Shown one piece after another: positions 1-64,000 of a stretch of DNA of 64,000 bases (position 1 is the first letter of the stretch; every line of letters starts with the position of its first letter). Position numbers and translations under genes: made by a program. The notes beneath the pieces were generated by a model. That model saw nothing but the letters and a program-made list of their open reading frames with translations, had not been told where the DNA came from and ran no database searches. The stretch is from a virus. Location: IMG/VR virus record IMGVR_UViG_3300029319_009044, positions 106,909 through 170,908 of that record; one strand, given 5' to 3'.

Positions 1-1
1 T

Positions 2-1111
2 CAAGGCTATGTAATGCCTAAACAACTTATAATGGTTGATGATAAGCAAATGATTGATTGGAGTTTAGATTCAATTCTTAAGAAAGAAGAATGTAATCTT
101 ATATTTGCTATAAGAAGGGATCATATAAGTAACTTTTCATTAGATAAAATTTTAAAGAGTAGGTATGGAGATGATATTAAAATTATTATTATAGATAAGA
201 TTACTAGAGGGTCAGTAGAGACCTGCTTACAAGCAGAAAAATATATTGATAATGATAATCCTTTAATAGTATATACTCTAGATGTTTTCTTTGAACCATC
301 TTTTGATCCTACAAAAATAGATCATAATATTAATGGTTCAATTTTAACATTTAAAAGTAACAACCCTGCTTACAGTTATGCATCACTAGATAAAAATAAA
401 AACGTAATAAAAACAGCTGAAAAAGAAGTTATCAGTGAAAATGCTGCTGTTGGTGTATATACGTTTACTAAAGGTAGTGAATTTGTAAAGTATGCTAAGT
501 TAATGATAGACTTAGATCTTACTACAAATAATGAATTTTATATTTGCCCATTATATAATTTAATGATTGAGGATGGTTGTACTATCAAGACTAAAGATGT
601 AGAAAAAATGCATCTCATGGGAACGCCTGAAGAGCTAAATTTTTTCGTAACTCATACATTAAAAACTTTTGGTGATAAACCAATCGCTCTCTGTGCAGAT
701 CATTCAGGATGGGATCTTAAAGAACAAGCTAAATCTATTTTAGATAAATACGAGTTACCATATACTGATTTTGGTACTTTTGTTAATAAAGATTGCGATT
801 ATAATGATTACGTTTTTCAGGTTACAGATTTTATTAATAAAGGTAATTGTGATTTTGCTTTAGCTTTTTGTAGAACTGGTCAAGGTATGAATATATCTGG
901 TAATAAGCAAAAAGGTATCCGAAGTGCTTTAGTATTTAATGAATACACAGCTGAATATGCTGTTAGGCATAATTGCGCAAATTATTTTTCTATACCAAGT
1001 AAATTTGTAGATAAAGAGTTATTAGATGATATGATTTATATCTGGATAACTACTACTTTTGATGGAGGTAGACATGCGACCCGTATTCAAAAAGCAGAAA
1101 CTGGTAAGTAA
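2..1111 (+). CDS. Nucleotidyltransferase fused to RpiB/LacA-like isomerase (5' partial)
   Basis: Two-domain protein. The N-terminal part resembles sugar-phosphate nucleotidyltransferases: the motif PKQLIMV matches the 'PKxLxPV' segment after the glycine-rich NTP loop. The frame is open to the window edge and reads G-Y-V just before the first ATG (position 14), so the true start and the nucleotide-binding loop lie upstream and the gene is cut here. From about residue 225 (counting from the ATG at 14) it is a ribose-5-phosphate isomerase B/LacAB domain: CADHSGWDLK (Cys227, Asp229, His230) and FCRTGQGMNISGNKQKGIR, which contains the family Cys (Cys286). The stop and the next ATG share one base. 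The fusion suggests a linked isomerisation and activation of a sugar phosphate, but the substrate is unknown. Domain identity is fairly sure; function is not. Confidence 0.75.
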   Translation, partial: QGYVMPKQLIMVDDKQMIDWSLDSILKKEECNLIFAIRRDHISNFSLDKILKSRYGDDIKIIIIDKITRGSVETCLQAEKYIDNDNPLIVYTLDVFFEPSFDPTKIDHNINGSILTFKSNNPAYSYASLDKNKNVIKTAEKEVISENAAVGVYTFTKGSEFVKYAKLMIDLDLTTNNEFYICPLYNLMIEDGCTIKTKDVEKMHLMGTPEELNFFVTHTLKTFGDKPIALCADHSGWDLKEQAKSILDKYELPYTDFGTFVNKDCDYNDYVFQVTDFINKGNCDFALAFCRTGQGMNISGNKQKGIRSALVFNEYTAEYAVRHNCANYFSIPSKFVDKELLDDMIYIWITTTFDGGRHATRIQKAETGK

Positions 1112-1455
1112 TGGAAGTAAAGCATATAGATAATTTTACTAATGGTTGGTTTATTGGTGATTTTGAACCATCATTATTTAAAAATCCTTTTTTTGAGGTC
1201 GCTCATCAACACCATAAAAAAGGTAAAATAGGTGATAAACATTTTCATAAACTTACAACTGAGGTTACGTATATTGTTACTGGTTCAATGAAGATAAATG
1301 ATCTTGCACTTAATAGAGAGCGATTTTTAAAAGCTGGTAATATGTTTACTTTCTTTCCTAACGAAGTATCTGATGTAGAGTTTTTAGAGGATTCTGATCT
1401 TATAGTAGTAAGATGGCCATCTATACCTACTGATAAATATATGGTTGAACTATAA
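1111..1455 (+). CDS. Small cupin-fold protein
   Basis: A 114-residue protein with a single cupin-like segment. A histidine-rich stretch (HQHHKKGKIGDKHFHK, about residues 31-46) and T-Y-I-V-T-G-S followed by A-G-N-M-F-T-F-F-P resemble the two cupin motifs with metal-binding His. Such short cupins in sugar-nucleotide operons are often epimerases, isomerases or binding proteins. The start codon overlaps the stop of the isomerase-fusion gene (TAATG), so the two are translationally coupled, and an epimerase gene follows 23 bases later. I cannot name the substrate. Confidence 0.6.
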   Translation: MEVKHIDNFTNGWFIGDFEPSLFKNPFFEVAHQHHKKGKIGDKHFHKLTTEVTYIVTGSMKINDLALNRERFLKAGNMFTFFPNEVSDVEFLEDSDLIVVRWPSIPTDKYMVEL

Positions 1456-1466
1456 TAACCAGTTAC

Positions 1467-1472
1467 TATAAT
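1467..1472 (+). promoter_or_regulatory. Sigma70-like promoter -10 (TATAAT) for the epimerase gene
   Basis: TATAAT lies 6 nt before the ATG at 1479. TTGAAC at 1445-1450 provides a -35 element with a 16-nt spacer. The short distance to the ATG implies an almost leaderless transcript. Confidence 0.5.
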
Positions 1473-1478
1473 AATTGT

Positions 1479-2555
1479 ATGAAGAAAGCTTTAGTTTTAG
1501 GTGCCGGTGGCTTTATCGGTAATCATTTAGTATCACGTCTTAAAAAAGAAGGTTATTGGGTAAGAGGAGTTGATTTAAAAACTCCTGATTATTGTGAATC
1601 TGAAGCAGATGAATTTATCTATGGTGCTGCTGGTGATTTAAGAGATCAAAATAACTGTAAACGTTTAGTAAAGTTTGATGGTGAGCAAGGTAATTATTAT
1701 AAAAGTGTACCTGAGCAATATAAAAGACCATTTGATGAAATTTATCAACTAGCTGCTGATATGGGCGGTGCTGGTTTTATTTTTACTGGAGAAAATGATG
1801 CTGATATTATGCATAATTCTGCTTCTATAAATCTTAATATTTTAAATGCAGTAAAAGAATTTAATGAACATAGATTTAATGATAATGTAGATAATGCTGA
1901 TGCATATAATAAAAGCAAAACTAATGACACTAAAATATTTTATAGTAGTAGTGCTTGTATGTATCCTGAACATAATCAGTTAGATCCTGATAATCCTAAT
2001 TGTGAGGAATCATCAGCATACCCCGCTAACCCGGATTCAGAATATGGTTGGGAAAAACTATTTAGCGAACGACTTTATTTAACTTATAATAGAAATCATG
2101 GCATACCAGTTCGCGTAGCTAGATTTCATAATATTTTTGGACCACTAGGTACATGGAATGGTGGTAGAGAAAAAGCACCAGCTGCTATTTGCAGAAAGGT
2201 AATTGAAAGTAGTGGTGAAATTGAAATATGGGGTGACGGAAAACAAACTAGAAGCTTTCTATACGTAGATGAATGTGTTGAAGGTATTAGACGTTTAATG
2301 GATTCTGATTTTACTGGTCCTGTTAATATTGGTTCAGATGAAATGGTAACTATTAACGAGTTAGTAGATATAGCCTGTTCAGTAGAAAATAAACAAATTA
2401 CTAAAAAGCATATTGATGGTCCATTGGGTGTAGCTGGTAGAAATTCTGATAATAAGCTTATTAGTGAAAAGGTTGGCTGGGCTCCAAATTACCCTTTAGC
2501 TAAAGGTATTGAAAAAACATATAAGTGGATTAAAGAGCAAGTTAATTTAAAATAA
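1479..2555 (+). CDS. NAD-dependent epimerase/dehydratase, GDP-mannose 3,5-epimerase-like
   Basis: An extended short-chain dehydrogenase of 358 residues. It has the Rossmann motif GAGGFIG (residues 8-14), a serine-rich catalytic strand (YSSSACMYPE), the catalytic pair Tyr189 and Lys193 (YGWEK), and the late motif GDGKQTRSFLYVDECVEG typical of sugar-nucleotide epimerases. The segments QLAADMGGAGFI and RFHNIFGPLGTWNGGREKAPAA closely fit GDP-mannose 3,5-epimerases. It would act on a GDP-hexose in the cytoplasm. With the isomerase/nucleotidyltransferase fusion and cupin upstream it looks like part of a sugar-nucleotide set for glycan modification. Sub-family assignment is from motif memory; dTDP- or UDP-sugar epimerase is the alternative. 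Confidence 0.8.
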   Translation: MKKALVLGAGGFIGNHLVSRLKKEGYWVRGVDLKTPDYCESEADEFIYGAAGDLRDQNNCKRLVKFDGEQGNYYKSVPEQYKRPFDEIYQLAADMGGAGFIFTGENDADIMHNSASINLNILNAVKEFNEHRFNDNVDNADAYNKSKTNDTKIFYSSSACMYPEHNQLDPDNPNCEESSAYPANPDSEYGWEKLFSERLYLTYNRNHGIPVRVARFHNIFGPLGTWNGGREKAPAAICRKVIESSGEIEIWGDGKQTRSFLYVDECVEGIRRLMDSDFTGPVNIGSDEMVTINELVDIACSVENKQITKKHIDGPLGVAGRNSDNKLISEKVGWAPNYPLAKGIEKTYKWIKEQVNLK

Positions 2556-2558
2556 GAT

Positions 2559-3140
2559 ATGGTTATTAAGCAAGGAGTATACGACGGTAATTTTATTCAT
2601 AATAGATTTGCATACGAACAATTTCGTAAAGAAGTTTCTCCGTATGGTAATATTGTAGCTTTTAGAGCTCCGATGTATGTAAAAGATGCTTTAATAGATC
2701 TTGAAGATACACTGAGTAACGACTTTATTCATAGTCAAGATGCGGTTAATTTTTGTTGGGAAATACCTGGCTTGTGTCCATTAGGTGCAGTATCTTTTCA
2801 AAGACTTTTTAATACAGCAGTAGCTAATATATTGGCTGGTTATATTAATAAAGGTATCGTAATTGATGGTGATGATCTTATGGTGCAAGATGAGTTTGTG
2901 GGTATAGATAATAAAGTTAGACAGTCCGGTAAGGTAAGCGTTTCTATTACTTACTCTAAAGATAATGTTACTCTTGGTCATACTGGTATTAATATTACAG
3001 CTGGAGATAAAGCGCCGGCTTTTGCTTATTCTTCGAATCTAAGTGATAATGAAGTAAATGATTTTATGCTTAATGTTATTGACTATTTTAACGCTGAGGT
3101 AAAGGATCAGTTTATTGCGACTACTAAAATTATTGTATGA
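2559..3140 (+). CDS. Conserved protein, possibly DUF366-like
   Basis: A 193-residue soluble protein with no signal peptide or membrane segment. The central motif S-Q-D-A-V-N-F-C-W-E-I-P-G followed by P-L-G-A-V-S-F-Q-R-L-F is distinctive and recalls the DUF366 family (a biotin/lipoate-ligase-like fold), but I hold that only weakly. It starts 3 bases after the epimerase stop, and its own stop overlaps the next ATG (ATGA), so it is co-transcribed and translationally coupled. Function unknown. Confidence 0.55.
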   Translation: MVIKQGVYDGNFIHNRFAYEQFRKEVSPYGNIVAFRAPMYVKDALIDLEDTLSNDFIHSQDAVNFCWEIPGLCPLGAVSFQRLFNTAVANILAGYINKGIVIDGDDLMVQDEFVGIDNKVRQSGKVSVSITYSKDNVTLGHTGINITAGDKAPAFAYSSNLSDNEVNDFMLNVIDYFNAEVKDQFIATTKIIV

Positions 3141-3289
3141 CAATTTGGAGACTTTGGGCTAAAGCATTAGGTGAAAAATCAGGATCTAATAACGAAGCAG
3201 ATATAATTGCTTTAATACGTACATTAATTATATTACAAGCTATATTATGTAACTTTTTTATTGTAGCTAATATTGTAAAAAATTGGTAA
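3137..3289 (+). CDS. Small conserved phage protein with one membrane segment
   Basis: A 50-residue ORF that begins MTIWRLWAKALGEKSG and ends with one hydrophobic stretch (IALIRTLIILQAILCNFFIVANIV). Its ATG overlaps the previous stop (ATGA) and its TAA overlaps the next ATG (TAATG), the tight coupling typical of real phage genes. Very short proteins of this look occur in marine T4-like phages, by my recollection. Function unknown; inner-membrane location inferred. Confidence 0.6.
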   Translation: MTIWRLWAKALGEKSGSNNEADIIALIRTLIILQAILCNFFIVANIVKNW

Positions 3290-3663
3290 TGAACTTTTTT
3301 CAATTACAAAATAAATTATTTTATTCTAAAAAGAATGAAGCTGGTGAATTAGACTCAGAAGGCGAGCAAGCTTTTGTACCGTTCCTTTTTAATAGATGGC
3401 TTTCCTTTTATAGTAAGGAACTACCTGGTTTTGTTAATGAGACTTTAAATAAATTTGGAAATATATTTGACGATAAACAAGAAGTATATAAATTATATTA
3501 TTATCTTATACCTCGTCTAAAATGGAAGCGCATTTCCTATATTAAGAAAAAGAAAAAAGATAAAGAAGAGATTGAAGGTCTATATAATATAGCAAAAAAT
3601 AAAAATATATCTACAAGAGAGATAGAGCAATACGTTGAATTAGATAAAATTTTATGTAAATAG
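3289..3663 (+). CDS. Clamp-loader small-subunit-like protein (T4 gp62 type)
   Basis: A 124-residue protein. The block PFLFNRWLSFYSKEL...NETLNKFGNI...QEVYKLYYYLIPRLKWKRISYIKK follows the pattern of marine T4-like clamp-loader small subunits: 'NR-LS', an Asn-rich helix, then 'FxYL-x-xxRxxKR-xKW'. In T4, gp62 with gp44 loads the gp45 sliding clamp onto DNA. The chosen ATG at 3289 overlaps the previous stop; a TTG two codons upstream is also in frame but less likely. No gp44 or gp45 gene is in the window. Assignment rests on one motif block, so it is tentative. Confidence 0.45.
   Translation: MNFFQLQNKLFYSKKNEAGELDSEGEQAFVPFLFNRWLSFYSKELPGFVNETLNKFGNIFDDKQEVYKLYYYLIPRLKWKRISYIKKKKKDKEEIEGLYNIAKNKNISTREIEQYVELDKILCK
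3655..3662 (+). promoter_or_regulatory. Late promoter octamer TGTAAATA
   Basis: The octamer ends exactly 5 nt before the ATG at 3668 of the GroES-like gene. It sits in the last codons of the preceding gene. Confidence 0.5.
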
Positions 3664-3667
3664 CTGT

Positions 3668-4087
3668 ATGGCGATGGCAAGTATTGATAATTTAGCACCT
3701 ACAAAAAGCTTAATCGACTTAACTCAAAAAGATAAAGGAGATTTTGGACTTGATGATTATGATTTAGACTTTATTTTTGATGATATTCTTTTAGTTGAAT
3801 ATGTAGATGAAACTGATGAAGGCGATGAAGTTATTCGTAATGGAATTGTAGTACCTACAAATGCTTTAACTAAAGCTTGGCGAAAGGGTAGAGTTATTCT
3901 TGCAGGTCCAGATACTAAACACGCAAAAGAAGGTGATATTGTAATCTTTCCAAATAATATGGGTGTTACTATTTCTAACATTTCAGTACGTGGCAAAGGT
4001 AAAGTTGCTAAAGGTATTTTCTTAAACGAAGAGAGAATGTTTGGTATTTGTAAACATAAAGATGATAATACAAAAAGCAACTCTTGA
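3668..4087 (+). CDS. GroES-like co-chaperonin (possible gp31 analogue)
   Basis: A 139-residue protein. The middle and C-terminal part shows the Cpn10 pattern: DDILLVEYV, IVVPTNALTKAWRKGRVILAGP, EGDIVIFPNNMGV, and a final FLNEERMFGIC. T4-like phages use a GroES analogue (gp31) to fold the major capsid protein in host GroEL, and this gene lies about 10 kb upstream of gp23 and near the head genes. The acidic N-terminal 30 residues are unlike bacterial GroES. A late promoter octamer lies 5 nt upstream. A second in-frame ATG two codons later is possible. Confidence 0.7.
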   Translation: MAMASIDNLAPTKSLIDLTQKDKGDFGLDDYDLDFIFDDILLVEYVDETDEGDEVIRNGIVVPTNALTKAWRKGRVILAGPDTKHAKEGDIVIFPNNMGVTISNISVRGKGKVAKGIFLNEERMFGICKHKDDNTKSNS

Positions 4088-4439
4088 TACCCTTCTTCAG
4101 AATAACGTACTTGAAGTGAGATTTCCTAGAAGAATAGTTAAAGCTGGTTTAGCTGCTACTAGAAGAATGCTTTGTACCAACTCTTTAACTTTACTTAATT
4201 CAGTTAATGGTAGGATATCTTTAAATTATTTTGCACCTAAAGGACCTCCTAAGCCGTATCTCGGGCCTGATAATTTATCTGTTGCTTGGGATATTATAAT
4301 GCAAGATTATAGAAATATAAATTGTAATCAAGTAGATTTAATACAAGAAATACCAGCAAATGATGACTTTTGGGTTTATTTTAACGAAAATATATATCCA
4401 ATGTCAGCACAGCAAAAATTAAATTTTATGAATTCATGA
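4062..4439 (+). CDS. SH3-like/WYL_2-type small protein
   Basis: A 125-residue protein from the ATG at 4062 (overlapping the previous gene by 26 bases). An in-frame TTG at 4041 would only add seven residues. The pattern TRRMLCTNSLTLLN...ISLNYFAPKG...LSVAWDIIMQDYRNINC resembles the phage SH3 beta-barrel family called WYL_2, with its 'R-x-M-x-C-T' and 'VWD-x-x-x-x-x-YR' blocks. No catalytic residues are evident. Its stop overlaps the next ATG. Role unknown. Confidence 0.5.
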   Translation: MIIQKATLDTLLQNNVLEVRFPRRIVKAGLAATRRMLCTNSLTLLNSVNGRISLNYFAPKGPPKPYLGPDNLSVAWDIIMQDYRNINCNQVDLIQEIPANDDFWVYFNENIYPMSAQQKLNFMNS

Positions 4440-4789
4440 ACGTAAGTTTAGAAAGAGTATCAGATTTTTTAAAGCCCTTTTTATTAAAAGATATAATTAT
4501 TAGAACTAATAAGAAAGTTCTTAAAAAAGGTAAATTTAAAATATTTCAAATTAAGCAATATTATATTAATTTTACTCTTGAAATAAACGGTGTTAATAAG
4601 AATTACGAAATTCCATATCCTTATAGCTTACAAAATGAAGAAGATATTGGTGTTTTAAATTACCATTTAAGCTCTTTTATACCTAAAGGACAAATGACAA
4701 GAGTAAAATTTTTAGATAGTTCTTCTAAATCAAAACTATATGACAGCCTTGTATATATATTGCCTTCAGATGGAAATATTATAAAATAA
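4436..4789 (+). CDS. Uncharacterised phage protein
   Basis: 117 residues, basic and lysine-rich in the first half (KKVLKKGKFK), predicted mixed alpha/beta, no signal peptide or membrane helix. Four-base overlap (ATGA) with the gene before and 3 bases to the GTG of the helicase gene, so it belongs to the same operon. I do not recognise it. Confidence 0.55.
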   Translation: MNVSLERVSDFLKPFLLKDIIIRTNKKVLKKGKFKIFQIKQYYINFTLEINGVNKNYEIPYPYSLQNEEDIGVLNYHLSSFIPKGQMTRVKFLDSSSKSKLYDSLVYILPSDGNIIK

Positions 4790-4792
4790 AGT

Positions 4793-6427
4793 GTGATAGG
4801 TGGTTTATTAAAAAGCTTTCCGGATAAGTATAATCCGAATCCCGCTCAAATAAAATTGCTTAAAAATATTGATCAAGCATTTACTGATGGTTATAAATTT
4901 GTTATTTGTAATGCCCCTACAGGATCTGGGAAGTCATTTATATCAAAAACTATAGGTAATGTATCTAGAGAACCAACAAAAGAGTTTAGAGAGATTGTAA
5001 CAAATTATTTAGTATATAAGAGATCCCATGGAGGTGGGTATATGTATGAAGATGAATGTAATAGTGAGCAAGCTTTTGGATGTACAGCTTTAACTATAAC
5101 TAAGGCATTACAAGATCAATATAAAGAGTTATTTAATGATATAAAGATTTTAAAAGGAAAATCAAACTATCAATGCGAAGTGGATGATAGATTTACTGTT
5201 GAGCTAGCTCCTTGCTTGCATTTACCTAAAATTAAAGAAGAATGTTGGGCTAAAAATAAGTGTCCTTATTATGAGGATAGAAATACTGCACTAACTTCAA
5301 CTTTTAGTACTTTAAATTATAATATGTTTTTCTCTTTACCGGATCATTTAAAAAAGAGACAATACATTATATGTGATGAAGCTGCTGAATTAGAAGATCA
5401 ATTAGTAAAAGAATTTTCTTGTTCTATTAATTTTGAAAGCTTAACTAGAATGGAAGTTAACATTAGACCTTTTTATTCTAGAAATAGTTTACAAGTAGTA
5501 AAGTGGATAAATGAACTTATTTTAGATTTAAATGATAGAATAGAAGAATTAAAAGATGTAACAAACAATAATAAAATAAGTAAAAAATTTATTATTGAGT
5601 CAAAGAAGAATTTGATTTCGTTGAGAAATTTACATTCAAAACTATCGCTTATAATAGATACTTGGAATGAAAGTGAATACCTATATGAAACTGATAAAAA
5701 AGGTATCAATTTTATGCCTTTAAAGGTTGATAAATTGGCTAATCATTTATTTAAACATGCTGATAAGGTAATATTAATGTCAGCTACTATTATTGATCCT
5801 AATAATTTTAGTAAAAGTTTAGGTATTAAAAAATTTAAATATATAGAAGCTGAATCTTCATTTGATTCTAAAAATGCTCCTATCTACTGTAATACTAAAG
5901 TTAAATTAAATTACCATAATTTAAAACGCAGTCTACCTAAAGTTGTAAAACAAATAGAAGAAATTTGCGATTTTCATAAAAGTGATAAAGGTATTATTCA
6001 TACTCATAATAATATTATTACATCTTTCTTATCAGATAAATTAACTGATTCAAGATTTTTAATAAGAGAGCCCGGAGTTAGAAATGAAGTTATATTAGAG
6101 CAACATTTTTTAAATAATGACCCTACTGTTTTAATATCCCCTTCTATGTCTCATGGTGTTGATTTAAGAGATGATCTTGCAAGATTTCAAATCATAGTTA
6201 AAGCTCCATTTTTACCTACTAAAGATAAACGAATAGAAAAATTAATGAAAGATAACTTTGATTGGTATATCAATAAGATGCTTTGTTCGTTAATTCAATC
6301 ATGTGGAAGAGGTGTAAGATCTCATAAAGATCACTGTGTTACTTATATTTTAGATGGTTCTATTGCTGAGAGTGTAGTTAATAATAGACATAAGCTACCT
6401 AAATATTTCATTGATAGGTTTTTGTAA
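4793..6427 (+). CDS. DinG/XPD-like superfamily 2 helicase with Fe-S cysteines
   Basis: 544 residues from a GTG start. Walker A is APTGSGKS (residues 41-48), Walker B is DEAA (195-198). Four cysteines between them (128, 141, 151, 157) fit the 4Fe-4S cluster domain of XPD/DinG helicases. Later blocks ILMSATI (motif III-like), ISPSMSHGVDLRDDL and SLIQSCGRGVRSHKDHC (motif VI) complete the helicase. These enzymes unwind DNA 5' to 3', often at R-loops or forks. T4 carries Dda and UvsW instead, so this is a replacement or addition. The gene lies directly before the virion genes and is transcribed with the small genes upstream. Confidence 0.85.
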   Translation: MIGGLLKSFPDKYNPNPAQIKLLKNIDQAFTDGYKFVICNAPTGSGKSFISKTIGNVSREPTKEFREIVTNYLVYKRSHGGGYMYEDECNSEQAFGCTALTITKALQDQYKELFNDIKILKGKSNYQCEVDDRFTVELAPCLHLPKIKEECWAKNKCPYYEDRNTALTSTFSTLNYNMFFSLPDHLKKRQYIICDEAAELEDQLVKEFSCSINFESLTRMEVNIRPFYSRNSLQVVKWINELILDLNDRIEELKDVTNNNKISKKFIIESKKNLISLRNLHSKLSLIIDTWNESEYLYETDKKGINFMPLKVDKLANHLFKHADKVILMSATIIDPNNFSKSLGIKKFKYIEAESSFDSKNAPIYCNTKVKLNYHNLKRSLPKVVKQIEEICDFHKSDKGIIHTHNNIITSFLSDKLTDSRFLIREPGVRNEVILEQHFLNNDPTVLISPSMSHGVDLRDDLARFQIIVKAPFLPTKDKRIEKLMKDNFDWYINKMLCSLIQSCGRGVRSHKDHCVTYILDGSIAESVVNNRHKLPKYFIDRFL

Positions 6428-6433
6428 TAAATA
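6426..6433 (+). promoter_or_regulatory. Late promoter octamer AATAAATA
   Basis: It overlaps the helicase stop codon and lies 11 nt before the ATG at 6445, a longer distance than at most other sites. Confidence 0.5.
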
Positions 6434-6444
6434 TATAAGACGGT

Positions 6445-7617
6445 ATGAAGAATAGAGCTTTTCATTTTGAAATTAAAAATTTACTAACCCAGTTTGTTGC
6501 TGCATTTGATGATACAGTAATAAGTAGGTTTGATAAAAACAGAAATGCGAAGTCAAATATAGAGGTTAGATATGTCTTTGCGCCTAAGCAGCGCGTTATG
6601 TACGATATAGTAAATAAAGCTCAAAATTTAACCCTTCCAGTTGTAGCAATTAATTTAGATAGTGTATCACGAGATGAAACAAGAGTTTTTAATAAACTAG
6701 CTACTTCAATGATACCTGCTCAAGAAAAAGATGATCCTAAATCCTCTACTAAATTTCTAATGCCGGTACCAGTAAATCTTGAAGTTAGTATGTCTATTCT
6801 TGCAAGATACATGCAAGATGTAGATCAAATAGTTTCAAATTTTGTTCCATATAATAATCCTTATATTATACTTTCTTGGAAAGTACCCGAAGATATAGGT
6901 GCAGAGTATGATCAAGAGATAAGAAGTGAAGTTCTTTGGAATGGAAATTTAACTTACTCTACTCCAACAGATACAACTTATTCCGAAAAATTTAGAATAA
7001 CAGTTGATACATCTTTTACTATAAAGGGTTGGTTATTTCCAGAAGAAAAAAGTAACGTTGGTAATATATATCAAATCGATAATAATTTTATAGCAGTAGA
7101 TTTACAAAATAGAATATACTCTCCTCTTGAAGAGCAGATATCAGTAGAATCTTATACCAATCAAGGTTATGGAGCTTTATCGGGTTATGATAATAGTGTA
7201 CCTACTAATTATTCAGAAACTATATCTATATCAGGTGTACCTACATTTACAAATATATTTTATACTACTTCAGGTGTTTTTGAACAATTAAGAAATGAAA
7301 CATCTGTACTATCCTCTCAAACTAATAATTTTATATTATATGGAAAATCATTAAATTATAGTAATTCACTTTACATAAGTGCTAATAGATTAAATTTCTT
7401 TACAGATTTCCAAAAAGTAACTTCTGCTAAATTAGATACTATAAGCGCATATAAACTTGATGATAGTCTTTATAATATAGCTACTGATAATATAGTAAGT
7501 ATATTCTTACCAACTTCTACTTTAAGTGGTACCGGTAAGTTTACTTTTGTAACAGCTAACGAAGCTGGATGGGCTTCTTCTTATCAAGCTGCTAGCTCTA
7601 TCCTTAACTTAGAATAA
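6445..7617 (+). CDS. Tail sheath stabiliser/completion protein, gp15-like
   Basis: 390 residues. The order of features matches T4 gp15 (proximal tail sheath stabiliser): an N-terminal segment, then VEVSMSILARYMQDVDQIVSNFVPYNNPYIILSWKVP-like text (T4: S-I-F-T-R-Y-E-D-D-M-F-Q-I-V-E-Q-I-L-P-Y-F) and FTIKGWLFPEE (T4: VNGWMYPP). The C-terminal 150 residues, rich in Ser, Thr, Tyr and Asn, extend beyond T4 gp15 (about 270 aa). It would cap the sheath below the neck. The portal gene follows after 9 bases. Assignment is from pattern similarity, not alignment. Confidence 0.6.
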   Translation: MKNRAFHFEIKNLLTQFVAAFDDTVISRFDKNRNAKSNIEVRYVFAPKQRVMYDIVNKAQNLTLPVVAINLDSVSRDETRVFNKLATSMIPAQEKDDPKSSTKFLMPVPVNLEVSMSILARYMQDVDQIVSNFVPYNNPYIILSWKVPEDIGAEYDQEIRSEVLWNGNLTYSTPTDTTYSEKFRITVDTSFTIKGWLFPEEKSNVGNIYQIDNNFIAVDLQNRIYSPLEEQISVESYTNQGYGALSGYDNSVPTNYSETISISGVPTFTNIFYTTSGVFEQLRNETSVLSSQTNNFILYGKSLNYSNSLYISANRLNFFTDFQKVTSAKLDTISAYKLDDSLYNIATDNIVSIFLPTSTLSGTGKFTFVTANEAGWASSYQAASSILNLE

Positions 7618-7626
7618 ATATAAATA
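7613..7626 (+). promoter_or_regulatory. Overlapping late promoter octamers AATAAATA/TATAAATA
   Basis: AATAAATA (7613-7620) and an exact T4 consensus TATAAATA (7619-7626) overlap just before the portal ATG at 7627. The first is 6 nt from the ATG and fits the usual spacing; the second abuts the ATG. Confidence 0.5.
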
Positions 7627-9438
7627 ATGGCAAGACCTGATTCATCAACATCATCTCCTACTAATCGTTCTTATGTAACGAACGATGGGCGGGCATCTAC
7701 ATTTGGTAGAAATTTAATTCAATATATTCAAAATAGATTACCATATTCAAATGTAGCTCCTGAACAAGATAATCTCAATCCTAAGTATAATATATTTAAA
7801 AAGACAGGAATGAAGAGAGCAGAAGCTTTAGCAAAAGCTTCAGTTTCTTCTTCTAATCCATACAACAATATACCTATAGGTGATTTCGCAAAAGACTCGT
7901 CTTTTGGCGATGTAATGTATGCTAATATACAAGAAGATAAACAAGGTAGGTTAAGAGATTATAGAATAATTGCTGCTTATTCTGAAGTAGCTGATGCATT
8001 AGATGAAATTTGTGATGAAACAATTAATCCAGATGAATCTGGGTGGGTTACAAAATTACATTTAAAAGAAATTGATTTAACTATAGAAGAAAAAGCTGAA
8101 CTAGATAAACAGTTTCATAGATATGTAGAATATTATGATTTAAAAAATAAAGGCTGGCAATATTTTAGACAGCTTCTTGTAGAAGGAGAGTTATTTTTTG
8201 AACAAATAGTTCATGAAGGGTATTTAGAGGATGGTATATTAGGGGTAATTAATTTACCTGCTGAGATAATTGACCCGGTTTATAACAATATTCAAAATAT
8301 GCTAGTAAAGGGCTTTATTTACAGAAAGCCTATTTTTAGTATAGATAAACCTAATAAGATTGAAAAAATTGAATTTATTCCTATGGATCAAAACCAGATT
8401 ACTTATGTTAACTCTGGTGTATATAATGAAACTAAAAACTTTGTTGTACCATTTTTAGAAAATGCTAGAAGACCTTATAGGCAATTATCTTTAATTGAAG
8501 ATGCTATTGTAATATATAGATTAGTAAGAGCGCCAGAGAGATTAGTTTTTAATGTTGACGTAGGAAACATGGCACCTCCTAAAGCAGAAGCTTATCTAAG
8601 AAAACTCATATCAAATTATTGGTCAAAGAAAACTTTTGATTTGGATCAAGATAATGTAGTTAAAAAATTTAACCCTCAATCAATGCTTGATGCATTTTGG
8701 TTTGCTAGGAGACAAGGTTCTGAAGGTACAACTGTATCACAATTAGCTGGAGGTGCTAATTTAGGAGAACTATCTGACTTAATGTATTTTATTAAAAAGC
8801 TTTATAGAGCTCTTAAAGTACCTTCAACTAGACTTGATCCTAATGACCAGGCTTCTGCTGACGGATCAACTATATTAAGAGAGGAGTTAAAATTTGCTCG
8901 TTTTGTAATGAGACAGCAACAAAGATTTGGAGCTGGTCTTAAAAAAGGGTTTATTACACATTTAACATTAATGGGTCTATTTAAGAAATATGACTTAAAT
9001 GAGCAAAATTTAGAAATAGAGTTTAATGTACCTACTAATTTTTATGAATTAAGAGAAAATCAAAGATTAGAATTAAAAGCAGGTAATTTTAACAATCTAG
9101 CCTCATCAGAATTTGTATCAGCTACATATGCACAAAAAAAATATCTTGGTTGGAGAGATAAGGATATTCTAGCTAATAGAGAGTTTTTAAGAAAAGATGC
9201 TGAATTACAGTGGGAGTTATCTCAAATACAAGCAGCAGGACCGGCATGGAAAGAGCAAGCAGTAGCTGGAGAAGTAGCAGGAGGTGAAGCTGCTGTTGGC
9301 GGTGAAGGTGCTGGGGTAGGAGCTAGTGGAGGAGAAGGTGGTATTCCTGAGTTTGGTGGAGGACCAGCAGATACAGGAGATAATGTAGAAGTAGCAGCTG
9401 AAGCTGAACCTGATACAGCTGAAACAGCTGAGATTTAA
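7627..9438 (+). CDS. 20: Portal vertex protein gp20
   Basis: 603 residues. Characteristic T4-type portal segments are present: DYRIIAAYSEVADALDEICDE, EGELFFEQIVHE, LRAPERLVFNVDVGNMAP-like text (here RLVRAPERLVFNVDVG), LYRALKVPSTRLDP and the ELKFARFVMRQQQRF helix. Portal proteins form the dodecameric ring through which DNA is packaged and to which the neck attaches. The last 60 residues are an Ala/Gly/Glu-rich low-complexity tail. It ends one base before a convergent minus-strand gene. Confidence 0.92.
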   Translation: MARPDSSTSSPTNRSYVTNDGRASTFGRNLIQYIQNRLPYSNVAPEQDNLNPKYNIFKKTGMKRAEALAKASVSSSNPYNNIPIGDFAKDSSFGDVMYANIQEDKQGRLRDYRIIAAYSEVADALDEICDETINPDESGWVTKLHLKEIDLTIEEKAELDKQFHRYVEYYDLKNKGWQYFRQLLVEGELFFEQIVHEGYLEDGILGVINLPAEIIDPVYNNIQNMLVKGFIYRKPIFSIDKPNKIEKIEFIPMDQNQITYVNSGVYNETKNFVVPFLENARRPYRQLSLIEDAIVIYRLVRAPERLVFNVDVGNMAPPKAEAYLRKLISNYWSKKTFDLDQDNVVKKFNPQSMLDAFWFARRQGSEGTTVSQLAGGANLGELSDLMYFIKKLYRALKVPSTRLDPNDQASADGSTILREELKFARFVMRQQQRFGAGLKKGFITHLTLMGLFKKYDLNEQNLEIEFNVPTNFYELRENQRLELKAGNFNNLASSEFVSATYAQKKYLGWRDKDILANREFLRKDAELQWELSQIQAAGPAWKEQAVAGEVAGGEAAVGGEGAGVGASGGEGGIPEFGGGPADTGDNVEVAAEAEPDTAETAEI

Positions 9439-9813
9439 TTATCTTATTGGATTAGAGCTAAAGAACTGAGTCCTATAATAAAGAGTACCAGCTCCAGTAC
9501 CAGTTTTAGCTGAAACTTGATTAACGTTAGTTAAACCTCTTAAAGTAATACTGTCATTATCATCAAGTAAAAAACCTCTGCTTACATTTATAGCTTCGGC
9601 ATCACCCCAAGCATCTGATCTATCAAATAAAGTAACTGTTTGACCTGTCTTATTTACTATGTATACTTCTGAGCATAATTGACCTAAAAATGGTTTAACT
9701 GAATCAACACCTGATAAACGAGTCATACCTGTAGTTACACGAATATTAAATGATCTACACTCATTATTATTAAAATATGTACTTCCGTTATTAGTAGTTA
9801 GAGCTTCTGGCAT
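9439..9813 (-). CDS. Small beta-rich protein, possible virion decoration
   Basis: 124 residues, rich in Thr, Asn and Gly, with no signal peptide; predicted mainly beta (CSEVYIVNKTGQTVTLFDRS, NDSITLRGLTNVNQVSAKTG). It is alone on the minus strand inside the plus-strand head module, with its own late promoter divergent from that of the neck gene. Position and composition suggest a virion surface or fibre-associated protein, but I do not recognise a family. Confidence 0.6.
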   Translation of the reverse strand: MPEALTTNNGSTYFNNNECRSFNIRVTTGMTRLSGVDSVKPFLGQLCSEVYIVNKTGQTVTLFDRSDAWGDAEAINVSRGFLLDDNDSITLRGLTNVNQVSAKTGTGAGTLYYRTQFFSSNPIR

Positions 9814-9818
9814 ATTAT

Positions 9819-9826
9819 TATTTATG
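9819..9826 (-). promoter_or_regulatory. Late promoter octamer CATAAATA
   Basis: Minus-strand octamer 5 nt before the ATG at 9813. It is divergent from, and only 4 bases from, the plus-strand octamer at 9831. Confidence 0.6.
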
Positions 9827-9830
9827 CTAG

Positions 9831-9838
9831 AATAAATA
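9831..9838 (+). promoter_or_regulatory. Late promoter octamer AATAAATA
   Basis: Plus-strand octamer 5 nt before the ATG at 9844 of the neck gene. No Shine-Dalgarno sequence fits in the gap. Confidence 0.65.
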
Positions 9839-9843
9839 ATTTT

Positions 9844-11076
9844 ATGGCACTTGCATGTACTATTCAGCCTCTTTCAGCATTTTTATCTACTAATTTAAAT
9901 TCTAAAGTAGAGACTTACGATAGACTCGGAGATAGAATTAAAAGAGCTCTAGGTTACCCGATAGTAAGTTTAGAGATTCATACTGATCAATTAAGAGAAA
10001 ATATTCAAATAGCAGTAGAATATTTTACTAAATATGCTGGGTTTACACAAGAATATCTAATCTTTGATTCTAATATGTATGAAAAAAATAAAGGTATTCG
10101 TTTAGATTTATTATATACGTTAGCTAATACAAATTTAACTACTAATGCAAGAAAAGTAGCTGGTACTAATCCATTAGGACCGGGGCCTGAATTTATAGGC
10201 TCAACTCCTGAATCAGTTTATGTAAGTACATCATCAATATTATCAGGTAATTTTCATACATCAAAGTACCCAGTATATTCTGGTAGTACTGCAGTTTTAT
10301 CAGGCTCTCTTTCAGCCACATTTACTCCTTTAACTGGAGGTCAAAACGGTATTAGGAAATTTGAATTGTTTGATCAAACATTAGTCTCAACTATTACATC
10401 TCTTAAAACAACAAGTGGTTCACTTTTAGGTCAATCGCTATCGAGTCACTTTACAAAAACCACTAGACAAACTATAACTCAACAAGGATCAGCTTCAGAA
10501 GCTGTTTCTTTTCAAAATGTATTTGATTACGATATTATGGATTATAGAAAAGTAGTTGATGTTACTGACTTTGAAGAAGGTTCCACTACTGGTATTAATA
10601 CATTGTTTACATTAGAGCAAACTCTAGCTCAACAAACGTATTTTAGTTATGCTATGGGTAATTATGGATTTGATTTAATTTCGTGGTATACATTAAAAAA
10701 TTGGATAGATACTCGTGAAAAGGTATTAGCTATAAAAAGAGACGTAAAATTTGATGCTCGAACTCAGTATATGACAATGTACCCACAACCTGGTAACGAA
10801 AGATTTTACGGAGTCGTTTCATGTTATTTAGAAAAACCTATAAGAAATGTTATTATGGAACAATGGGTTTATGAATATTCACTAGCTCTTTCAATGATAA
10901 CTATAGGAAGAGTAAGAGGTAAGTTTGGTTCAGTTAATCTTTTAGGTGGAGGTGCTCTTAATTATGATTTACTTCAAGAAGGTCAGCAGAAAAAAGCTGA
11001 ATTAGAGCAAAAATTATTAGATGGAGCATCACCTGGACTTGGCGATTCTGATCCTACAATGTTCTTTGTCGGGTAA
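9844..11076 (+). CDS. 13: Neck protein gp13-like
   Basis: 410 residues. The C-terminal half carries the marine T4-type neck signature: YFSYAMGNYGFDLISWYTLKNWIDTREKV, then RFYGVVSCYLEKPI, WVYEYSLALSMITIGRVRGKFGSVNLLGGGALN, and a closing coiled segment QKKAELEQKLL. In T4, gp13 with gp14 completes the filled head and joins it to the tail. It is longer than T4 gp13 (309 aa) because of a Ser/Thr-rich insert at about residues 110-210. Its stop overlaps the next ATG. Identity is good; the insert is unusual. Confidence 0.75.
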   Translation: MALACTIQPLSAFLSTNLNSKVETYDRLGDRIKRALGYPIVSLEIHTDQLRENIQIAVEYFTKYAGFTQEYLIFDSNMYEKNKGIRLDLLYTLANTNLTTNARKVAGTNPLGPGPEFIGSTPESVYVSTSSILSGNFHTSKYPVYSGSTAVLSGSLSATFTPLTGGQNGIRKFELFDQTLVSTITSLKTTSGSLLGQSLSSHFTKTTRQTITQQGSASEAVSFQNVFDYDIMDYRKVVDVTDFEEGSTTGINTLFTLEQTLAQQTYFSYAMGNYGFDLISWYTLKNWIDTREKVLAIKRDVKFDARTQYMTMYPQPGNERFYGVVSCYLEKPIRNVIMEQWVYEYSLALSMITIGRVRGKFGSVNLLGGGALNYDLLQEGQQKKAELEQKLLDGASPGLGDSDPTMFFVG

Positions 11077-11513
11077 TGAACAAGTGGCGACAAGGTATAT
11101 TTATACCTAAAAATTCTCATAAATTTATAGGTGATAAAGCTATTTATAGATCCGGATTAGAATTAAAATTTTTTCGATTCTGTGATAATAATAATAATGT
11201 TAAAAAATGGGGTAGCGAAAATGTAATAGTACCATATTATAACCCTTTAGATAATAAAGGTCATAAGTATTACGTTGATAATTATATTGAAATTTTAGAA
11301 GGTAATAAATTAGTTAAATACTTAGTAGAAATAAAACATTCAAGGGAAACAAAACCACCAAGAACGAAGTATAGAAACCGTAAACATCTAATTTATGAAC
11401 AAAAAACTTTTGTAACTAATCAAGCAAAATGGAAAGCAGCTAAAGAATATAGTAAAAAAAGAGGGTATAAGTTTATTATTTTAACAGAAAAAGAGCTTAT
11501 TTTTAAAAGATGA
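11076..11513 (+). CDS. 4: Head completion protein gp4-like
   Basis: 145 residues, length and pattern of T4 gp4 (also called gp50/65): F-I-P-K-N near the start, Y-R-S-G-L-E-L-K-F-F-R-F-C-D, VKKWGSENVIVPYYNPLDNKGHKYYVDNYIE, the strand LVEIKHSRET, NQAKWKAAKEYSKKRGYKFIILTEKEL at the end. The family looks nuclease-like (D/E-x(n)-ExK: VEIK) and acts in head completion and in protecting DNA ends. It overlaps the neck gene stop by one base. Confidence 0.8.
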   Translation: MNKWRQGIFIPKNSHKFIGDKAIYRSGLELKFFRFCDNNNNVKKWGSENVIVPYYNPLDNKGHKYYVDNYIEILEGNKLVKYLVEIKHSRETKPPRTKYRNRKHLIYEQKTFVTNQAKWKAAKEYSKKRGYKFIILTEKELIFKR

Positions 11514-11520
11514 ATAAATA
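11513..11520 (+). promoter_or_regulatory. Late promoter octamer AATAAATA
   Basis: It overlaps the end of the gp4-like stop codon and lies 5 nt before the ATG at 11526 of the prohead protease gene. Confidence 0.65.
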
Positions 11521-11525
11521 ATTGT

Positions 11526-12191
11526 ATGGCTTTAAAACTTAATTTAGTTGTAGAAAAACCTGACATAAACGATGAGTTCGAATATATTGAAGAACAAGCA
11601 GATAGAAATGCTGAATCGAGTCTTTTTATAAAAGGTCCTTATATGATGGCAGAAGGTGTAAATCGTAATAATAGGCTTTACCCTTTAGATGAATTAAAAA
11701 GAGAAACTGAACGTTATATTGAAGAAATGGTTAAACCGGGAAGAGCTATGGGAGAACTTAATCACCCAACTACAGCAGATGTAGATCTAGAAAGAGCATG
11801 TCATATGGTTACTGAATTAACACAAGAAGGTAATATATTCTATGGTAAATCTAAAGTTCTATCAACTCCTTGCGGGCAGGTAGTAAGATCGCTTATAAAT
11901 GATGGAGTAAAAGTAGGTATGTCTTCAAGAGCTTTGGGAACTTTAGAAGAGGGATCAGATCACAGTACAGTTAAAAATATGAAACTGGTTGCTATTGATT
12001 GTGTAGCTGATCCATCTTATCCAAGTGCTTTTGTAGATGGAATTTTAGAATCTAAACAATGGGTTGTCACAGGTGATAATAGATATGAAGAAATATATGA
12101 AGATTTTGAAAAATCTATAAAAACATTACCTAAAAAAGAAGTAGATTCATTTTTACGTAACAGAATTTTAAACTTTATTAAATCTTTATAA
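11526..12191 (+). CDS. 21: Prohead core scaffold protease gp21
   Basis: 221 residues, the size of T4 gp21 (212). Landmarks of the herpesvirus-assemblin-like serine protease are present: GRAMGELNHP with the catalytic His, and VKVGMSSRALG with the catalytic Ser, then KLVAIDCVADPSYPSAFVDGIL. It cuts the scaffold and the capsid protein N terminus after Glu during maturation. The order protease, small core protein, scaffold, capsid is as in T4. Its own late promoter lies 5 nt upstream. Confidence 0.9.
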   Translation: MALKLNLVVEKPDINDEFEYIEEQADRNAESSLFIKGPYMMAEGVNRNNRLYPLDELKRETERYIEEMVKPGRAMGELNHPTTADVDLERACHMVTELTQEGNIFYGKSKVLSTPCGQVVRSLINDGVKVGMSSRALGTLEEGSDHSTVKNMKLVAIDCVADPSYPSAFVDGILESKQWVVTGDNRYEEIYEDFEKSIKTLPKKEVDSFLRNRILNFIKSL

Positions 12192-12197
12192 TAAATA
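12190..12197 (+). promoter_or_regulatory. Late promoter octamer AATAAATA
   Basis: It overlaps the stop codon of gp21 and lies 5 nt before the ATG at 12203. Confidence 0.65.
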
Positions 12198-12202
12198 ATA
12201 TT

Positions 12203-12349
12203 ATGGCTAATCAAAAAAACAAAATTATAAAGTTTATTCAAGAACTTTCTAGTAAAAATTATGCCGAGGCACATAAATATTTAAAGAGCGTAATTGAAGA
12301 CAAGATTACAAAGAAAATCAATAACGCTACAGAAAAACCACTCTTTTAA
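12203..12349 (+). CDS. Small prohead-core-like protein
   Basis: 48 residues starting MANQKNKIIKFIQELSS and rich in Lys and Asn, with a NYAEAHKYLKSVIEDK helix. A short protein of this kind sits between protease and scaffold genes in T4-like phages (the T4 gp67/gp68 position), so a role in the prohead core is likely by position. It starts 5 nt after a late promoter octamer and ends one base before the scaffold ATG. Confidence 0.6.
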   Translation: MANQKNKIIKFIQELSSKNYAEAHKYLKSVIEDKITKKINNATEKPLF

Positions 12350-12350
12350 T

Positions 12351-13205
12351 ATGAAAAACGAAAAATCATTACCCGAGCAGGCAGAAGAAGTACTTACTGA
12401 AGATTCAGTAAAAGAAATAGAAACTGCCATTGAAGAAAAAATTCAATTATCAGTTGAAGCAGCACTGACTAATCAAGACGAGTTATATGCAGAAAAACTT
12501 GAAGAGTTAGTAACAGCAATTGATAAAGATCATACTGATAAATTAAAAAGAGTGGTTGAAGCAGTAGATCATAATAACGCTAATAAGCTTGTACATGTAG
12601 TTAAAAAGTATGAAAATGAACTTAACGATAAAGCAGATTCATTTAAAAATACTTTAGTAGAAAGTGTTTCAGATTATTTAGATGAATATCTAGAAGAGTC
12701 AGTTCCAACACAAGCTATTGAAGAAGCTACTAAAAATAGAACAGCTAGAGAAGTTCTTTCTAATTTAAGAAAGGTACTTGCTGTTGATTCAAGTCTTATG
12801 AGTGAGTCAGTCAAAGAAGCGGTATTAGATGGTAAAACTCAAATTGATGAATTAACCTCTAAAGTTGATGAATTACATAAAGAAAATGTACTTCTAAAAG
12901 AAGCTTATGATAAGCAAACTTCTACTTTACTGTTAGAAAATAAAACTGCAGGTATAAATGGTAAGAAGAAAGAATATCTACTTAAGATTTTAAGTGATAA
13001 ATCGCCTAAGTTTATTGAAGAGAATTTCGAATATACTTGTAAATTGTTTGATAAAAAAGAAAATGAAAGACTTTCAGTACTAAAAGAGGAAGCATACAAA
13101 AAGCGTAAAGTTAAAACAGATGCTCCAGTACAACCAATTACAGAGGAGAAAAAGCCTGAGATTTCTAACCCTTATTTAGCGGAATTAAAAAGATCTCACA
13201 AATAA
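12351..13205 (+). CDS. 22: Prohead core scaffold protein gp22
   Basis: 284 residues from the ATG at 12351 (a TTG at 12294 in the same frame would run through the previous gene and is rejected). Highly charged, almost wholly helical and coiled-coil, as expected for a scaffold. The segment NRTAREVLSNLRKVL, the long coiled coil DELTSKVDELHKENVLLKE and the ending NPYLAELKRSHK match marine T4-like gp22. It forms the core around which gp23 assembles and is digested by gp21. Confidence 0.85.
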   Translation: MKNEKSLPEQAEEVLTEDSVKEIETAIEEKIQLSVEAALTNQDELYAEKLEELVTAIDKDHTDKLKRVVEAVDHNNANKLVHVVKKYENELNDKADSFKNTLVESVSDYLDEYLEESVPTQAIEEATKNRTAREVLSNLRKVLAVDSSLMSESVKEAVLDGKTQIDELTSKVDELHKENVLLKEAYDKQTSTLLLENKTAGINGKKKEYLLKILSDKSPKFIEENFEYTCKLFDKKENERLSVLKEEAYKKRKVKTDAPVQPITEEKKPEISNPYLAELKRSHK

Positions 13206-13287
13206 TTTCACCCCTGAACAATGAGGTGCTTGCCACCTGAGTAACTTGGGACTAGATCCCATGAGGTAAAATGAAAGGAAACGTCTA
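13206..13287 (+). promoter_or_regulatory. Structured 5' leader of the capsid gene with Shine-Dalgarno
   Basis: Unlike most genes here, the capsid gene has an 82-base leader. It holds two hairpins: AGGTG (13224-13228) with CACCT (13234-13238), and TGGGA (13247-13251) with TCCCA (13257-13261), both with 5-nt loops. AAAGGAAA (13274-13281) gives a good ribosome binding site about 7 nt before the ATG. ACCT at 13235-13238 can alternatively pair with AGGT at 13264-13267, so two folds may compete. I do not match it to a known riboswitch. Confidence 0.5.
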
Positions 13288-14784
13288 ATGAATAAACCAC
13301 AATCATTTATTGATAGAGATAGAGCAGATTCACTTCTTGAGAAGTGGGCACCTGTTCTTGAGTACTCTTCCGATAGTGTTAAGCCCATTGAAGACGATCA
13401 CACCCGCCTTAATACTGCTATTCTTCTTGAGAACCAAGAGCAGTGGTGTATTGAGGAAGCCAATTCCGCTGGTAACGGCGGAGCTCTTGGTAGTGGTGGT
13501 ACTAACTCTGGTATTTATAATCCAACAGCTGCTGGTAACTCCTATGTAGGAGCTCCTAACGCTGATACTTATGCTGCTGGAGATGCTCGTCTTCCTAAAG
13601 TGCTTATCCCAATGATTCGTCGTACGTTCCCTGAGCTTATTACTAACGAAATCGTCGGTGTTCAGCCAATGTCTGGTCCTGTTGGATTAGCATTTGCTCT
13701 TCGCTACGCTTATCAGTCTACTACTCTTGGTAGTGGTATTGATGGTGGTGCTTCCGGCGGTGGAAGTGGTGCTGGTATTTCGCATGCTAAGTATGCGGGA
13801 GCTGGTGGACTTCCTGGTGATGAGCTTGGATACCAGCTTCTTGATACTCGCTTTACTGGTTCATCTGCTCACAATCTTAGTGGTGTAGGTGGTTACTGGG
13901 AATTCGCAGATCAAGATAAAGGTGTTGCGCAAATTCTTTCTGCTTTTGAAATCACTGGATCCATTCCTCAGGTTGAGGTTAAGTTCGAAAAGACCGCAGT
14001 TGAGGCCGGTACACGCCGCCTTGGTGCTCGCTGGTCTGTTGAACTTGAGCAAGACCTTAAGAACATGAACGGTATTGATATTGATGCTGAGATCACGAAT
14101 GCTATGTCATACGAGATTCAAGCTGAGATCGACCGTGAAATGCTCATGAGAATGATTCAAGCTGCTTTCAGTGGTGGACTGAACAAAGGCTACTCCGTAT
14201 GGTCACCTGCTTCTGCAGATGGTCGTTGGATGGTCGAGCGTAATAGGGACTTTTATCAGCGTCTTATCATTGAAGCCAATCGTATTGCTGTACGTAACAG
14301 ACGTGGAGCTGCTAACTTTATTGTTGCTACTCCTCGTGTTTGCGCCATCCTTGAGATGCTCCCTGAATTCCAGTGGGTACCTGTACAGGGTGATGTAAAT
14401 ACCCAGCCTGTTGGTATTGCTAAGGTTGGTTCGCTTGGTGGAAGATTCAACGTTTACCGTGATACTCGTACAGAGGTTCAGAATAGCACTAACTACGGAG
14501 GTGACAACGCTGGTGAATACAGCGGTGGTACATCTGGAGTTGAATATGCACTCCTTGGTTACAAGGGACCTGAATTCTACGATACTGGTATCATTTATTG
14601 TCCTTACATTCCTGTCATGGTTCAGAGAACTATCGGTCCTAACGACTTCGCTCCACGTGTTGGATTGCTTACTCGTTATGGTGTTGTTGACAACATCTTC
14701 GGTGCTGATCTCTACTACCATGTCATTATTGTTCAGGGACTTGGTACTGCGTTTACGCCAGCTTCACAGTCGGTGTACTTCTAA
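13288..14784 (+). CDS. 23: Major capsid protein gp23
   Basis: 498 residues. T4-type capsid landmarks: LLEKWAPVLEY near the N terminus, ILLENQEQWC, VGVQPMSGPVGLAFALRY, AGTRRLGARWSVELEQDLK, FIVATPRVCAILE and YKGPEFYDTGIIYCPYIPVM. The site I55-E56-E57/A58 fits the gp21 cleavage rule (hydrophobic-x-Glu/Ala or Gly), so the mature protein probably starts at Ala58. Codon use is visibly richer in C/G at third positions (AAC, TTC, CGC) than neighbouring genes, as expected for the most abundant phage protein. It is followed by a strong terminator. Confidence 0.95.
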   Translation: MNKPQSFIDRDRADSLLEKWAPVLEYSSDSVKPIEDDHTRLNTAILLENQEQWCIEEANSAGNGGALGSGGTNSGIYNPTAAGNSYVGAPNADTYAAGDARLPKVLIPMIRRTFPELITNEIVGVQPMSGPVGLAFALRYAYQSTTLGSGIDGGASGGGSGAGISHAKYAGAGGLPGDELGYQLLDTRFTGSSAHNLSGVGGYWEFADQDKGVAQILSAFEITGSIPQVEVKFEKTAVEAGTRRLGARWSVELEQDLKNMNGIDIDAEITNAMSYEIQAEIDREMLMRMIQAAFSGGLNKGYSVWSPASADGRWMVERNRDFYQRLIIEANRIAVRNRRGAANFIVATPRVCAILEMLPEFQWVPVQGDVNTQPVGIAKVGSLGGRFNVYRDTRTEVQNSTNYGGDNAGEYSGGTSGVEYALLGYKGPEFYDTGIIYCPYIPVMVQRTIGPNDFAPRVGLLTRYGVVDNIFGADLYYHVIIVQGLGTAFTPASQSVYF

Positions 14785-14830
14785 TAGGAGTCATCGCTGG
14801 TTGAAGCAGCAGTCGCAAGACACAATCACT

Positions 14831-14865
14831 AAACAGCAGAGCGAAAGCTCTGCTGTTTTTTTTTA
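14831..14865 (+). terminator. Rho-independent terminator after gp23
   Basis: Perfect 12-bp inverted repeat (14831-14842 with 14847-14858) closed by a GAAA tetraloop and running into a U tract. The core stem CAGCAGAGC/GCTCTGCTG is G+C-rich. It stops capsid transcription before the next promoter. Confidence 0.92.
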
Positions 14866-14904
14866 TTTTTATTGACATAAAGCTTATAAAAGAAGTTAAA
14901 AAGC

Positions 14905-14912
14905 TATAAATA
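14905..14912 (+). promoter_or_regulatory. Late promoter octamer TATAAATA (exact T4 consensus)
   Basis: It lies 5 nt before the ATG at 14918 and directly follows the gp23 terminator. A TTGACA at 14872-14877 is too far upstream (27 nt) to act as its -35. Confidence 0.75.
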
Positions 14913-14917
14913 TTCAT

Positions 14918-15517
14918 ATGGCCGATTACACAGACATTAATAAAGCTTTTACAGACGCACTATACGGACAGCGTATTTCAGCAGATTCAACAAACACAGG
15001 TTTATCTGCATTTGGTTCTCCAGCACCACTTAACAATACTGATAGAAGTGATGGTAGAGGAGGATTTTTCTCTCTAAGTGCAGCTAATAATTCAATGCAA
15101 CTATTATCTTCTTCTGAATATCATACATTTGCTGATGATCCGGTAGTTGGTCTACTTTATAACTTAGTTCCAACTGCTAGTGGTGCTCATAAATTTACTC
15201 ATCACCTTGCTGATCCAGTAACCGGAGGTGGTACTGCTGGCACTAACAAGCATGCTGCTGCTACTATTAAATTTGCAGGTACTTACTTTAACGGTGGGTT
15301 CCATGGCAAACATAGAAAACTCGCTTTAGTTACTAAAAAGGGTAATACTATTTTCTATACTATTAATAAGCATGAAACAGCACATGGTAGACATACTTTC
15401 ACACCTACTGGTTCAGCAGGATCAGACTTCAACCTAGGCCTTGGAGCTGGTGCAACTGGTGATCCTCCAGCTATTGGTGATAATATGCGTAGATTAGTAC
15501 AATTAGGTTATCGCTAA
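14918..15517 (+). CDS. Probable virion structural protein
   Basis: 199 residues rich in Gly, Ala, Thr, Asn and His, no signal peptide, predicted beta-rich (FAGTYFNGGFHGKHRKLALVTKKGNTIFYTINKH). It has its own perfect late promoter right after the capsid terminator, so it is expressed late and separately. Position and composition suggest a head decoration or other virion protein. I do not recognise the family. Confidence 0.6.
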   Translation: MADYTDINKAFTDALYGQRISADSTNTGLSAFGSPAPLNNTDRSDGRGGFFSLSAANNSMQLLSSSEYHTFADDPVVGLLYNLVPTASGAHKFTHHLADPVTGGGTAGTNKHAAATIKFAGTYFNGGFHGKHRKLALVTKKGNTIFYTINKHETAHGRHTFTPTGSAGSDFNLGLGAGATGDPPAIGDNMRRLVQLGYR

Positions 15518-15551
15518 GCGTCTCCCTTATTCTCCACGTAATAAAGTATAT

Positions 15552-15800
15552 TTACAGCTGTTGATCTCGAGCTTGTCTTACTATCTCTATTTCATTATAT
15601 AAAATATAATGATCTTGTTTATTACTGTCCCAATATGCTGATGCTGTAGCATAATCGCTAAAGTGATGCTCTTGCAAGAAGTTATCTGATACTCTAAAGC
15701 CAGTATCATCTACTGTATATTCTACTAGATCTACGTAATAACCACTTAAAGGCTCTCTACGAGGATCGCATTTTGTTATATTCCAATCGTATTCTTTCAT
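15552..15800 (-). CDS. Small protein at the end of the fibre operon
   Basis: 82 residues, acidic and aromatic-rich (GYYVDLVEYTVDDTGFRV, ATASAYWDSNKQDHYILYNE), no membrane segment. It shares one base with the stop of the lectin-like gene and is the last gene of the minus-strand fibre cluster, so a fibre-associated or chaperone role is possible. No family recognised. The 34 bases to the convergent gene at 15517 hold no clear terminator. Confidence 0.55.
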   Translation of the reverse strand: MKEYDWNITKCDPRREPLSGYYVDLVEYTVDDTGFRVSDNFLQEHHFSDYATASAYWDSNKQDHYILYNEIEIVRQARDQQL

Positions 15801-16645
15801 TAGCTTATATTATAAAAGTCCATTATATTTTTTTCTAGAGCTGATTTTACAGTACTACAGTCTTCTCTATATACTAGTACCTCAGCAACCCTACCATCAA
15901 GTGGATAAGCTGCGACACTACTAGCACCTCCTATACCATACACACCACCAGAATCATTACTCTCTAGAGGAGTGGTTCCAATAGAAGAACCGTCAATAGA
16001 AGGTTGCCAGTTACCTTGTGTAGAACCAGCTATACCTGTAAATAGATGTACATTTGTATCAGCTGTTTGATCTTCTGCATCAAAATCATCTGCGTATCCA
16101 AAGTTAAAATTACCTTGCCACCCACTAGGCATAAACCATCTACCATTATTATTAGTCCACCCTAAAGAAAGCATCATCTGCTGTGCACTAAAAGTTGTTG
16201 TATCAAATTGACCTACACAAAAAGAACTACATTCTCCAACGTTAATATCAGGTAATGCACTATTCAAAGGCATAAAATCATTACCACCATCAAAATCCAT
16301 TGCTGGTAAGCCATTACACGTTTGTAATGTACCAGATGAATTTACAATTTCCGGCATGTTAAATCTAGAAGTTTGTGAGGCATCGTTACCGTTTCCACTC
16401 TGATCATATAATATTTTAACTCGAACTTTTCCTCCCCCACCAAATGTTGTTAATGTACCATCAATAATGTCAGTAACACTCATATCTTGTGTTGCTCCAT
16501 TACTATCTTTATACGCCTGAATGATTGGCCCGTTATACGCTCTATTTAAATATCTTGCAGTACTATACATACCATACGCATCAGTAGAAAATATATCCAT
16601 TAAAAGATCTCTCCTAGAACTAAGTATACCTGCTTTACTTCTCAT
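15800..16645 (-). CDS. Concanavalin/ABF-B-like lectin domain protein of the tail
   Basis: 281 residues. The block YSTARYLNRAYNGPIIQAYKDSNG, KVRVKILYDQSGNGNDASQT and LPAMDFDGGNDFMPL is the signature of the arabinofuranosidase-B catalytic-like/LamG jelly-roll domain often found in phage tail adhesins. I see no proof of hydrolase activity; carbohydrate binding is the cautious reading. It follows the second giant fibre gene by 3 bases, so it probably belongs to the same tail-fibre assembly and may be a distal receptor-binding component. Confidence 0.7.
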   Translation of the reverse strand: MRSKAGILSSRRDLLMDIFSTDAYGMYSTARYLNRAYNGPIIQAYKDSNGATQDMSVTDIIDGTLTTFGGGGKVRVKILYDQSGNGNDASQTSRFNMPEIVNSSGTLQTCNGLPAMDFDGGNDFMPLNSALPDINVGECSSFCVGQFDTTTFSAQQMMLSLGWTNNNGRWFMPSGWQGNFNFGYADDFDAEDQTADTNVHLFTGIAGSTQGNWQPSIDGSSIGTTPLESNDSGGVYGIGGASSVAAYPLDGRVAEVLVYREDCSTVKSALEKNIMDFYNIS

Positions 16646-16648
16646 ATT

Positions 16649-19600
16649 TTATGCTGTTAAATCACCTGCTATTAGCCATTCGTCAGTAGCTATTTTAGTT
16701 AACACTGCTGTACTATATTGGACACGAGTTTTTAATTCATTATCAGCTGAACGTGCTGTTACTCCAGAACCTGCTAATATTGTAACTTGACCTGCTCCTC
16801 CTTGAAATAGTGTAACTTCAGCTCCAACAGGGAAAGCTACCGAACTATTAGGAGGTATTGTCACGCATACTGCACTTGATTTATTCATTTCTACTAATTT
16901 ACCATGATCAGCTAATGCTAATGTATAATCAGCAGTATTACAGCTAATACCAACTGCTTGCCTTACCATTCCAGTAACACATACATTATTGTTAAATGTT
17001 GCAGTACCAGCATCAGAACCATCGATTGTGAGAGCAGTTATACCACTACCACCATCGTTAACTTGAAATTTTATATCACCGTTCAATATTGGATTTTTTA
17101 AAAAGAAATGATCACTAGATTTGAATAAGTCAGCAAAATTTGTACCATCAGCTAGTAAGCAAATATTATTACCTGCAGCATCTAGATTAATATCTCCACC
17201 TACATCAATATAAAAATCCCCAGCATCAGTAATATTAGACCCATTAAAAGTCATATCATCTACAACTAAAGAACCAGTTATAGTTGCATCTGCAACTACA
17301 CTTAATCCATCTGCTGTAACAGTACCATCAAAGTATGCATCTTTAAATTCATTACTTGAACTACCTAAATCTATGCTATCATCAGCAACAGGTAGTATAG
17401 CTCCATCTGTAATTTTTAACTGTGTATCACCATCTGTACCACCAGAACCTAGATGTACTTCACCGCTAACAGAGGTTAAAATTAAATCACCGCTAGTAGT
17501 TTCATTTCTAATAACTACATCACCTAAAGCTGCACCATTAGAAAAGGCACCACCACCGCTAGGTATACCAATTCTAAGAACACCACTATCTGTAACACTA
17601 CAGTTACAACCAGTAAGAATTGTACAGTTACCGCTACCTGCTGGATTTAATTGAAGAGATGTATTCCCTCCTGTAACACAAAGACGACCGGTTACTACTG
17701 TACCAGACGCATCTGTGTTAAGCATTGTTGATCCATTATGCATTAAGAAAGATGAACCACCATCGGTGAACTGTGCCATTGCATTACCATCAGTATCTTG
17801 CAAATAAATTGCAGGGCCATCTGTTTGTAGGTATAAACCTCCATCACCTATATCTTTTATATAACTATGGCTTCCATCGTGGTAAAGTTGTAGATCATTC
17901 CCACCACCTAAAGATAACCTTGTATTATCCGTCAGTTTTAACCTATCCTCTGACTGAACCCATCTTAAAAAACGATCTGCAGTAGCTCCATAAAACTTTA
18001 CATCATAGCCTGTATCATTAACACCAACGGTTAGGGTACCATCTAGTTGTACATTCCCATCAATATCAACTGCATCAAGATTAGTAGTACCGTCGACGTC
18101 TAAATCAGTTCCAACATATAATTTTTTAGCTATTCCTACTCCACCTAGGAAACGAGCTGCTCCTGTAGATGAACTTGATGCATCAGTTGCAGTACAAACG
18201 CAAAATAATCCTGTTTCAACATCTAAGTTTCCAACTGATACATCATTCAAAGTTGAATTACTAACAACAGTAATATTGTCTAAGTGACCGGATTTCCATC
18301 TAGCAGAACTAGTACCTAAATCTACATCACTATCTGTTTCAGGACCAAAAACACCATCAGAAACATAGACTTGTTCGGCGTTAGCAGCATAAAAATGTAT
18401 TTCATCAGCTGTCTCGAAGTCAATCTTGGTCTGATCATCTTCACCTATCTTAAGATCAGTTGCAAGGATAGATGTTATACCTGTTTGAGCTGCAGTAACA
18501 GCAACATCGTTTGCATTAACTGTTATACCAGTTCCTGCACCAACTGCTAAATTACCCGATGAAGTAACAGAACCTGTTAATCCATCTCCGCCTCCTACAC
18601 ATGTTACTAAAGAAGATTTTCCATCTAATAAGTTAAGCTCTGCTGCTGTAGCATCAACTGCTGTACCATTAAGAACCAGCTTACTGTTACCCATACAAAC
18701 TTCATCTGCGAAAGTTGCCTTTTGTGTAGGAGATAAAGTTAAAGCATGAGTATCATTAGTAAATATAACAACTTCGCCATCGCTCTGACAAGATCCTATA
18801 TAAAACCCGTCGGCTCCTCCACCACTAGTTGGATCAGTTGTTCTTATTTCATAATCTACGGCACCAGTGTTATTCACAAATTGAATACTATGATCATCAT
18901 CATCTGTAGAATCAATTAAACATAACTTAGGTCCCCCGTTCTCAATACAAATATTACCACCGGTATGAATTGTATTATTAAAGCATGCCATACCGGCATT
19001 AGACATATCTAATGTTAAAGCTGTTATAGTTGCCCCATCATCATTACCTTTAAATAATATGTCTTTATTGCTTGTTGCAGATTTGATAACGAAATCAGAA
19101 GATACCCTTTTGAAACTGCCAAATTCAGTACCGCCGTCTTTTAATATTATATCAGTTCCATCTGCATCAAGTATAATATCCCCACCAGCATCAATAGTAA
19201 GATCACCAGCATCTGATATAGTAGAATCGTTAATAGTAATATCATCTACAGTAAGAGTTGTAAGCGTACCTAAAGATGTTATATTGGTTTGACTTGCTTG
19301 TGTTATACAACCACTGAAATTACCCGAAAATACTGTAGCTGTTACGGTTCCAGTAGAAGGGTTATAATGAAAATCACCATCTGATTCTAAAGCAACATTA
19401 CCGGTTGAACCAGCATCAGCAATGAAAGGTATTAAGTCATTTTCATCTGTACTTTCATTGTCAGCTATATTCAACTTACAAGAGTTAGTAGCATTTTGAG
19501 CATTAGTTACAGTAACTCCAGCAATAACCGTATTAAGTGCTGTACCACCTACTGTTATTGCATCCGCTTCAAGAGTGCCATCAAAATCACCATCTACTGC

Positions 19601-22600
19601 GTCAATGTTACCTTTAAATACTGTAGCTGTTACAGTACCTGATGATGGATTATAAGTAAAGTCTCCATCAGCTTCAAGACCTCTGTTAGCGGTACCACCC
19701 GCAGCGTTCTCTACGAAAGCAATTTGATTTTCTTCGTTAGTGCTTTCATTATCAGTAATACATACATGAGCTGCGTTAGTTGCATTAGTTGCATTAGTAA
19801 CAGTTGTACCTTCAATAACAGATGCTAAAGTAGCGCCTCCAACTGTTATTGCATCAGCTTCAAGAGTGCCATCAAAATCCCCATCAACGGCATCTATATT
19901 ACCTTTGAAAATAGTAGCTGTTACGGTTCCAGTAGAAGGATTATAATGAAAATCACCATCTGATTCTAAAGCAACATTACCGGTTGAACCAGCATCAGCA
20001 ATGAAAGGTATTAAGTCATTTTCATCTGTACTTTCATTATCAGCTATATTTAAGTTGCAAGAGTTAGTAGCATTTTGAGCATTAGTTACAGTAACTCCAG
20101 CAATAACCGTATTAAGTGCTGTACCACCTACTGTTATTGCATCCGCTTCTAATGTACCGTCGATGTCTGCGTTACCGGCGACACATAACCCAGCAGCGCC
20201 CCCGAGTATTAAGTCATCTGCTGAAGCATCCCATAACATATATGCGCTAGCTGTATCACCAAAGAACTTAACGTCGTAGCCTGTATCGTCAGCACCTACA
20301 TTAATAGTATTATCTATTTGTACAGCACCGTCGATATCAACTGCATCAAGATTAGTTGTACCGTCGACGTCTATATTACCAGGCAGAGTTAAATTACCAC
20401 CCTGAGACAAAGTCATAGCAGTTGCTAGACTACCTCCACTACCATTACCATGCATCCATTTCCACGTAGCATTGGTGTCAGATGTATTACTATCCCACTG
20501 TAGAAACCTTGTTTCCATTGAACCACTAGTTTCATCTTGCCTATGTATTATGTTTGCGCATCTATCATTAACAACAACACCGTAATATTGATTTGTACCT
20601 CTACCAACTTTTAATTGAGGCTGTGAAGATTGTTCAGCCGCATTAGTGTAAACTTCAAGACCTACACTTTCGTCTGTATGAACGATTTTAAGTTTTGCTT
20701 CACTAGTATCCCATTGCATGTATTCTCCAGAAGCATCGCCAAAGAATTTTACATCGTATCCTGTACCATCAGAACCTACGCATAAAGTACCATCTACTTG
20801 AACATTACCGTCGATATCAACTGCATCAAGATTAGTAGTACCATCAACATCTAAATCTGTTCCAACATATAATTTTTTAGCTATTCCTACTCCACCTAGG
20901 AAACGAGCTGCTCCTGTAGATGAACTTGATGCATCAGTAGTATTACAGCTGCAAAATAAACTAGTATTTATGATGAGATTATCATTAACGGTAATATCGT
21001 CAAAATGACCATGTTTCCATCTGACACTGTTAGTACCTAAATCTACATCACTATCAGTTTGAGGACCAAAAACACCATCAGCAACATAAACTTGTTCAGC
21101 GTTAGCAGCATAAAAATGTATTTCATCAGCTGTCTCAAAATCTATTTTTGTTTGATCATCTTCACCTATCTTAAGATCAGTAGCTAAAATAGAAGTAATA
21201 CCAGTTTGAGCTGCATCAACAGCTATAGTACCAGAGTTAGTTATAGTACCACCATTTAATCCTGTACCAGTACCTATACTTGTTACTGTACCTTCACAAC
21301 AAGCACCCGGTATACTACCTAAGCCATCAAGCAAGTTAAGTTCTGCAGCAGTTGTTGTAACAGCAGTTCCTCCTATTTTTAGTTTGTCTTTTACTATGTC
21401 AACAAAAGCACCGCCCGCTGTTTTAAGAGTATCTTCAGATTGATCCCATTGTAAATATGCACTAGCAGTATCACCATAAAAAATTACATCATGACCCGTT
21501 CCATCTACACCAACTGTTACATCTCTTTTAAATAAATTAGTTTCAGCACTACTATCTATTCTATAATATTCATGAACAGTCCCGCTACTATTTTCAGCGC
21601 AAAAAGCTATATCATCACCATGATCATATTGGTAAAAAATAATATTACCACCATGACTTTCAACACGATTACTAGTACCATTATGAAAAATTCTAAAATT
21701 ATCACCATCACCTAATCTCAACTGACAACTAGTTGCTACGTTTAAAGCACCACTAGCGGTAGTTGAACCTATATTTACAGGGCATAAAAATACATTATTA
21801 CCGTCAGATCTTAAACATACTTTATTATTACCACCACTATCATTAATAATAAATTGTCCATGGTTACTACTCCTTTGCATAGTAACTACCTGAATACCAG
21901 AAGTATTCAAAGTTGTTATTTCACCCTTAACGGAAAGTTCTTGAGGAGGTGTAGTAGTACCTATACCTACTGTACCTGCAAAATAATTTATACTATCAGC
22001 ACATGTAGCACTTAATCCTCTATTACTACTACCTTGAATTATAGCAGATCCAGCAACATCGAGTTTTGTATCAGCCGTGGGTGTTGTTGTACCTATACCA
22101 ACATCTCCATCTGAACATACACGAATTTTTTCTGCACCTTCTGTACCAAAAGTTAAAGCATCATCCGCGTGACGATATCTAACCCAACCGCGATATGGTT
22201 CACTACCAGATGTACCATCAGCAAAATATAAATTACCATCTTGTGAAGTACCTGAAGCTATAGTAATACCAGCATGGCCGGTCCTTTTAATAACTAAATC
22301 ATCAGCATTTGCATTATAATCTGTAGGTGAATATGTACCTATACCTACTCTTCCATTATCATCAAATACTATATCATCACCATCAAAATCTATAAAATGA
22401 GCTATTGGCTGTGAACCATCTTGCTTTACAGTTAACGCGGGTCCGGTACCAGCATTAACTACTGATAAAGCTGAAGTTGTTGAAATATGAGTATCTATAA
22501 AGGTTTGATCACCATGAACACTAAGATTTCCCATTATAGTAGTATTGTCTGATATATAAACTGATCCAGCAACATGTAAAGATGATACAGGATCACTAGT

Positions 22601-23500
22601 GCTTATTCCAACCTTTCCATTTGGACATATAGAAATTTGATTTTGATTGTTTGTTTGTATATGAAAAGTATCTGCGCCTTGTGTTCCTACATAACCATCA
22701 GTAAGTGCCTTTATATTAACTGTTGAACCACTACCTTCAGCTCTCATTTCTACACCATTAGAGGTGTCTTTTACGTGTAAAGCCTTTCTACTACCAGTTG
22801 TAGGCTTTGGAACATTAGTACCAATACCAACGTTACCATCAAAGTAATTAGGATCAGAACCAGCAGCACTTAAACTTCCACTAGCGCTAATGTTACCATC
22901 TACAGTTAGTTTTTCAGCTGGTGATGATGTTCCTATACCTACATTATCTCCATTAGAAGCATTAAGAAGTGTATCACCATCAGCCTTTAAAGTAATTTCA
23001 GCACCCCCAGTACCTTGGTATGTAATAAAAAAATCAGAATCATTACCACCATCAGCGTGATAAAAATTAACATTATCACTACCACCGCTTCCATTATCAA
23101 TACGCAACCCCCCTGTACTTCCATGACCTTGTATGTGAAATTTTGCGCTCGGGGTACTTGTACCTATACCAACATTCTGACTAGTATCAATAGTCATAGC
23201 TGTTGTATCAGCAGTCTCAAAAGATAAATTTTTACTAGCTATTGTGCCAACCTCTAAACCGTTAGCATTATTATATCTAATAAGAGAGCTATTGCTCGCT
23301 TGACTTAATCTTATAGCAGCACCGTTAGTGTCGCTATTAATATGTAATGTAGTTTTAGAGCCGTTTGCAGAGGGAACATTAGTACCAATACCAACGTTAC
23401 AAGCAAAATAATTGGGATCACCACCATTTCCATTGGCACTTAAAGAACCAGCAGCACTTATTCCAGCTGTAGAAGTAATCTTTACACAATTGTTAGCCAT
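16649..23500 (-). CDS. Giant repetitive tail fibre protein (2283 aa), copy B
   Basis: Built of repeated beta-rich modules: many NVGIGT-x-x-P units near the N terminus (each a short strand-turn seen in marine phage fibres), then long near-identical blocks with GTTNLDAVDIDG, DVKFFGDTASAYMLWDAS, ATDLKIGEDDQTKIDFETAD and ASSSSTGAARFLGGVGIAKKL. The C-terminal 90 residues (KLVEMNKSSAVCVTIPPNSSVAFPVG...WLIAGDLTA) resemble fibre tips of cyanophage-type myoviruses. It is paralogous to the upstream gene at 23522-30304. Start ATG at 23500 lies 6 nt after an ATTAAATA octamer. Probable host-recognition or long tail fibre. Confidence 0.85.
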   Translation of the reverse strand: MANNCVKITSTAGISAAGSLSANGNGGDPNYFACNVGIGTNVPSANGSKTTLHINSDTNGAAIRLSQASNSSLIRYNNANGLEVGTIASKNLSFETADTTAMTIDTSQNVGIGTSTPSAKFHIQGHGSTGGLRIDNGSGGSDNVNFYHADGGNDSDFFITYQGTGGAEITLKADGDTLLNASNGDNVGIGTSSPAEKLTVDGNISASGSLSAAGSDPNYFDGNVGIGTNVPKPTTGSRKALHVKDTSNGVEMRAEGSGSTVNIKALTDGYVGTQGADTFHIQTNNQNQISICPNGKVGISTSDPVSSLHVAGSVYISDNTTIMGNLSVHGDQTFIDTHISTTSALSVVNAGTGPALTVKQDGSQPIAHFIDFDGDDIVFDDNGRVGIGTYSPTDYNANADDLVIKRTGHAGITIASGTSQDGNLYFADGTSGSEPYRGWVRYRHADDALTFGTEGAEKIRVCSDGDVGIGTTTPTADTKLDVAGSAIIQGSSNRGLSATCADSINYFAGTVGIGTTTPPQELSVKGEITTLNTSGIQVVTMQRSSNHGQFIINDSGGNNKVCLRSDGNNVFLCPVNIGSTTASGALNVATSCQLRLGDGDNFRIFHNGTSNRVESHGGNIIFYQYDHGDDIAFCAENSSGTVHEYYRIDSSAETNLFKRDVTVGVDGTGHDVIFYGDTASAYLQWDQSEDTLKTAGGAFVDIVKDKLKIGGTAVTTTAAELNLLDGLGSIPGACCEGTVTSIGTGTGLNGGTITNSGTIAVDAAQTGITSILATDLKIGEDDQTKIDFETADEIHFYAANAEQVYVADGVFGPQTDSDVDLGTNSVRWKHGHFDDITVNDNLIINTSLFCSCNTTDASSSSTGAARFLGGVGIAKKLYVGTDLDVDGTTNLDAVDIDGNVQVDGTLCVGSDGTGYDVKFFGDASGEYMQWDTSEAKLKIVHTDESVGLEVYTNAAEQSSQPQLKVGRGTNQYYGVVVNDRCANIIHRQDETSGSMETRFLQWDSNTSDTNATWKWMHGNGSGGSLATAMTLSQGGNLTLPGNIDVDGTTNLDAVDIDGAVQIDNTINVGADDTGYDVKFFGDTASAYMLWDASADDLILGGAAGLCVAGNADIDGTLEADAITVGGTALNTVIAGVTVTNAQNATNSCNLNIADNESTDENDLIPFIADAGSTGNVALESDGDFHYNPSTGTVTATIFKGNIDAVDGDFDGTLEADAITVGGATLASVIEGTTVTNATNATNAAHVCITDNESTNEENQIAFVENAAGGTANRGLEADGDFTYNPSSGTVTATVFKGNIDAVDGDFDGTLEADAITVGGTALNTVIAGVTVTNAQNATNSCKLNIADNESTDENDLIPFIADAGSTGNVALESDGDFHYNPSTGTVTATVFSGNFSGCITQASQTNITSLGTLTTLTVDDITINDSTISDAGDLTIDAGGDIILDADGTDIILKDGGTEFGSFKRVSSDFVIKSATSNKDILFKGNDDGATITALTLDMSNAGMACFNNTIHTGGNICIENGGPKLCLIDSTDDDDHSIQFVNNTGAVDYEIRTTDPTSGGGADGFYIGSCQSDGEVVIFTNDTHALTLSPTQKATFADEVCMGNSKLVLNGTAVDATAAELNLLDGKSSLVTCVGGGDGLTGSVTSSGNLAVGAGTGITVNANDVAVTAAQTGITSILATDLKIGEDDQTKIDFETADEIHFYAANAEQVYVSDGVFGPETDSDVDLGTSSARWKSGHLDNITVVSNSTLNDVSVGNLDVETGLFCVCTATDASSSSTGAARFLGGVGIAKKLYVGTDLDVDGTTNLDAVDIDGNVQLDGTLTVGVNDTGYDVKFYGATADRFLRWVQSEDRLKLTDNTRLSLGGGNDLQLYHDGSHSYIKDIGDGGLYLQTDGPAIYLQDTDGNAMAQFTDGGSSFLMHNGSTMLNTDASGTVVTGRLCVTGGNTSLQLNPAGSGNCTILTGCNCSVTDSGVLRIGIPSGGGAFSNGAALGDVVIRNETTSGDLILTSVSGEVHLGSGGTDGDTQLKITDGAILPVADDSIDLGSSSNEFKDAYFDGTVTADGLSVVADATITGSLVVDDMTFNGSNITDAGDFYIDVGGDINLDAAGNNICLLADGTNFADLFKSSDHFFLKNPILNGDIKFQVNDGGSGITALTIDGSDAGTATFNNNVCVTGMVRQAVGISCNTADYTLALADHGKLVEMNKSSAVCVTIPPNSSVAFPVGAEVTLFQGGAGQVTILAGSGVTARSADNELKTRVQYSTAVLTKIATDEWLIAGDLTA
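18108..18186. repeat. Fibre repeat block, copy 1 (79 bp)
   Basis: 79-bp block coding for the VGTDLDV/KKLYVG region; nearly identical to 20859-20937 in the same gene and close to 24339-24417 and 28959-29037 in the paralogue. Confidence 0.8.
20859..20937. repeat. Fibre repeat block, copy 2 (79 bp)
   Basis: Same block as 18108-18186, carrying the ACCTAGGAAACGAGCTGC variant seen only in copy B of the fibre. Confidence 0.8.
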
Positions 23501-23506
23501 TTATTA

Positions 23507-23514
23507 TATTTAAT
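23507..23514 (-). promoter_or_regulatory. Late-promoter variant ATTAAATA
   Basis: Minus-strand octamer 6 nt before the ATG at 23500 of fibre B, in the 21-base gap between the two fibre genes. The same variant precedes fibre A. Confidence 0.5.
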
Positions 23515-23521
23515 CTTAAGT

Positions 23522-26500
23522 TTACATCTTGCGAACCATCGCTTTTACTATGTGAGATTCACCATTACCACTTTCTAATGCTTGTGCGATAATAGTTCCA
23601 TGAATTGTATTTGTAGATCGTTCACCATGTCCAGGTTTATTAGACGTGGTTATATAATCCCCTATCTTAATTTCTCCAGTTACTAACACAGGCTCAGCTC
23701 CTAGAACTATTGGCTGTTTAGCGCCTTTTTGTGTTACACCAAATACATTCTTATCATTTCTCTTAGTAGAAAGTATTAATTTACCATCTTTTCCTATTAC
23801 TACTAAAGAACCGGTTTCATACTCTGCTAATTCATCATTAGCTGCTTTTTCCTCAAAGTATCCTCCAGCTATAACACAATCAAAATAACCATTTCCTGAA
23901 GCACATACATCACCAGTAACACATACACCACCAGTTGTAGTCTGTATTTTTACAGAGTTGTTATAGTAAAGATTTACTGCGCCAGCTCCACCTGCAGTAA
24001 TCATATCTTGTCCATCTTTATCTTCTATCTGTACAGTGTTACCTGATCCTGGTCTTATATATAAACTACCAGCTCCACCTTCAGCAGTTATAAAATTGTG
24101 ACCACCACTATGGTAAATTTGTAAATCGTCATCATCTCCAATTTTCAAATGAGTATTATCAGTCAAACATAAAGCATTTTCGCTTTCATCCCACTTCAAG
24201 AACCTATCAGCTGTTGCTCCAAAAAATTGAACGTCATAACCTGTATCATTAACACCAACAGTTAGGGTACCATCTAATTGTACATTACCATCGATATCAA
24301 CTGCATCAAGATTAGCTGTACCGTTAACGTCTAAATCAGTTCCAACATATAATTTTTTAGCTATTCCTACACCACCTAAAATTTGAACGGCTCCTGTAGA
24401 TGAGCTAGATGCATCAGTTGCAGTACATACACATAGATTTCCAATCTCTACATCTAAGTTTCCAACTGATACATCATTCAAAGTTGCATCACTACCAACA
24501 GTAATATTGTCTAAGAACCCACTTTTCCATCTAACTGAACTCGATCCTAAATCAACATCACTATCTGTTTGCGGTCCAAAGATACCATCAGCAACATAGA
24601 CTTGTTCGGCGTTAGCAGCATAAAAATGTATTTCATCAGCTGTCTCGAAGTCAATCTTAGTTTCGTCATCTTCACCTATCTTAAGATCAGTTGCAAGAAT
24701 AGACGTAATGCCAGTCTGAGCTGCATCAACATTTAAAGTAACTGTTCCTGATGTACCTCCGCCATTTAAACCTGTACCGGCTGTTACACCTTCAATATCA
24801 CCTGTAGTTGGTGTATGCCAACAGATTCCACTACCAGTAGAAGCTAATACTTGACCGCTACTACCTTGGGACCCAGCAATAGTTAAATTATCTAATTCAA
24901 CTGTACCATCAAAGAAAGCATTATTAAATTCTAAAGCATCTGTACCTAAATCTACAATAGCATTTGAACCTGGTGTTAAAAACCCATCAGTTAATATTAA
25001 TTGCTTTTCGTCTCCAGCATAAAAGTTTATTGTATCTGCTGTCTCGAAGTCAATCTTAGTTTCATCATCTTCTCCTATTTTAATATCAGTTGCAAGAATT
25101 GATGTTATGCCTGTTTGAGCTGCAGCTACTGCTAAGTTTCCAGCTGAAGTAACAGCTCCCGTTAACCCAGTACCAGCTCCAACACATGTTACAGTACCAA
25201 GACAATCTGTAGCAGCATTAATTTGAGCAGCTGTTCTTGTAACAAGAGTAGATCCTATGGTTAATTTACTTTCTGGTAGAGTTAGACCAGCGGCACCTCC
25301 AAGTATTAAATCGTCTTCTGAAGCATCCCATAACATATATGCACTAGCCGTATCACCAAAGAACTTAACATCGTAGCCTGTATCATCAACACCAACAGTT
25401 AATGTACCATCTAATTGTACATTACCATCGATATCAACTGCATCAAGATTAGCTGTACCGTTAACGTCTAAAGTAGTTAAAGTACCTAAAGATGTTATAT
25501 TGGTTTGAGCTGCAGTTTGTAGAGTACCTGCTAGTTGTGTTGCTGTTACTCTTCCAGTAGAAGGATTATAATGCAAATGGCCATCCGATTCCAAAGCAAC
25601 ATTACCAGTTGAGCCGGCATCAGCAATGAAAGGTATTAAGTTATCTTCATTAGTATCTTCGTTATCAGCTATATTTAACTTACATGAGTTAGTAGCATTC
25701 TGTGCTGTGGTTACAGTTGTTCCTTGAATAACAGATGCTAAAGTAGCCCCTCCAACTGTTATTGCATCAGCTTCAAGAGTACCGTCGATGTCTGCATCAC
25801 CGGATACGCATAACCCTGCGGCGCCCCCGAGTATTAAGTCATCTGCTGAAGCATCCCATAACATATATGCGCTAGCTGTATCACCAAAGAACTTAACATC
25901 ATAACCTGTATCGTCTACACCAACAGTAACAGTACCATCTATCTGAGTAGTACCATCTATATCAACTGCATCTAAATTAGTAGTACCGTCGATATCAACA
26001 TTACCTGATATCTCTAACTCCGTTGCAATAACCTTATTGTTAAATGTAGCAGCTCCCGCCTCAGACATGTCAAGAGTGAGGGCTGCAATAGCTGAACCAT
26101 TATCAGAACCACAAAATTTAATATCTTTATCATCGATTAAACTTTGTATTAAAAAATTATCACTTCCATCTTTTCTTAATTTACCAAAAGCTGTACCATC
26201 TACTAATAAACAAACATCGTTTCCTGCTGCATCGAGTTTAATATCACCTCCGGAGTCTAATATCATAGTACCACCATCTGATATAGTTGAACTATTAATA
26301 GTAATACCACCAGCAACTATTTTATCAACGTAAGCATCTTTCCATCTAACTAAATTTGTACCTAAATCAACATCGCTATCAGATTGTGGACCAAATATAT
26401 TATCGCCTAGATATACCTGTTCTGTATTATTAGCATAAAAATGTATTTCATCAGCTGTCTCGAAGTCAATCTTAGTTTCATCATCTTCACCTATCTTAAG

Positions 26501-29500
26501 ATCAGTTGCAAGAATTGATGTTATACCTGTTTGAGCTGCATCTACACTTAATGAAGGTGTTGTACCACCCGTTGAAGTTAGTCCTGTACCACCAGCTACA
26601 CTTGTTACTGTACCAAGACAATCTGTAGCAGCATTAATTTGAGCAGCTGTTCTTGTAACAGAAGTGCCCCCTATATGTAAACAGTTTTGAGGAATACATA
26701 ATTTAGCTGCTTCTAAGCATAGATGGTCGTTACCATCATTTGCACACCAACACATATAAACTCCTGAACAAAGACCAAATAATTTTACGTTTTTGCCTTG
26801 AGTATTACAACCAACAGTTAATGTACCATCTAGTTGTACATTACCATCTATATCAACTGCATCTAAATTAGTAGTGCCATCTACATCTACATTACCAGCT
26901 ACGCATAACCCAGCTGCTCCACCAAGTATTAAGTCATCTACTGAAGCATCCCATAACATATATGCGCTAGCTGTATCACCAAAGAATTTTACATCATAAC
27001 CTGTATCGTCTACACCAACAGTTAGAGTACCATCTAGTTGTGAAGCGCCATCAATATCTAAAGAGTCACCTTTAACCTCACCAGTTACATCAATACCAGT
27101 GTTTGTTGTTTCTAACTTCTTAGAGTTGTTAAAATATAAATCAACAGAGTCTCCTTTATTAAGAACAGCCATATTATGGCTATTGTTATATCCTTGAATT
27201 TTTACCTGATCGTTCGCTCTTAAAATAAGATCGCCAGTATCTGTGTCATCAATATAACTATTACTACCATCATGATAAATTTGTAAGTCACCATCATCTC
27301 CTATTTTTAACGGAGTGCTATCAGTTAAACATAATGCATCTTCACTTTCGTCCCACATCATGAAGCTACCAGCTGTTGCTCCAAAGAACTTAACATCATA
27401 TCCCGTGTCATCTACACCAACAGTAACAGTACTATCTATTTGTACAGCACCGTCTATATCAACTGCATCAAGATTAGTAGTACCATTAATATCAGCATCG
27501 CCTTCTATATCAAGCGAAGCAGCATCTAATTCACCAGTTAGAGTTATATTTCTAAAACCTGTTATATCTTTATTTGTATCAACAATAACTGCTTTATTAG
27601 CAGCAACTATGCCATCGGTTATAGAGTTAATTTGATTAAGCTCTGCAGCAGTAGAATCAACTGGAGTACTATTCAGAACTAATTTAGAGTCTCCTATACA
27701 AACTTTATTATTGAAAGTAGCAGTACCAGCATCAGACATATTAAACGTAAGAGCAACTGTTTGTACACCACCATCATTTCCGCAGATAATTAAATTTTGA
27801 TCACTAATTTTACTTTCTACTACAAAATTACTACTATTATTTCTTAATCTTCCAAACTCTGTACCACCGTCTTTTAAACAAATATCACCGCCATTAGCAT
27901 CAAGTACGAGATCTGCTTCAGCGTCTATTATTAGTGTACCACCATCTGATATAGTTGAACTATTAATAGTAATATCACCAGCAACTATTTTATCAACGTA
28001 AGTATCTTTCCATCTAACACCGCTAGTCCCTAAATCTACATCACTATCAGTTCGAGGACCAAAGATACCATCAGCAACATAAACTTGTTCAGCATTAGCA
28101 GCGTAGAAGTGAATCTCATCAGCTGTCTCAAAATCAATCTTAGTTTCGTCATCTTCTCCAATTTTAATATCAGTAGCTAGTAAAGATGTAATAACTGTTT
28201 GAGCAGCATCTACATTTAAAGTAACAGCTCCTGATGTACCGCCACCATTTAAACCCGTACCTGCTGTTACACCTGTAATATCACCTGTAGTTGGAGTATG
28301 CCAACAGATTCCGCTACCAGTAGAAGCTAATACTTGACCGTTAGCACCTTGAGAACCACAAATTTTTATATTATCTAATTTAACTGTACCATCAAAGAAA
28401 GCATTATTAAACTCTAAAGCATCTGTTCCTAAATCTACTGCAGCATTCGAACCCGGTGTTAAAAACCCATCAGTTAATATTAATTGCTTTTCATTATCGG
28501 TATAAAAGTTTATGGTATTTGTATCTTCAAAATCAATCTTAGTTTCATCATCTTCTCCTATTTTAATATCAGTAGCTAAAATAGAAGTAATACCTGTTTG
28601 AGCAGCAGCTACGGCTAAGTTTCCAGCTGAAGTAACGGCTCCTGTTAATCCAGTACCAGCTCCAACACATGTTACAGTACCTAAGCAATCTGTTGCAGCA
28701 TTAATTTCTCCGCCTGTTTTTGTAACAAGAGTAGATCCTATGGTTAATTTACTTTCTGGTAGAGTTAGACCAGCGGCACCTCCAAGTACTAAATCATCAG
28801 TAGATGCATCCCATAACATATATGCGCTAGCAGTATCACCAAAGAACTTAACGTCGTATCCTGTATCATCAACGCCAACTGTAACTGTATTGTCTATTTG
28901 TACAGCACCGTCTATATCAACAGCATCGAGATTAGCTGTACCATCTACATCAAGATCAGTTCCAACATATAATTTTTTAGCTATTCCTACACCACCTAAA
29001 ATTTGAACGGCTCCTGTAGATGAACTTGATGCATCAGTTGCAGTGCAAACACATAGATTTCCAATCTCTACATCTAAGTTTCCAACTGATACATCATTCA
29101 AAGTTGCATCACTACCAACAGTAATATTGTCTAAGAATCCACTTTTCCATCTAACTCCAGTTGTACCTAAATCTACATCACTATCTGTTTGAGGACCAAA
29201 AACACCATCAGAAACATGAACTTGTTCTGTATTGTTTATATTAAAAAATAAACATTGACCGGATTTTGCGTTTAAGCCAGTTGCTCCACTTGCATTCTGT
29301 TTAACAGCATAATTTGTTGAAGTACCATTATCAAAATGAGAAAAATAGGCATTGTCACCTACATAATTACCAATTCTTGACTGACCTATAACAGCATTTG
29401 TTGGGTTATCAGCATTTACACATAAATTATTTCCTGAATAAAGAACACCGCTAGCACTTATATTACCAACAACTGAGATTTTTTCACCGGGGGTGAATGT

Positions 29501-30304
29501 GCCTACTCCAAGCTTACCATCATCTGCAAAAATTATATCTCCTCCATTTTTATCTATAAAATGAGCAATAGGTTGTGTACCGTCTTGACGAACAAATAAT
29601 GCAGGACCGGTACCTGTATTAACTACAGATAGAGCTGATGTAACACTAACGTTAGTATCAATATAATGCATGTCTCCATGCACGCTTAGATTACCTAATA
29701 TTGTACTATCACCGTCAATATTTAAATTACATCTAGCACTTAAATTACCATTTACTTCAATAGTAGTACCGAGTTCACTTATGAGACTATCGCCTATACA
29801 AGATGAAGCGGTAAACTTAGGTATTTTATTTATAGTACCAGCTCCACCTACTCCACCTGCCGCTCCACCTGCGCCAAATATGTCTAAAAGATCTGTACCA
29901 CCAGAAATAAAAGAAGAAGCAGCAAAAATTGAATTAGCACTTAAGTTACTTCCCGCACTTATAAATCCTGTAACCGTTAAATTACCTTCAATATCATTTA
30001 CACTACCACCACTTCCAGTATTTTCTACAAATTTAACTCCACCTTGCCCATCAGCTGCTAATATTAACCCTTCAGATATATTAGTAGTTTTTAAATCAAT
30101 ACTTTCTACTACTACTTGATCACTACTTAATGGCTCACCTCTCCATTTACCTAGATAACTTCCAGAAGATATACCTGTACCAAATATAGTATTAGAAGAA
30201 CTAATACCTCCTGCTACAGTAAGTTGTTGCTCGGGTTTAGTCCCTATTCCTATTTTACCAAGGAATACGTTATTTTGACCTTCAAATGTTCTAATGAGCC
30301 CCAT
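23522..30304 (-). CDS. Giant repetitive tail fibre protein (2260 aa), copy A
   Basis: Paralogue of the 2283-aa fibre. It starts MGLIRTFEGQNNVFLGKIGIGT, then carries the same repeated modules (GTTNLDAVDIDG, TGYDVKFFGDTASAYMLWD, KIGEDDETKIDFETAD, EIGNLCVCTATDASSSSTGA). The C-terminal 110 residues differ: GYFEEKAANDELAEYETGSLVVIGKDGKLILSTKRNDKNVFGVTQ and IKIGDYITTSNKPGHGER resemble the beta-domain of peptidase-G2/IMC-like tail proteins, though I see no proof of autoproteolysis. Together the two fibres take over 13.6 kb, about a fifth of the window. Confidence 0.85.
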   Translation of the reverse strand: MGLIRTFEGQNNVFLGKIGIGTKPEQQLTVAGGISSSNTIFGTGISSGSYLGKWRGEPLSSDQVVVESIDLKTTNISEGLILAADGQGGVKFVENTGSGGSVNDIEGNLTVTGFISAGSNLSANSIFAASSFISGGTDLLDIFGAGGAAGGVGGAGTINKIPKFTASSCIGDSLISELGTTIEVNGNLSARCNLNIDGDSTILGNLSVHGDMHYIDTNVSVTSALSVVNTGTGPALFVRQDGTQPIAHFIDKNGGDIIFADDGKLGVGTFTPGEKISVVGNISASGVLYSGNNLCVNADNPTNAVIGQSRIGNYVGDNAYFSHFDNGTSTNYAVKQNASGATGLNAKSGQCLFFNINNTEQVHVSDGVFGPQTDSDVDLGTTGVRWKSGFLDNITVGSDATLNDVSVGNLDVEIGNLCVCTATDASSSSTGAVQILGGVGIAKKLYVGTDLDVDGTANLDAVDIDGAVQIDNTVTVGVDDTGYDVKFFGDTASAYMLWDASTDDLVLGGAAGLTLPESKLTIGSTLVTKTGGEINAATDCLGTVTCVGAGTGLTGAVTSAGNLAVAAAQTGITSILATDIKIGEDDETKIDFEDTNTINFYTDNEKQLILTDGFLTPGSNAAVDLGTDALEFNNAFFDGTVKLDNIKICGSQGANGQVLASTGSGICWHTPTTGDITGVTAGTGLNGGGTSGAVTLNVDAAQTVITSLLATDIKIGEDDETKIDFETADEIHFYAANAEQVYVADGIFGPRTDSDVDLGTSGVRWKDTYVDKIVAGDITINSSTISDGGTLIIDAEADLVLDANGGDICLKDGGTEFGRLRNNSSNFVVESKISDQNLIICGNDGGVQTVALTFNMSDAGTATFNNKVCIGDSKLVLNSTPVDSTAAELNQINSITDGIVAANKAVIVDTNKDITGFRNITLTGELDAASLDIEGDADINGTTNLDAVDIDGAVQIDSTVTVGVDDTGYDVKFFGATAGSFMMWDESEDALCLTDSTPLKIGDDGDLQIYHDGSNSYIDDTDTGDLILRANDQVKIQGYNNSHNMAVLNKGDSVDLYFNNSKKLETTNTGIDVTGEVKGDSLDIDGASQLDGTLTVGVDDTGYDVKFFGDTASAYMLWDASVDDLILGGAAGLCVAGNVDVDGTTNLDAVDIDGNVQLDGTLTVGCNTQGKNVKLFGLCSGVYMCWCANDGNDHLCLEAAKLCIPQNCLHIGGTSVTRTAAQINAATDCLGTVTSVAGGTGLTSTGGTTPSLSVDAAQTGITSILATDLKIGEDDETKIDFETADEIHFYANNTEQVYLGDNIFGPQSDSDVDLGTNLVRWKDAYVDKIVAGGITINSSTISDGGTMILDSGGDIKLDAAGNDVCLLVDGTAFGKLRKDGSDNFLIQSLIDDKDIKFCGSDNGSAIAALTLDMSEAGAATFNNKVIATELEISGNVDIDGTTNLDAVDIDGTTQIDGTVTVGVDDTGYDVKFFGDTASAYMLWDASADDLILGGAAGLCVSGDADIDGTLEADAITVGGATLASVIQGTTVTTAQNATNSCKLNIADNEDTNEDNLIPFIADAGSTGNVALESDGHLHYNPSTGRVTATQLAGTLQTAAQTNITSLGTLTTLDVNGTANLDAVDIDGNVQLDGTLTVGVDDTGYDVKFFGDTASAYMLWDASEDDLILGGAAGLTLPESKLTIGSTLVTRTAAQINAATDCLGTVTCVGAGTGLTGAVTSAGNLAVAAAQTGITSILATDIKIGEDDETKIDFETADTINFYAGDEKQLILTDGFLTPGSNAIVDLGTDALEFNNAFFDGTVELDNLTIAGSQGSSGQVLASTGSGICWHTPTTGDIEGVTAGTGLNGGGTSGTVTLNVDAAQTGITSILATDLKIGEDDETKIDFETADEIHFYAANAEQVYVADGIFGPQTDSDVDLGSSSVRWKSGFLDNITVGSDATLNDVSVGNLDVEIGNLCVCTATDASSSSTGAVQILGGVGIAKKLYVGTDLDVNGTANLDAVDIDGNVQLDGTLTVGVNDTGYDVQFFGATADRFLKWDESENALCLTDNTHLKIGDDDDLQIYHSGGHNFITAEGGAGSLYIRPGSGNTVQIEDKDGQDMITAGGAGAVNLYYNNSVKIQTTTGGVCVTGDVCASGNGYFDCVIAGGYFEEKAANDELAEYETGSLVVIGKDGKLILSTKRNDKNVFGVTQKGAKQPIVLGAEPVLVTGEIKIGDYITTSNKPGHGERSTNTIHGTIIAQALESGNGESHIVKAMVRKM
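24339..24417. repeat. Fibre repeat block, copy 3 (79 bp)
   Basis: Homologous to 18108-18186 but with the ACCTAAAATTTGAACGG variant shared only with 28959-29037, showing homogenisation within each gene. Confidence 0.8.
28959..29037. repeat. Fibre repeat block, copy 4 (79 bp)
   Basis: Nearly identical to 24339-24417 in the same gene; related to the copies in the other fibre. Confidence 0.8.
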
Positions 30305-30310
30305 TTAACA

Positions 30311-30318
30311 TATTTAAT
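30311..30318 (-). promoter_or_regulatory. Late-promoter variant ATTAAATA
   Basis: Minus-strand octamer 6 nt before the ATG at 30304 of fibre A. Confidence 0.5.
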
Positions 30319-30346
30319 GGGGAGTATATGTATTAACTAGTACATA

Positions 30347-31282
30347 TTATTGCTTAGGTGTTTTGATATGAGGAACATCTACTTGACTTAAAGTATGATG
30401 TAAAAGCTTCTCATGGGATACACGCTCCGGATTAATATCAATACCACCACGTCGAGCATATAAACAACGAACAGCAAGCTCATCAGGTTCTATAGCATCC
30501 ATTAGTCTCTTATAAACAGCTTCACAAATTTCTTCATGAAAATGACATTCATCTCTAAAAGATACAATATATTGCAGCAAAGAGATAGGATCTACAGTAT
30601 TTTTACCTTTCATATAGATATAAACATCACCCCAATCAGGCTGCGAGGTTACCCTACAATTAGATTTAAGAAGCGCACTATGATAATATACTTTTTCAGA
30701 AGGAGCGTCTTCTATCTCTCTTAGTAAGTTAGGATCTTCAGCATATACAGTAAATTCTACATCTTCAATAGGGTATTCATCTTCAAGAGTTATATAACTC
30801 GGAGTACAATCTTCACCATGCATCCATTCTTTTTTAGCAGTAAACAAATTAGTATCAGATAATACGTATGCATTAGTATGAACTTTAACTTGAACTTTAG
30901 TTTCAAGCAATTTACTTAAGTCCTGAGAAGCAATATCACTAATATTTTTTAATACCTCATCAGTAGTTTCACCTAATCGAGTCATATTAAACGAATTAAA
31001 ATATAATTTAATAGATTTAGATTCTACAATATACTTACTACTACATGGATAAACTACTTTAGCTACACCAACTACAGGGAGACCATTTACAGTTAGAGCA
31101 GAAATTTCATACGCATTCCAAGTATCATAACCTAAAAAGGGAAGATTATTATCATCAATATTTAAATGAGTTCTATTAGACTGACGAGGCTCTTTAACTA
31201 AGAGCGTAGCATCATACTTTGATTTATACTTAGACGTCTGCCCAAGATGCTTACTAATATTGCTGTTATCAAGTTTTACCAT
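30347..31282 (-). CDS. queF: QueF-type 7-cyano-7-deazaguanine (preQ0) reductase
   Basis: 311 residues from the ATG at 31282, one base after the previous stop; a longer frame from 31315 overlaps the neighbour and is rejected. It is the long, E. coli-type QueF. The active-site block is S-N-C209-R-V-T-S-Q-P-D216-W-G, with the Cys and Asp seven apart as in E. coli (190 and 197). FRDECHFHEEICEAV and CLYARRGGIDINP give the substrate Glu/His region and the family C-terminal motif. It reduces preQ0 to preQ1 with NADPH. Other deazaguanine genes (folE, queD, queE, queC) are not in this window, but a DpdA-like gene is 7.5 kb away. Confidence 0.92.
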   Translation of the reverse strand: MVKLDNSNISKHLGQTSKYKSKYDATLLVKEPRQSNRTHLNIDDNNLPFLGYDTWNAYEISALTVNGLPVVGVAKVVYPCSSKYIVESKSIKLYFNSFNMTRLGETTDEVLKNISDIASQDLSKLLETKVQVKVHTNAYVLSDTNLFTAKKEWMHGEDCTPSYITLEDEYPIEDVEFTVYAEDPNLLREIEDAPSEKVYYHSALLKSNCRVTSQPDWGDVYIYMKGKNTVDPISLLQYIVSFRDECHFHEEICEAVYKRLMDAIEPDELAVRCLYARRGGIDINPERVSHEKLLHHTLSQVDVPHIKTPKQ

Positions 31283-31283
31283 A

Positions 31284-31877
31284 TTAAATTTTAATATCAA
31301 TATTATAAGATTCAAGAGTACTCTTAATACATTCTAGTCTTTCCTCTACTGTACCTTTTAAAATTACTACTTTAGGACCATCTTTAATAAGATCAAATTT
31401 CAAATACATATCAAAGAGACCAATAATATCATTACGAAATATATTATCAACACTTCTTTCACCATCATCTACTAGCTTAACATCCTTATGACTAGTATAA
31501 AAAATAACATCATATTTGTTTATAAGCTTTTTATACATGAGATCACAAGCATCATAAGTAGCTCTATTAATTTTGCCTTTATTTAAAAGATAATGACTAT
31601 AAACTATACCATCTAATGCACATCTATCAAATATTTGATGAACTCCTCTTAAAAGACGATCAGCTCCACCTCTAAAAATATTTCTAACATGCTCAGTCAT
31701 TATAAGCAGTTGAGTCAGATCATTGCCGCTTTCATTGATATGCATATTATATTCTCTTTTAATTAACCTTGTAACTTCAGGAACAAACTCAAACGGATAC
31801 ATACCGTTCTCTTTATACAAATGCTTAAGTAAAGTAGTTTTACCTGTACACTGAGCTCCAGTAAACGAAAAGATCAT
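31284..31877 (-). CDS. P-loop kinase/ATPase of the NadR-like AAA_28 type
   Basis: 197 residues. Walker A is GAQCTGKTT (residues 7-15). FVPEVTRLIKREY, IFDRCALDGIVYSHYLL (a DR motif as in nucleoside kinases) and YDVIFYTSHKDVKLVDDGERSVD fit the AAA_28/NadR C-terminal kinase group. It probably phosphorylates a nucleoside or related small molecule; the substrate cannot be read. It overlaps the formyltransferase gene by 4 bases (ATGA) and precedes queF by 1 base, so the three genes are one operon. Confidence 0.65.
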   Translation of the reverse strand: MIFSFTGAQCTGKTTLLKHLYKENGMYPFEFVPEVTRLIKREYNMHINESGNDLTQLLIMTEHVRNIFRGGADRLLRGVHQIFDRCALDGIVYSHYLLNKGKINRATYDACDLMYKKLINKYDVIFYTSHKDVKLVDDGERSVDNIFRNDIIGLFDMYLKFDLIKDGPKVVILKGTVEERLECIKSTLESYNIDIKI

Positions 31878-32434
31878 ACCTTATTATATAAACGTTCCTT
31901 TAGAAAACTACCCCAAGTTGCAAGAGAAGTTGATCTTAAAGCACTATACATTTCATCTAATGTTAATATATTAGCTGTAGAAACTTCAGAGTATGTATCA
32001 ATTTCACCTGCATCTACTTCTTCTACTACCTTATGCACAACACTACCTACCATATCATACTTATGAATATCTGCCCACGCTCTTTGCTGCGGGTCTTTTC
32101 CTTTAAGTTCAGGGTATTTAGTTATAAGACCTGGATGACCGTTATAGATGTTATACTTAGCGCATTTATCTGGAGGCACTATTCGAAGCCAACCATTTAA
32201 AGTTATCAATGTATCATCTGCAGATTCTACAACCTCGTCTAAGATATCTAAGGTTTTAGCCTCTTTACCAAAAGTAGTTAACCATCGATATTCTACGCCT
32301 TTCAGAATATTAAAAATATTACTTGGATGGTTATTCGAAATAATAAGATCAGGTACTCTATTTATTTGATTTGATATATCTATTATTTCTTGACCTGTTT
32401 GAGAAAATAATGCAATCCAATTATTATACTTCAT
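31874..32434 (-). CDS. Formyltransferase-family protein (PurN/Fmt-like)
   Basis: 186 residues. The catalytic block of folate-dependent formyltransferases is visible: LNGWLRIVPP, then NIYNGHPGLI (Asn and His of N-x-H-P) and, later, VHKVVEEVDAGEIDTYSEV with the conserved Asp. The N-terminal half is divergent. T4-like phages sometimes carry such enzymes for sugar or nucleotide modification. It could act on a sugar amine, GAR or another amine. One base is shared with the DUF3307 gene upstream, so it belongs to the queF operon. Confidence 0.7.
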   Translation of the reverse strand: MKYNNWIALFSQTGQEIIDISNQINRVPDLIISNNHPSNIFNILKGVEYRWLTTFGKEAKTLDILDEVVESADDTLITLNGWLRIVPPDKCAKYNIYNGHPGLITKYPELKGKDPQQRAWADIHKYDMVGSVVHKVVEEVDAGEIDTYSEVSTANILTLDEMYSALRSTSLATWGSFLKERLYNKV

Positions 32435-32814
32435 TATAAATATTCTAATGCCAAATAATTAATTAGCAAGTGTATGGTATTATCACAAGCTACTAATAAC
32501 CAAAGTGAAAGCCATTGTGGTACTTCTTTATGGTAACCTGTTTCTTTACAATCTTCCCACTTATGCCAATATTTTTTAGGGCTAAGGCGACTTTTAGCAA
32601 ACACTACATAACGCGCTAATCTAAATCTATCAATTAAAAAATGAGTAATACAAATTACCGCAAAAGCTTCTAAAGAAGGGCATAATATCAAGAAAGGTAA
32701 AGAGTATGTGATCGCATGCGCTGCAGCTGCTTTACTACACTTCGTTTTATTAAGTGCCATCCAATCGCTCTGAAGAAGATAGTCACCAATTAGATGGAGT
32801 ATTAACTGGAGCAT
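32434..32814 (-). CDS. DUF3307 membrane protein
   Basis: 126 residues with three or four hydrophobic segments. The start MLQLILHLIGDYLLQSDWMALNKTK and the HAITYSLPFL and ITHFLIDRFRLARYV segments (two His and Asp in membrane-proximal places) are the DUF3307 pattern. Function of the family is unknown; inner membrane location. First gene of the minus-strand queF operon. Confidence 0.75.
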   Translation of the reverse strand: MLQLILHLIGDYLLQSDWMALNKTKCSKAAAAHAITYSLPFLILCPSLEAFAVICITHFLIDRFRLARYVVFAKSRLSPKKYWHKWEDCKETGYHKEVPQWLSLWLLVACDNTIHLLINYLALEYL

Positions 32815-32815
32815 T

Positions 32816-32823
32816 TATTTATT
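32816..32823 (-). promoter_or_regulatory. Late promoter octamer AATAAATA
   Basis: It lies only 1 nt before the ATG at 32814, closer than at all other sites, so either the transcript starts inside the ORF or another element is used. Confidence 0.35.
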
Positions 32824-32858
32824 ATTTTATACAAGGAAGCATAATTTTCAAGGTGTAT

Positions 32859-32866
32859 ATTAAATA
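32859..32866 (+). promoter_or_regulatory. Late-promoter variant ATTAAATA
   Basis: 5 nt before the GTG at 32872; probable promoter of the membrane-protein/csgFG operon. Confidence 0.5.
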
Positions 32867-32871
32867 ATTTT

Positions 32872-33153
32872 GTGGAAGAGTTTTTTAAGCTAGTAACAGA
32901 AGTAGGATTTCCAATAGCAGGTGCTGTTGTATGTGGAGGTTTTGTATTTATTATTTTAAAATTTATATTGAGTGAGATAACTAGCTCAGTAAAAGGATTA
33001 GGGAGTATGATTAAATCATTAGAAAATAGAGTTCAAACTATGAATAACGATATAGTAAAAATTGATACTTTAGTTTCTTATGCTTTTAATAAACAACCTA
33101 ATTTAGATAGACTAGCAGCTAACGAAGGGAAGGAGGATGCAAGAAAAGACTAA
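32872..33153 (+). CDS. Small membrane protein with cytoplasmic coiled coil (holin-like), paralogue 1
   Basis: 93 residues, GTG start. One N-terminal membrane helix (VGFPIAGAVVCGGFVFIILKFIL) then an amphipathic coiled segment (GSMIKSLENRVQTMNNDIVKIDTL). The G-F-P-I-x-x-A motif is shared with the next gene, so the two are tandem paralogues. Architecture resembles BhlA-type holin-like proteins, but a membrane anchor for the downstream secretion genes is equally possible. The stop and next ATG share one base. Confidence 0.6.
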   Translation: MEEFFKLVTEVGFPIAGAVVCGGFVFIILKFILSEITSSVKGLGSMIKSLENRVQTMNNDIVKIDTLVSYAFNKQPNLDRLAANEGKEDARKD

Positions 33154-33452
33154 TGACTGATACTATTGTAAAAATAATAAATGATTTTGGTTTTCCCATT
33201 TTTGCAGCTTTTGGGTTAGGATATTTTGTTTACTATACTTGGAATTGGGTAGTAAAAGAAATAAAGCCTGTATTAGATGAATCTACAGGAACTTTGATAG
33301 GGCTTATCGATAGAATAAGAATGTTAGATAATGATATGATTAGACTTAACACTAAGATTCAAATGATACTACAGGAAAAAGATAGAATTAAAGAATTAGA
33401 AAAAAAAGAAAATCGAAGAAAAAATACACATATTTTAGATACTAAGCTCTAG
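33153..33452 (+). CDS. Small membrane protein with coiled coil, paralogue 2
   Basis: 99 residues. Membrane helix FGFPIFAAFGLGYFVYYTWNWV, then KEIKPVLDESTGTLIGLIDRIRMLDNDMIRLNTKI, a coiled coil with a basic tail. It shares the G-F-P-I motif and layout with the gene before it. Thirty bases separate it from csgF. Function unknown; holin-like or secretion accessory. Confidence 0.6.
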   Translation: MTDTIVKIINDFGFPIFAAFGLGYFVYYTWNWVVKEIKPVLDESTGTLIGLIDRIRMLDNDMIRLNTKIQMILQEKDRIKELEKKENRRKNTHILDTKL

Positions 33453-33469
33453 CCATATATATTAATAGA

Positions 33470-33477
33470 GGTAAATA
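33470..33477 (+). promoter_or_regulatory. Late-promoter variant GGTAAATA
   Basis: 5 nt before the ATG at 33483 of the CsgF-like gene. Confidence 0.5.
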
Positions 33478-33482
33478 GAGTT

Positions 33483-33947
33483 ATGAAGTGTTTATGTTTC
33501 TTAATACTTTTATGTAGCAGTAGTCTAGCTAATGAATTAACATTTAGGTTTAAATCTCCTTCATTTAGTGGTATTGGATACAGTGCGCATAAAATAAATC
33601 TAGAAAATATATCTGCGGCCAGAAAGAAAACAATTAGAGATGAATTAAAATCATTAGAAATTCAAGCTAATTTAGCTGCCCAGAGAACTCCATTGAATGT
33701 ATTTATGACAAATTTACAGTCAAGGATTTATTCAGAGCTCTCTAAACAGGTTACAGAGCAGCTATTTGCTGATACTGGTTCTGATTCAGGTTCTTTTAAT
33801 CTTGATGGTAATACTATATCATGGTATAGATTAGCTGACCAAATAAATCTGACAGTAACTGATACTGATGGTGATCTTACTAACATATTAATTCCTATTG
33901 GATCACTTCTATTACCTGAGCCAACTAATGAAACAACTACTGAATAG
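33483..33947 (+). CDS. csgF: CsgF-like curli assembly protein
   Basis: 154 residues with a signal peptide (MKCLCFLILLCSSSLA, cut likely after Ala16). The mature start NELTFRFKSPSFSG matches the CsgF N-terminal 'x-TFQFRNPNFGG' that plugs the CsgG pore. NVFMTNLQSRIYSEL and a C-terminal beta part (GSFNLDGNTISWYRLADQINLTVTDTDGDLTNILIPI) follow the CsgF layout. In curli, CsgF binds CsgG at the outer membrane and couples secretion to nucleation. Its end overlaps csgG by 20 bases. Sequence divergence is high but the N-terminal motif plus neighbours make this firm. Confidence 0.82.
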   Translation: MKCLCFLILLCSSSLANELTFRFKSPSFSGIGYSAHKINLENISAARKKTIRDELKSLEIQANLAAQRTPLNVFMTNLQSRIYSELSKQVTEQLFADTGSDSGSFNLDGNTISWYRLADQINLTVTDTDGDLTNILIPIGSLLLPEPTNETTTE

Positions 33948-34812
33948 TCTTTTAAGTTTAACACTTTTAAGCGGTTGCGCAACTTTTAATGATAGTGAAC
34001 TTAATAAACCTCCTATCGTAGCTCCAACCCCTTTAAAAAATAAATTAACTACTATACCAGAATTAGATGGTGAGCCTATTTATATTGGAGTTAATAGCTT
34101 TAAAGACTTAACTGGAGCAAGAAAACAAGCTGATAATTATGCAAGTTTCTCTTCTGCAGTTACTCAAGGTGGTGAAGCATGGTTAATTGAATCTCTCTTA
34201 GAGTCAAATGGTTGGTTTAAAGTTTTAGAAAGAGGTCAATTAGATACAGTAATGAGAGAAAGAGCTTTAGTTCAACAAACTAGAGAAGACTTTACTGATG
34301 ATGATGAAACTGGATTAAAACCTTTATTATTTGCTGGATTGCTTATACATGGAGGAATTATAAGTTATGATACTAATATGATTTCTGGTGGTGTGGGAGC
34401 TGCCTACTTAGGTATAGGTGCTCATGAACAGTACAGGAAAGATGTAGTTACTGTATCATTAAGATTAGTGAGTACGTTAACTAGTGAGATTCTTTTATCT
34501 TCAACTGTATCAAAAACTATATACTCAACCTCACTAGGATCAGATGTATTTAAATTTGTTAACCAAGCTTTAGATTCACTTGAATTTGAAATAGGATATG
34601 CTAAAAATGAGCTAGTATCGGTAGCTACTAGAGCAGCTATAGATTTAGCTATTTTAGATTTAATTGAAAAAGGAGAAAAAAATAAAATGTGGAAATTTAA
34701 AAAGAGCACTGTAAAAAAATTACCTAAAATAACTGAAAAAGAACAAGTTAAAAAAGAACCATTAAGTAAAAATAAGAAATATAAGTCTTCGTTTAATAAA
34801 ATAAAAAGATAG
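33928..34812 (+). CDS. csgG: CsgG-like outer-membrane curli secretion channel lipoprotein
   Basis: 294 residues from the ATG at 33928; the longer frame upstream is out of keeping with the signal. Lipoprotein signal MKQLLNSLLSLTLLSGC with lipobox L-S-G-C17. CsgG family blocks follow: IYIGVNSFKDLTGARKQ, GGEAWLIESLLESNGWFKVLERGQLDTVMRERAL, LLFAGLLIHGGIISYDTN, and VTVSLRLVSTLTSEILLSSTVSKTIYS. CsgG makes a nonameric export pore. Length is near E. coli CsgG (277) plus a basic tail (KKSTVKKLPK onward). Placed between csgF-like and curlin-like genes. Confidence 0.9.
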   Translation: MKQLLNSLLSLTLLSGCATFNDSELNKPPIVAPTPLKNKLTTIPELDGEPIYIGVNSFKDLTGARKQADNYASFSSAVTQGGEAWLIESLLESNGWFKVLERGQLDTVMRERALVQQTREDFTDDDETGLKPLLFAGLLIHGGIISYDTNMISGGVGAAYLGIGAHEQYRKDVVTVSLRLVSTLTSEILLSSTVSKTIYSTSLGSDVFKFVNQALDSLEFEIGYAKNELVSVATRAAIDLAILDLIEKGEKNKMWKFKKSTVKKLPKITEKEQVKKEPLSKNKKYKSSFNKIKR

Positions 34813-34818
34813 ATTTTT

Positions 34819-34826
34819 AATAAATA
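34819..34826 (+). promoter_or_regulatory. Late promoter octamer AATAAATA
   Basis: 5 nt before the ATG at 34832, giving the curlin-like gene its own late transcript. Confidence 0.65.
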
Positions 34827-34831
34827 ATTTT

Positions 34832-35662
34832 ATGAACATAAAATCTATTTTAACAGCTATTCTTTTATCTAGTGGTTTAGTATTCTCTTCAAATGAAATT
34901 TACTTAGATCAGATAGGTAGTGCAGGTATATTTAATATATCTCAAATTGGATCTAGTAACAAATTAGGAGAAGGTAATAATCGATCTAGAATTGAAGGAG
35001 AAGAAGTTATTTTTAATGTAGCAACTATAGGTAATGAAAATTTAATAGATATTGACTCTATAGGAAATGAAGAAGTAGTAAATCTTCAAGTAGAAGGCGA
35101 TGCTAATGACTTTATTTTAGCTCTTGAAGGTGATCAAAATACTGTAAATGCTTTTGTAGCAGGAGATACTAACAGCATTTTAATTGCAGGAGACCAGGAA
35201 GATACACAAAAAGCTACTGTAAATAATGGATTAATAAATTTAAATGTTGAGGGTGCTTCAAATGATATAGAGTTATTACTATTTGATACATCATATACTT
35301 TTACAGATTATTTTATTGGTGGCTCTTTAAATACCATTAGCTCTTATCAAGAAGGTCATGGTGGTTTAATTGGACATTCACAACTAGTTGATGTTTTTGG
35401 TAGTAGTAATAATTTATTAATATCTCAAGTAGGTTCTGAAAGTCAATTTATTGAGCTCTCAGTTTTAGGAAATGAAAACACATATCAAATATATCAAACA
35501 GATGGAAGCTTTGATCCATCATTCATGCCTGAGCAAATTGGTAACGAGGTTAACCCAGTTAACGATTTTTCAAATCCCGATGGTATTCCAAAAGTTCCAA
35601 CACTTGTTATCGAGCCACGTCCATTATTACTCGAAGGTATTGTTCTCGAACAGGGTCAGTAA
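34832..35662 (+). CDS. Curlin-repeat-like secreted protein
   Basis: 276 residues with a signal peptide (MNIKSILTAILLSSGLVFSS). The mature protein is made of degenerate curlin-type repeats with the form x-I-x-Q-x-G-x-x-N: IYLDQIGSAGIFNISQIGSSNKLG, then NVATIGNENLIDIDSIGNEEVVNLQVEGDAND, ALEGDQNTVNAF and ISQVGSESQFIELSVLGNENTYQIYQ. Such repeats stack as a beta-solenoid and can form amyloid. It is strongly acidic, unlike the basic-rich phage proteins around it. It directly follows csgG and has its own late promoter. Likely substrate of the CsgG/CsgF channel (inference). Confidence 0.72.
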   Translation: MNIKSILTAILLSSGLVFSSNEIYLDQIGSAGIFNISQIGSSNKLGEGNNRSRIEGEEVIFNVATIGNENLIDIDSIGNEEVVNLQVEGDANDFILALEGDQNTVNAFVAGDTNSILIAGDQEDTQKATVNNGLINLNVEGASNDIELLLFDTSYTFTDYFIGGSLNTISSYQEGHGGLIGHSQLVDVFGSSNNLLISQVGSESQFIELSVLGNENTYQIYQTDGSFDPSFMPEQIGNEVNPVNDFSNPDGIPKVPTLVIEPRPLLLEGIVLEQGQ

Positions 35663-36563
35663 TATAGTTCTTATAATAAGTTTTATCTTATTACCTATAC
35701 TTGCTTACGCTGACATAGGCAGTGTAACGTCTCAAACTAAAGCAGCTAGAATTACCCGTAAAGGGGATAAATTTCTTACTGAAGTTAATACTTTAGTTGA
35801 AATGAGAGATTTAATTGAAACCTTAAAAGGTAAGGCTAATATAAAATTTATAGATGATACTAAAGTAAGTGTCACGGAATATTCTAAACTTGTAATAGAT
35901 GAATTTGTTTATAACCCAGAAAAGAAAACAGGTAAACTATCGTTAAAAGCAGCATTAGGTACTATAAGATATTCTTCAGGTAAAATTGCTAAGAATTCTC
36001 GACAAAATGTAAAGATAAAATCTCCAACTGCTTCAGTTACTGTTAGAGGTACTGATTTTACTATGAATGTTCAAGAAGATGGAGCTAGTAGTTTTCTATT
36101 ATTACCATCAAAGGATGATGCTGGTAACTCATTTGTTGGATCTATAGATGTTTCAACTCTTGGAGGTACTGTTACTTTAAATAAAGCGTATCAAGCAACT
36201 ACTGTTACTTCAGCTATAGCAGCACCAACACCACCGCAAGTTATACAACAAGATGGTCCTCAAGTAAAGAAAGATAAAAATAAAAAAGAAAATATAGAAG
36301 AAGATACAAAACCAGAAGATGATGAAAAACAACAAGATTTTGAAGATATTAAAATAAAGAGAAAAGAAAAGAAAGCCAAAAATGCTTTTTTAAAAATGGA
36401 TGATGGGAGATATGTTTTCTTTTCTAAAGATAAAGATAATATTATTTCTCTTATAGTAGAAGATGGTAGCAACGTTACAGTAAATTATGATAATAGAGGC
36501 AGTATTATTAACGCTAAGATGAACTCAGGTAATAACGTACAATTTAACATAAAACAACAATGA
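35640..36563 (+). CDS. FecR-domain periplasmic protein
   Basis: About 307 residues if started at the TTG at 35640, which gives a good signal peptide (N-x-VLIISFILLPILAYA) and a 23-base overlap with the curlin gene; the longer frame reads through that gene and is rejected. The start is uncertain. FecR signature: ITRKGDKFLTEVNTLVEMRD, IKFIDDTKVSVTEYSKLVIDEFVY and NVKIKSPTASVTVRGTDFTMNV. A very charged linker (EEDTKPEDDEKQQDFED) follows. In bacteria FecR domains sense or scaffold at the outer membrane and are often next to CHASE2 cyclases. Its stop overlaps the cyclase ATG. Confidence 0.85.
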   Translation: MFSNRVSNIVLIISFILLPILAYADIGSVTSQTKAARITRKGDKFLTEVNTLVEMRDLIETLKGKANIKFIDDTKVSVTEYSKLVIDEFVYNPEKKTGKLSLKAALGTIRYSSGKIAKNSRQNVKIKSPTASVTVRGTDFTMNVQEDGASSFLLLPSKDDAGNSFVGSIDVSTLGGTVTLNKAYQATTVTSAIAAPTPPQVIQQDGPQVKKDKNKKENIEEDTKPEDDEKQQDFEDIKIKRKEKKAKNAFLKMDDGRYVFFSKDKDNIISLIVEDGSNVTVNYDNRGSIINAKMNSGNNVQFNIKQQ

Positions 36564-38617
36564 AATTTTTTAATATAAATGCTTATGCAATATGCTTAGC
36601 AGTTACTGTAGTTATGGTTCTATTAAGAATATTTGATCCTTTTTTTATAGAAACTGCTCGACTTAAAGGTATAGACTATTATCAAAATAAACAAGAAAAA
36701 GTTATATCAGAAAATATAGCTATTATTGAAATTGATGAGAATAGTTTAGATGAATATGGTCAGTGGCCTTGGAATAGAAGTTTGATTGCTGGGGGTATAG
36801 CAAAAGCTTTTGAAAGTGGAGCTCAATTAGTAGTGGTACCTATTTTATTTGCAGAAAAGGATAGACTTGGAGGTGATAAAGACTTAGTAAATTTATTAAG
36901 CGAAGCACCAGTTATTATAGGCCAATCAGCAAGTACAAAAGGTAAAGGATCTCCAGTTCCAAGAGGATTAGCTACTATTGGTGAACCGTTAGGAGACTGG
37001 CTTTATGATTACCCTGAAGCTATAGGACCTGTAAAAGAGTTAGGAGAAGTTGCTGCTGGAGTAGGTATGATACTAACAGCTCCAGAATTAGATGGAGTAG
37101 TTAGAAGAATGCCTTTAGTTATTCAAATAAAAGGTGAAGCATACCCTACTATACCTTTAGAAGTTATAAGATTATTTTCAGGTGAGCAATCTTATCAGGC
37201 TAAAGTTGGTTTAGGCGGTGTTGAAGCTATAAGAGTTCCAGGATTTGATCCTATAGCTACTGACGAAAACTCTAGAGTTTGGCTCAATTTTAAATATAAT
37301 TTTAATAAAGTATCTTTTAATGAAACTGATTGGTCAGTAGTTAAAGATAAAATTGCTGTTATAGGGTTAACAGGGGAAGGTTTAGCTAATACAGTAGCTA
37401 CTTCAACAGGTATAAGCTATGGACATGAAATTACTAGCCAAGCTTTACAAATGCTAATTGATGAATCTAGATTACAAAGACCTACTGAATCCACTATATT
37501 AGAAGTAATTATTACAGCATCATTCTGCTCGCTTCTTATCATTGGAGCTCTCTGGTTATCCTATAAGTTTAGCTTAGTATTAATAATAGCTTCTTTAGCT
37601 GCTGGACCATTTATCGGAAATATCTTTTATAATAATAATGGTTGGTTAATAGATTATACTTGGCCTTTTGCATGTATATTTGTTACCTGGGCTTGTGCAA
37701 CATTCATAAGATTTATTAATGAAAGCAAATCTAAACAACAGATAAAGAAACAATTTGAACATTATCTTGCTCCTCCCATAGTTAAATTATTGCAAAAGGA
37801 TCCTACATTACTAAAGCTTGGAGGCGATACTAGAGAGTTATCTATATTGTTTAGCGATTTAAGAGGGTTTACTTCTATAAGCGAACATTTTAAAAGCAAC
37901 CCTCAAGGTTTAACGGAATTAATAAACAGATACCTTACTCCGATGACAGGGTGTGTTATAGATCACAATGGTACAGTAGATAAATTTATTGGTGATGCTT
38001 TAATGGCCTTTTGGAATGCACCGTTAGATGTAAAAGACCATAGAGAAAAATCTATATACTGCGGTATAAAAATGTTTGATTTACTAGCTAAACTTAATAA
38101 GGAAGTAATTAACGAAGGTTTAGATGAATTAAAAATAGGGGTAGGTATTAATACTGGTGATGTAGTAGTAGGTAATATGGGATCAGAACAACGGTTTGAC
38201 TATACATGTTTAGGCGATGCAGTAAATTTATCTTCTAGATTAGAAGGTCAGACAAAAGATTATAGAGTAGGTATCATAGTGGGTGAAGGAACAGTAAAAG
38301 GAATAGAAGATAGATTTAAATTTGTAGAATTAGATAAAATAGCAGTCAAAGGAAAAGAAGAAGGGGTAAGAATTTACACCATTTTAAATAATACATCTAG
38401 ATGTGCTAATGGAGGCGATGTAACTCATCATAATACATTCTTAACATTCTATAGAAAACAACACTGGAATAGAGCATTAAAAATGATTGATTTAAATCAA
38501 ATTACATACCCGGAGTTAAAAGGTTATTATGAAATGATGAGAGAGAGAATAGAAACTCTCAAAGTTAATAAGCCTGGAAAAGGTTGGGATACAATTTATA
38601 GAGCTACTTCGAAATAA
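36560..38617 (+). CDS. CHASE2-domain class III nucleotidyl cyclase
   Basis: 685 residues. One N-terminal membrane helix, a periplasmic CHASE2 domain (ENIAIIEIDENSLDEYGQWPWNRSLIA onward, to about 300), three helices (about 315-390), then a class III cyclase domain: LSILFSDLRGFTSIS with metal Asp433, VDKFIGDALMAFW with Asp479 and ATP-type Lys475, NTGDVVVGNMGS, and YTCLGDAVNLSSRLE with the transition-state Asn and Arg. All catalytic positions look intact, so it should make cAMP (or cGMP). A short C-terminal helical extension follows. It is operon-linked and overlapped with the FecR gene. Such an enzyme is very unusual in a phage. Confidence 0.93.
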   Translation: MKFFNINAYAICLAVTVVMVLLRIFDPFFIETARLKGIDYYQNKQEKVISENIAIIEIDENSLDEYGQWPWNRSLIAGGIAKAFESGAQLVVVPILFAEKDRLGGDKDLVNLLSEAPVIIGQSASTKGKGSPVPRGLATIGEPLGDWLYDYPEAIGPVKELGEVAAGVGMILTAPELDGVVRRMPLVIQIKGEAYPTIPLEVIRLFSGEQSYQAKVGLGGVEAIRVPGFDPIATDENSRVWLNFKYNFNKVSFNETDWSVVKDKIAVIGLTGEGLANTVATSTGISYGHEITSQALQMLIDESRLQRPTESTILEVIITASFCSLLIIGALWLSYKFSLVLIIASLAAGPFIGNIFYNNNGWLIDYTWPFACIFVTWACATFIRFINESKSKQQIKKQFEHYLAPPIVKLLQKDPTLLKLGGDTRELSILFSDLRGFTSISEHFKSNPQGLTELINRYLTPMTGCVIDHNGTVDKFIGDALMAFWNAPLDVKDHREKSIYCGIKMFDLLAKLNKEVINEGLDELKIGVGINTGDVVVGNMGSEQRFDYTCLGDAVNLSSRLEGQTKDYRVGIIVGEGTVKGIEDRFKFVELDKIAVKGKEEGVRIYTILNNTSRCANGGDVTHHNTFLTFYRKQHWNRALKMIDLNQITYPELKGYYEMMRERIETLKVNKPGKGWDTIYRATSK

Positions 38618-38774
38618 TAAACGAAGCAAGTGCCCAAGCTGGACCAACCATTAAGGTAATTCCAACTATCCATACTAAAGTATATAATAAGAATCTTTTA
38701 AAAGGATGATTTACTAAAGGAAAAAACTCTCTATCGTTTGCACGAGTTATAATTGTCTGATGATTTTCTTTCAC
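38604..38774 (-). CDS. Small single-helix membrane protein
   Basis: 56 residues from a GTG at 38774: KENHQTIITRANDREFFPL, then FKRFLLYTLVWIVGITLMVGPAWALASFII as one long hydrophobic helix. Overlaps the 3' end of the convergent cyclase gene by 14 bases. A late-type octamer sits 6 nt upstream. Short but well placed; function unknown. Confidence 0.6.
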   Translation of the reverse strand: MKENHQTIITRANDREFFPLVNHPFKRFLLYTLVWIVGITLMVGPAWALASFIISK

Positions 38775-38780
38775 TTTATT

Positions 38781-38788
38781 TATTTAAT
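38781..38788 (-). promoter_or_regulatory. Late-promoter variant ATTAAATA
   Basis: 6 nt before the GTG at 38774; an AATAAATA (38777-38784) overlaps it 2 nt from the GTG. Both lie over the stop of the DpdA-like gene. Confidence 0.45.
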
Positions 38789-39575
38789 CTATAATAAGCT
38801 TTTTGAACTCATCTACATTGTAAAGAATATCTCTCTTCTGTTCTTCATCTACAGAAGAGTTAATAAGATCAGCTAAAAGTGTTTTAGGTTTATCTAGTAA
38901 TCCAATACCTTTATAGTATCTTTTACCAAGAAGACCTGCTACAACAGGGTTAGAAGTATCTACAGATCTAATACTGCTAATATACTTATAGTCTTTAAAC
39001 TCACGCGCTAAAGAACAACCTAGCAAATGATGCGGTTTACTATGATCCCATATACCATCATCAATAAGCATCTTAATAAGACGTCTTCTACCCTTCATTT
39101 GCTGTTCTAGTTTACAGCCTATATTAGAGAAAGTAATAGTTTCATACCAAGAGTAATCAAAAGAAATAGCAATATAGTCAGCATGATTAGCCATAAACCT
39201 ATAACACTCTACTAACTCTTGATACGTTTTACCTTGTACAACTCCTATCTTTAAGCCAGGTAAGTCAGGGTAATTTAAAGTAAACTTATTAAATGAAGAG
39301 CAAGTTTGTTGACTATCTTCTAGTACATCAGGAACAACATAGTATGTAGGTTCTAACTCCACAACATACTTAGCAAATTTCTTAGGATCAAATGAATGAC
39401 CTAATTCAAAAATAGAATTATCTAGTAAAACTTCACGACCTAAGGTTAAAGAAACTTTAAAGAAGTTATAATATTCAGGCTCTTCATCAAATAAATGTAC
39501 AAGAGCGTAATCATAATCATTATAATTACGAGAATCATATAACATCGATATAGGAGATTCATGACTTACAAGCAT
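38784..39575 (-). CDS. dpdA: DpdA/TGT-like DNA-guanine transglycosylase
   Basis: 263 residues. A compact TGT-fold enzyme: the D52-N-S-I-F-E-L-G block and PDVLEDS (Pro82-Asp83) fit substrate-binding and nucleophile strands, GVVQGKTYQEL (111-121) equals the tRNA-guanine transglycosylase 'G-I-V-Q-G-G' motif, and KPHHLLGCSL (180-189) equals 'K-P-R-Y-L-M-G-V-G'. SVDTSNP (204-210) follows. The zinc-binding C terminus of tRNA enzymes is not evident. Phage homologues (DpdA) exchange guanine for 7-deazaguanines in DNA. With QueF nearby, preQ1 is the likely base. A sigma70-like promoter lies 5 nt upstream. Confidence 0.78.
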   Translation of the reverse strand: MLVSHESPISMLYDSRNYNDYDYALVHLFDEEPEYYNFFKVSLTLGREVLLDNSIFELGHSFDPKKFAKYVVELEPTYYVVPDVLEDSQQTCSSFNKFTLNYPDLPGLKIGVVQGKTYQELVECYRFMANHADYIAISFDYSWYETITFSNIGCKLEQQMKGRRRLIKMLIDDGIWDHSKPHHLLGCSLAREFKDYKYISSIRSVDTSNPVVAGLLGKRYYKGIGLLDKPKTLLADLINSSVDEEQKRDILYNVDEFKKLIID

Positions 39576-39580
39576 ATCTT

Positions 39581-39586
39581 ATTATA
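39581..39586 (-). promoter_or_regulatory. Sigma70-like promoter -10 (TATAAT) for the DpdA-like gene
   Basis: TATAAT ends 5 nt before the ATG at 39575. TTGAAC (39603-39608, minus strand) is the -35 with a 16-nt spacer. Nearly leaderless; lacks the late octamer, so likely an earlier gene. Confidence 0.6.
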
Positions 39587-39610
39587 GGTACTTGTGTTAT
39601 AAGTTCAAGG

Positions 39611-39618
39611 ATTAAATA
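39611..39618 (+). promoter_or_regulatory. Late-promoter variant ATTAAATA
   Basis: 7 nt before the ATG at 39626 of the hub gene; it lies next to the divergent -35 of the DpdA-like gene. Confidence 0.5.
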
Positions 39619-39625
39619 TATGTGA

Positions 39626-40777
39626 ATGTACGTAAGAGGTTCAGATAAAAATGTTGAATATAAAAGAGATCTAAATGGATTTTTTAGAGGTATAGTAGTT
39701 TCTGATTTTGATCCATTATATTTACAAAGAGTAAAAATTTTTATACCTGAAATAACTAATATTGAAACTGGGGCTGATATGAATCAATTTATTGCTCCTG
39801 ATAAAGACGGGTCTATAAAGCCTAATTTTCATCAAAAATTACTAGATCTGCTCCCATACGCTGAGCAAGCTTCTGGGTTATGGGGTGAAAGAGGGGTTAG
39901 TCATTATAGCGCTAAAGAAAAAAGCCAAGTTAGTAAAGCAACATACGTAGAAAATAATACACGAAATAAAGTACCTAATAGTAAAGATGGTGGAGTTTAT
40001 CCTCGCATGACTATAGCTAATAGAGATAATACTGGAGCTGGTTCTTCAATTGATGATTTTGCAAATATTAATCCAAATGCAGCAAGTTATATACCCGTCA
40101 ATTCTGGACCACTAACTAGTGGATTTTATGGTGTGCCATCAGTAGGAAGTAAGGTGTGGTTATTTTTTGAACGAGGGGATATTAATTTACCAATTTATTT
40201 TGCATCATGTCCTAATATGAAAGAGACTATGCAAGTAACTAAAGATGGTACATCAGGTGCACCCGCAGGGTACAGTACAGATTATAATCCACAGGGTGCA
40301 GAGGATACTCCGCCAGAACCATTAGGTGCTAGAGTTGTACCTGGTCAAGATGTCCCTGGTACTGATCTTACAGAATTTGTAAAAGAATTTGAAGGTTATA
40401 ATCCAAATTCTTATTGGGATTATGGGCAATATTCTATAGGCTATGGTACTAAAGCTAAACCTGGAGAAACAACTATTACACAAGAAGAAGCAACTAGTAG
40501 ATTAAATTCAGAACTTAGTGAAGCTAGAGGATATGTTGAACGTTATAATGCTTCTCAAAATAGAAATTGGTCTGAAAATCAAATAGATGCTTTAACTTCT
40601 TTTACTTATAATACAGGACCAGGTAACTTACAGACTTTATTACAAGGAGGTAATCGTAACAATCAACAAGTTGCAGAGGCTATGCTTTTATATAAGAAAG
40701 CAGGTGGTAAGACTTTAAGAGGATTAGTAAGAAGAAGGCAAGCTGAACGTCAATTATTTTTAGAAGGTTATAGTTAA
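39626..40777 (+). CDS. 5: Baseplate hub gp5-like: OB-fold plus GH24 lysozyme
   Basis: 383 residues. N-terminal OB-fold part (FFRGIVVSDFDPLYLQRVKIFIPEI ... YGVPSVGSKVWLFFERGDINLPIYFASCP) as in T4 gp5, then from about residue 245 a T4-type lysozyme: VKEFEGYNPNSYWDYGQYSIGYGT with the catalytic Glu, Q-I-D-A-L-T-S-F-T-Y-N-T-G and LRGLVRRRQAERQLFL. In T4, gp5 cuts peptidoglycan during injection. Here the needle part is not in the same gene; it follows 1 base downstream as a separate ORF. Confidence 0.85.
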   Translation: MYVRGSDKNVEYKRDLNGFFRGIVVSDFDPLYLQRVKIFIPEITNIETGADMNQFIAPDKDGSIKPNFHQKLLDLLPYAEQASGLWGERGVSHYSAKEKSQVSKATYVENNTRNKVPNSKDGGVYPRMTIANRDNTGAGSSIDDFANINPNAASYIPVNSGPLTSGFYGVPSVGSKVWLFFERGDINLPIYFASCPNMKETMQVTKDGTSGAPAGYSTDYNPQGAEDTPPEPLGARVVPGQDVPGTDLTEFVKEFEGYNPNSYWDYGQYSIGYGTKAKPGETTITQEEATSRLNSELSEARGYVERYNASQNRNWSENQIDALTSFTYNTGPGNLQTLLQGGNRNNQQVAEAMLLYKKAGGKTLRGLVRRRQAERQLFLEGYS

Positions 40778-40778
40778 T

Positions 40779-42515
40779 ATGAATAAGGAAGCATTAGAAG
40801 CAAATCAAGATTTATATAAAAATAAAGCTGTATTTAATCAACGTGGAGGTTCATTAGAGTTTAATAATTCTACTGGAGAAGAGAGTATATATCTAACTAA
40901 TTATCACGGTAGTAATATAAAAATTACACCGCAAGTTACTTCAGAATATGCTAAAGAGAATAAACAGCTTTTGGTGGTTAATGATAATTTTGAAACAGTT
41001 AGAAACGATAAGCATTTATCTGTAGGTGGTAATTATGTTAAAAAAGTTACAGGTTCTACAGTATATCAAAGTGGCTTTTCTAACGAAGAGCAAATTAAAG
41101 CTATAGAAGATTGGAAAGAAGAGTATAGACCTGTAGCTGAACGTAATTCAATGTTTGCTATTCAACGTGGAGGAGAGAGTTATCCTAATGGAGTTGTAAC
41201 TCCTAAATCAGGTACAAAGAGTCAAAATCCTTCTAAAAGTCAAGAAATTTATTTGAATGAAGATCAAGGCTTTCCTTCTACAAATGCTTCTAGTTCTGAA
41301 GTTAATAGTAGTAGCAATCAAGTAAATTCTTATTCAAATTATAATGTTCAACCCTCTCGTAGAGTAGTTCTCAACCCTTCGGTAGCTGATTATGGTGACG
41401 ATGAGAATCCGGCTACAGAAGGAGGAAGTTTTGACCCTACTATTGAAAAAGAAAAATTAGATGAAGAAATAACGAGACTACAAGAAGAAAAATTAACTGA
41501 TTTAGAACTTAAAGCATTTGGCGATGGTCCTAATGTAGGTGGAGATGATCAAGAGTTTACTTTTAGAAATAAAGTTATTATGGTTGGAGCTACTTTTAAT
41601 GATTATCCATCTATTAGATTTGATGATACAGGAAGATCGACTCCAGGAAGAGTAACTGTAGGTACACATGCAGGTGCGTATGTAGATGTAGAGTCAGTTC
41701 CTCATGTAGAAGAAGTTGATAATAGTAAATTTCCAGTTGGTAACTATACTGTACAGGCAGCTAACAAATATAATATTAGTGTAGGTTCTGGGGGTATAGA
41801 TGTAAAAACTACTGGACCTGTCGAAGTAGGTGCTACAAGTTATAAACTAGCTGCCCATAAAGTTACTATTAACTCTTCTAAAGGTATACATATAGGTAGT
41901 GAAAATTTAGTTGAAATAAATTCTTTAAAAAATATTTCTCTTCGCTCTAATAAACAAATTTATATCGAACCAGGATTAGGAGTTAAAAATAATTTAATAG
42001 TTGGTGGAGGTAGCTATCTTCAAGGAGAAACTTATTTACATCATGTAACTGCTCCTGCAGAGTTACAACAAACAGAAGATACAACAGTATTTGGTAAATT
42101 AGTAAATGGGTTAAAATTTAGAGCTGATATAGATTTAGGATTTCCTCTAGGTACTATTCGTAATTGTCCTATAACTATTAGATCTAGTGATAATGATATA
42201 ATAGAAATGGTTCCTCATTCACATCACTTTAAAAATCTACCTTTAAGATTAACAGAATCTGGAGCTAATATAAGAGAGATGGCTAGTGCTGAAGATATAA
42301 ATGTAGATGGTTTTAGTACACCAGCATTGCCTATAGGACATGGAAAAAAGAATCCTAGTACTACTCCAGCTGCTCCTATACCATTAGAACGAGAAAATGA
42401 AAGTACCTTGCTACCTCATGATAGAAGAAGAGTTACTATTGATGGTGATATAAAACCGCCTTTTCCTCAGGTTGAAAAAGATGGTTCTTTTGCTAAAGAA
42501 ACGCCTACTAATTAG
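40779..42515 (+). CDS. Baseplate needle-like protein (gp5 C-terminal beta-helix equivalent)
   Basis: 578 residues. The middle and C-terminal parts have VgrG/gp5-C-like repeating strands: GNYTVQAANKYNISVGSGGIDVKTTGPVEVGATSYKLAAHKVTINSSKGIHIGSENLVEINSLKNISLRSNK, which would form a triple-stranded beta-helix spike. Histidine-rich VPHSHHFKNL and a proline-rich end follow. It begins one base after the lysozyme-hub gene. In T4 both parts are one polypeptide cut after Ser351; here they are separate from birth. Possible stabiliser of the tail tip. Confidence 0.7.
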   Translation: MNKEALEANQDLYKNKAVFNQRGGSLEFNNSTGEESIYLTNYHGSNIKITPQVTSEYAKENKQLLVVNDNFETVRNDKHLSVGGNYVKKVTGSTVYQSGFSNEEQIKAIEDWKEEYRPVAERNSMFAIQRGGESYPNGVVTPKSGTKSQNPSKSQEIYLNEDQGFPSTNASSSEVNSSSNQVNSYSNYNVQPSRRVVLNPSVADYGDDENPATEGGSFDPTIEKEKLDEEITRLQEEKLTDLELKAFGDGPNVGGDDQEFTFRNKVIMVGATFNDYPSIRFDDTGRSTPGRVTVGTHAGAYVDVESVPHVEEVDNSKFPVGNYTVQAANKYNISVGSGGIDVKTTGPVEVGATSYKLAAHKVTINSSKGIHIGSENLVEINSLKNISLRSNKQIYIEPGLGVKNNLIVGGGSYLQGETYLHHVTAPAELQQTEDTTVFGKLVNGLKFRADIDLGFPLGTIRNCPITIRSSDNDIIEMVPHSHHFKNLPLRLTESGANIREMASAEDINVDGFSTPALPIGHGKKNPSTTPAAPIPLERENESTLLPHDRRRVTIDGDIKPPFPQVEKDGSFAKETPTN

Positions 42516-43126
42516 ACTATTTCATCAACTAGACCATATTCTAAACATACTTTACTATCAAACCATAAGTCATGCTTAAGAATTTCATCAAGCTTTTTCA
42601 TCGGTAAATTAGTATACTCTTTGTAAATCTTTTTTATAGTAGCCATAAGATGTTTATTATTTTCCATATCATCTTCAAGCTCTGTATACTTACCGTATAC
42701 ACCAGCGCTTAATTGATGTATAAGCATCTTAGAATATTTTCCTATAAATCTCTTTTTACATGCAACAGAGATAATAGTAGCTGCAGAAGCAGCTGCTCCT
42801 TCTATATAAGAATGAACATCACATTTTAAATTTCTAATAACATCAACAGTAGCTAGTCCAGCAAAAAGTGAACCTCCGTATGAATTTATTCTTAAATTTA
42901 TAACCGGTTTTATATCTAAAAATACTTTAGTAACTGAAAGTTTTTTATCTAATTCATATAAAGAAGCATTTAATTCTAATGCATTACTTTCTAAAATATC
43001 ACCATAAAAATATATGTTATTCTCTACAGTTTTAGTTACTGACCCTCCTCCGGATGCTCCTGCATTTATATATTGTGATGTATTAGTTTCAGTACCTTCT
43101 TCTTGATTATCATATTTCCATTTCAT
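42512..43126 (-). CDS. ClpP-like serine protease
   Basis: 204 residues from the ATG at 43126 (a longer frame from 43165 overlaps nrdA). Clp protease fold: INSYGGSLFAG (ClpP: NSPGG), nucleophile Ser114 in EGAAASAATI, His137 in MLIHQLSAG, and a probable Asp186 before EYGLVDEI. The first 30 residues are Gly/Ser/Thr-rich. Phage ClpP-like enzymes can act in head maturation, but gp21 is present here, so a role with a host chaperone or in another degradation step is possible. Stop overlaps the convergent needle gene by 4 bases. Confidence 0.85.
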   Translation of the reverse strand: MKWKYDNQEEGTETNTSQYINAGASGGGSVTKTVENNIYFYGDILESNALELNASLYELDKKLSVTKVFLDIKPVINLRINSYGGSLFAGLATVDVIRNLKCDVHSYIEGAAASAATIISVACKKRFIGKYSKMLIHQLSAGVYGKYTELEDDMENNKHLMATIKKIYKEYTNLPMKKLDEILKHDLWFDSKVCLEYGLVDEIV

Positions 43127-43139
43127 ATTTAAATTGAGT

Positions 43140-44786
43140 TTAACTTTCGCATGATGTGCATTCATTTAAAGAACGAGCTAACTCTTGCGCAGGATTAGCA
43201 CTCCGTTGATAGTATAATGACTTAATACCGTTTTCCCAGGCCCATACAATAAGTTCATTTACTTCTTTAGGTTTAGTTTTAGGAGGAACTTGTATATTAA
43301 TAGATTGACCTTGGTCAATATATGGTTGACGTTGAGCTGCTTGAATAAGAATTTCTTTTTGAGATATTTCTCCAAAAGTTTTAAATACTTCTTTTTCGTG
43401 ATCAGTTAAAAACTTTAAGTGTTGAACTGATCCACCTTTTTGCAATATACTTCTCCAAGTAGGTATATCATCTTTATCATACTGCTTGAGTACTTTAGTA
43501 AGTTCAGGATTTTTATAAGTAAATTTACCTTTTGCGAGGTCTTTAGTAAAGTAATTACTATTAAGAGGTTCTATTGAAGGGCTAATTTGACCTAAGATAA
43601 ATGAGCTACTGGTAGTAGGAGCTATAGCTACTAAACAACTATTACGTAAGCCATACCCTTCCATGAGTGAAGGTACACCATATTCGATTGCCATCTCTTT
43701 TGAAGCAACAATTGTTCTTTCTTGAATAGTTTTAAAGATAAGAGAATTTTCTAGCTTAGCTTCCATTGACTCAAAAGCAATACTCTCTTGCTGTAAATAT
43801 GAATGCCAACCTAATACCCCTACACCTAAAGCTCTTTGCGTTAAAGCAAACTTATGAGGTGATTCCATATTCTTAACTCCTCTAGTTTTATTAATAAACT
43901 CTGTCATAACTGCATCTAAGAAGTATGTTAGAGTTTCAATGGCGTCAGTTTCTACAATCTCTTTCCATTTAGCAAGATTAAGAGAGGAAAGATCACATAC
44001 AAAAGATTCGTCTGCTTCAGATGATAGAAAAATCTCAGTACATAAATTTGAAGCATGAATACGCTTACCTTTATCTTTATATACCTGCGGTGCATTGTTA
44101 TTTGCATTATCTGAAAAGAAGATATATGGGTATCCAGATTCGTATCGTTTTTTAATAACTTTACCCCATATGCTTCGTTTCTTTTTGTCACCATCTAACA
44201 TAGACTTCATCCACTCATCATTTACAGTAACACCTATAGATAAGTCTTGTATAGCATTTCCTTCACCTCTTATGCCTAAAAACTCTTCAATATCACCATG
44301 ATCAATAGGAATATAAGCAGCAAAAGAGCCTCTACGTACATTACTTTGTGAAATATAGTTTGTTAAAGCATCAAAAACTGTTAACTGATGATGAACACCA
44401 GTAGATGTTCCACCTGTTGAAATTGCAGCTCCTCTTGGTCTAACATCACCGAAATAAGCAGATGTACCACCACCTACTTTAGACATAGTACCTACTTCAG
44501 CGATCTTACCTAGAATTTGCTCCATATCATCAGGGATATAAGATCCAAAACATGATATAGGTAAACCTCTTTCTCTACCAAAATTTGACCATATAGGAGA
44601 TGATAGAGAATAGAATCCCTTATGCATATAGTCTATGAACTTATCTGCCCATCCATCAATACCTAAATATTCTTGCGCTTTATATGCAATATCTTCTATT
44701 CGTTGTTCAGGATTTTCACCAGGTAATAAATACCCTCTTTCAAGAAACTTACGAGAATCTTCGTTAAGCCAATAAATTTCACTCAT
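43140..44786 (-). CDS. nrdA: Ribonucleoside-diphosphate reductase, large subunit (NrdA type)
   Basis: 548 residues, shorter than the usual 750 because no ATP-cone is present at the N terminus. Core landmarks: PISCFGSY (active-site Cys), the loop GGTSTGVHHQLTVFD, NLCTEIFLS with the radical Cys, FVCDLSSLNLAKW with the partner Cys, and the C-terminal redox pair ECTSCES. It makes deoxynucleotides with NrdB just upstream (15-base gap). Lack of the ATP-cone suggests weaker dATP feedback, helpful to a phage (inference). Confidence 0.92.
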   Translation of the reverse strand: MSEIYWLNEDSRKFLERGYLLPGENPEQRIEDIAYKAQEYLGIDGWADKFIDYMHKGFYSLSSPIWSNFGRERGLPISCFGSYIPDDMEQILGKIAEVGTMSKVGGGTSAYFGDVRPRGAAISTGGTSTGVHHQLTVFDALTNYISQSNVRRGSFAAYIPIDHGDIEEFLGIRGEGNAIQDLSIGVTVNDEWMKSMLDGDKKKRSIWGKVIKKRYESGYPYIFFSDNANNNAPQVYKDKGKRIHASNLCTEIFLSSEADESFVCDLSSLNLAKWKEIVETDAIETLTYFLDAVMTEFINKTRGVKNMESPHKFALTQRALGVGVLGWHSYLQQESIAFESMEAKLENSLIFKTIQERTIVASKEMAIEYGVPSLMEGYGLRNSCLVAIAPTTSSSFILGQISPSIEPLNSNYFTKDLAKGKFTYKNPELTKVLKQYDKDDIPTWRSILQKGGSVQHLKFLTDHEKEVFKTFGEISQKEILIQAAQRQPYIDQGQSINIQVPPKTKPKEVNELIVWAWENGIKSLYYQRSANPAQELARSLNECTSCES

Positions 44787-44800
44787 AATAATATAATCTT

Positions 44801-45784
44801 CTAGAATAGATCATCTTCATCAAATGACTGACTCTTTTTAGAGTACTCAACAGGTCGTGAATGAAAGAAATCAGTCATATTGTTTCCAAGAAGTTCTTCT
44901 TCAAACCACATTGTAGCCTCTAGAAGTTCATTATCAACGTCAAATACGGGTTTAAATCCAATTTGTTCAAGAGAAGAATTAATTCTATTCTTTATAAATT
45001 CTTTTACAGTATCAGCATCTAGACCAGGCTCTTTAATACCATTAATCATCCAATCAACTATTTTAGCCTCTGAGTTATATGCTTCAATAGCTTCTCCTCT
45101 TATGCGTTCTTCTAACTCATCATCAAATAGCTCTGGTAATTCTTCGCGTATAGTGTTTATAATTTTAATACCTACTAAAGCATGAATATTTTCTTCATTT
45201 CGGGTGTATTTAACTTGCTGATCAGTATCTTTTAACACGTTTTTAAATCTTGCAAACCAGTTTATAACATAAAATTGTGAAAAGAGAGAAACATTCTCAA
45301 CAAATAAAGTAAAAAGTGTCAAAGCATATAAGTATTGCTTTTTAGAACTGCTATAAAACTTATGTGTGTATTTTCTAAGATACTTTACTCGTCCTTGAAT
45401 AAAGTCAAGTTTAAGATTTTTCTCAAATATATCCTCCATATCAAGTACAGTTAGAAGTCTTTCATAAGCATTATTATGAATTACTTCAGTATTAGCCATA
45501 ACATAACCTAAATCTTGAAGTGCTGGGTGTGGTAAATTTTCACCTAACTTAGCCCAAAAACTTTTTACAGCAACTTCAATTTGACCAATAGCAGATAATA
45601 CTCTTACAACAATCTCTCTTTCTTGATCAGTAAGCTGTGTCTTAAATTGTTGAACGTCTGACGCAAAAGAAAACTCTTTATCAGTCCAAAATCCATTATG
45701 CATAGATTCTATAAATTGTTCCGTCCAAGGATATAGATTTGGCTTTCTAGATAACTGTTCCGTAAATATAGTACTCCCGTCCAT
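44801..45784 (-). CDS. nrdB: Ribonucleoside-diphosphate reductase, small subunit (NrdB type)
   Basis: 327 residues. Di-iron ligands: Glu and His in ANTEVIHNNAYERLL with the radical Tyr four after the His (as in E. coli Tyr122), Glu in LFVENVSLFSQF and E-x-x-H in RNEENIHALVG. The C terminus (QSFDEDDLF) ends in an acidic/aromatic tail like those docking into NrdA. Operon with nrdA. A class Ia/Ic call needs modelling; the Tyr favours Ia. Confidence 0.93.
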   Translation of the reverse strand: MDGSTIFTEQLSRKPNLYPWTEQFIESMHNGFWTDKEFSFASDVQQFKTQLTDQEREIVVRVLSAIGQIEVAVKSFWAKLGENLPHPALQDLGYVMANTEVIHNNAYERLLTVLDMEDIFEKNLKLDFIQGRVKYLRKYTHKFYSSSKKQYLYALTLFTLFVENVSLFSQFYVINWFARFKNVLKDTDQQVKYTRNEENIHALVGIKIINTIREELPELFDDELEERIRGEAIEAYNSEAKIVDWMINGIKEPGLDADTVKEFIKNRINSSLEQIGFKPVFDVDNELLEATMWFEEELLGNNMTDFFHSRPVEYSKKSQSFDEDDLF

Positions 45785-45798
45785 TATATACTCCTACT

Positions 45799-46032
45799 TT
45801 ACTGTACTGGAATTGAGGTTTGTAAACTACCATGTGGGAGAGCAAAAGTCTTTACATGCTTTTTTCCTGCTGCTTCAACTGTAACAGTTAGTATGTGGCC
45901 GGCTATGTAAGGTTGAGATACTATATTACCACCAACAGTAATAACTCTATATAATTGTCCGGTTCCTGCTTCGAATATTTTTACTGTAGTATTCGAGCCC
46001 TGCTGTGCGATAAATTGTTTAGTCTTGCTCAT
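45799..46032 (-). CDS. Small beta-rich phage protein
   Basis: 77 residues: MSKTKQFIAQQGSNTTVKIF, then GQLYRVITVGGNIVSQPYIAGHILTVTVE and VKTFALPHGSL. All-beta, no signal. An exact late consensus TATAAATA lies 12 nt upstream, inside the preceding gene. Ends 15 bases before nrdB. Possibly a minor virion protein; no family recognised. Confidence 0.55.
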   Translation of the reverse strand: MSKTKQFIAQQGSNTTVKIFEAGTGQLYRVITVGGNIVSQPYIAGHILTVTVEAAGKKHVKTFALPHGSLQTSIPVQ

Positions 46033-46387
46033 AGTCTCTGATATTATTTATAAAATGAGTAACTTCTGGATCAGATTTATGTGTAGCAAAGTTTAAAGTA
46101 TTTGATATTTTTTTTGCAGTATGAGAAGCTTGAATCTTATGAAACTCAATGAGTTCTACCAACACCTGAGAATCAGCGCCCGGAATTCCTTCCTCATTTA
46201 CATTTAATATATTTCTTATTTCTTGAATCGAATAACCTTTATTGAGATAGTTTTTAGCTTTCTGGGTTATAAAATATTTTTTAAGATTATTTTCATCGGT
46301 ATAGTCTCTTACTTTTTTATCATAGTAGTCTTGACTATAAGTATAACTCTTACCAGTTATTAAACACGTAATTTTTCTGCTAGCCAT
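46019..46387 (-). CDS. Uncharacterised phage protein with helical C terminus
   Basis: 122 residues. Starts MASRKITCLITGKSYTY, a short region resembling a small zinc- or beta-hairpin domain, then helices with KAKNYLNKGYSIQEIRNILNV (a helix-turn-helix look) and ends QDYEQD-like acidic text. Overlaps the next gene by 14 bases. A DNA- or RNA-binding role is possible but unproven. Confidence 0.5.
   Translation of the reverse strand: MASRKITCLITGKSYTYSQDYYDKKVRDYTDENNLKKYFITQKAKNYLNKGYSIQEIRNILNVNEEGIPGADSQVLVELIEFHKIQASHTAKKISNTLNFATHKSDPEVTHFINNIRDYEQD
46045..46052 (-). promoter_or_regulatory. Late promoter octamer TATAAATA
   Basis: Exact T4 consensus 12 nt before the ATG at 46032, inside the 3' end of the preceding gene; predicts a 7-nt leader. 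Confidence 0.6.
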
Positions 46388-46400
46388 ATATTATATTAAT

Positions 46401-46838
46401 CTATTCCCACGGAAAAACAATCCACTTATCATCTGGTACAACACTTGCATAATAATTAAGGTAATCCCGATGCTTTAATTTTGTAAAAATACAAGCTCTA
46501 CAATGTTCAATATCTGCTAAAGTTAATCTGTTACTCAACCACTTTACAGTCTCACCTGTATCGCATATATCATCAACAACTAATAGTTTACTATCTTTTG
46601 TAAATTGATTTAGTTTAATATCATGATTAACTTTTATTTCATTTTTTTCCTTACCAATATAAGAGCTTACATTACAAGTTAATAACGGTAAATCTAATTC
46701 ATAACTAATTATAGTACCGGGTATTAAACCACCCCGTCCAATGCCTAATATATGAGTAAAGTTACCCTTTTTAGCTCTTGAGCCTAACAACCGAGACATA
46801 ACATTTATTTCATCAAAAGAAAACTTTAAAACTTCCAT
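46401..46838 (-). CDS. Phosphoribosyltransferase (xanthine/guanine type)
   Basis: 145 residues. PRPP-binding motif LLVVDDICDTGETV (residues about 84-97), GIGRGGLIPG at the N-terminal loop and a closing VPDDKWIVFPWE are typical of Gpt/XPRT-type purine PRTases. It would salvage a purine base to its nucleotide, near the nrd genes. A sigma70-like promoter lies 5 nt upstream. Confidence 0.85.
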   Translation of the reverse strand: MEVLKFSFDEINVMSRLLGSRAKKGNFTHILGIGRGGLIPGTIISYELDLPLLTCNVSSYIGKEKNEIKVNHDIKLNQFTKDSKLLVVDDICDTGETVKWLSNRLTLADIEHCRACIFTKLKHRDYLNYYASVVPDDKWIVFPWE

Positions 46839-46843
46839 AACCT

Positions 46844-46849
46844 ATTATA
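46844..46849 (-). promoter_or_regulatory. Sigma70-like promoter -10 (TATAAT) for the PRTase gene
   Basis: 5 nt before the ATG at 46838; -35 TTGAAA at 46866-46871 (minus) with a 16-nt spacer. The -35 overlaps the divergent late octamer at 46870. Confidence 0.6.
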
Positions 46850-46869
46850 TAGTAAAACTTATTTTTTTC

Positions 46870-46877
46870 AATAAATA
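46870..46877 (+). promoter_or_regulatory. Late promoter octamer AATAAATA
   Basis: 5 nt before the GTG at 46883. Overlaps the -35 of the divergent PRTase promoter, so late and earlier transcription may compete here. Confidence 0.65.
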
Positions 46878-46882
46878 TATAT

Positions 46883-47251
46883 GTGAACGATTTTGAAGAG
46901 TTACAGAAAATATATGAAGGATATAGAGGGTTAGATTATAATCCTGGTCCTAATGCTAAATACACTGCTAACATGTCACCTACTGGTTATTCTTATAGAA
47001 AGGGTCAACTACCTACTGGTTACCCAGGAGCAGGAGGTTATTCACAATATAATGCAGGGCAAGCAGGTTATTATCAAACACCTACCGTAGCAATAATAGC
47101 AGATGAAGAGATTGAAGCTGCAGAAATTATTAACTTAGATGTTATAGAAAAGGTCGACCAGCTAATGGAAGAAGCAGAAGAAGATGGTATGGAATATGCT
47201 GTTTTACAGTTGTCGAGATTAAAAGAGCATATTATTTCTCTTTCTCAATAG
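46883..47251 (+). CDS. Uncharacterised late protein
   Basis: 122 residues, GTG start set by the late octamer. N-terminal DFEELQKIYEGYRG, then a Gly/Tyr/Pro-rich low-complexity section (GYPGAGGYSQYNAGQAGYYQTP), then acidic helices (IADEEIEAAEIINLD). The N terminus is like the short helical starts of several small phage proteins further right. Its 3' end overlaps a convergent gene by 20 bases. Probably virion-associated; unknown function. Confidence 0.55.
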   Translation: MNDFEELQKIYEGYRGLDYNPGPNAKYTANMSPTGYSYRKGQLPTGYPGAGGYSQYNAGQAGYYQTPTVAIIADEEIEAAEIINLDVIEKVDQLMEEAEEDGMEYAVLQLSRLKEHIISLSQ

Positions 47252-47537
47252 GGTATACTTTGTTGAGTAGTATGCTATTAACTAGATAGATAAGATAGCA
47301 ACTGCTACTGCTATACAAAGCAAAAAGAATATTATTGTAACTGCTAGCATAAGTTCCTATGATAAGACCGGTCCAGAAACCTGTGCAAAGAGAGCAGCTT
47401 AACAAATCCTTAAAGAATTTAATTTTAGTAATTTTGTCTCTAACAAAATTTAAAATTTTTGCCTCCATTAAAATATAACAGAGACCATACGAAGCTAATG
47501 TATAAAATATTAAATCAGCCACAGAGAAGTTCTTCAT
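47232..47537 (-). CDS. Small DUF1360-like membrane protein
   Basis: About 101 residues from the ATG at 47537 (or 106 from 47552). Three hydrophobic segments and the motif LLSCSLCTGFWTGL, like the C-x-x-C-x-G-F-W pattern of DUF1360. Unknown function, inner membrane. It overlaps the preceding small gene. Confidence 0.6.
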   Translation of the reverse strand: MKNFSVADLIFYTLASYGLCYILMEAKILNFVRDKITKIKFFKDLLSCSLCTGFWTGLIIGTYASSYNNILFALYSSSSCYLIYLVNSILLNKVYPIEKEK

Positions 47538-47715
47538 CTCCGTCAATAGCATTGACAGCGTCTCCCATAAGCTTTAGCTCTTCTTTTTTGACTATAATAG
47601 TATTACCATCATCATCAGTTACCTTATAATGATCATCATCAATTTTTTCAATAACGGGGCAACCTTGTTTTCCGCAACATACTTTAACACTATTTTCTGT
47701 TAGCCTTTTAATCAT
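47515..47715 (-). CDS. Small Cys-containing conserved protein
   Basis: 66 residues: NSVKVCCGKQGCPVIEKIDDDHYKV, then DDDGNTIIVKKEELKL. Three Cys near the start could bind metal. Late promoter 5 nt upstream. I recall similar short proteins in marine T4-like phages; function unknown. Confidence 0.6.
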   Translation of the reverse strand: MIKRLTENSVKVCCGKQGCPVIEKIDDDHYKVTDDDGNTIIVKKEELKLMGDAVNAIDGDEELLCG

Positions 47716-47719
47716 ATAA

Positions 47720-48460
47720 TTATTTATTCAAAGCTGCTTCTAAGGCACTTCTTAATTTAGCTTCTGCTTTAGAACCTATATCATCTTTTCTTCCGGGGGA
47801 TATTTCTCTGTGTGTGGTAACAGTAGATAAATCTTTAGGCCATCCCCATTTTTCAAATCTCGGCACTAACCACTCTACAGCAGATGCAACTTCGTCATCA
47901 GTAAGCTCTCTAGTATTAGTATTACCACTGAAAGCTAATCCAAGTAAAAACCCATTACAATTAGTTCTTCCATTGAAATTAGATTTACCTGCATGCCAAC
48001 ATCTACGATCATCATCTGCAAAAATTGTTCTTTCTCCATTAGTATCTATAATGCAGTGATACGATACTTGAGACTTCGTTTGACATATCCAACTTACTGA
48101 TCCAGCATAAGATCCTGAAGAATGATGTAATACCACACCTTCAGGTCTAATTCTAGATGAAGATATATTAGGTGAAGGTTTACTTACTTCTGGGTATGTT
48201 CCGTCGACGGCACTTGATGCGACCTCAACCACTGCGGGTTGTTTACTTAAGCCTAACGCTTCTGAAATAGTTTTTGCTGTGTTAGGTCCATAAGCACCAT
48301 CTGGAAGGGAATCTGTTTTTTTCTGAATAATTTTAGTAAGTTCTTCTTTAGTAAATCCTAGCTTACTTATAATTTTTAACGCAGTATTCTTACCATAAAT
48401 ACCATCAGCTGTAGCGCCTACAGCTTCTTGAATCTTTTTAGTAGTTTCTTTTAATGACAT
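47720..48460 (-). CDS. N-acetylmuramoyl-L-alanine amidase endolysin with two PG-binding domains
   Basis: 246 residues. Two N-terminal peptidoglycan-binding repeats (GATADGIYGKNTALKI and DSLPDGAYGPNTAKTI), then an amidase_2/PGRP domain from about residue 95: VVLHHSSGSY (Zn His), CWHAGKSNFNGRTNCNG (second Zn His), THREISPGRKDDIG (late His and acidic ligand). It cuts the stem peptide from muramic acid at lysis. Unusual modular order for a Gram-negative phage endolysin, with the binding repeats first. Late promoter 5 nt upstream; divergent from a candidate holin. Confidence 0.88.
   Translation of the reverse strand: MSLKETTKKIQEAVGATADGIYGKNTALKIISKLGFTKEELTKIIQKKTDSLPDGAYGPNTAKTISEALGLSKQPAVVEVASSAVDGTYPEVSKPSPNISSSRIRPEGVVLHHSSGSYAGSVSWICQTKSQVSYHCIIDTNGERTIFADDDRRCWHAGKSNFNGRTNCNGFLLGLAFSGNTNTRELTDDEVASAVEWLVPRFEKWGWPKDLSTVTTHREISPGRKDDIGSKAEAKLRSALEAALNK
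47721..47728 (-). promoter_or_regulatory. Late promoter octamer AATAAATA
   Basis: 5 nt before the ATG at 47715; covers the last codon of the amidase gene. Confidence 0.6.
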
Positions 48461-48465
48461 AAAAG

Positions 48466-48473
48466 TATTTATT
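48466..48473 (-). promoter_or_regulatory. Late promoter octamer AATAAATA
   Basis: 5 nt before the ATG at 48460 of the amidase gene. Confidence 0.65.
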
Positions 48474-48500
48474 AAAAAAGTTGTAAAATATACTATGTAT

Positions 48501-48508
48501 GATAAATA
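48501..48508 (+). promoter_or_regulatory. Late promoter octamer GATAAATA
   Basis: 5 nt before the ATG at 48514. It overlaps the alternative ATG at 48499, which argues that 48514 is the true start. Confidence 0.5.
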
Positions 48509-48513
48509 CTTTT

Positions 48514-48768
48514 ATGGATATGATACTAGAATTCATTAGTGACAAACCTTGGTTTGGTCTTATAGCCGCAATTATTGCTGCAGCAGCTGCCTTTTGTGCA
48601 GCTACTCCAACACCTAAAGAGGGTGGTTGGGTGTCTAAAGTCTATAAAGTTATAGAGTTTTTGGCACTTAACATTGGAAAAGCTAAAGCTAAAGCAGAAG
48701 TTAAAGAAGCTGTAACTGATGCAGTAACTGACGCTGTTAAAAAGGCTACTACCAAAAAGAAGAAGTAA
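48514..48768 (+). CDS. Candidate holin
   Basis: 84 residues from ATG 48514 (89 from 48499). One strong helix FGLIAAIIAAAAAFCAATP, then an amphipathic/Ala-Lys-rich region (KAKAKAEVKEAVTDAVTDAV) and a basic end (KKATTKKKK). Such a layout, next to a divergent endolysin, fits a holin. The two small coiled-coil membrane proteins at 32.9-33.4 kb are rival candidates. Confidence 0.55.
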   Translation: MDMILEFISDKPWFGLIAAIIAAAAAFCAATPTPKEGGWVSKVYKVIEFLALNIGKAKAKAEVKEAVTDAVTDAVKKATTKKKK

Positions 48769-48779
48769 CTAATAAGCAA

Positions 48780-49052
48780 ATGGGTGGCGGCATTATTAAA
48801 GGAGTCTTAAGAGCCTTAACTGCATATTTAGAGTTAAGGAATAAGACTCATTATCACCGTGTCGTTACAGAATCTCGTGATAAACAAAAAAAATTAATAA
48901 ATGAAATTGAAACATTACGCACTGCTGGCGACGTCGATTCTAATGATAGGGCTGACATCTTGCGGGACGAGCTCCTCGACGAAAAGCGGCACCTTGAACA
49001 TTTATCAGCCTTCTACATTAAATCTTGCGGCGGGGATACCGATCCAGAGTAA
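48780..49052 (+). CDS. Possible inner-membrane spanin partner
   Basis: 90 residues. A modestly hydrophobic start (GGGIIKGVLRALTAYLEL) followed by a long charged helix (VVTESRDKQKKLINEIETL, ADILRDELLDEKRHLEHL). It contains and overlaps the start of a lipoprotein gene in another frame, the nested layout of Rz/Rz1 spanins. But the membrane segment is weak, so the i-spanin call is tentative. Confidence 0.45.
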   Translation: MGGGIIKGVLRALTAYLELRNKTHYHRVVTESRDKQKKLINEIETLRTAGDVDSNDRADILRDELLDEKRHLEHLSAFYIKSCGGDTDPE

Positions 49053-49155
49053 AGCTGGAGTATACACCCCACAGACTGATGAAGTATGGCATTCAGATAC
49101 TCGTTTCAGAAAGCTTGAAAGGCAGCTATACTTTAAACCCACATCAGGTAAATAG
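48901..49155 (+). CDS. Small lipoprotein, o-spanin (Rz1)-like
   Basis: 84 residues with a lipoprotein signal MKLKHYALLATSILMIGLTSC (lipobox ending at Cys21), a Ser/Thr-rich linker and SDTRFRKLERQLYFK at the end. It lies out of frame across 152 bases of the preceding gene, as Rz1 genes do. Together with the amidase and holin candidates it forms a plausible lysis module. It would sit in the outer membrane. Confidence 0.6.
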   Translation: MKLKHYALLATSILMIGLTSCGTSSSTKSGTLNIYQPSTLNLAAGIPIQSKAGVYTPQTDEVWHSDTRFRKLERQLYFKPTSGK

Positions 49156-49191
49156 TAGACTTTTATCTTTAGTATAGTATAATAAAGCTAT

Positions 49192-49398
49192 ATGAGTAAA
49201 GGAGATAAACCTAGACCACTTTCTATATCTTATAAAGAATATAGCGACAATTGGGAGGCTATATTTGGAAAAAAAGAAGAACAAGAAATTGATGGAATAT
49301 CTATGTCTGCAGAGGAGGAAATAAAAGCAGAAAAAAGAATGGATATTATAGGTCAAAATGGTAATGAAGGTCTTCATTACGATGATATAGATGGATGA
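49192..49398 (+). CDS. Small conserved acidic protein
   Basis: 68 residues: MSKGDKPRPLSISYKEYSDNWEAIFGKK, then acidic helical text. The 'KGDKPRP-x-S-x-x-x-x-x-x-x-x-W-x-x-I-F' start is a phage pattern I have seen before. Eight bases of overlap with the next gene. A TATAAT at 49178-49183 lies 8 nt upstream. Unknown function. Confidence 0.6.
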   Translation: MSKGDKPRPLSISYKEYSDNWEAIFGKKEEQEIDGISMSAEEEIKAEKRMDIIGQNGNEGLHYDDIDG

Positions 49399-49582
49399 TT
49401 TAGAGTACATCTATCCTCAAGATTTAAAAATGTGGGCAAAATGCGCGGGTCGTAAATTTTTAGAGGCTGAAGAAAAAATTAAAACTCTATCTACTAAAAA
49501 TATATCAGCCAGCGCGTATTGGGATAGAGATAGTAACATTGCAATTTTATTAGAGTGCGGTAAAATATATACGTATAGTTAA
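49391..49582 (+). CDS. Small uncharacterised protein
   Basis: 63 residues (MDDLEYIYPQDLKMWAKCAGRKF, ending ILLECGKIYTYS). Overlaps both neighbours, sharing one base with the glycosyltransferase ATG. No family recognised. Confidence 0.5.
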   Translation: MDDLEYIYPQDLKMWAKCAGRKFLEAEEKIKTLSTKNISASAYWDRDSNIAILLECGKIYTYS

Positions 49583-50445
49583 TGAAAAATGTTATTATAA
49601 AACAAGGAGGAGGTATAGGTGATATATTATATTCTTTAAAAATAGCTCAAAAAATTTATAAAACAAATAACTGTAATATTATATGGCCTATCAATTCACA
49701 TATACTTTCTGATTTTCAAGACTATATAAAAATACCTTATATAGAATGGGTAGATGAAAAGGATTATAAATGGTTAGATGATTATAACTATTTTGTAAAC
49801 GGGGAGTTAATACCAAGTAGTTTAAAAATTGATAAAGAAACTGTAGTCTTTCCTTTATGTGAAGCAGCTAATAATCCCGACGGATCTTTTAAAGGAGGGC
49901 CTATAATGGGCAAAAAATATTCTACATTTAAATTAAGTCAGGCTAATTGGCAAGACAGTATAAAGATAACTAGAAATGTAGAAAAAGAAAATGAGTTATT
50001 CTATAAAGTGTTGAATCTAGATGATAATTGTAAGTATGTTTTTGTACATAAAATATACAGTACCCCGAGCCATGGATTATTAAAAAGTACATTTATGCCA
50101 GATGATTTTCTTCCTGATTGGGAAAAGGATTATGAAGCTCTAGTAACAGGAGCTTGTTTAGAAGAATATTCTGTATTCGACTGGATTAAAGTTTTTGAAA
50201 ATGCTGCTGATATTCATGTAGTATCAACTTGTTTATTTTATATATTTGAATCATTAGAAAAAAAATTACCTGAAATCAAAATTTATAATAGAGATCACTA
50301 CACTAATTTAGGTCAATTGTATTGTATGAAGCCAACTTTAAGACAAAAATGGAAGTTTCAAGAAGCTATGGAACGACACTATCGTGGTAATGCAAAATCA
50401 AAAAAAGCTAGTCATAATAAAATTCTAATAGAAAGAGAAGCTTAG
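49582..50445 (+). CDS. Glycosyltransferase family 9-like (heptosyltransferase-like) protein
   Basis: 287 residues. The N-terminal KQGGGIGDILYSLKIAQKI is the donor-loop signature 'G-x-G-D' of GT9 ADP-heptose transferases, and the segment IFENAADIHVVSTCLFYIFESL resembles their C-terminal donor-binding region. It would move a heptose or other sugar to an acceptor. Directly followed by a methyltransferase and two heptose-activation genes, which supports an ADP-heptose donor. The C terminus is basic. Confidence 0.65.
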   Translation: MKNVIIKQGGGIGDILYSLKIAQKIYKTNNCNIIWPINSHILSDFQDYIKIPYIEWVDEKDYKWLDDYNYFVNGELIPSSLKIDKETVVFPLCEAANNPDGSFKGGPIMGKKYSTFKLSQANWQDSIKITRNVEKENELFYKVLNLDDNCKYVFVHKIYSTPSHGLLKSTFMPDDFLPDWEKDYEALVTGACLEEYSVFDWIKVFENAADIHVVSTCLFYIFESLEKKLPEIKIYNRDHYTNLGQLYCMKPTLRQKWKFQEAMERHYRGNAKSKKASHNKILIEREA

Positions 50446-50452
50446 AGTAGTT

Positions 50453-50959
50453 ATGATAGATACGATACTATATAAAAATAAACATTATCCTAAATTTCAA
50501 ACGCTTGGTAATGCTGCGCAATTTGCTATACCATATGCTTTACACGTATGTAAAGGTGAAGGAGTTGATATAGGCTGTTCAAAAGTAGAATGGGCTTTTC
50601 CTGGAGCTAGACCTATTGATTTAAATTTTAATGATAATTATGATGCTTATAATCTACCTTATGATAAAAATTCTTTAGATTATATATTTTCTTCTCATTG
50701 TTTAGAGCATCTTCCTAATTGGGTTGAAGCATTAGATTATTGGACTTCTAAATTAAAAAATGAAGGTACTTTATTTTTATATGTACCTCATTATAGTCAA
50801 GAATATTGGAGACCGTGGAATAATAAAAAACACATCCATTGTTTTACAGGGGAAGAAATTGTAGATTATTTAAACAGCTCTGGTTATAAAAAGGTTTTTA
50901 GATCTATGCCTGATTTAAACAATTCAATAATGATAACTGCAGAAAAAAATAATGAATAA
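50453..50959 (+). CDS. SAM-dependent methyltransferase
   Basis: 168 residues. Class I methyltransferase: motif I is GEGVDIGCSKVEW, then PIDLNFNDNYDAYNLPYDKNSLDYIFSSHCLEHLPNW (motifs III-IV of Methyltransf_11) and LKNEGTLFLYVPH. It is short, with no added domain. In this operon it may methylate a sugar. Its stop overlaps the next ATG. Confidence 0.8.
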   Translation: MIDTILYKNKHYPKFQTLGNAAQFAIPYALHVCKGEGVDIGCSKVEWAFPGARPIDLNFNDNYDAYNLPYDKNSLDYIFSSHCLEHLPNWVEALDYWTSKLKNEGTLFLYVPHYSQEYWRPWNNKKHIHCFTGEEIVDYLNSSGYKKVFRSMPDLNNSIMITAEKNNE

Positions 50960-51344
50960 TAAAGTTATTTTTACTAATGGTTGTTTTGATATTTTGCATA
51001 TTGGTCATATTAGACTTCTTAAATATGCAAAATCACTTGGTAATCATCTCATAGTAGGTCTTAACTCTGATGAAAGTATAAAAAGATTAAAAGGTTATGA
51101 TAGACCCTTTAATAAGCTTGAATATAGAAAAGAAGTTATCGAGAGTATAAAGTGGGTAGATGAAGTAAGAATATTTACTGAAGATACACCTTACAATTTA
51201 ATTAAAGACTTAAAACCTGATATAATGGTTAAAGGTGGTGATTATACTCCTTCAACTGTAATAGGTAGTGATATATGTAAAGTAGAGATTTTTAATTTAG
51301 TAGGTAATATATCTACAACACAGATTTTAAATCATGTCAAATAA
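50952..51344 (+). CDS. hldC: Heptose-1-phosphate adenylyltransferase (HldC/RfaE-C-like)
   Basis: 130 residues. Cytidylyltransferase-fold motif FTNGCFDILHIGHIRLL (with HIGH), GLNSDESIKRLKG, and PDIMVKGGDYTPSTVIG match the C-terminal half of HldE/RfaE. It would activate heptose-1-phosphate to ADP-heptose. In many bacteria this is fused to the kinase; here it is a separate gene that overlaps the kinase by 11 bases. Glycerol-3-phosphate cytidylyltransferase is the alternative. Confidence 0.85.
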   Translation: MNNKVIFTNGCFDILHIGHIRLLKYAKSLGNHLIVGLNSDESIKRLKGYDRPFNKLEYRKEVIESIKWVDEVRIFTEDTPYNLIKDLKPDIMVKGGDYTPSTVIGSDICKVEIFNLVGNISTTQILNHVK

Positions 51345-52080
51345 TATTTTACTTATAGGAGAGCATTGCATTGACGTGTACCATTACGGCAAATGTAGTA
51401 GATTAAATCCAGAAGCTCCTGTACCTATTTTAAATGAAGAATATATAAGAAAAATAGAAGGAATGGCATCTAATGTTAAAAATAATTTAGTAAATTTAGG
51501 ATTTAAAATCGATCATTACAAAAATGAGGAAATTATAGAAAAGCATAGACTAGTAGATATAAATTATAAACAGCAGCTATTAAGATATGATATCGAAAAT
51601 AAATTAAAAAAAATAGAAGTAAAACATATTGAGGGGGATTACGATATTGTAATCATAAGCGATTATGATAAAGGACTCATTACAAGAAATGTTGCAGAGT
51701 ATATTTGTAATAAGTACAAAGATAAACCTATATTTGTGGATTCAAAGAAGAAAGATCTTACGTGTTATAGTAATTGTTTTTTAAAAATTAATGATAATGA
51801 ATATAATAATTTAAAATCATATAATAAGAGTAACTGTGAGCTAATAATCACAAAAGGTAGATTTGGAGCAACATATAAGTTTAAAAATTATCCAGCTGAA
51901 AAAGTTGATGTTTATGATGTTTGTGGAGCAGGTGATGTATTTTTAGCGGGACTTGTATATGGCTATTCAAAAAGTAAAGATATAATAGAAGGCATTAAGA
52001 TAGCAAATAAGCTAGCAAGTATATCAGTAAGTAAATTTGGAACTTATGTTTTAACTATAAAAGATATAAACACAATTTAA
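51334..52080 (+). CDS. hldA: Heptose-7-phosphate kinase (HldA/RfaE-N-like, PfkB family)
   Basis: 248 residues, shorter than the usual 320. PfkB landmarks: the N-terminal LIGEHCIDVYHYGKCSRLNPEAPVPIL (RfaE pattern D-x-Y-x-x-G-x-x-x-R-x-x-P-E-A-P-V), GMASNVKNNLVNLG and VDVYDVCGAGDVFLAGLVYG with the catalytic GAGD. It would phosphorylate heptose-7-phosphate at position 1. GmhA and GmhB homologues are not in the window, so the pathway relies on the host or genes elsewhere. Confidence 0.85.
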   Translation: MSNNILLIGEHCIDVYHYGKCSRLNPEAPVPILNEEYIRKIEGMASNVKNNLVNLGFKIDHYKNEEIIEKHRLVDINYKQQLLRYDIENKLKKIEVKHIEGDYDIVIISDYDKGLITRNVAEYICNKYKDKPIFVDSKKKDLTCYSNCFLKINDNEYNNLKSYNKSNCELIITKGRFGATYKFKNYPAEKVDVYDVCGAGDVFLAGLVYGYSKSKDIIEGIKIANKLASISVSKFGTYVLTIKDINTI

Positions 52081-52081
52081 G

Positions 52082-52450
52082 ATGAAAAATTTTGCAGAGA
52101 TAAAATACGTACCTAAAGGATGGGGTTATGAGAAATGGATAGTAAACAAAGATGAATATTGTGGCAAAATCTTATGGTTCTCAAAAGGTAAGAAATGCTC
52201 ATGGCACTATCATAAAATAAAAGATGAAGTATTTTACGTACGTAAAGGTAAGCTATTAGTTCGATATGGTTTAGATAAAGACATAACTAAATGCGATGAA
52301 GTATTACTAATTCCTGGAGATAATTTTCACGTACCTGTAGGACTTATACACCAGATGGAAGCTATTGAAGAAACAGAAATGTTTGAATTTTCAACTAAGC
52401 ATAGAGATTCTGATAGTTATAGAGTTCTAGAAGGGGATGTAATTATTTGA
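52082..52450 (+). CDS. Cupin protein (mannose-6-phosphate isomerase type II-like)
   Basis: 122 residues. Cupin motif 1 CSWHYHKIKDEVFYVRKGKLLVRYG and motif 2 PGDNFHVPVGLIHQMEA, with the metal-binding His and Glu set. The VPKGWGYEKWIV start resembles the C-terminal cupin of type II PMI/GMP. It follows the hld genes by 1 base. Sugar isomerase or binding protein. Confidence 0.75.
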   Translation: MKNFAEIKYVPKGWGYEKWIVNKDEYCGKILWFSKGKKCSWHYHKIKDEVFYVRKGKLLVRYGLDKDITKCDEVLLIPGDNFHVPVGLIHQMEAIEETEMFEFSTKHRDSDSYRVLEGDVII

Positions 52451-52472
52451 TTGCATTAACTCATATATAAAT

Positions 52473-52478
52473 TATAAT
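52473..52478 (+). promoter_or_regulatory. Sigma70-like promoter -10 (TATAAT)
   Basis: 5 nt before the ATG at 52484; TTGCAT (52451-52456) gives a -35 with a 16-nt spacer. Confidence 0.55.
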
Positions 52479-52483
52479 AAGAT

Positions 52484-52624
52484 ATGGCAAAAAAGACTAA
52501 TAGTACTACCTGGAAAGTTAGCGATAAAAAACCTAAAAAAACTAGACAAGGAATCTCTAGAAATTCTAAAGGTCATAAAAAATATCGCGGTCAAGGTGGT
52601 CCCTGTAAGCGAAGAAAGAAGTAG
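52484..52624 (+). CDS. Small very basic conserved phage protein
   Basis: 46 residues, about a third Lys/Arg: MAKKTNSTTWKVSDKKPKKT, later HKKYRGQGGPCKRRKK. Likely nucleic-acid binding. Proteins of this type, by recollection, occur in many marine T4-like phages. Separate promoter upstream; function unknown. Confidence 0.65.
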   Translation: MAKKTNSTTWKVSDKKPKKTRQGISRNSKGHKKYRGQGGPCKRRKK

Positions 52625-52642
52625 TTTTCTACGTTAACAACG

Positions 52643-52650
52643 CATAAATA
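52643..52650 (+). promoter_or_regulatory. Late promoter octamer CATAAATA
   Basis: 5 nt before the ATG at 52656; drives the DUF1549/DUF1501 gene pair. Confidence 0.65.
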
Positions 52651-52655
52651 TTGTT

Positions 52656-54395
52656 ATGGTGAAAGCTATAACAATATTTTTATGTCTACTTTGCTCTAAT
52701 ATTCTAGCAAATCAAATAGATCATAGTAAAGAAATAGATAAAATTATTGCTAATGATCTTAAAAATAAAAGAATTGAGTTACCTATAGTAGTTAACCCCT
52801 TTGTATTTGTAAGAAGAGCGTATATCGATATTGCTGGTAGAGTTCCAACATATCAAGAATGGAAGACGTTTATAAAGAGACCTGATAGGAAAAAATTAAT
52901 TGAAGATCTTCAAAACTCTAAAGGTTATACTGAAAGTATGTTTAACTTTTATGCTGATCTTCTTAGAATAAAGAGACGTCTTTCAAACAATATTGATGGT
53001 GATACATATATAACTTGGGTTAAACAAGAAATAGAAAATAATACACCATATGATGAGTTTATTAAAAAGATATTAACTGCAGAAGGTAACATATGGGAAA
53101 ATCCAGAAGTGGGTTATTTCTTAAGAGATGAAGGGATGCTTCTCGATAATGTTAGTAATACATTTCAAGCTTTTGCTGGAATGAATATAAGTTGCGCGCA
53201 ATGTCATGATCACCCATTTGATGATTGGACGCAGATGGATTATTATAATATGTCAGCATTCTTTACACAGTTAAATACTAGAGGTAAAAAAGAAGATAGA
53301 AAAGAGTTTCAGCGATTAAGAAAAGAAGCTGAAGAGTTAGATAAATCTGGAAAGCAAAAAGGGTCAACAAATAGAATCGGGCAATTTTATAGACATGGTT
53401 ATCAGCATACTATAGTGCAGGATCAAGATAAAAAATTAAAGCTTCCTGATGATTATAAGTATAGAGATGCTGAACCCGGAGAAGTAGTAAAGGCCGAAAC
53501 TGCAGTAGGGGATAGAGTTAAAGAAAAGCGTAAGAGAGAAGGGTTAAGAGAAAGTTTCGCAAATTGGTTAGCTAATGACACGCATCCAACATTTGCTGCT
53601 AATATTGTAAACCGGTTGTGGGATAGATCATTTGGCTTTCCGTTAATAGATAATTTAAATGAAGTAGCTTTATTTGATGAAATAAAGGATGGGCGTAACA
53701 CTCGATTAATAGAATACTTAGTTAAAGTAATGAAAGAGGTTGATTATGATTTGAAGAAGTTCAATAATATTTTATATAATACAAAGTTCTATCAAGCTAA
53801 AATTGATCCGGATAACGAGTTTAAAGGACCTGTTCTAAGAAGAATGACAAGTGCACAATTGTGGGACTCTATAGTAACTTTATATCAAGGCGACCCAGAC
53901 AAGTGGCAGCCTAAGGATAGGAAGCAGGATTATATAGATCTGTTTACAGGTCTACAATCTATGCCTGTAGATGAAGCTTTAAAAAAATGGAATCAATATA
54001 CTAAAATAAGAGGTAGTTATTATGAAGGAGCTCCTAAAATAAAGGGTAATTTAGTAGTTAGATCATCGCATATATTTGAAGGTAGAAATGCAAACTTTTT
54101 AAGAGAGTTTGGTAGGTCTGATAGAGAGCTTATTGAAACCGGGAACGAACAACCAAACATAACTCAAATATTAAATTTAATGAACGGCAATGTAACACAA
54201 GCGCTTCAAGATCCTAATGGTTATGTAGCTAATCAAGCAAAAGATATGAAGCGAGAATTAGGAATGAATATAATTTTTATATCATATATTGGAAGAGCTC
54301 CTAATGATAAAGAAAGAGAATTATTAAAAGACGCAAGTTACGAAGATGTAGTATGGATACTAATTAACTCACATGAATTTAAACTAATAAGCTAA
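52656..54395 (+). CDS. Secreted DUF1549-DUF1553 protein (PVC-type) with C-x-x-C-H
   Basis: 579 residues with a signal peptide (MVKAITIFLCLLCSNILA). DUF1549 (PSCyt2): VRRAYIDIAGRVPTYQEWKTFI, NFYADLLRIKRR, EVGYFLRD, and NISCAQCHDHPFDDW with Cys180, Cys183, His184 resembling a heme c site. DUF1553 (PSD1): FAANIVNRLWDRSFGFPLIDNLN, RLIEYLVKVMKEVDYDLKKFNNIL, RRMTSAQLWDSIVTLY. These domains are abundant in Planctomycetes and Verrucomicrobia and of unknown function. It is normal-sized to slightly small for the family (often 700-1000 aa). Late promoter upstream; one base from its DUF1501 partner. Confidence 0.93.
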   Translation: MVKAITIFLCLLCSNILANQIDHSKEIDKIIANDLKNKRIELPIVVNPFVFVRRAYIDIAGRVPTYQEWKTFIKRPDRKKLIEDLQNSKGYTESMFNFYADLLRIKRRLSNNIDGDTYITWVKQEIENNTPYDEFIKKILTAEGNIWENPEVGYFLRDEGMLLDNVSNTFQAFAGMNISCAQCHDHPFDDWTQMDYYNMSAFFTQLNTRGKKEDRKEFQRLRKEAEELDKSGKQKGSTNRIGQFYRHGYQHTIVQDQDKKLKLPDDYKYRDAEPGEVVKAETAVGDRVKEKRKREGLRESFANWLANDTHPTFAANIVNRLWDRSFGFPLIDNLNEVALFDEIKDGRNTRLIEYLVKVMKEVDYDLKKFNNILYNTKFYQAKIDPDNEFKGPVLRRMTSAQLWDSIVTLYQGDPDKWQPKDRKQDYIDLFTGLQSMPVDEALKKWNQYTKIRGSYYEGAPKIKGNLVVRSSHIFEGRNANFLREFGRSDRELIETGNEQPNITQILNLMNGNVTQALQDPNGYVANQAKDMKRELGMNIIFISYIGRAPNDKERELLKDASYEDVVWILINSHEFKLIS

Positions 54396-54396
54396 T

Positions 54397-55599
54397 ATGA
54401 ACAGACGACTATTTATACAAACCCTAGCAGCATCTACTTACGGTCTTAAGACATTAGATGCTAAAGATGCACCAATTGCTTCTAAAGCTAAAAATGTTAT
54501 TTACATTTGCTTAGATGGAGGTATGAGCCATATTGACTCTTTTGATCCTAAAGATGATAAAGAGGTAATGGGTGATACTACAAAGATAAGCACTAAGGTA
54601 AGTGGTATTGAATTAGGTAACAGATTACCTAAATTAGCAGAAGTAGTAGATAAAATGTCAATTATAAGATCTACTCATTCTAAAACTGGTGCTCATGAAC
54701 AAGCTCAATACCTTAATAGAACATCTTATAGACAGATAGGTAGTATAGTACATCCTAGTTTGGGTTCTTGGGTAGCTCATATTCAAGATAGAGAAAAAGA
54801 TATTCCGGATTATGTTTTAATTTCTGGGTCTTCTGCTCATCCTAATTCTGGATTTTTACCTAAGGTAAAATCTCCTCTTCCTATTATAGATCCAAATGGC
54901 GGGTTAAAAAATTCTAAAGTAGATAGTAAGCTAGAAGAGAGAATGAACATATTAAGAGAAATTAATAGTAAATTTAAAGCTCCGTTAGCTACAGAGTATA
55001 ATGAGTTCTATGACAATACAGTAAGATTTTTAAAATCTAAAGATTTAGAATTATTTGACTTAACTAAAGAAAAGCCAGAAGCGAGATCTGCATATGGTAA
55101 TACTAAATTAGGACAGGGATGTCTTTTAGCTAAGCGTTTAATTAAAGGAGACATTAAGTTTATAGAGATTAATAACGGCGGTTGGGATACACATGTAGAC
55201 AACTTTACTAAGTTGGATAATAAGCTCAAAGAAGTGGATGATGCATTAAGTGCGCTAGTATTGGATCTAGATAGTGAAGGTCTTTTAGATACAACGCTAA
55301 TAGCTCTTGTAACTGAGTTTGGTAGAACCCCTAAGATAAATGTTAATGATGGTCGTGATCATCATCCATCTTGTTATTCAACAGTTCTTATAGGAGCAGG
55401 AGTTAAGGGTGGTTATGTAGCTGGTGAGACAAATAAATCAGCTTCTAAAGTAACTAAAGACCCTTATACTATATCCGATATTAATGCCACTATAGCTCAT
55501 CTATTAGGTATTGAAGCTGAAAAAGAAAGATTTTCTCCTACAGGAAGGCCATTTAAGGTTGCTAATAAAGGTGAAATAATTAAAGATATTTTAGCATAA
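54397..55599 (+). CDS. DUF1501 protein with Tat-like signal (sulfatase/alkaline-phosphatase-like fold)
   Basis: 400 residues. The start MNRRLFIQTLAAS is a twin-arginine-type signal. The fold landmarks of DUF1501: NVIYICLDGGMSHIDSFDPK (metal Asp), MSIIRSTHSKTGAHEQAQY, HPSLGSWVAHI, NNGGWDTHVDNF and TLIALVTEFGRTPKIN, DGRDHHPSCYSTVLIGAGVKGG (metal His/Asp). In PVC genomes it is commonly just after DUF1549/1553 genes, exactly as here. Proposed function is unknown. Two-gene operon with one base between, followed by a strong terminator. Confidence 0.93.
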   Translation: MNRRLFIQTLAASTYGLKTLDAKDAPIASKAKNVIYICLDGGMSHIDSFDPKDDKEVMGDTTKISTKVSGIELGNRLPKLAEVVDKMSIIRSTHSKTGAHEQAQYLNRTSYRQIGSIVHPSLGSWVAHIQDREKDIPDYVLISGSSAHPNSGFLPKVKSPLPIIDPNGGLKNSKVDSKLEERMNILREINSKFKAPLATEYNEFYDNTVRFLKSKDLELFDLTKEKPEARSAYGNTKLGQGCLLAKRLIKGDIKFIEINNGGWDTHVDNFTKLDNKLKEVDDALSALVLDLDSEGLLDTTLIALVTEFGRTPKINVNDGRDHHPSCYSTVLIGAGVKGGYVAGETNKSASKVTKDPYTISDINATIAHLLGIEAEKERFSPTGRPFKVANKGEIIKDILA

Positions 55600-55631
55600 A
55601 AAAAGCGTCCTTGTATACAAGGACGCTTTTT
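55600..55631. terminator. Bidirectional terminator
   Basis: Perfect 14-bp inverted repeat (A-tract, GCGTCCTTG, TATA loop, CAAGGACGC, T-tract) that begins right after the DUF1501 stop and ends 18 bases before the stop of the convergent barrel gene, so it serves both. Confidence 0.95.
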
Positions 55632-55649
55632 GTGAGGTTTATAGTTAAA

Positions 55650-56123
55650 TTAAAACTCGAATGAAAGACCAAGTCTAAGCTCGGTATCATCATCTTCAGC
55701 GTCAAAATCGTAACCTAAGGTATAAGTAGCAAATACTGCTTTACCATCACCGATCTCATACGATACACCAGCACCAGCACGAATGTCGAATCCAATATCG
55801 TCTGTATCAACCCAATTAAGGCCAACACCACCAATAGCAGAAACAGTACATCCATAAACTTCAGTCACATCGTAAGATGCACCAAGGTCGAAATTAAGAT
55901 CACCGCTACCAAATTCAACAGCAGGCTTAAGATCTACCTCAACACCAGCGAGGGCGATTGGAGCAGTAGTACCAACAACAAGACTATAATCACCATCGGT
56001 CTTTGATACACCAATGCTATAGTCAGTTAATTCAACACCTGCTACAGTTGCAGCTGCAGCGGGTCCAACAAAGGCCACAAAAGCAAAAGCAGTTGCAGCG
56101 AGTAATGTAGTTACTTTTTTCAT
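55650..56123 (-). CDS. Small outer-membrane beta-barrel-like protein
   Basis: 157 residues from the ATG at 56123 (an upstream start at 56150 is rejected: it runs over the promoter). Sec signal MKKVTTLLAATAFAFVAF ending PAAAA. Alternating strands such as YSIGVSKTDGDYSLVVGTT, NFDLGASYDVTEVYG, GFDIRAGAGVSYEIGDGKAVFATYTLGYDF and a terminal LRLGLSFEF ending in Phe, the BAM recognition signal. It has visibly higher G+C and more host-like codon use than neighbours. Phage OMPs can alter the host surface. Late octamer 7 nt upstream. Confidence 0.78.
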   Translation of the reverse strand: MKKVTTLLAATAFAFVAFVGPAAAATVAGVELTDYSIGVSKTDGDYSLVVGTTAPIALAGVEVDLKPAVEFGSGDLNFDLGASYDVTEVYGCTVSAIGGVGLNWVDTDDIGFDIRAGAGVSYEIGDGKAVFATYTLGYDFDAEDDDTELRLGLSFEF

Positions 56124-56130
56124 ATATCTA

Positions 56131-56138
56131 TATTTATT
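56131..56138 (-). promoter_or_regulatory. Late promoter octamer AATAAATA
   Basis: 7 nt before the ATG at 56123. Confidence 0.55.
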
Positions 56139-56162
56139 ATATAATATCAATATATAGATGCA

Positions 56163-56170
56163 ACTAAATA
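56163..56170 (+). promoter_or_regulatory. Late-promoter variant ACTAAATA
   Basis: 5 nt before the ATG at 56176. Confidence 0.5.
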
Positions 56171-56175
56171 TTTAA

Positions 56176-56505
56176 ATGAGGCCAGTAATTTTTTATGAAG
56201 GTATAGTTGCGCCTCCTTCAGAATCTGGAGCTGTTCGCTCTGTATGTTTGTATGGTAAGGTTTTTATAGATTCTAACCTTCCCTTTTTATTAGAAACTAC
56301 CCAAGAAAATAAAGATATATATTATGATTGGATAAAGAAAGTTGGATTAACAGATTTTATAAAAGAGATAGTAACTGCTGAAGAAAAAGTAAAAGGTTTA
56401 AGAATATCTGAAGATAAAAAAAGAGATCCTTGTCTTACTATATCAAGAGTATCATTAGATAATTTAGATCATATTGTAAATATGTTAAAATATTCTAATT
56501 TTTAA
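56176..56505 (+). CDS. Uncharacterised phage protein
   Basis: 109 residues (MRPVIFYEGIVAPPSESGAV, then DIYYDWIKKVGLTDFIKEIVTAEEKVKG). No signal peptide or membrane segment. Overlaps the convergent lysozyme gene by 4 bases. No family recognised. Confidence 0.55.
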   Translation: MRPVIFYEGIVAPPSESGAVRSVCLYGKVFIDSNLPFLLETTQENKDIYYDWIKKVGLTDFIKEIVTAEEKVKGLRISEDKKRDPCLTISRVSLDNLDHIVNMLKYSNF

Positions 56506-57314
56506 TTATTTTTATTTGCTAATATACTAGCGTTTCTTTCCATACGCTTTACTACTCCATCTCTACCTTTACTCTTACGTCTTTTATACTCTTTATGATC
56601 AAGGTATTCATTAGCAGCTTTTATGTTTTCCCCTCTTTGTAAAAGCTTTACCCATTGCATACCAGGTAGAAGGTCACCTCTATAGCTAATATCAAGTAAA
56701 ACTGCTGCTTGTTCATCATTAAGGTCATTGAAAGATAAACCAAAAATTTCTTTTACTCGATTTAAATGAAAGTTTAACTTTTTATCAAAAAGCTTTTCAG
56801 CGAATTCTGGAGATATAGAACTACCATATTTTTTAACCCATTTATTCTTAGCTGCTAATGATCCATCTCCAATTTTATTTCCTATACCTATAGTATAAAC
56901 ACCGACATCATCTCTATATGGTTTTAAGAATTTTTTATTTCTAGGTTCACTAATATCAGTACCATATATTTCTACCGGTTTAATTAAATTACCTGCTAGA
57001 GTTAAAACACTATCTTCGTCTTTATCAGGCGGTAAATCATCTACAGTAGATTTTTTCTCTTTAGGCTCCGGAGGTAAGTAACTATTTTTATCTCTTGTTT
57101 CATATTGCTTTAAGTATTCATCTGCAGCTCTATGAAAGTTAGATGATGAAGGCATTATATCTTCAACTCTATCTATAGCGTTAATTTTTTGCTCTATAGG
57201 TTCTGGTCGCTTATCTAAGTAATCTTGTATTTTTTCTGCCGAAAAAGGAGCGGAACCTATAGCTAATAAGCCAAGTACTATTTCTTTCATACCTTCGTCA
57301 AACTGTTGAGTCAC
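56502..57314 (-). CDS. GH24 phage lysozyme-like protein
   Basis: 270 residues from the GTG at 57314, set by a late octamer 5 nt upstream; the longer frame enters the tmRNA gene and is rejected. N-terminal 110 residues are a helical/Pro-rich region beginning TQQFDEGMKEIVLGLLAIGSAPF (maybe a membrane-tethering helix). From about residue 120 a T4-lysozyme (GH24) domain: LKPYRDDVGVYTIGIGNKIGDG, LNFHLNRVKEIFG, NDLNDEQAAVLLDISYRGDLLPGM, VKRMERNASIL. The expected catalytic Glu should lie in IKPVEIYGTDISEPR. It is a second muralytic enzyme besides the amidase and hub lysozyme. Confidence 0.75.
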   Translation of the reverse strand: MTQQFDEGMKEIVLGLLAIGSAPFSAEKIQDYLDKRPEPIEQKINAIDRVEDIMPSSSNFHRAADEYLKQYETRDKNSYLPPEPKEKKSTVDDLPPDKDEDSVLTLAGNLIKPVEIYGTDISEPRNKKFLKPYRDDVGVYTIGIGNKIGDGSLAAKNKWVKKYGSSISPEFAEKLFDKKLNFHLNRVKEIFGLSFNDLNDEQAAVLLDISYRGDLLPGMQWVKLLQRGENIKAANEYLDHKEYKRRKSKGRDGVVKRMERNASILANKNN

Positions 57315-57319
57315 GTATA

Positions 57320-57327
57320 TATTTATT
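57320..57327 (-). promoter_or_regulatory. Late promoter octamer AATAAATA
   Basis: 5 nt before the GTG at 57314, and 17 bases downstream of the tmRNA 3' end. Confidence 0.65.
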
Positions 57328-57343
57328 ATAAAGGTGTTCCTAT

Positions 57344-57753
57344 TGGTGGAGGTGAGGGGAGTCGAACCCCTGTCCATTAAGTTATCAAAATAACTGTCTA
57401 CATACTTAGATATATTCTATTTTAAGGATATATGGTTATATCAACCATCCTACATTTCTTTTATCAGTAATGCTTTGACTTAGCTTAAAATTACATTAAT
57501 TGCTAAAATTAATAACTCATTACATTACCCAAACACTTTAATGAGAATCCATGTTTGTTTTTATGCGGCGAGAAGGGCTTCTTCTTGAACCAAGAACGCG
57601 TCAGGGTTGTTGAAGATTGCTTCTGCTTCCGCAAGAAGGTCTGCTTCTTCTTGTTCTGCAGTTATGTATTTAATCGGCTTTTAACGTGGCCAACCGATCA
57701 ACCACGATATGCGAGCTATAAATCCAATATAATGTCGAATCCATTGCACCCCC
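57344..57753 (-). ncRNA. ssrA: tmRNA (ssrA) with an unusually long proteolysis tag
   Basis: About 410 nt, one piece. 5' end GGGGGTGCAATGGATTCGAC (57753-57734); the 3' end has the T-arm GGGGTTCGACTCCCC, acceptor strand CACCTCC, discriminator A and encoded CCA (57346-57344). GGGGGTG pairs with CACCTCC with one G-U as in E. coli. The tag ORF starts at the resume codon GCA (57659) and ends with GCC GCA TAA (57561-57563): 32 residues beginning AEQEEADLL and ending QEEALLAA. Typical tags are 8-15 residues. It rescues stalled ribosomes and marks the peptide for degradation. Upstream ATTAAATA may be its promoter. Confidence 0.96.
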
Positions 57754-57757
57754 TAGC

Positions 57758-57765
57758 TATTTAAT
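57758..57765 (-). promoter_or_regulatory. Late-promoter variant ATTAAATA for tmRNA
   Basis: Ends 4 nt before the tmRNA 5' end at 57753, so transcription could begin at or next to the mature end. Confidence 0.5.
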
Positions 57766-57827
57766 GCAGCGACAGAATAGAACTGAACAACCACATTTTT
57801 TATCACACATACAAATAGTGTAAAATA

Positions 57828-58205
57828 TTACTTTTTTCCCGGCTTAGGTCCTTTACCCTTTCCTTTACCTTTAGGTCCTTTACCCTTACCTTCAGGACGC
57901 TTACCTTCAGGTCTAGGGCCTCTACGCTTTTTCATAGCTTCTGCTGCAGCTTTACGCTCTTCTGCACTAAGCTTACCATCTCCGTCTTTATCAAATTTTT
58001 CAAGAATCATTTTTTTTCTAGCCTCACCAGCAGCTTTACGCTCAGCTTCATCTAACTTACCATCACCATTCTTATCAAATTTTTCAATCCACTGTTTAAT
58101 ACCTGGCTTACTACGATCTTTTCTTCCTTCTTCCTTTTCAGGAGTACCACTTGCTACTGCAAGTCCTGCTGCAAATGCGACGAGCGCAAACAATTTAATT
58201 TTCAT
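57828..58205 (-). CDS. Secreted EF-hand protein with basic Gly/Lys/Pro tail
   Basis: 125 residues with signal MKIKLFALVAFAAGLAVASG. Two classical EF-hands: DKNGDGKLDEAE and DKDGDGKLSAEE, with all calcium ligands. The last 35 residues are a repeat-like PEGKGKGPKGKGKG tail. Such small EF-hand proteins are common in PVC and related bacteria, so this may be host-derived. Unusual for a phage; could bind calcium and polyanionic polysaccharide. Late octamer 5 nt upstream. Confidence 0.88.
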   Translation of the reverse strand: MKIKLFALVAFAAGLAVASGTPEKEEGRKDRSKPGIKQWIEKFDKNGDGKLDEAERKAAGEARKKMILEKFDKDGDGKLSAEERKAAAEAMKKRRGPRPEGKRPEGKGKGPKGKGKGKGPKPGKK

Positions 58206-58210
58206 ATATG

Positions 58211-58218
58211 TATTTATT
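58211..58218 (-). promoter_or_regulatory. Late promoter octamer AATAAATA
   Basis: 5 nt before the ATG at 58205. Confidence 0.65.
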
Positions 58219-58240
58219 ATAACGTAATGTTTATATAATG

Positions 58241-58768
58241 CTACTTAAAAACTGGATCTAATAGGAGATCGACAAATCTCTTAATGGTCTTATATATTTT
58301 TGACTTAGTCGTGAATCCCCATCTCTTAGGAGCTTCAACTCTAATAAATGATCTAAAATCAGTACCCATTTCTGATTGTCTTGCATACCAATCACATACC
58401 ATCTCCGCAACTTGCGCATCATTCATAGCAGTTATACCATCAACATGGTATTCAGGATGATGATCATTAGTTTGTTGATGTTGATGTATAGCTAATTTTA
58501 AAGCTTGTTTATCTTCATCTCTATGGAGGGTATCCCACTCTATGCCTTGGAACTTTGATAGATCATGTTTACTACAACGCTGTAAAAGACGTCTAGCTAA
58601 ATCTAAATCATTTTCTGTTTCAGCATTATCGATAAGTCTTGTTGCCAATTTTAAAGCAGCTGATCTTACTGCTTGTGTATGCTCCCATACAGATAATAAT
58701 CTACGTCTATAATCTTCTCTAATTTCAAGAGGGAGAGTCGCTGATCCATCATTTTGCTCTTTATCCAT
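58241..58768 (-). CDS. DUF5662-like, HD-type metal-binding protein
   Basis: 175 residues. His-rich helical pattern: WEHTQAVRSAALKL, CSKHDLSKFQGIEW (an HD pair), LAIHQHQQTNDHHPEYHVDGI and MVCDWYARQSEMGT. This spacing is the DUF5662 phage family, whose fold resembles HD phosphohydrolases. A nucleotide phosphohydrolase role is possible. It is alone between two other minus genes, with no clear octamer upstream. Confidence 0.7.
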   Translation of the reverse strand: MDKEQNDGSATLPLEIREDYRRRLLSVWEHTQAVRSAALKLATRLIDNAETENDLDLARRLLQRCSKHDLSKFQGIEWDTLHRDEDKQALKLAIHQHQQTNDHHPEYHVDGITAMNDAQVAEMVCDWYARQSEMGTDFRSFIRVEAPKRWGFTTKSKIYKTIKRFVDLLLDPVFK

Positions 58769-58846
58769 AACTTTAGATAATTAAGCCTCCGAGTAAAATA
58801 TATGTATAATGAGGATCGATCATACATATATATTTATTCTAATTAA

Positions 58847-59185
58847 TTAAACCCAGGGCGGTGAGACTGAAGTTTGTTCAGGTTCACTTTCGATATAATT
58901 ACCATCGTCATCCATCTCTGGAATACCATCTACTATAAGCTCACAAACTATTCTTACTCCGAAGATTGAAATACCTATAATAAAAAGTATAAATGTTAGT
59001 ATAATACCAGCTACAAATCCTAAAGGTACGATTATTAAAGTAGGAATAAGTACTAATAAAGAAATAATAGATCTACTAATAATTTTTGGTTTATCTGGAG
59101 CAAACGCTGCTCCAAAAGTAGCTGCTATCATGACTGACGTCATAGCCCATATTAATACGCCGAGAAAAATAAGAACACTAATCAT
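58847..59185 (-). CDS. Small membrane protein, three helices
   Basis: 112 residues with hydrophobic segments VLIFLGVLIWAMTSVMIAATFGAAF, SIISLLVLIPTLIIVPLGFVAGIILTFILFIIGISIFG, and an acidic tail (PEMDDDGNYIESEPEQ). No known family; inner membrane. TATAAT 5 nt upstream with a TTGATA -35. Confidence 0.6.
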   Translation of the reverse strand: MISVLIFLGVLIWAMTSVMIAATFGAAFAPDKPKIISRSIISLLVLIPTLIIVPLGFVAGIILTFILFIIGISIFGVRIVCELIVDGIPEMDDDGNYIESEPEQTSVSPPWV

Positions 59186-59190
59186 ACTAA

Positions 59191-59196
59191 ATTATA
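59191..59196 (-). promoter_or_regulatory. Sigma70-like promoter -10 (TATAAT)
   Basis: 5 nt before the ATG at 59185; -35 TTGATA (59213-59218, minus) with a 16-nt spacer, inside the end of the pyrophosphatase gene. Confidence 0.5.
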
Positions 59197-59201
59197 GTAT
59201 G

Positions 59202-59813
59202 TTAAGCTGAAATATCAATAGGTTTTTGATATTTAGCTAAAGATTCAGAAGGATTGAATCTATTACAACAATCTTTAATGATATCATAAGCAAATTGTTT
59301 ACCATGCCAGTCACCTACTTCAACATATTTGTTATTTAGATCTTTATAATGCTTAAAGAAGTAAGACGCAACTTTCATAAACATGGGATCAATATCTCTA
59401 ATTGATCTATATTTTCTTACATGTGATGTCGGTGTTCCTAAAATTTTCCAATCTTGTCCTCCACTATCTTTCATATCGAGAACACCTATAACAGTACACT
59501 CTACTAAAGTTCCTCTATCTATTGGCGTATCATTGTATATTAATATATCTAAAGGATCATCATCCTCTGCTAAAGTAGAAGGAACAAAACCATAAGAGCA
59601 AGGATACTTCATAGAGCTAGGAAGACATCTATCTAATTGGAACGTATCAAGATCAGCATTGTATTCATATTTAGCAGACGTACCTTTAGGTATTTCTACT
59701 ATAGCATTTACCACCTTAGGGGAACTTTCATGCATTTCTATAAGTTCCAAATTTCTATGAGGTGCGCTTTCAAACAAACGTCTAGTGATGTTCCTAATAT
59801 CTTTTTTATTCAC
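59202..59813 (-). CDS. ppa: Inorganic pyrophosphatase
   Basis: 203 residues from a GTG. Family I soluble PPase: EIPKGTSAKYEY, YPCSYGFVPSTLAEDDDPLDILI (the D-x-D-P-L-D metal site), VLDMKDSGGQDWKIL (a D-x-G-x-D-x-K site) and a KHYKDLNNKYVEVGDWHG closing segment. It removes PPi made by polymerases and by the nucleotidyltransferases of the window. An enzyme of this kind in a phage is uncommon. AGTAAATA octamer 5 nt upstream. Confidence 0.94.
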   Translation of the reverse strand: MNKKDIRNITRRLFESAPHRNLELIEMHESSPKVVNAIVEIPKGTSAKYEYNADLDTFQLDRCLPSSMKYPCSYGFVPSTLAEDDDPLDILIYNDTPIDRGTLVECTVIGVLDMKDSGGQDWKILGTPTSHVRKYRSIRDIDPMFMKVASYFFKHYKDLNNKYVEVGDWHGKQFAYDIIKDCCNRFNPSESLAKYQKPIDISA

Positions 59814-59818
59814 TAGTA

Positions 59819-59826
59819 TATTTACT
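59819..59826 (-). promoter_or_regulatory. Late-promoter variant AGTAAATA
   Basis: 5 nt before the GTG at 59813. Confidence 0.5.
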
Positions 59827-59853
59827 AATATACTTCACCAAGGCCAGGTGTTA

Positions 59854-60258
59854 TTATATTCTTTCACCCTTTGAAGGAGGAGGTATCTCTATACCTTCGG
59901 GATCTTGCTCTATTTGTTTTTTAACTTCTTCAGGGTCTTTACCAGACATGGTACGGACTTGAAATGGTGATTGAGGAGATATTGGAATACCACCTTGTTG
60001 TGTAAGATGTACATCATCTTGCGCTATAATAACTCCTGGTGTTGTAGTTTGTGGAGTGACAGCTGCTGGAGGATGATGACCGTTACCTAATTTAACTTTA
60101 GCAGCAGTATGTGCACCTACATTACCACCAACATAGATACCGAATACCCATTTCATCATATCAGCCCATCCATCGAAGTCTGTATTACCAGTAAAAACAA
60201 ATGCAGTAGCTGCTATAAAAAGAGCTAAACCAGCTATGAATTTACGCGACTTCATCAT
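59854..60258 (-). CDS. Small membrane protein with Pro-rich cytoplasmic tail
   Basis: 134 residues (ATG 60258 or 60255). Two hydrophobic segments (FIAGLALFIAATAFVFTG; MMKWVFGIYVGGNVGAHTAA) then a His/Pro/Gln-rich tail ending IEIPPPSKGERI. Holin-like layout but long tail. Shares a base with the next gene. Function unknown. Confidence 0.55.
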   Translation of the reverse strand: MMKSRKFIAGLALFIAATAFVFTGNTDFDGWADMMKWVFGIYVGGNVGAHTAAKVKLGNGHHPPAAVTPQTTTPGVIIAQDDVHLTQQGGIPISPQSPFQVRTMSGKDPEEVKKQIEQDPEGIEIPPPSKGERI

Positions 60259-60911
60259 TATGCGTATCCTGTTTTATCTTCTGCTTCAAACTCAGCAGCA
60301 CTCGTACCTCCACCTTGCTTAATATCGATATCTTCTTCCTCATCTTTGTCCTCTTCATCAATATCAACAGCTATAAGAGTTTCTAATTCTTTCAAAGTTT
60401 CATTATCTTCAGACTTTTTAACTTCTTTAAAACCTTTCTTCATATAATGATCTATAAGCTCTTTATCTTTTTTAGGTACATTAACATTAGTAACATTAAA
60501 TGTACTACCTTTAGTAAGTCTTACGTAATCTTCTTCACCTTCATTTAACTCTAACTCTCCCTCAGAGTGCTTTAATGAATCATACTCCTCATCAGTTAAA
60601 TCTAACATAGACTTACGTCTAAGCTTAGCTACGTTATTACGATGCCATGCAAGAGCTCTCTTTAACGCCTCAGGATCATCTTTAAGATACATACTATCTC
60701 TTGGCTGCTCTTCATCTGAAGGGTCATTAGGGTTATCATAAGTAGGGTCAGATCTATACTTAGGACCTCCTCGACCATCAGCATCAGCATCTCCTGATCT
60801 TAATCTACCTGCTGAATCGTAATGCTTACCTTTAGGAGCTTCTTTAGCTTCTAAATAGATACTTGCGTAAGCTTCTTCTAAGAGCTCTTTTTCTTTAGCG
60901 TTTTTATTCAT
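60258..60911 (-). CDS. Charged protein with the N-terminal EAYxxIY motif
   Basis: 217 residues. N terminus MNKNAKEKELLEEAYASIYLEA, then low-complexity acidic/Lys text (DADADGRGGPKYRSDPTYDNPNDPS; ETLIAVDIDEEDKDEEEDIDIK). The E-A-Y-x-x-I-Y start recurs in two nearby proteins and may be a prohead-targeting peptide. Overlaps both neighbours. No known family. Confidence 0.6.
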   Translation of the reverse strand: MNKNAKEKELLEEAYASIYLEAKEAPKGKHYDSAGRLRSGDADADGRGGPKYRSDPTYDNPNDPSDEEQPRDSMYLKDDPEALKRALAWHRNNVAKLRRKSMLDLTDEEYDSLKHSEGELELNEGEEDYVRLTKGSTFNVTNVNVPKKDKELIDHYMKKGFKEVKKSEDNETLKELETLIAVDIDEEDKDEEEDIDIKQGGGTSAAEFEAEDKTGYA

Positions 60912-61228
60912 TACATGTATGCTTCGTCTTCAGGCTTATCACCATGACCTTCTTCATCGCTGTGCTTATCATAAAGCTTAGATAGAGCGTCGCGTGCTTC
61001 AGGCTTTAAATTACCGTCTGGTGTCGTTGCATGCTTAAGAAGATCAGTATCAGACATATCACCTGTCTTGTTTTCTGCATCTTCAGCATTTTCAAAACCA
61101 TCATCTTGAGCTAATTGATCTGCAGCTTGTACAGCATTACCAGTAGTTTGAATAGTCATACCACCTATCTGACCATATGCTTCGGAAAGTAGGTCCATGT
61201 CTTTTTTAAAACCATTGTGTTGTTTCAT
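60911..61228 (-). CDS. Small acidic protein with N-terminal EAYxxI motif
   Basis: 105 residues from ATG 61228, fixed by a TATAAATA 5 nt upstream; the longer frame to 61288 crosses the promoter. N terminus MKQHNGFKKDMDLLSEAYGQIGG, then QTTGNAVQAADQLAQDDGFEN and acidic/His end. Similar design to the next protein. Function unknown. Confidence 0.6.
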   Translation of the reverse strand: MKQHNGFKKDMDLLSEAYGQIGGMTIQTTGNAVQAADQLAQDDGFENAEDAENKTGDMSDTDLLKHATTPDGNLKPEARDALSKLYDKHSDEEGHGDKPEDEAYM

Positions 61229-61233
61229 ATTAA

Positions 61234-61241
61234 TATTTATA
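61234..61241 (-). promoter_or_regulatory. Late promoter octamer TATAAATA
   Basis: Exact T4 consensus 5 nt before the ATG at 61228. Confidence 0.75.
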
Positions 61242-61407
61242 CTAAACAGTACCATTTTAAAGATATCCGATCGAAGATCTCGCGGCAAAAAAATTCTGAT
61301 ACTGTTATTAGTAATCTTAATAGTATATCAGGGTTCCCATTAAAACTTCCAATTGGATTAGGAGTTGATTTTATATTATAATATACGTGTCCTGTTGAAT
61401 TAGAATT

Positions 61408-61671
61408 ATGAATGAAGATAATATAATAAAACAGGTGCGTATTGGCAGTAACTATGTCTGGCTAAAACGCTATTATGTTAGTAATGAGAGAAAGTTCTTT
61501 ATATGTGCACAAGGACCTCACTATACTATATGGAAACGAACTAGAGGAAGTACCCATAAAGCCAAAGAGATATACTTTAGATATAGAGTAGGTGCATGGC
61601 TTATAGAGATGTGTGGTAATTGGTACCCGGCTACCAATTTAATTTGCTGGATAATGCACAGAATTATCTAA
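61408..61671 (+). CDS. Small uncharacterised protein
   Basis: 87 residues, basic, Trp/Tyr-rich: YVWLKRYYVSNERKFFICAQGPHYTIWKRTRGSTHKAKEIYFRYRVGAWLIEM. No signal. TATAAT at 61377-61382 lies 25 nt upstream. The 179 bases between this gene and the divergent one at 61228 hold only these promoter elements. No family recognised. Confidence 0.5.
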   Translation: MNEDNIIKQVRIGSNYVWLKRYYVSNERKFFICAQGPHYTIWKRTRGSTHKAKEIYFRYRVGAWLIEMCGNWYPATNLICWIMHRII

Positions 61672-61674
61672 ATA
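61667..61674 (+). promoter_or_regulatory. Late-promoter variant TCTAAATA
   Basis: 5 nt before the ATG at 61680 of the ferredoxin gene, overlapping the stop of the preceding gene. Confidence 0.5.
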
Positions 61675-61679
61675 GTTAT

Positions 61680-61910
61680 ATGGCTGATATAGAAAACAAA
61701 TATCCAGATAATGTACCTGGTAAGTACTATGTTGATGAAGAGTGTATAGATTGTGATCTGTGTAGACAGACAGCACCAGATAACTTTGAACGTAATGATG
61801 ACGAGGGATACTCGTATGTATATAAACAGCCAGTGAATGCTGATGAAGAGGAGCTATGCATAGAGGCTTTAGAAGGTTGCCCTGTAGAGGCTATAGGAGA
61901 TGATGGTTAA
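61680..61910 (+). CDS. 4Fe-4S-type ferredoxin
   Basis: 76 residues from ATG 61680 (an in-frame start at 61620 overlaps the previous gene). Cys22-x2-Cys25-x2-Cys28 in EECIDCDLCRQTAPDNF, and a fourth ligand at Cys67-Pro68 (EGCPVEAIGDDG), with an additional Cys60. Single-cluster bacterial ferredoxin of the type with a Y-V-x-K-Q-P core (KQPVN). It could supply electrons to ribonucleotide reductase partners or another reductase. Overlaps the next convergent gene by 4 bases. Confidence 0.9.
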   Translation: MADIENKYPDNVPGKYYVDEECIDCDLCRQTAPDNFERNDDEGYSYVYKQPVNADEEELCIEALEGCPVEAIGDDG

Positions 61911-62524
61911 ACGTCTATAACCGTCTCTGACTCACCACCCAGCTTAGCAAATGCAGCAACCAGCTCATTGTATGCTTCTGATCCATCATCAGTAAGATAC
62001 TCTGCTGTTAACGGAGTATTGTGATAATCTTTTACTGCTTGGTCGTATTCTCTCTCAATCATACTCATACCTCTCTGATATGGATGATTACTTAAAAAGT
62101 CTTCTAGCTTTTCTATCTCATCGTTAATCTTATTCATCTCATCCTCTTTACCTTCTCTACGTGCCCTTAAACGATTTAATCCTAATCTAGCTTTCTGACT
62201 CCTTGCCTTATTGTATGATTCATAATCATTCTCTTCTTTAAATTGTTCAGTCTCATATTCTCTCTCTTTAGGTCTTTTCTTTCCTATATCTCTATTAACA
62301 AAGCGTGTTAGCTTATTAACAAAGTCTGTAGCATCTCTATCACTACCTTCTCTTTGACCACCAATACCATACTTGTTACCCATATATAGATTCATATAAG
62401 AGCTATCATCTAAGATCTGCTTAATAGTCTTACCCTCTAAAGATCTAAGAAACTCCTCAAGGGTACCCCCTTTCGGTATTAGAGCTCTAGTTTTATCTTC
62501 TAGATATATACTAAAGGATTTCAT
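61907..62524 (-). CDS. Helical protein, possible capsid-targeted internal protein
   Basis: 205 residues, highly charged helical (Arg/Lys/Glu) with MKSFSIYLEDKTRALIPKGGTLEEFLRSLEG at the start, which recalls T4 internal-protein leader peptides (MKTYQEFIAEA) in length and pattern. Mid-protein KARSQKARLGLNRLRARREGKEDEM is a strongly charged helix. Overlaps its upstream gene by 14 bases. Function unknown. Confidence 0.55.
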   Translation of the reverse strand: MKSFSIYLEDKTRALIPKGGTLEEFLRSLEGKTIKQILDDSSYMNLYMGNKYGIGGQREGSDRDATDFVNKLTRFVNRDIGKKRPKEREYETEQFKEENDYESYNKARSQKARLGLNRLRARREGKEDEMNKINDEIEKLEDFLSNHPYQRGMSMIEREYDQAVKDYHNTPLTAEYLTDDGSEAYNELVAAFAKLGGESETVIDV

Positions 62525-62840
62525 TTAGAACTTCAAAATCAAGTTTACCAGCAGGTGAGAGTTCTTTATGCATCTGATTGATATCATATTGATTACCATC
62601 CTTAATATCAATTCTTTTAGTAAATACATTATCACCTTTGATACCAACAACTAACTCATAATATAGTTCACCTTTGTATATATTACCAACTTCAACAGAA
62701 TCTTCTGCTTTATACTCATCTGACATATCTCTATATGCATCAGCCTCTGAATCATATTCAGCATCTTCATTATAGATGTTAGTATAAGCTTCTGCCATTA
62801 GGTGAGCTTCACGAGCGTTCTTATTATAGATATCAGACAT
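62511..62840 (-). CDS. Small protein with N-terminal EAYxxIY motif
   Basis: 109 residues from ATG 62840, set by an octamer 5 nt upstream. N terminus MSDIYNKNAREAHLMAEAYTNIYNE (motif E-A-Y-x-x-I-Y at residues 17-23), acidic linker, then GNIYKGELYYELVVGIKGDNVFTKRIDIKDG beta part. Unknown function; see the motif finding. Confidence 0.6.
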   Translation of the reverse strand: MSDIYNKNAREAHLMAEAYTNIYNEDAEYDSEADAYRDMSDEYKAEDSVEVGNIYKGELYYELVVGIKGDNVFTKRIDIKDGNQYDINQMHKELSPAGKLDFEVLNEIL

Positions 62841-62845
62841 ATTAT

Positions 62846-62853
62846 TATTTAGT
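62846..62853 (-). promoter_or_regulatory. Late-promoter variant ACTAAATA
   Basis: 5 nt before the ATG at 62840. Confidence 0.5.
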
Positions 62854-62857
62854 CTTT

Positions 62858-63190
62858 TTACCAAGGAACTGCAGAAATTCCTTTAGTGGGAGTAGCAGTT
62901 TTTAAATCAATAGCATTCTTTAAACTAGTTACTCGTGTTGGATAACTTCCTGTCTCCATAAACTTTAGTACTAATGTTTCAGTAAGATCATTATATGCTG
63001 TAAAGGAACTTAAAGTAGGAGACGCAACATCTGTAATACAATTATTAAAAAATACAGACGATGCATCAACTCCAGCTGAAGTATCATACCCACTTAAATT
63101 ATAACGTACTGAAATAACAACATTATTTAAACCTGATAACGCATATTGAACTTCGAGAGAATTAATTGTAGTTTCAATTTTATAAGCCAT
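62858..63190 (-). CDS. Small beta-rich protein, possibly structural
   Basis: 110 residues: MAYKIETTINSLEVQYALSG, VVISVRYNLSGYDTSAGVDASSVFFNN, FTAYNDLTETLVLKFME, ending ISAVPW. All-beta look like small phage tail or head accessory proteins. Late octamer 5 nt upstream. No family recognised. Confidence 0.55.
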   Translation of the reverse strand: MAYKIETTINSLEVQYALSGLNNVVISVRYNLSGYDTSAGVDASSVFFNNCITDVASPTLSSFTAYNDLTETLVLKFMETGSYPTRVTSLKNAIDLKTATPTKGISAVPW

Positions 63191-63195
63191 ATGGT

Positions 63196-63203
63196 TATTT
63201 ATT
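63196..63203 (-). promoter_or_regulatory. Late promoter octamer AATAAATA
   Basis: 5 nt before the ATG at 63190. Confidence 0.65.
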
Positions 63204-63419
63204 CACCCGGGTTCCAATATAAAGGGTATCTCGCGAGAGCTAAAAAATTTTTTGAGCACATGTGGTAACCATGGTTTTAGATTTGTCTCTCTATATAACC
63301 AATCTCGAACGCTGACGGTCTCTAGAAGGGGGTCTCTCAGAGGAACGGGGTCGAGAGAGAGAAACCTCTCTCGCTCAGTTACCCGAAACGAGAGAGGCTT
63401 TAGTTATGCCGATGAGAGA
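63204..63419 (-). other. Non-coding region with competing inverted repeats
   Basis: 216 bases with no convincing gene. It holds CCTCTCTCG (63365-63373), which can pair with CGAGAGAGG (63389-63397) as a 9-bp stem with a 15-nt loop; its CTCTCTCG part can instead pair with CGAGAGAG (63352-63359) as an 8-bp stem with a 6-nt loop, so the two hairpins exclude each other. On the minus strand the 9-bp hairpin comes soon after the RadA-like stop and is followed by TTT, so it may be a weak terminator or attenuator. Palindromes TCTCGCGAGA and AAAAAATTTTTT lie near 63230-63250. Confidence 0.4.
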
Positions 63420-64000
63420 TTATTTAGGAAATACGTTGCGCTTCCATACTGCATTAGCACCCCTACCAAACTTCTTAAGCTTCTTCTCGTCTACTAGCTG
63501 CTTAAGTGCTACGTACGTCTGGCCTTTAGTTAGGTTAAAGGTTGACATTACTCTCTGCTCAGTAATGTTAGGCGGGTCCATATTAAGGATCTTCTTCTTA
63601 AGCTCAGCCTTCCTATCCTTCTTGGACTTAATCTTCTTACCAGTCGTTACCTTCTCGCCGATATGGAAGCCTTTATGACCCATAATAGCCTGGACGTCGA
63701 TGCACTGACCGAATCGGTTCTTCGATACTGAGATGATGCGAGTCGTATCATCGTCGGACTCGAGGTCGTGACTGATCATCATATTGACATCAACGGAGTG
63801 AGGTACGAGGGTCGAGCCCTTCAGCTGTCCGTTCTTGGTAAGGTGCATGATGAAGATCAACACACACTCGGTCTCCTTTGCCTTATTACAAAGAGTCGAG
63901 ATGGCGTACTGCTCAAGCTGCCTACTATTCATCTTCGTTTTAGTAGTCAGGGCCTGGAACGAATCGACGACCATCACATCGTTATCCTCCATCGCCTTAG
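63420..64000 (-). CDS. RadA/RecA-like ATPase with winged-helix C terminus (5' partial)
   Basis: The frame is open past the window end, so only the C-terminal part (at least 193 residues) is seen. VMVVDSFQALTTK fits a Walker B (VVDS-x-Q) of RadA/KaiC/DnaB ATPases; VLIFIMHLTKNGQLKGSTLVPHSVDVNMMI and ISVSKNRFGQ match RadA's 'HVTK-x-G-x-x-x-G-x-x-x-x-E-H-x-V-D' and 'K-N-R-F-G'. The end (ITEQRVMSTFNLTKGQTYVALKQLVDEKKLKKFGRGANAVWKRN) looks like a winged helix instead of RadA's Lon-like domain. Codon use is richer in G/C third positions than neighbours. Probably a DNA repair or replication ATPase. Confidence 0.7.
   Translation of the reverse strand, partial: KAMEDNDVMVVDSFQALTTKTKMNSRQLEQYAISTLCNKAKETECVLIFIMHLTKNGQLKGSTLVPHSVDVNMMISHDLESDDDTTRIISVSKNRFGQCIDVQAIMGHKGFHIGEKVTTGKKIKSKKDRKAELKKKILNMDPPNITEQRVMSTFNLTKGQTYVALKQLVDEKKLKKFGRGANAVWKRNVFPK

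Follow-up and report, generated by a model that had tools for sequence, protein, structure and literature searches.

A host-derived PSCyt2-PSD1/DUF1501 gene pair behind a late-promoter box in T4-like phages, most likely of Verrucomicrobiota

A pair of adjacent genes, encoding a PSCyt2 (DUF1549)-PSD1 (DUF1553) protein and a DUF1501 protein, has been captured from bacterial hosts by viruses several times and kept intact under a late promoter, and its products are probably exported. We studied this pair in a 64,000-nucleotide stretch of DNA (the window), the last 64 kb of the 170,908-bp linear IMG/VR virus record IMGVR_UViG_3300029319_009044, and describe here the identity and order of the two genes, their repeated capture, the selection acting on them and the promoter box and terminator that enclose them. 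As the best explanation of the whole we propose, tentatively and with somewhat less than even confidence, that the pair is a late, exported function that alters the host envelope or a surface polymer when virions are released. That phages capture host genes is already known; the pair itself is not represented in the phage reference sets consulted (PHROGs and GenBank phages).

The original prediction, made from the letters alone, had placed a DUF1549/DUF1553 and DUF1501 pair at positions 52656-55599, and its coordinates proved exact (Table 1). In the first ORF, PSCyt2 was matched by Pfam at E=1.6e-38 (133.2 bits against a gathering score of 29.8) and PSD1 at E=2.3e-18 (66.9 bits against 28.5), and the DUF1501 match covered the full profile (1-390 of 390, E=3.5e-97, 326.5 bits). 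The export signals that had been read from the sequence were found as well, the N terminus of PSCyt2-PSD1 being Sec-like by inspection (MVKAITIFLCLLCSNILA) and the twin arginine R3 R4 of DUF1501 being shared by all rows of the alignment, viral and cellular (30/30). Cellular PSCyt proteins have been predicted to be periplasmic or cytoplasmic, not extracellular (PMC5615132). Neither protein matched NCBIfam, the PADLOC anti-phage defence models or PHROGs, its structural and lysis families included, and the AlphaFold model of PSCyt2-PSD1 found no match in the PDB. In the window's viral clade PSCyt2-PSD1 is compact, about 580 aa compared to about 640-800 aa in most cellular relatives. Its CxxCH motif, present in a single copy, is kept in 54/54 viral and 56/57 cellular rows and, judged from this alignment, is a constant of the PSCyt2 family and not a phage oddity; the earlier remark that it is unusual for a phage applies to the GenBank phages searched but not to uncultivated large phages. 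The motif may carry heme c, and CxxCH alone could also bind another metal.

Table 1. Position of the gene pair, its control elements and lysis-type neighbours in the window
Feature	Position	Strand	Basis or remark
Endolysin (Amidase_2)	47720..48460	-	Pfam; linked to the pair in several relatives
Hydrophobic holin-like ORF	48499-48768	+	Predicted; no lysis-family match
ORF with nested +1-frame lipoprotein ORF 48901-49155 (lipobox LTSC)	48780-49052	+	Rz/Rz1-type spanin-like, predicted
T4-type late promoter box CATAAATA	52643..52650	+	Spacer to PSCyt2-PSD1 ATG exactly 5 nt
PSCyt2 (DUF1549)-PSD1 (DUF1553) protein, 579 aa	52656..54395	+	Pfam; Sec-like N-terminal signal
CAQCH motif, residues 180-184, putative heme-c or metal site, then DHPFDDW	53193..53207	+	Alignment
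DUF1501 protein, 400 aa, twin-arginine N terminus; predicted alkaline-phosphatase/sulfatase-superfamily fold	54397..55599	+	Pfam, alignment, AlphaFold, Foldseek
Hairpin terminator, A-tract and T-tract flanks	about 55600-55631	.	Between convergent genes
Outer-membrane-barrel-like gene, convergent with the pair	55650-56123	-	Across the hairpin terminator
NATAAATA-N5-ATG, examples (start positions)	9844, 11526, 14918, 34832, 48460(-), 52656, 58205(-), 61228(-), 63190(-)		

With a DUF1501 model of low confidence (mean pLDDT 58.6), the best 50 Foldseek matches all belonged to the alkaline-phosphatase superfamily (best E=8e-7, TM about 0.4), among them LtaS, sulfatases, YejM and a phosphatase, and a PDB-sequence profile search ranked sulfatases and lipoteichoic acid synthase, weakly (E 0.13-0.92). 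On the strength of these models we regard the superfamily fold as partly shown. Residues D264, H266, E307, R320 and H322, some of them candidates for metal binding, are invariant or nearly so in the alignment, and the EFGR/DFGR, GRxHxP and WDxH-type motifs are kept in 54-56 of 56 viral rows. Since these motif residues are kept, we judged a decoy function by a dead enzyme unlikely. The predicted fold and the conserved Asp/His/Glu motifs resemble those of the superfamily (LtaS, S1 sulfatases, YejM/PbgA), but identity in the structural alignments is only about 9-14% and a formylglycine motif (CxPSR/CxASR) is lacking; by inspection, the signature C-x-[PA]-S-R is absent from the 400 residues, and DUF1501 is therefore not an S1 sulfatase.

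That the pair has a late promoter of its own is borne out by the spacing of the box in Table 1, as the exact TATAAATA stands at the same 5-nt distance in 12/16 relatives, the remaining upstream DNA being unrelated between groups. The window contains 14 copies of NATAAATA-N5-ATG, compared to 1.1 in shuffled sequence, and these precede the genes for the head protease, the endolysin, the repeat protein of a curli region, an EF-hand protein and others. With its promoter conserved and its box common to other late genes, the pair appears to be integrated in the late programme of the phage, as had been proposed, and not a stray insert. The same NATAAATA at 5 nt from an ATG was also seen in relatives, and likewise in further T4-like loci that carry the pair. 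In 50-kb stretches of T4 and P-SSM2 (ORFs of at least 60 codons) no box lay 5 nt from a start, the spacers being 12-35. Late boxes of T4 start at -13 (PMC2988020), so that an 8-bp box would end at -6 and the start site in this phage would be the A of the ATG; from this spacing we predict that late mRNAs are leaderless in this phage group. The hairpin behind the pair has a folding energy of -21.2 kcal/mol (z=-6.5), and its A-tract and T-tract flanks mean that it can serve both strands, in line with the bidirectional terminator of the original prediction. Between box and hairpin the pair is predicted to form a late operon, the timing being read from the promoter box.

The pair is not confined to this one assembly but recurs in dozens of IMG/VR contigs. 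Searching with the window's proteins alone retrieved 15 loci for PSCyt2-PSD1 and 23 for DUF1501; alignment queries retrieved 57 PSCyt2-PSD1 loci as well as 140 relatives of DUF1501, the best 80 of the 140 being kept. Gp23 was found in 14/50 records tested (the window's own and 13 besides), including contigs of 184-224 kb, and terminase in 22/35 records tested; many contigs match neither (fragments or misclassified), which leaves the count of true viruses with the pair uncertain. DUF1501 lies directly 3' on the same strand in 50/53 full-length viral PSCyt2-PSD1 genes, mostly at less than 50 nt, and the other 3 genes reach contig ends. Pairwise dN/dS between close relatives is 0.03-0.10 for both genes, with synonymous sites near saturation in wider comparisons; by this measure both are under strong purifying selection. 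Among 50,697 GenBank phages, tblastn gave no match to either protein of the window, and a divergent viral DUF1501 protein gave one weak partial match (E=8e-4). A mention of DUF1501 in a Pseudomonas phage (PMC5418858) was set aside, being a weak match of a 61-aa ORF.

The record itself carries T4-like genes for the gp20 portal, the gp23 capsid protein, the head protease and ribonucleotide reductase; its terminase is located outside the window, and the three T4-like marks, gp20, gp23 and terminase, are all present. None of the GenBank phages matched by its Gp23 reaches 60% identity (best among the matches listed about 34%, to cyanophages), which points to a deep lineage. A phage-encoded tmRNA at 57344-57753 (-) (Rfam, E=4e-52) overlaps the start of ORF 56502-57377, and 16649-30304 (-) is occupied by two very large repetitive ORFs (2283 and 2260 aa), probably of tail fibre or adhesin type. 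The region 33483-38617 (+) encodes in a row csgF, csgG (curli type VIII secretion), a repeat protein, FecR and a CHASE2-adenylate/guanylate cyclase; the repeat protein has no Pfam match and is curlin-like by eye, and for the cyclase there is a match, at 1e-204, to a PHROG of unknown function.

Our search of cellular genomes was confined to Verrucomicrobiota, where 28/289 genomes contained a PSCyt2-PSD1 match at E <= 1e-20, the best being 34-44% identical (phage contig excluded), and where DUF1501 stood directly 3' of it in nearly all retrieved regions, the order of the viral genes and the one that had been attributed to the PVC phyla. In an IQ-TREE phylogeny 22 viral PSCyt2-PSD1 rows fell into a single clade (100/100) whose sister clade is cellular, and a quick DUF1501 tree agreed. 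A larger FastTree analysis, to which Roseibacillus, Bacteroidota, gammaproteobacterial and planctomycete rows were added, gave for PSCyt2-PSD1 two big viral clades, of 31 and 22 rows, each with a cellular sister of its own, together with one single row, and for DUF1501 five viral groups, which makes several captures most likely. As placed by these trees, the viral proteins nest among Verrucomicrobiota homologues and not outside PVC, with most likely at least three entries of PSCyt2-PSD1 and at least five of DUF1501 into viruses; Planctomycetota were sampled by one plasmid (L225), and a planctomycete sister group is possible. Both families also occur on plasmids of Bacteroidota and Gammaproteobacteria, and the DUF1501 model matches the control genomes of Caulobacter and Deinobacterium: both families are enriched in PVC without being exclusive to it, so that the idea of a PVC signature stands as to enrichment and falls as to exclusivity.

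Two viral loci (L006 and L095) contain a second DUF1501 gene whose best match, at 72% identity, is a gene of a Roseibacillus MAG, the runner-up reaching 48%. Additional DUF1501 genes of other phages share 56-64% identity with another Roseibacillus gene, compared to about 40% for the runner-up. The second gene of L006, at 9203-10624 (+), is of a different subfamily and lies directly 3' of the pair, apparently a recent capture. These identities, although indirect, are the best evidence that the phages live in Verrucomicrobiota, which together with the genome search and the trees is likely the donor and the host phylum, in keeping with the host hint of the original prediction. A Roseibacillus MAG contig carrying the pair (L039) was rejected as direct host evidence and left unused; in it, phage sequence with ambiguous bases is joined to bacterial sequence at about 4.6-5.1 kb, and the contig is likely a chimeric scaffold of a public genome. 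Scaffolds of this kind would lend some colour to the reading of the pair as hitchhiking host DNA or a misassembly without a role for the virus, but the pair's occurrence in many assemblies, often with Gp23 or terminase, its dN/dS far below 1 and its conserved late promoter already contradict this, and we give it almost no credence.

In the window's clade the pair is linked to lysis genes. In 12/20 loci a lysis enzyme is no further from the pair than 3 ORFs on the upstream or 2 on the downstream side, against 6.0 expected under random placement (p=0.005), and when spanin- and holin-like ORFs are counted too in 16/20 loci against 6.5 expected; the loci are mutually related, which makes the p-values optimistic. 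The arrangements vary, with an amidase, a holin-like and a spanin-like ORF upstream, a tail-lysozyme-type gene upstream, a spanin-like ORF upstream and an amidase downstream, or an amidase upstream. The nested lipoprotein ORF of the window (Table 1) is conserved in 12/12 homologues and has no family match. The window's own pair is set apart from the lysis genes by four to five genes for sugar modification, and in other viral lineages lysis linkage was not found, the pair adjoining the gp20 portal gene or sitting elsewhere. We therefore regard the linkage as partly shown, for the window's clade. Late expression, often beside lysis genes, suggests action on the outer layers of the host at release.

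The pair might instead act in auxiliary metabolism, doing the job of the host copies, such as a periplasmic oxidation or desulfation of oligosaccharides that feeds electrons or nutrients to the infected cell. The Roseibacillus MAG G001 (3.6 Mb) has 51 DUF1501 matches, one on a phage contig, and such a multiplicity of about 50 copies in one Verrucomicrobiota genome would fit this, as would the verrucomicrobial PSCyt genes reported near sulfatase and CBM genes (PMC5615132) and the Saccharobesus pair, which adjoins cytochrome c, cytochrome b and GH88 genes. The promoter is late, however, not early, the window's clade is linked to lysis genes, and the flanks of the nearest cellular homologues hold no consistent sugar-utilisation genes (the Pfam sulfatase model was matched by 2/66 ORFs), and we consider this role rather unlikely. 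Superinfection exclusion, in which the exported pair would alter or mask a receptor such that the infected cell or its debris stops binding sister phages, is in our opinion unlikely: the export signals and late expression agree with it, and the heptose-type, methyltransferase and cupin genes nearby would suit a modification of surface sugars, but exclusion genes are usually early, and the sugar genes adjoining the pair differ between relatives. A late promoter of the head-gene type and the position next to gp20 in some lineages could also mean that the virion carries one protein or both, inside or on its surface, for action at entry. Such a component is very improbable, given export-like signals on both proteins, unusual for T4-like virions assembled in the cytoplasm, and the lack of a structural-family match in PHROGs.

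Modification of the envelope or a surface polymer at release is the most economical reading because it accounts together for the export signals, the late timing, the linkage to lysis genes and a fold of hydrolase type, and the sulfatase and CBM genes reported near verrucomicrobial PSCyt genes speak for it too; the poor DUF1501 model, the PSCyt2-PSD1 model without PDB match, a linkage limited to related genomes, the few sulfatase matches around cellular homologues (2/66 flanking ORFs) and the predicted periplasmic or cytoplasmic place of cellular PSCyt proteins count against it. According to this proposal, T4-like phages, most likely of Verrucomicrobiota, took the host pair and would express it as a late operon from the T4-type promoter, PSCyt2-PSD1 being exported presumably by Sec and DUF1501 by Tat. 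DUF1501 may then act as a metal-dependent enzyme of the alkaline-phosphatase/sulfatase superfamily, with PSCyt2-PSD1, possibly bearing heme c at its CxxCH site, as its obligate partner. As infection ends, the two together would modify the envelope or a surface polymer (probably a glycan bearing sulfate or phosphate groups), and virions might as a result be released cleanly or not re-bind the cell. The auxiliary role at the cell surface, possibly polysaccharide-related, that the original prediction suggested is an inference, and so are the export routes, catalysis, substrate and release role of this proposal. A wider proposal, that the PSCyt/DUF1501 module is an envelope-polymer remodelling system of which phages repeatedly made one copy a dedicated late release factor beside endolysin and spanin, on leaderless mRNAs, seems to us doubtful.

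With the Planctomycete/Verrucomicrobia module (PF07583, PF07587, PF07394) the viral pair shares domains, gene order, exported-type N termini, CxxCH and DUF1501 motifs; it differs by a compact PSCyt2-PSD1 in the window's clade, by its own long-branched clades and by the T4-type late promoter. Auxiliary genes of marine T4-like phages such as CsgG/CsgF (PMC9004378) are likewise host-derived envelope proteins proposed to act around lysis, but the present pair consists of different proteins of a PVC-type system, absent from the GenBank phages searched.

In Planctomycetes and Verrucomicrobia few gene families have been seen to be as multiplied as PSCyt and DUF1501, whose function has been called unknown (PMC5615132, PMC4452313). 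A compact single phage copy under strong selection, with a clear predicted time of expression and linked lysis genes, offers a tractable route to that function, and the pair singles out a group of large phages, widespread and for the most part uncultivated, that are likely viruses of Verrucomicrobiota.
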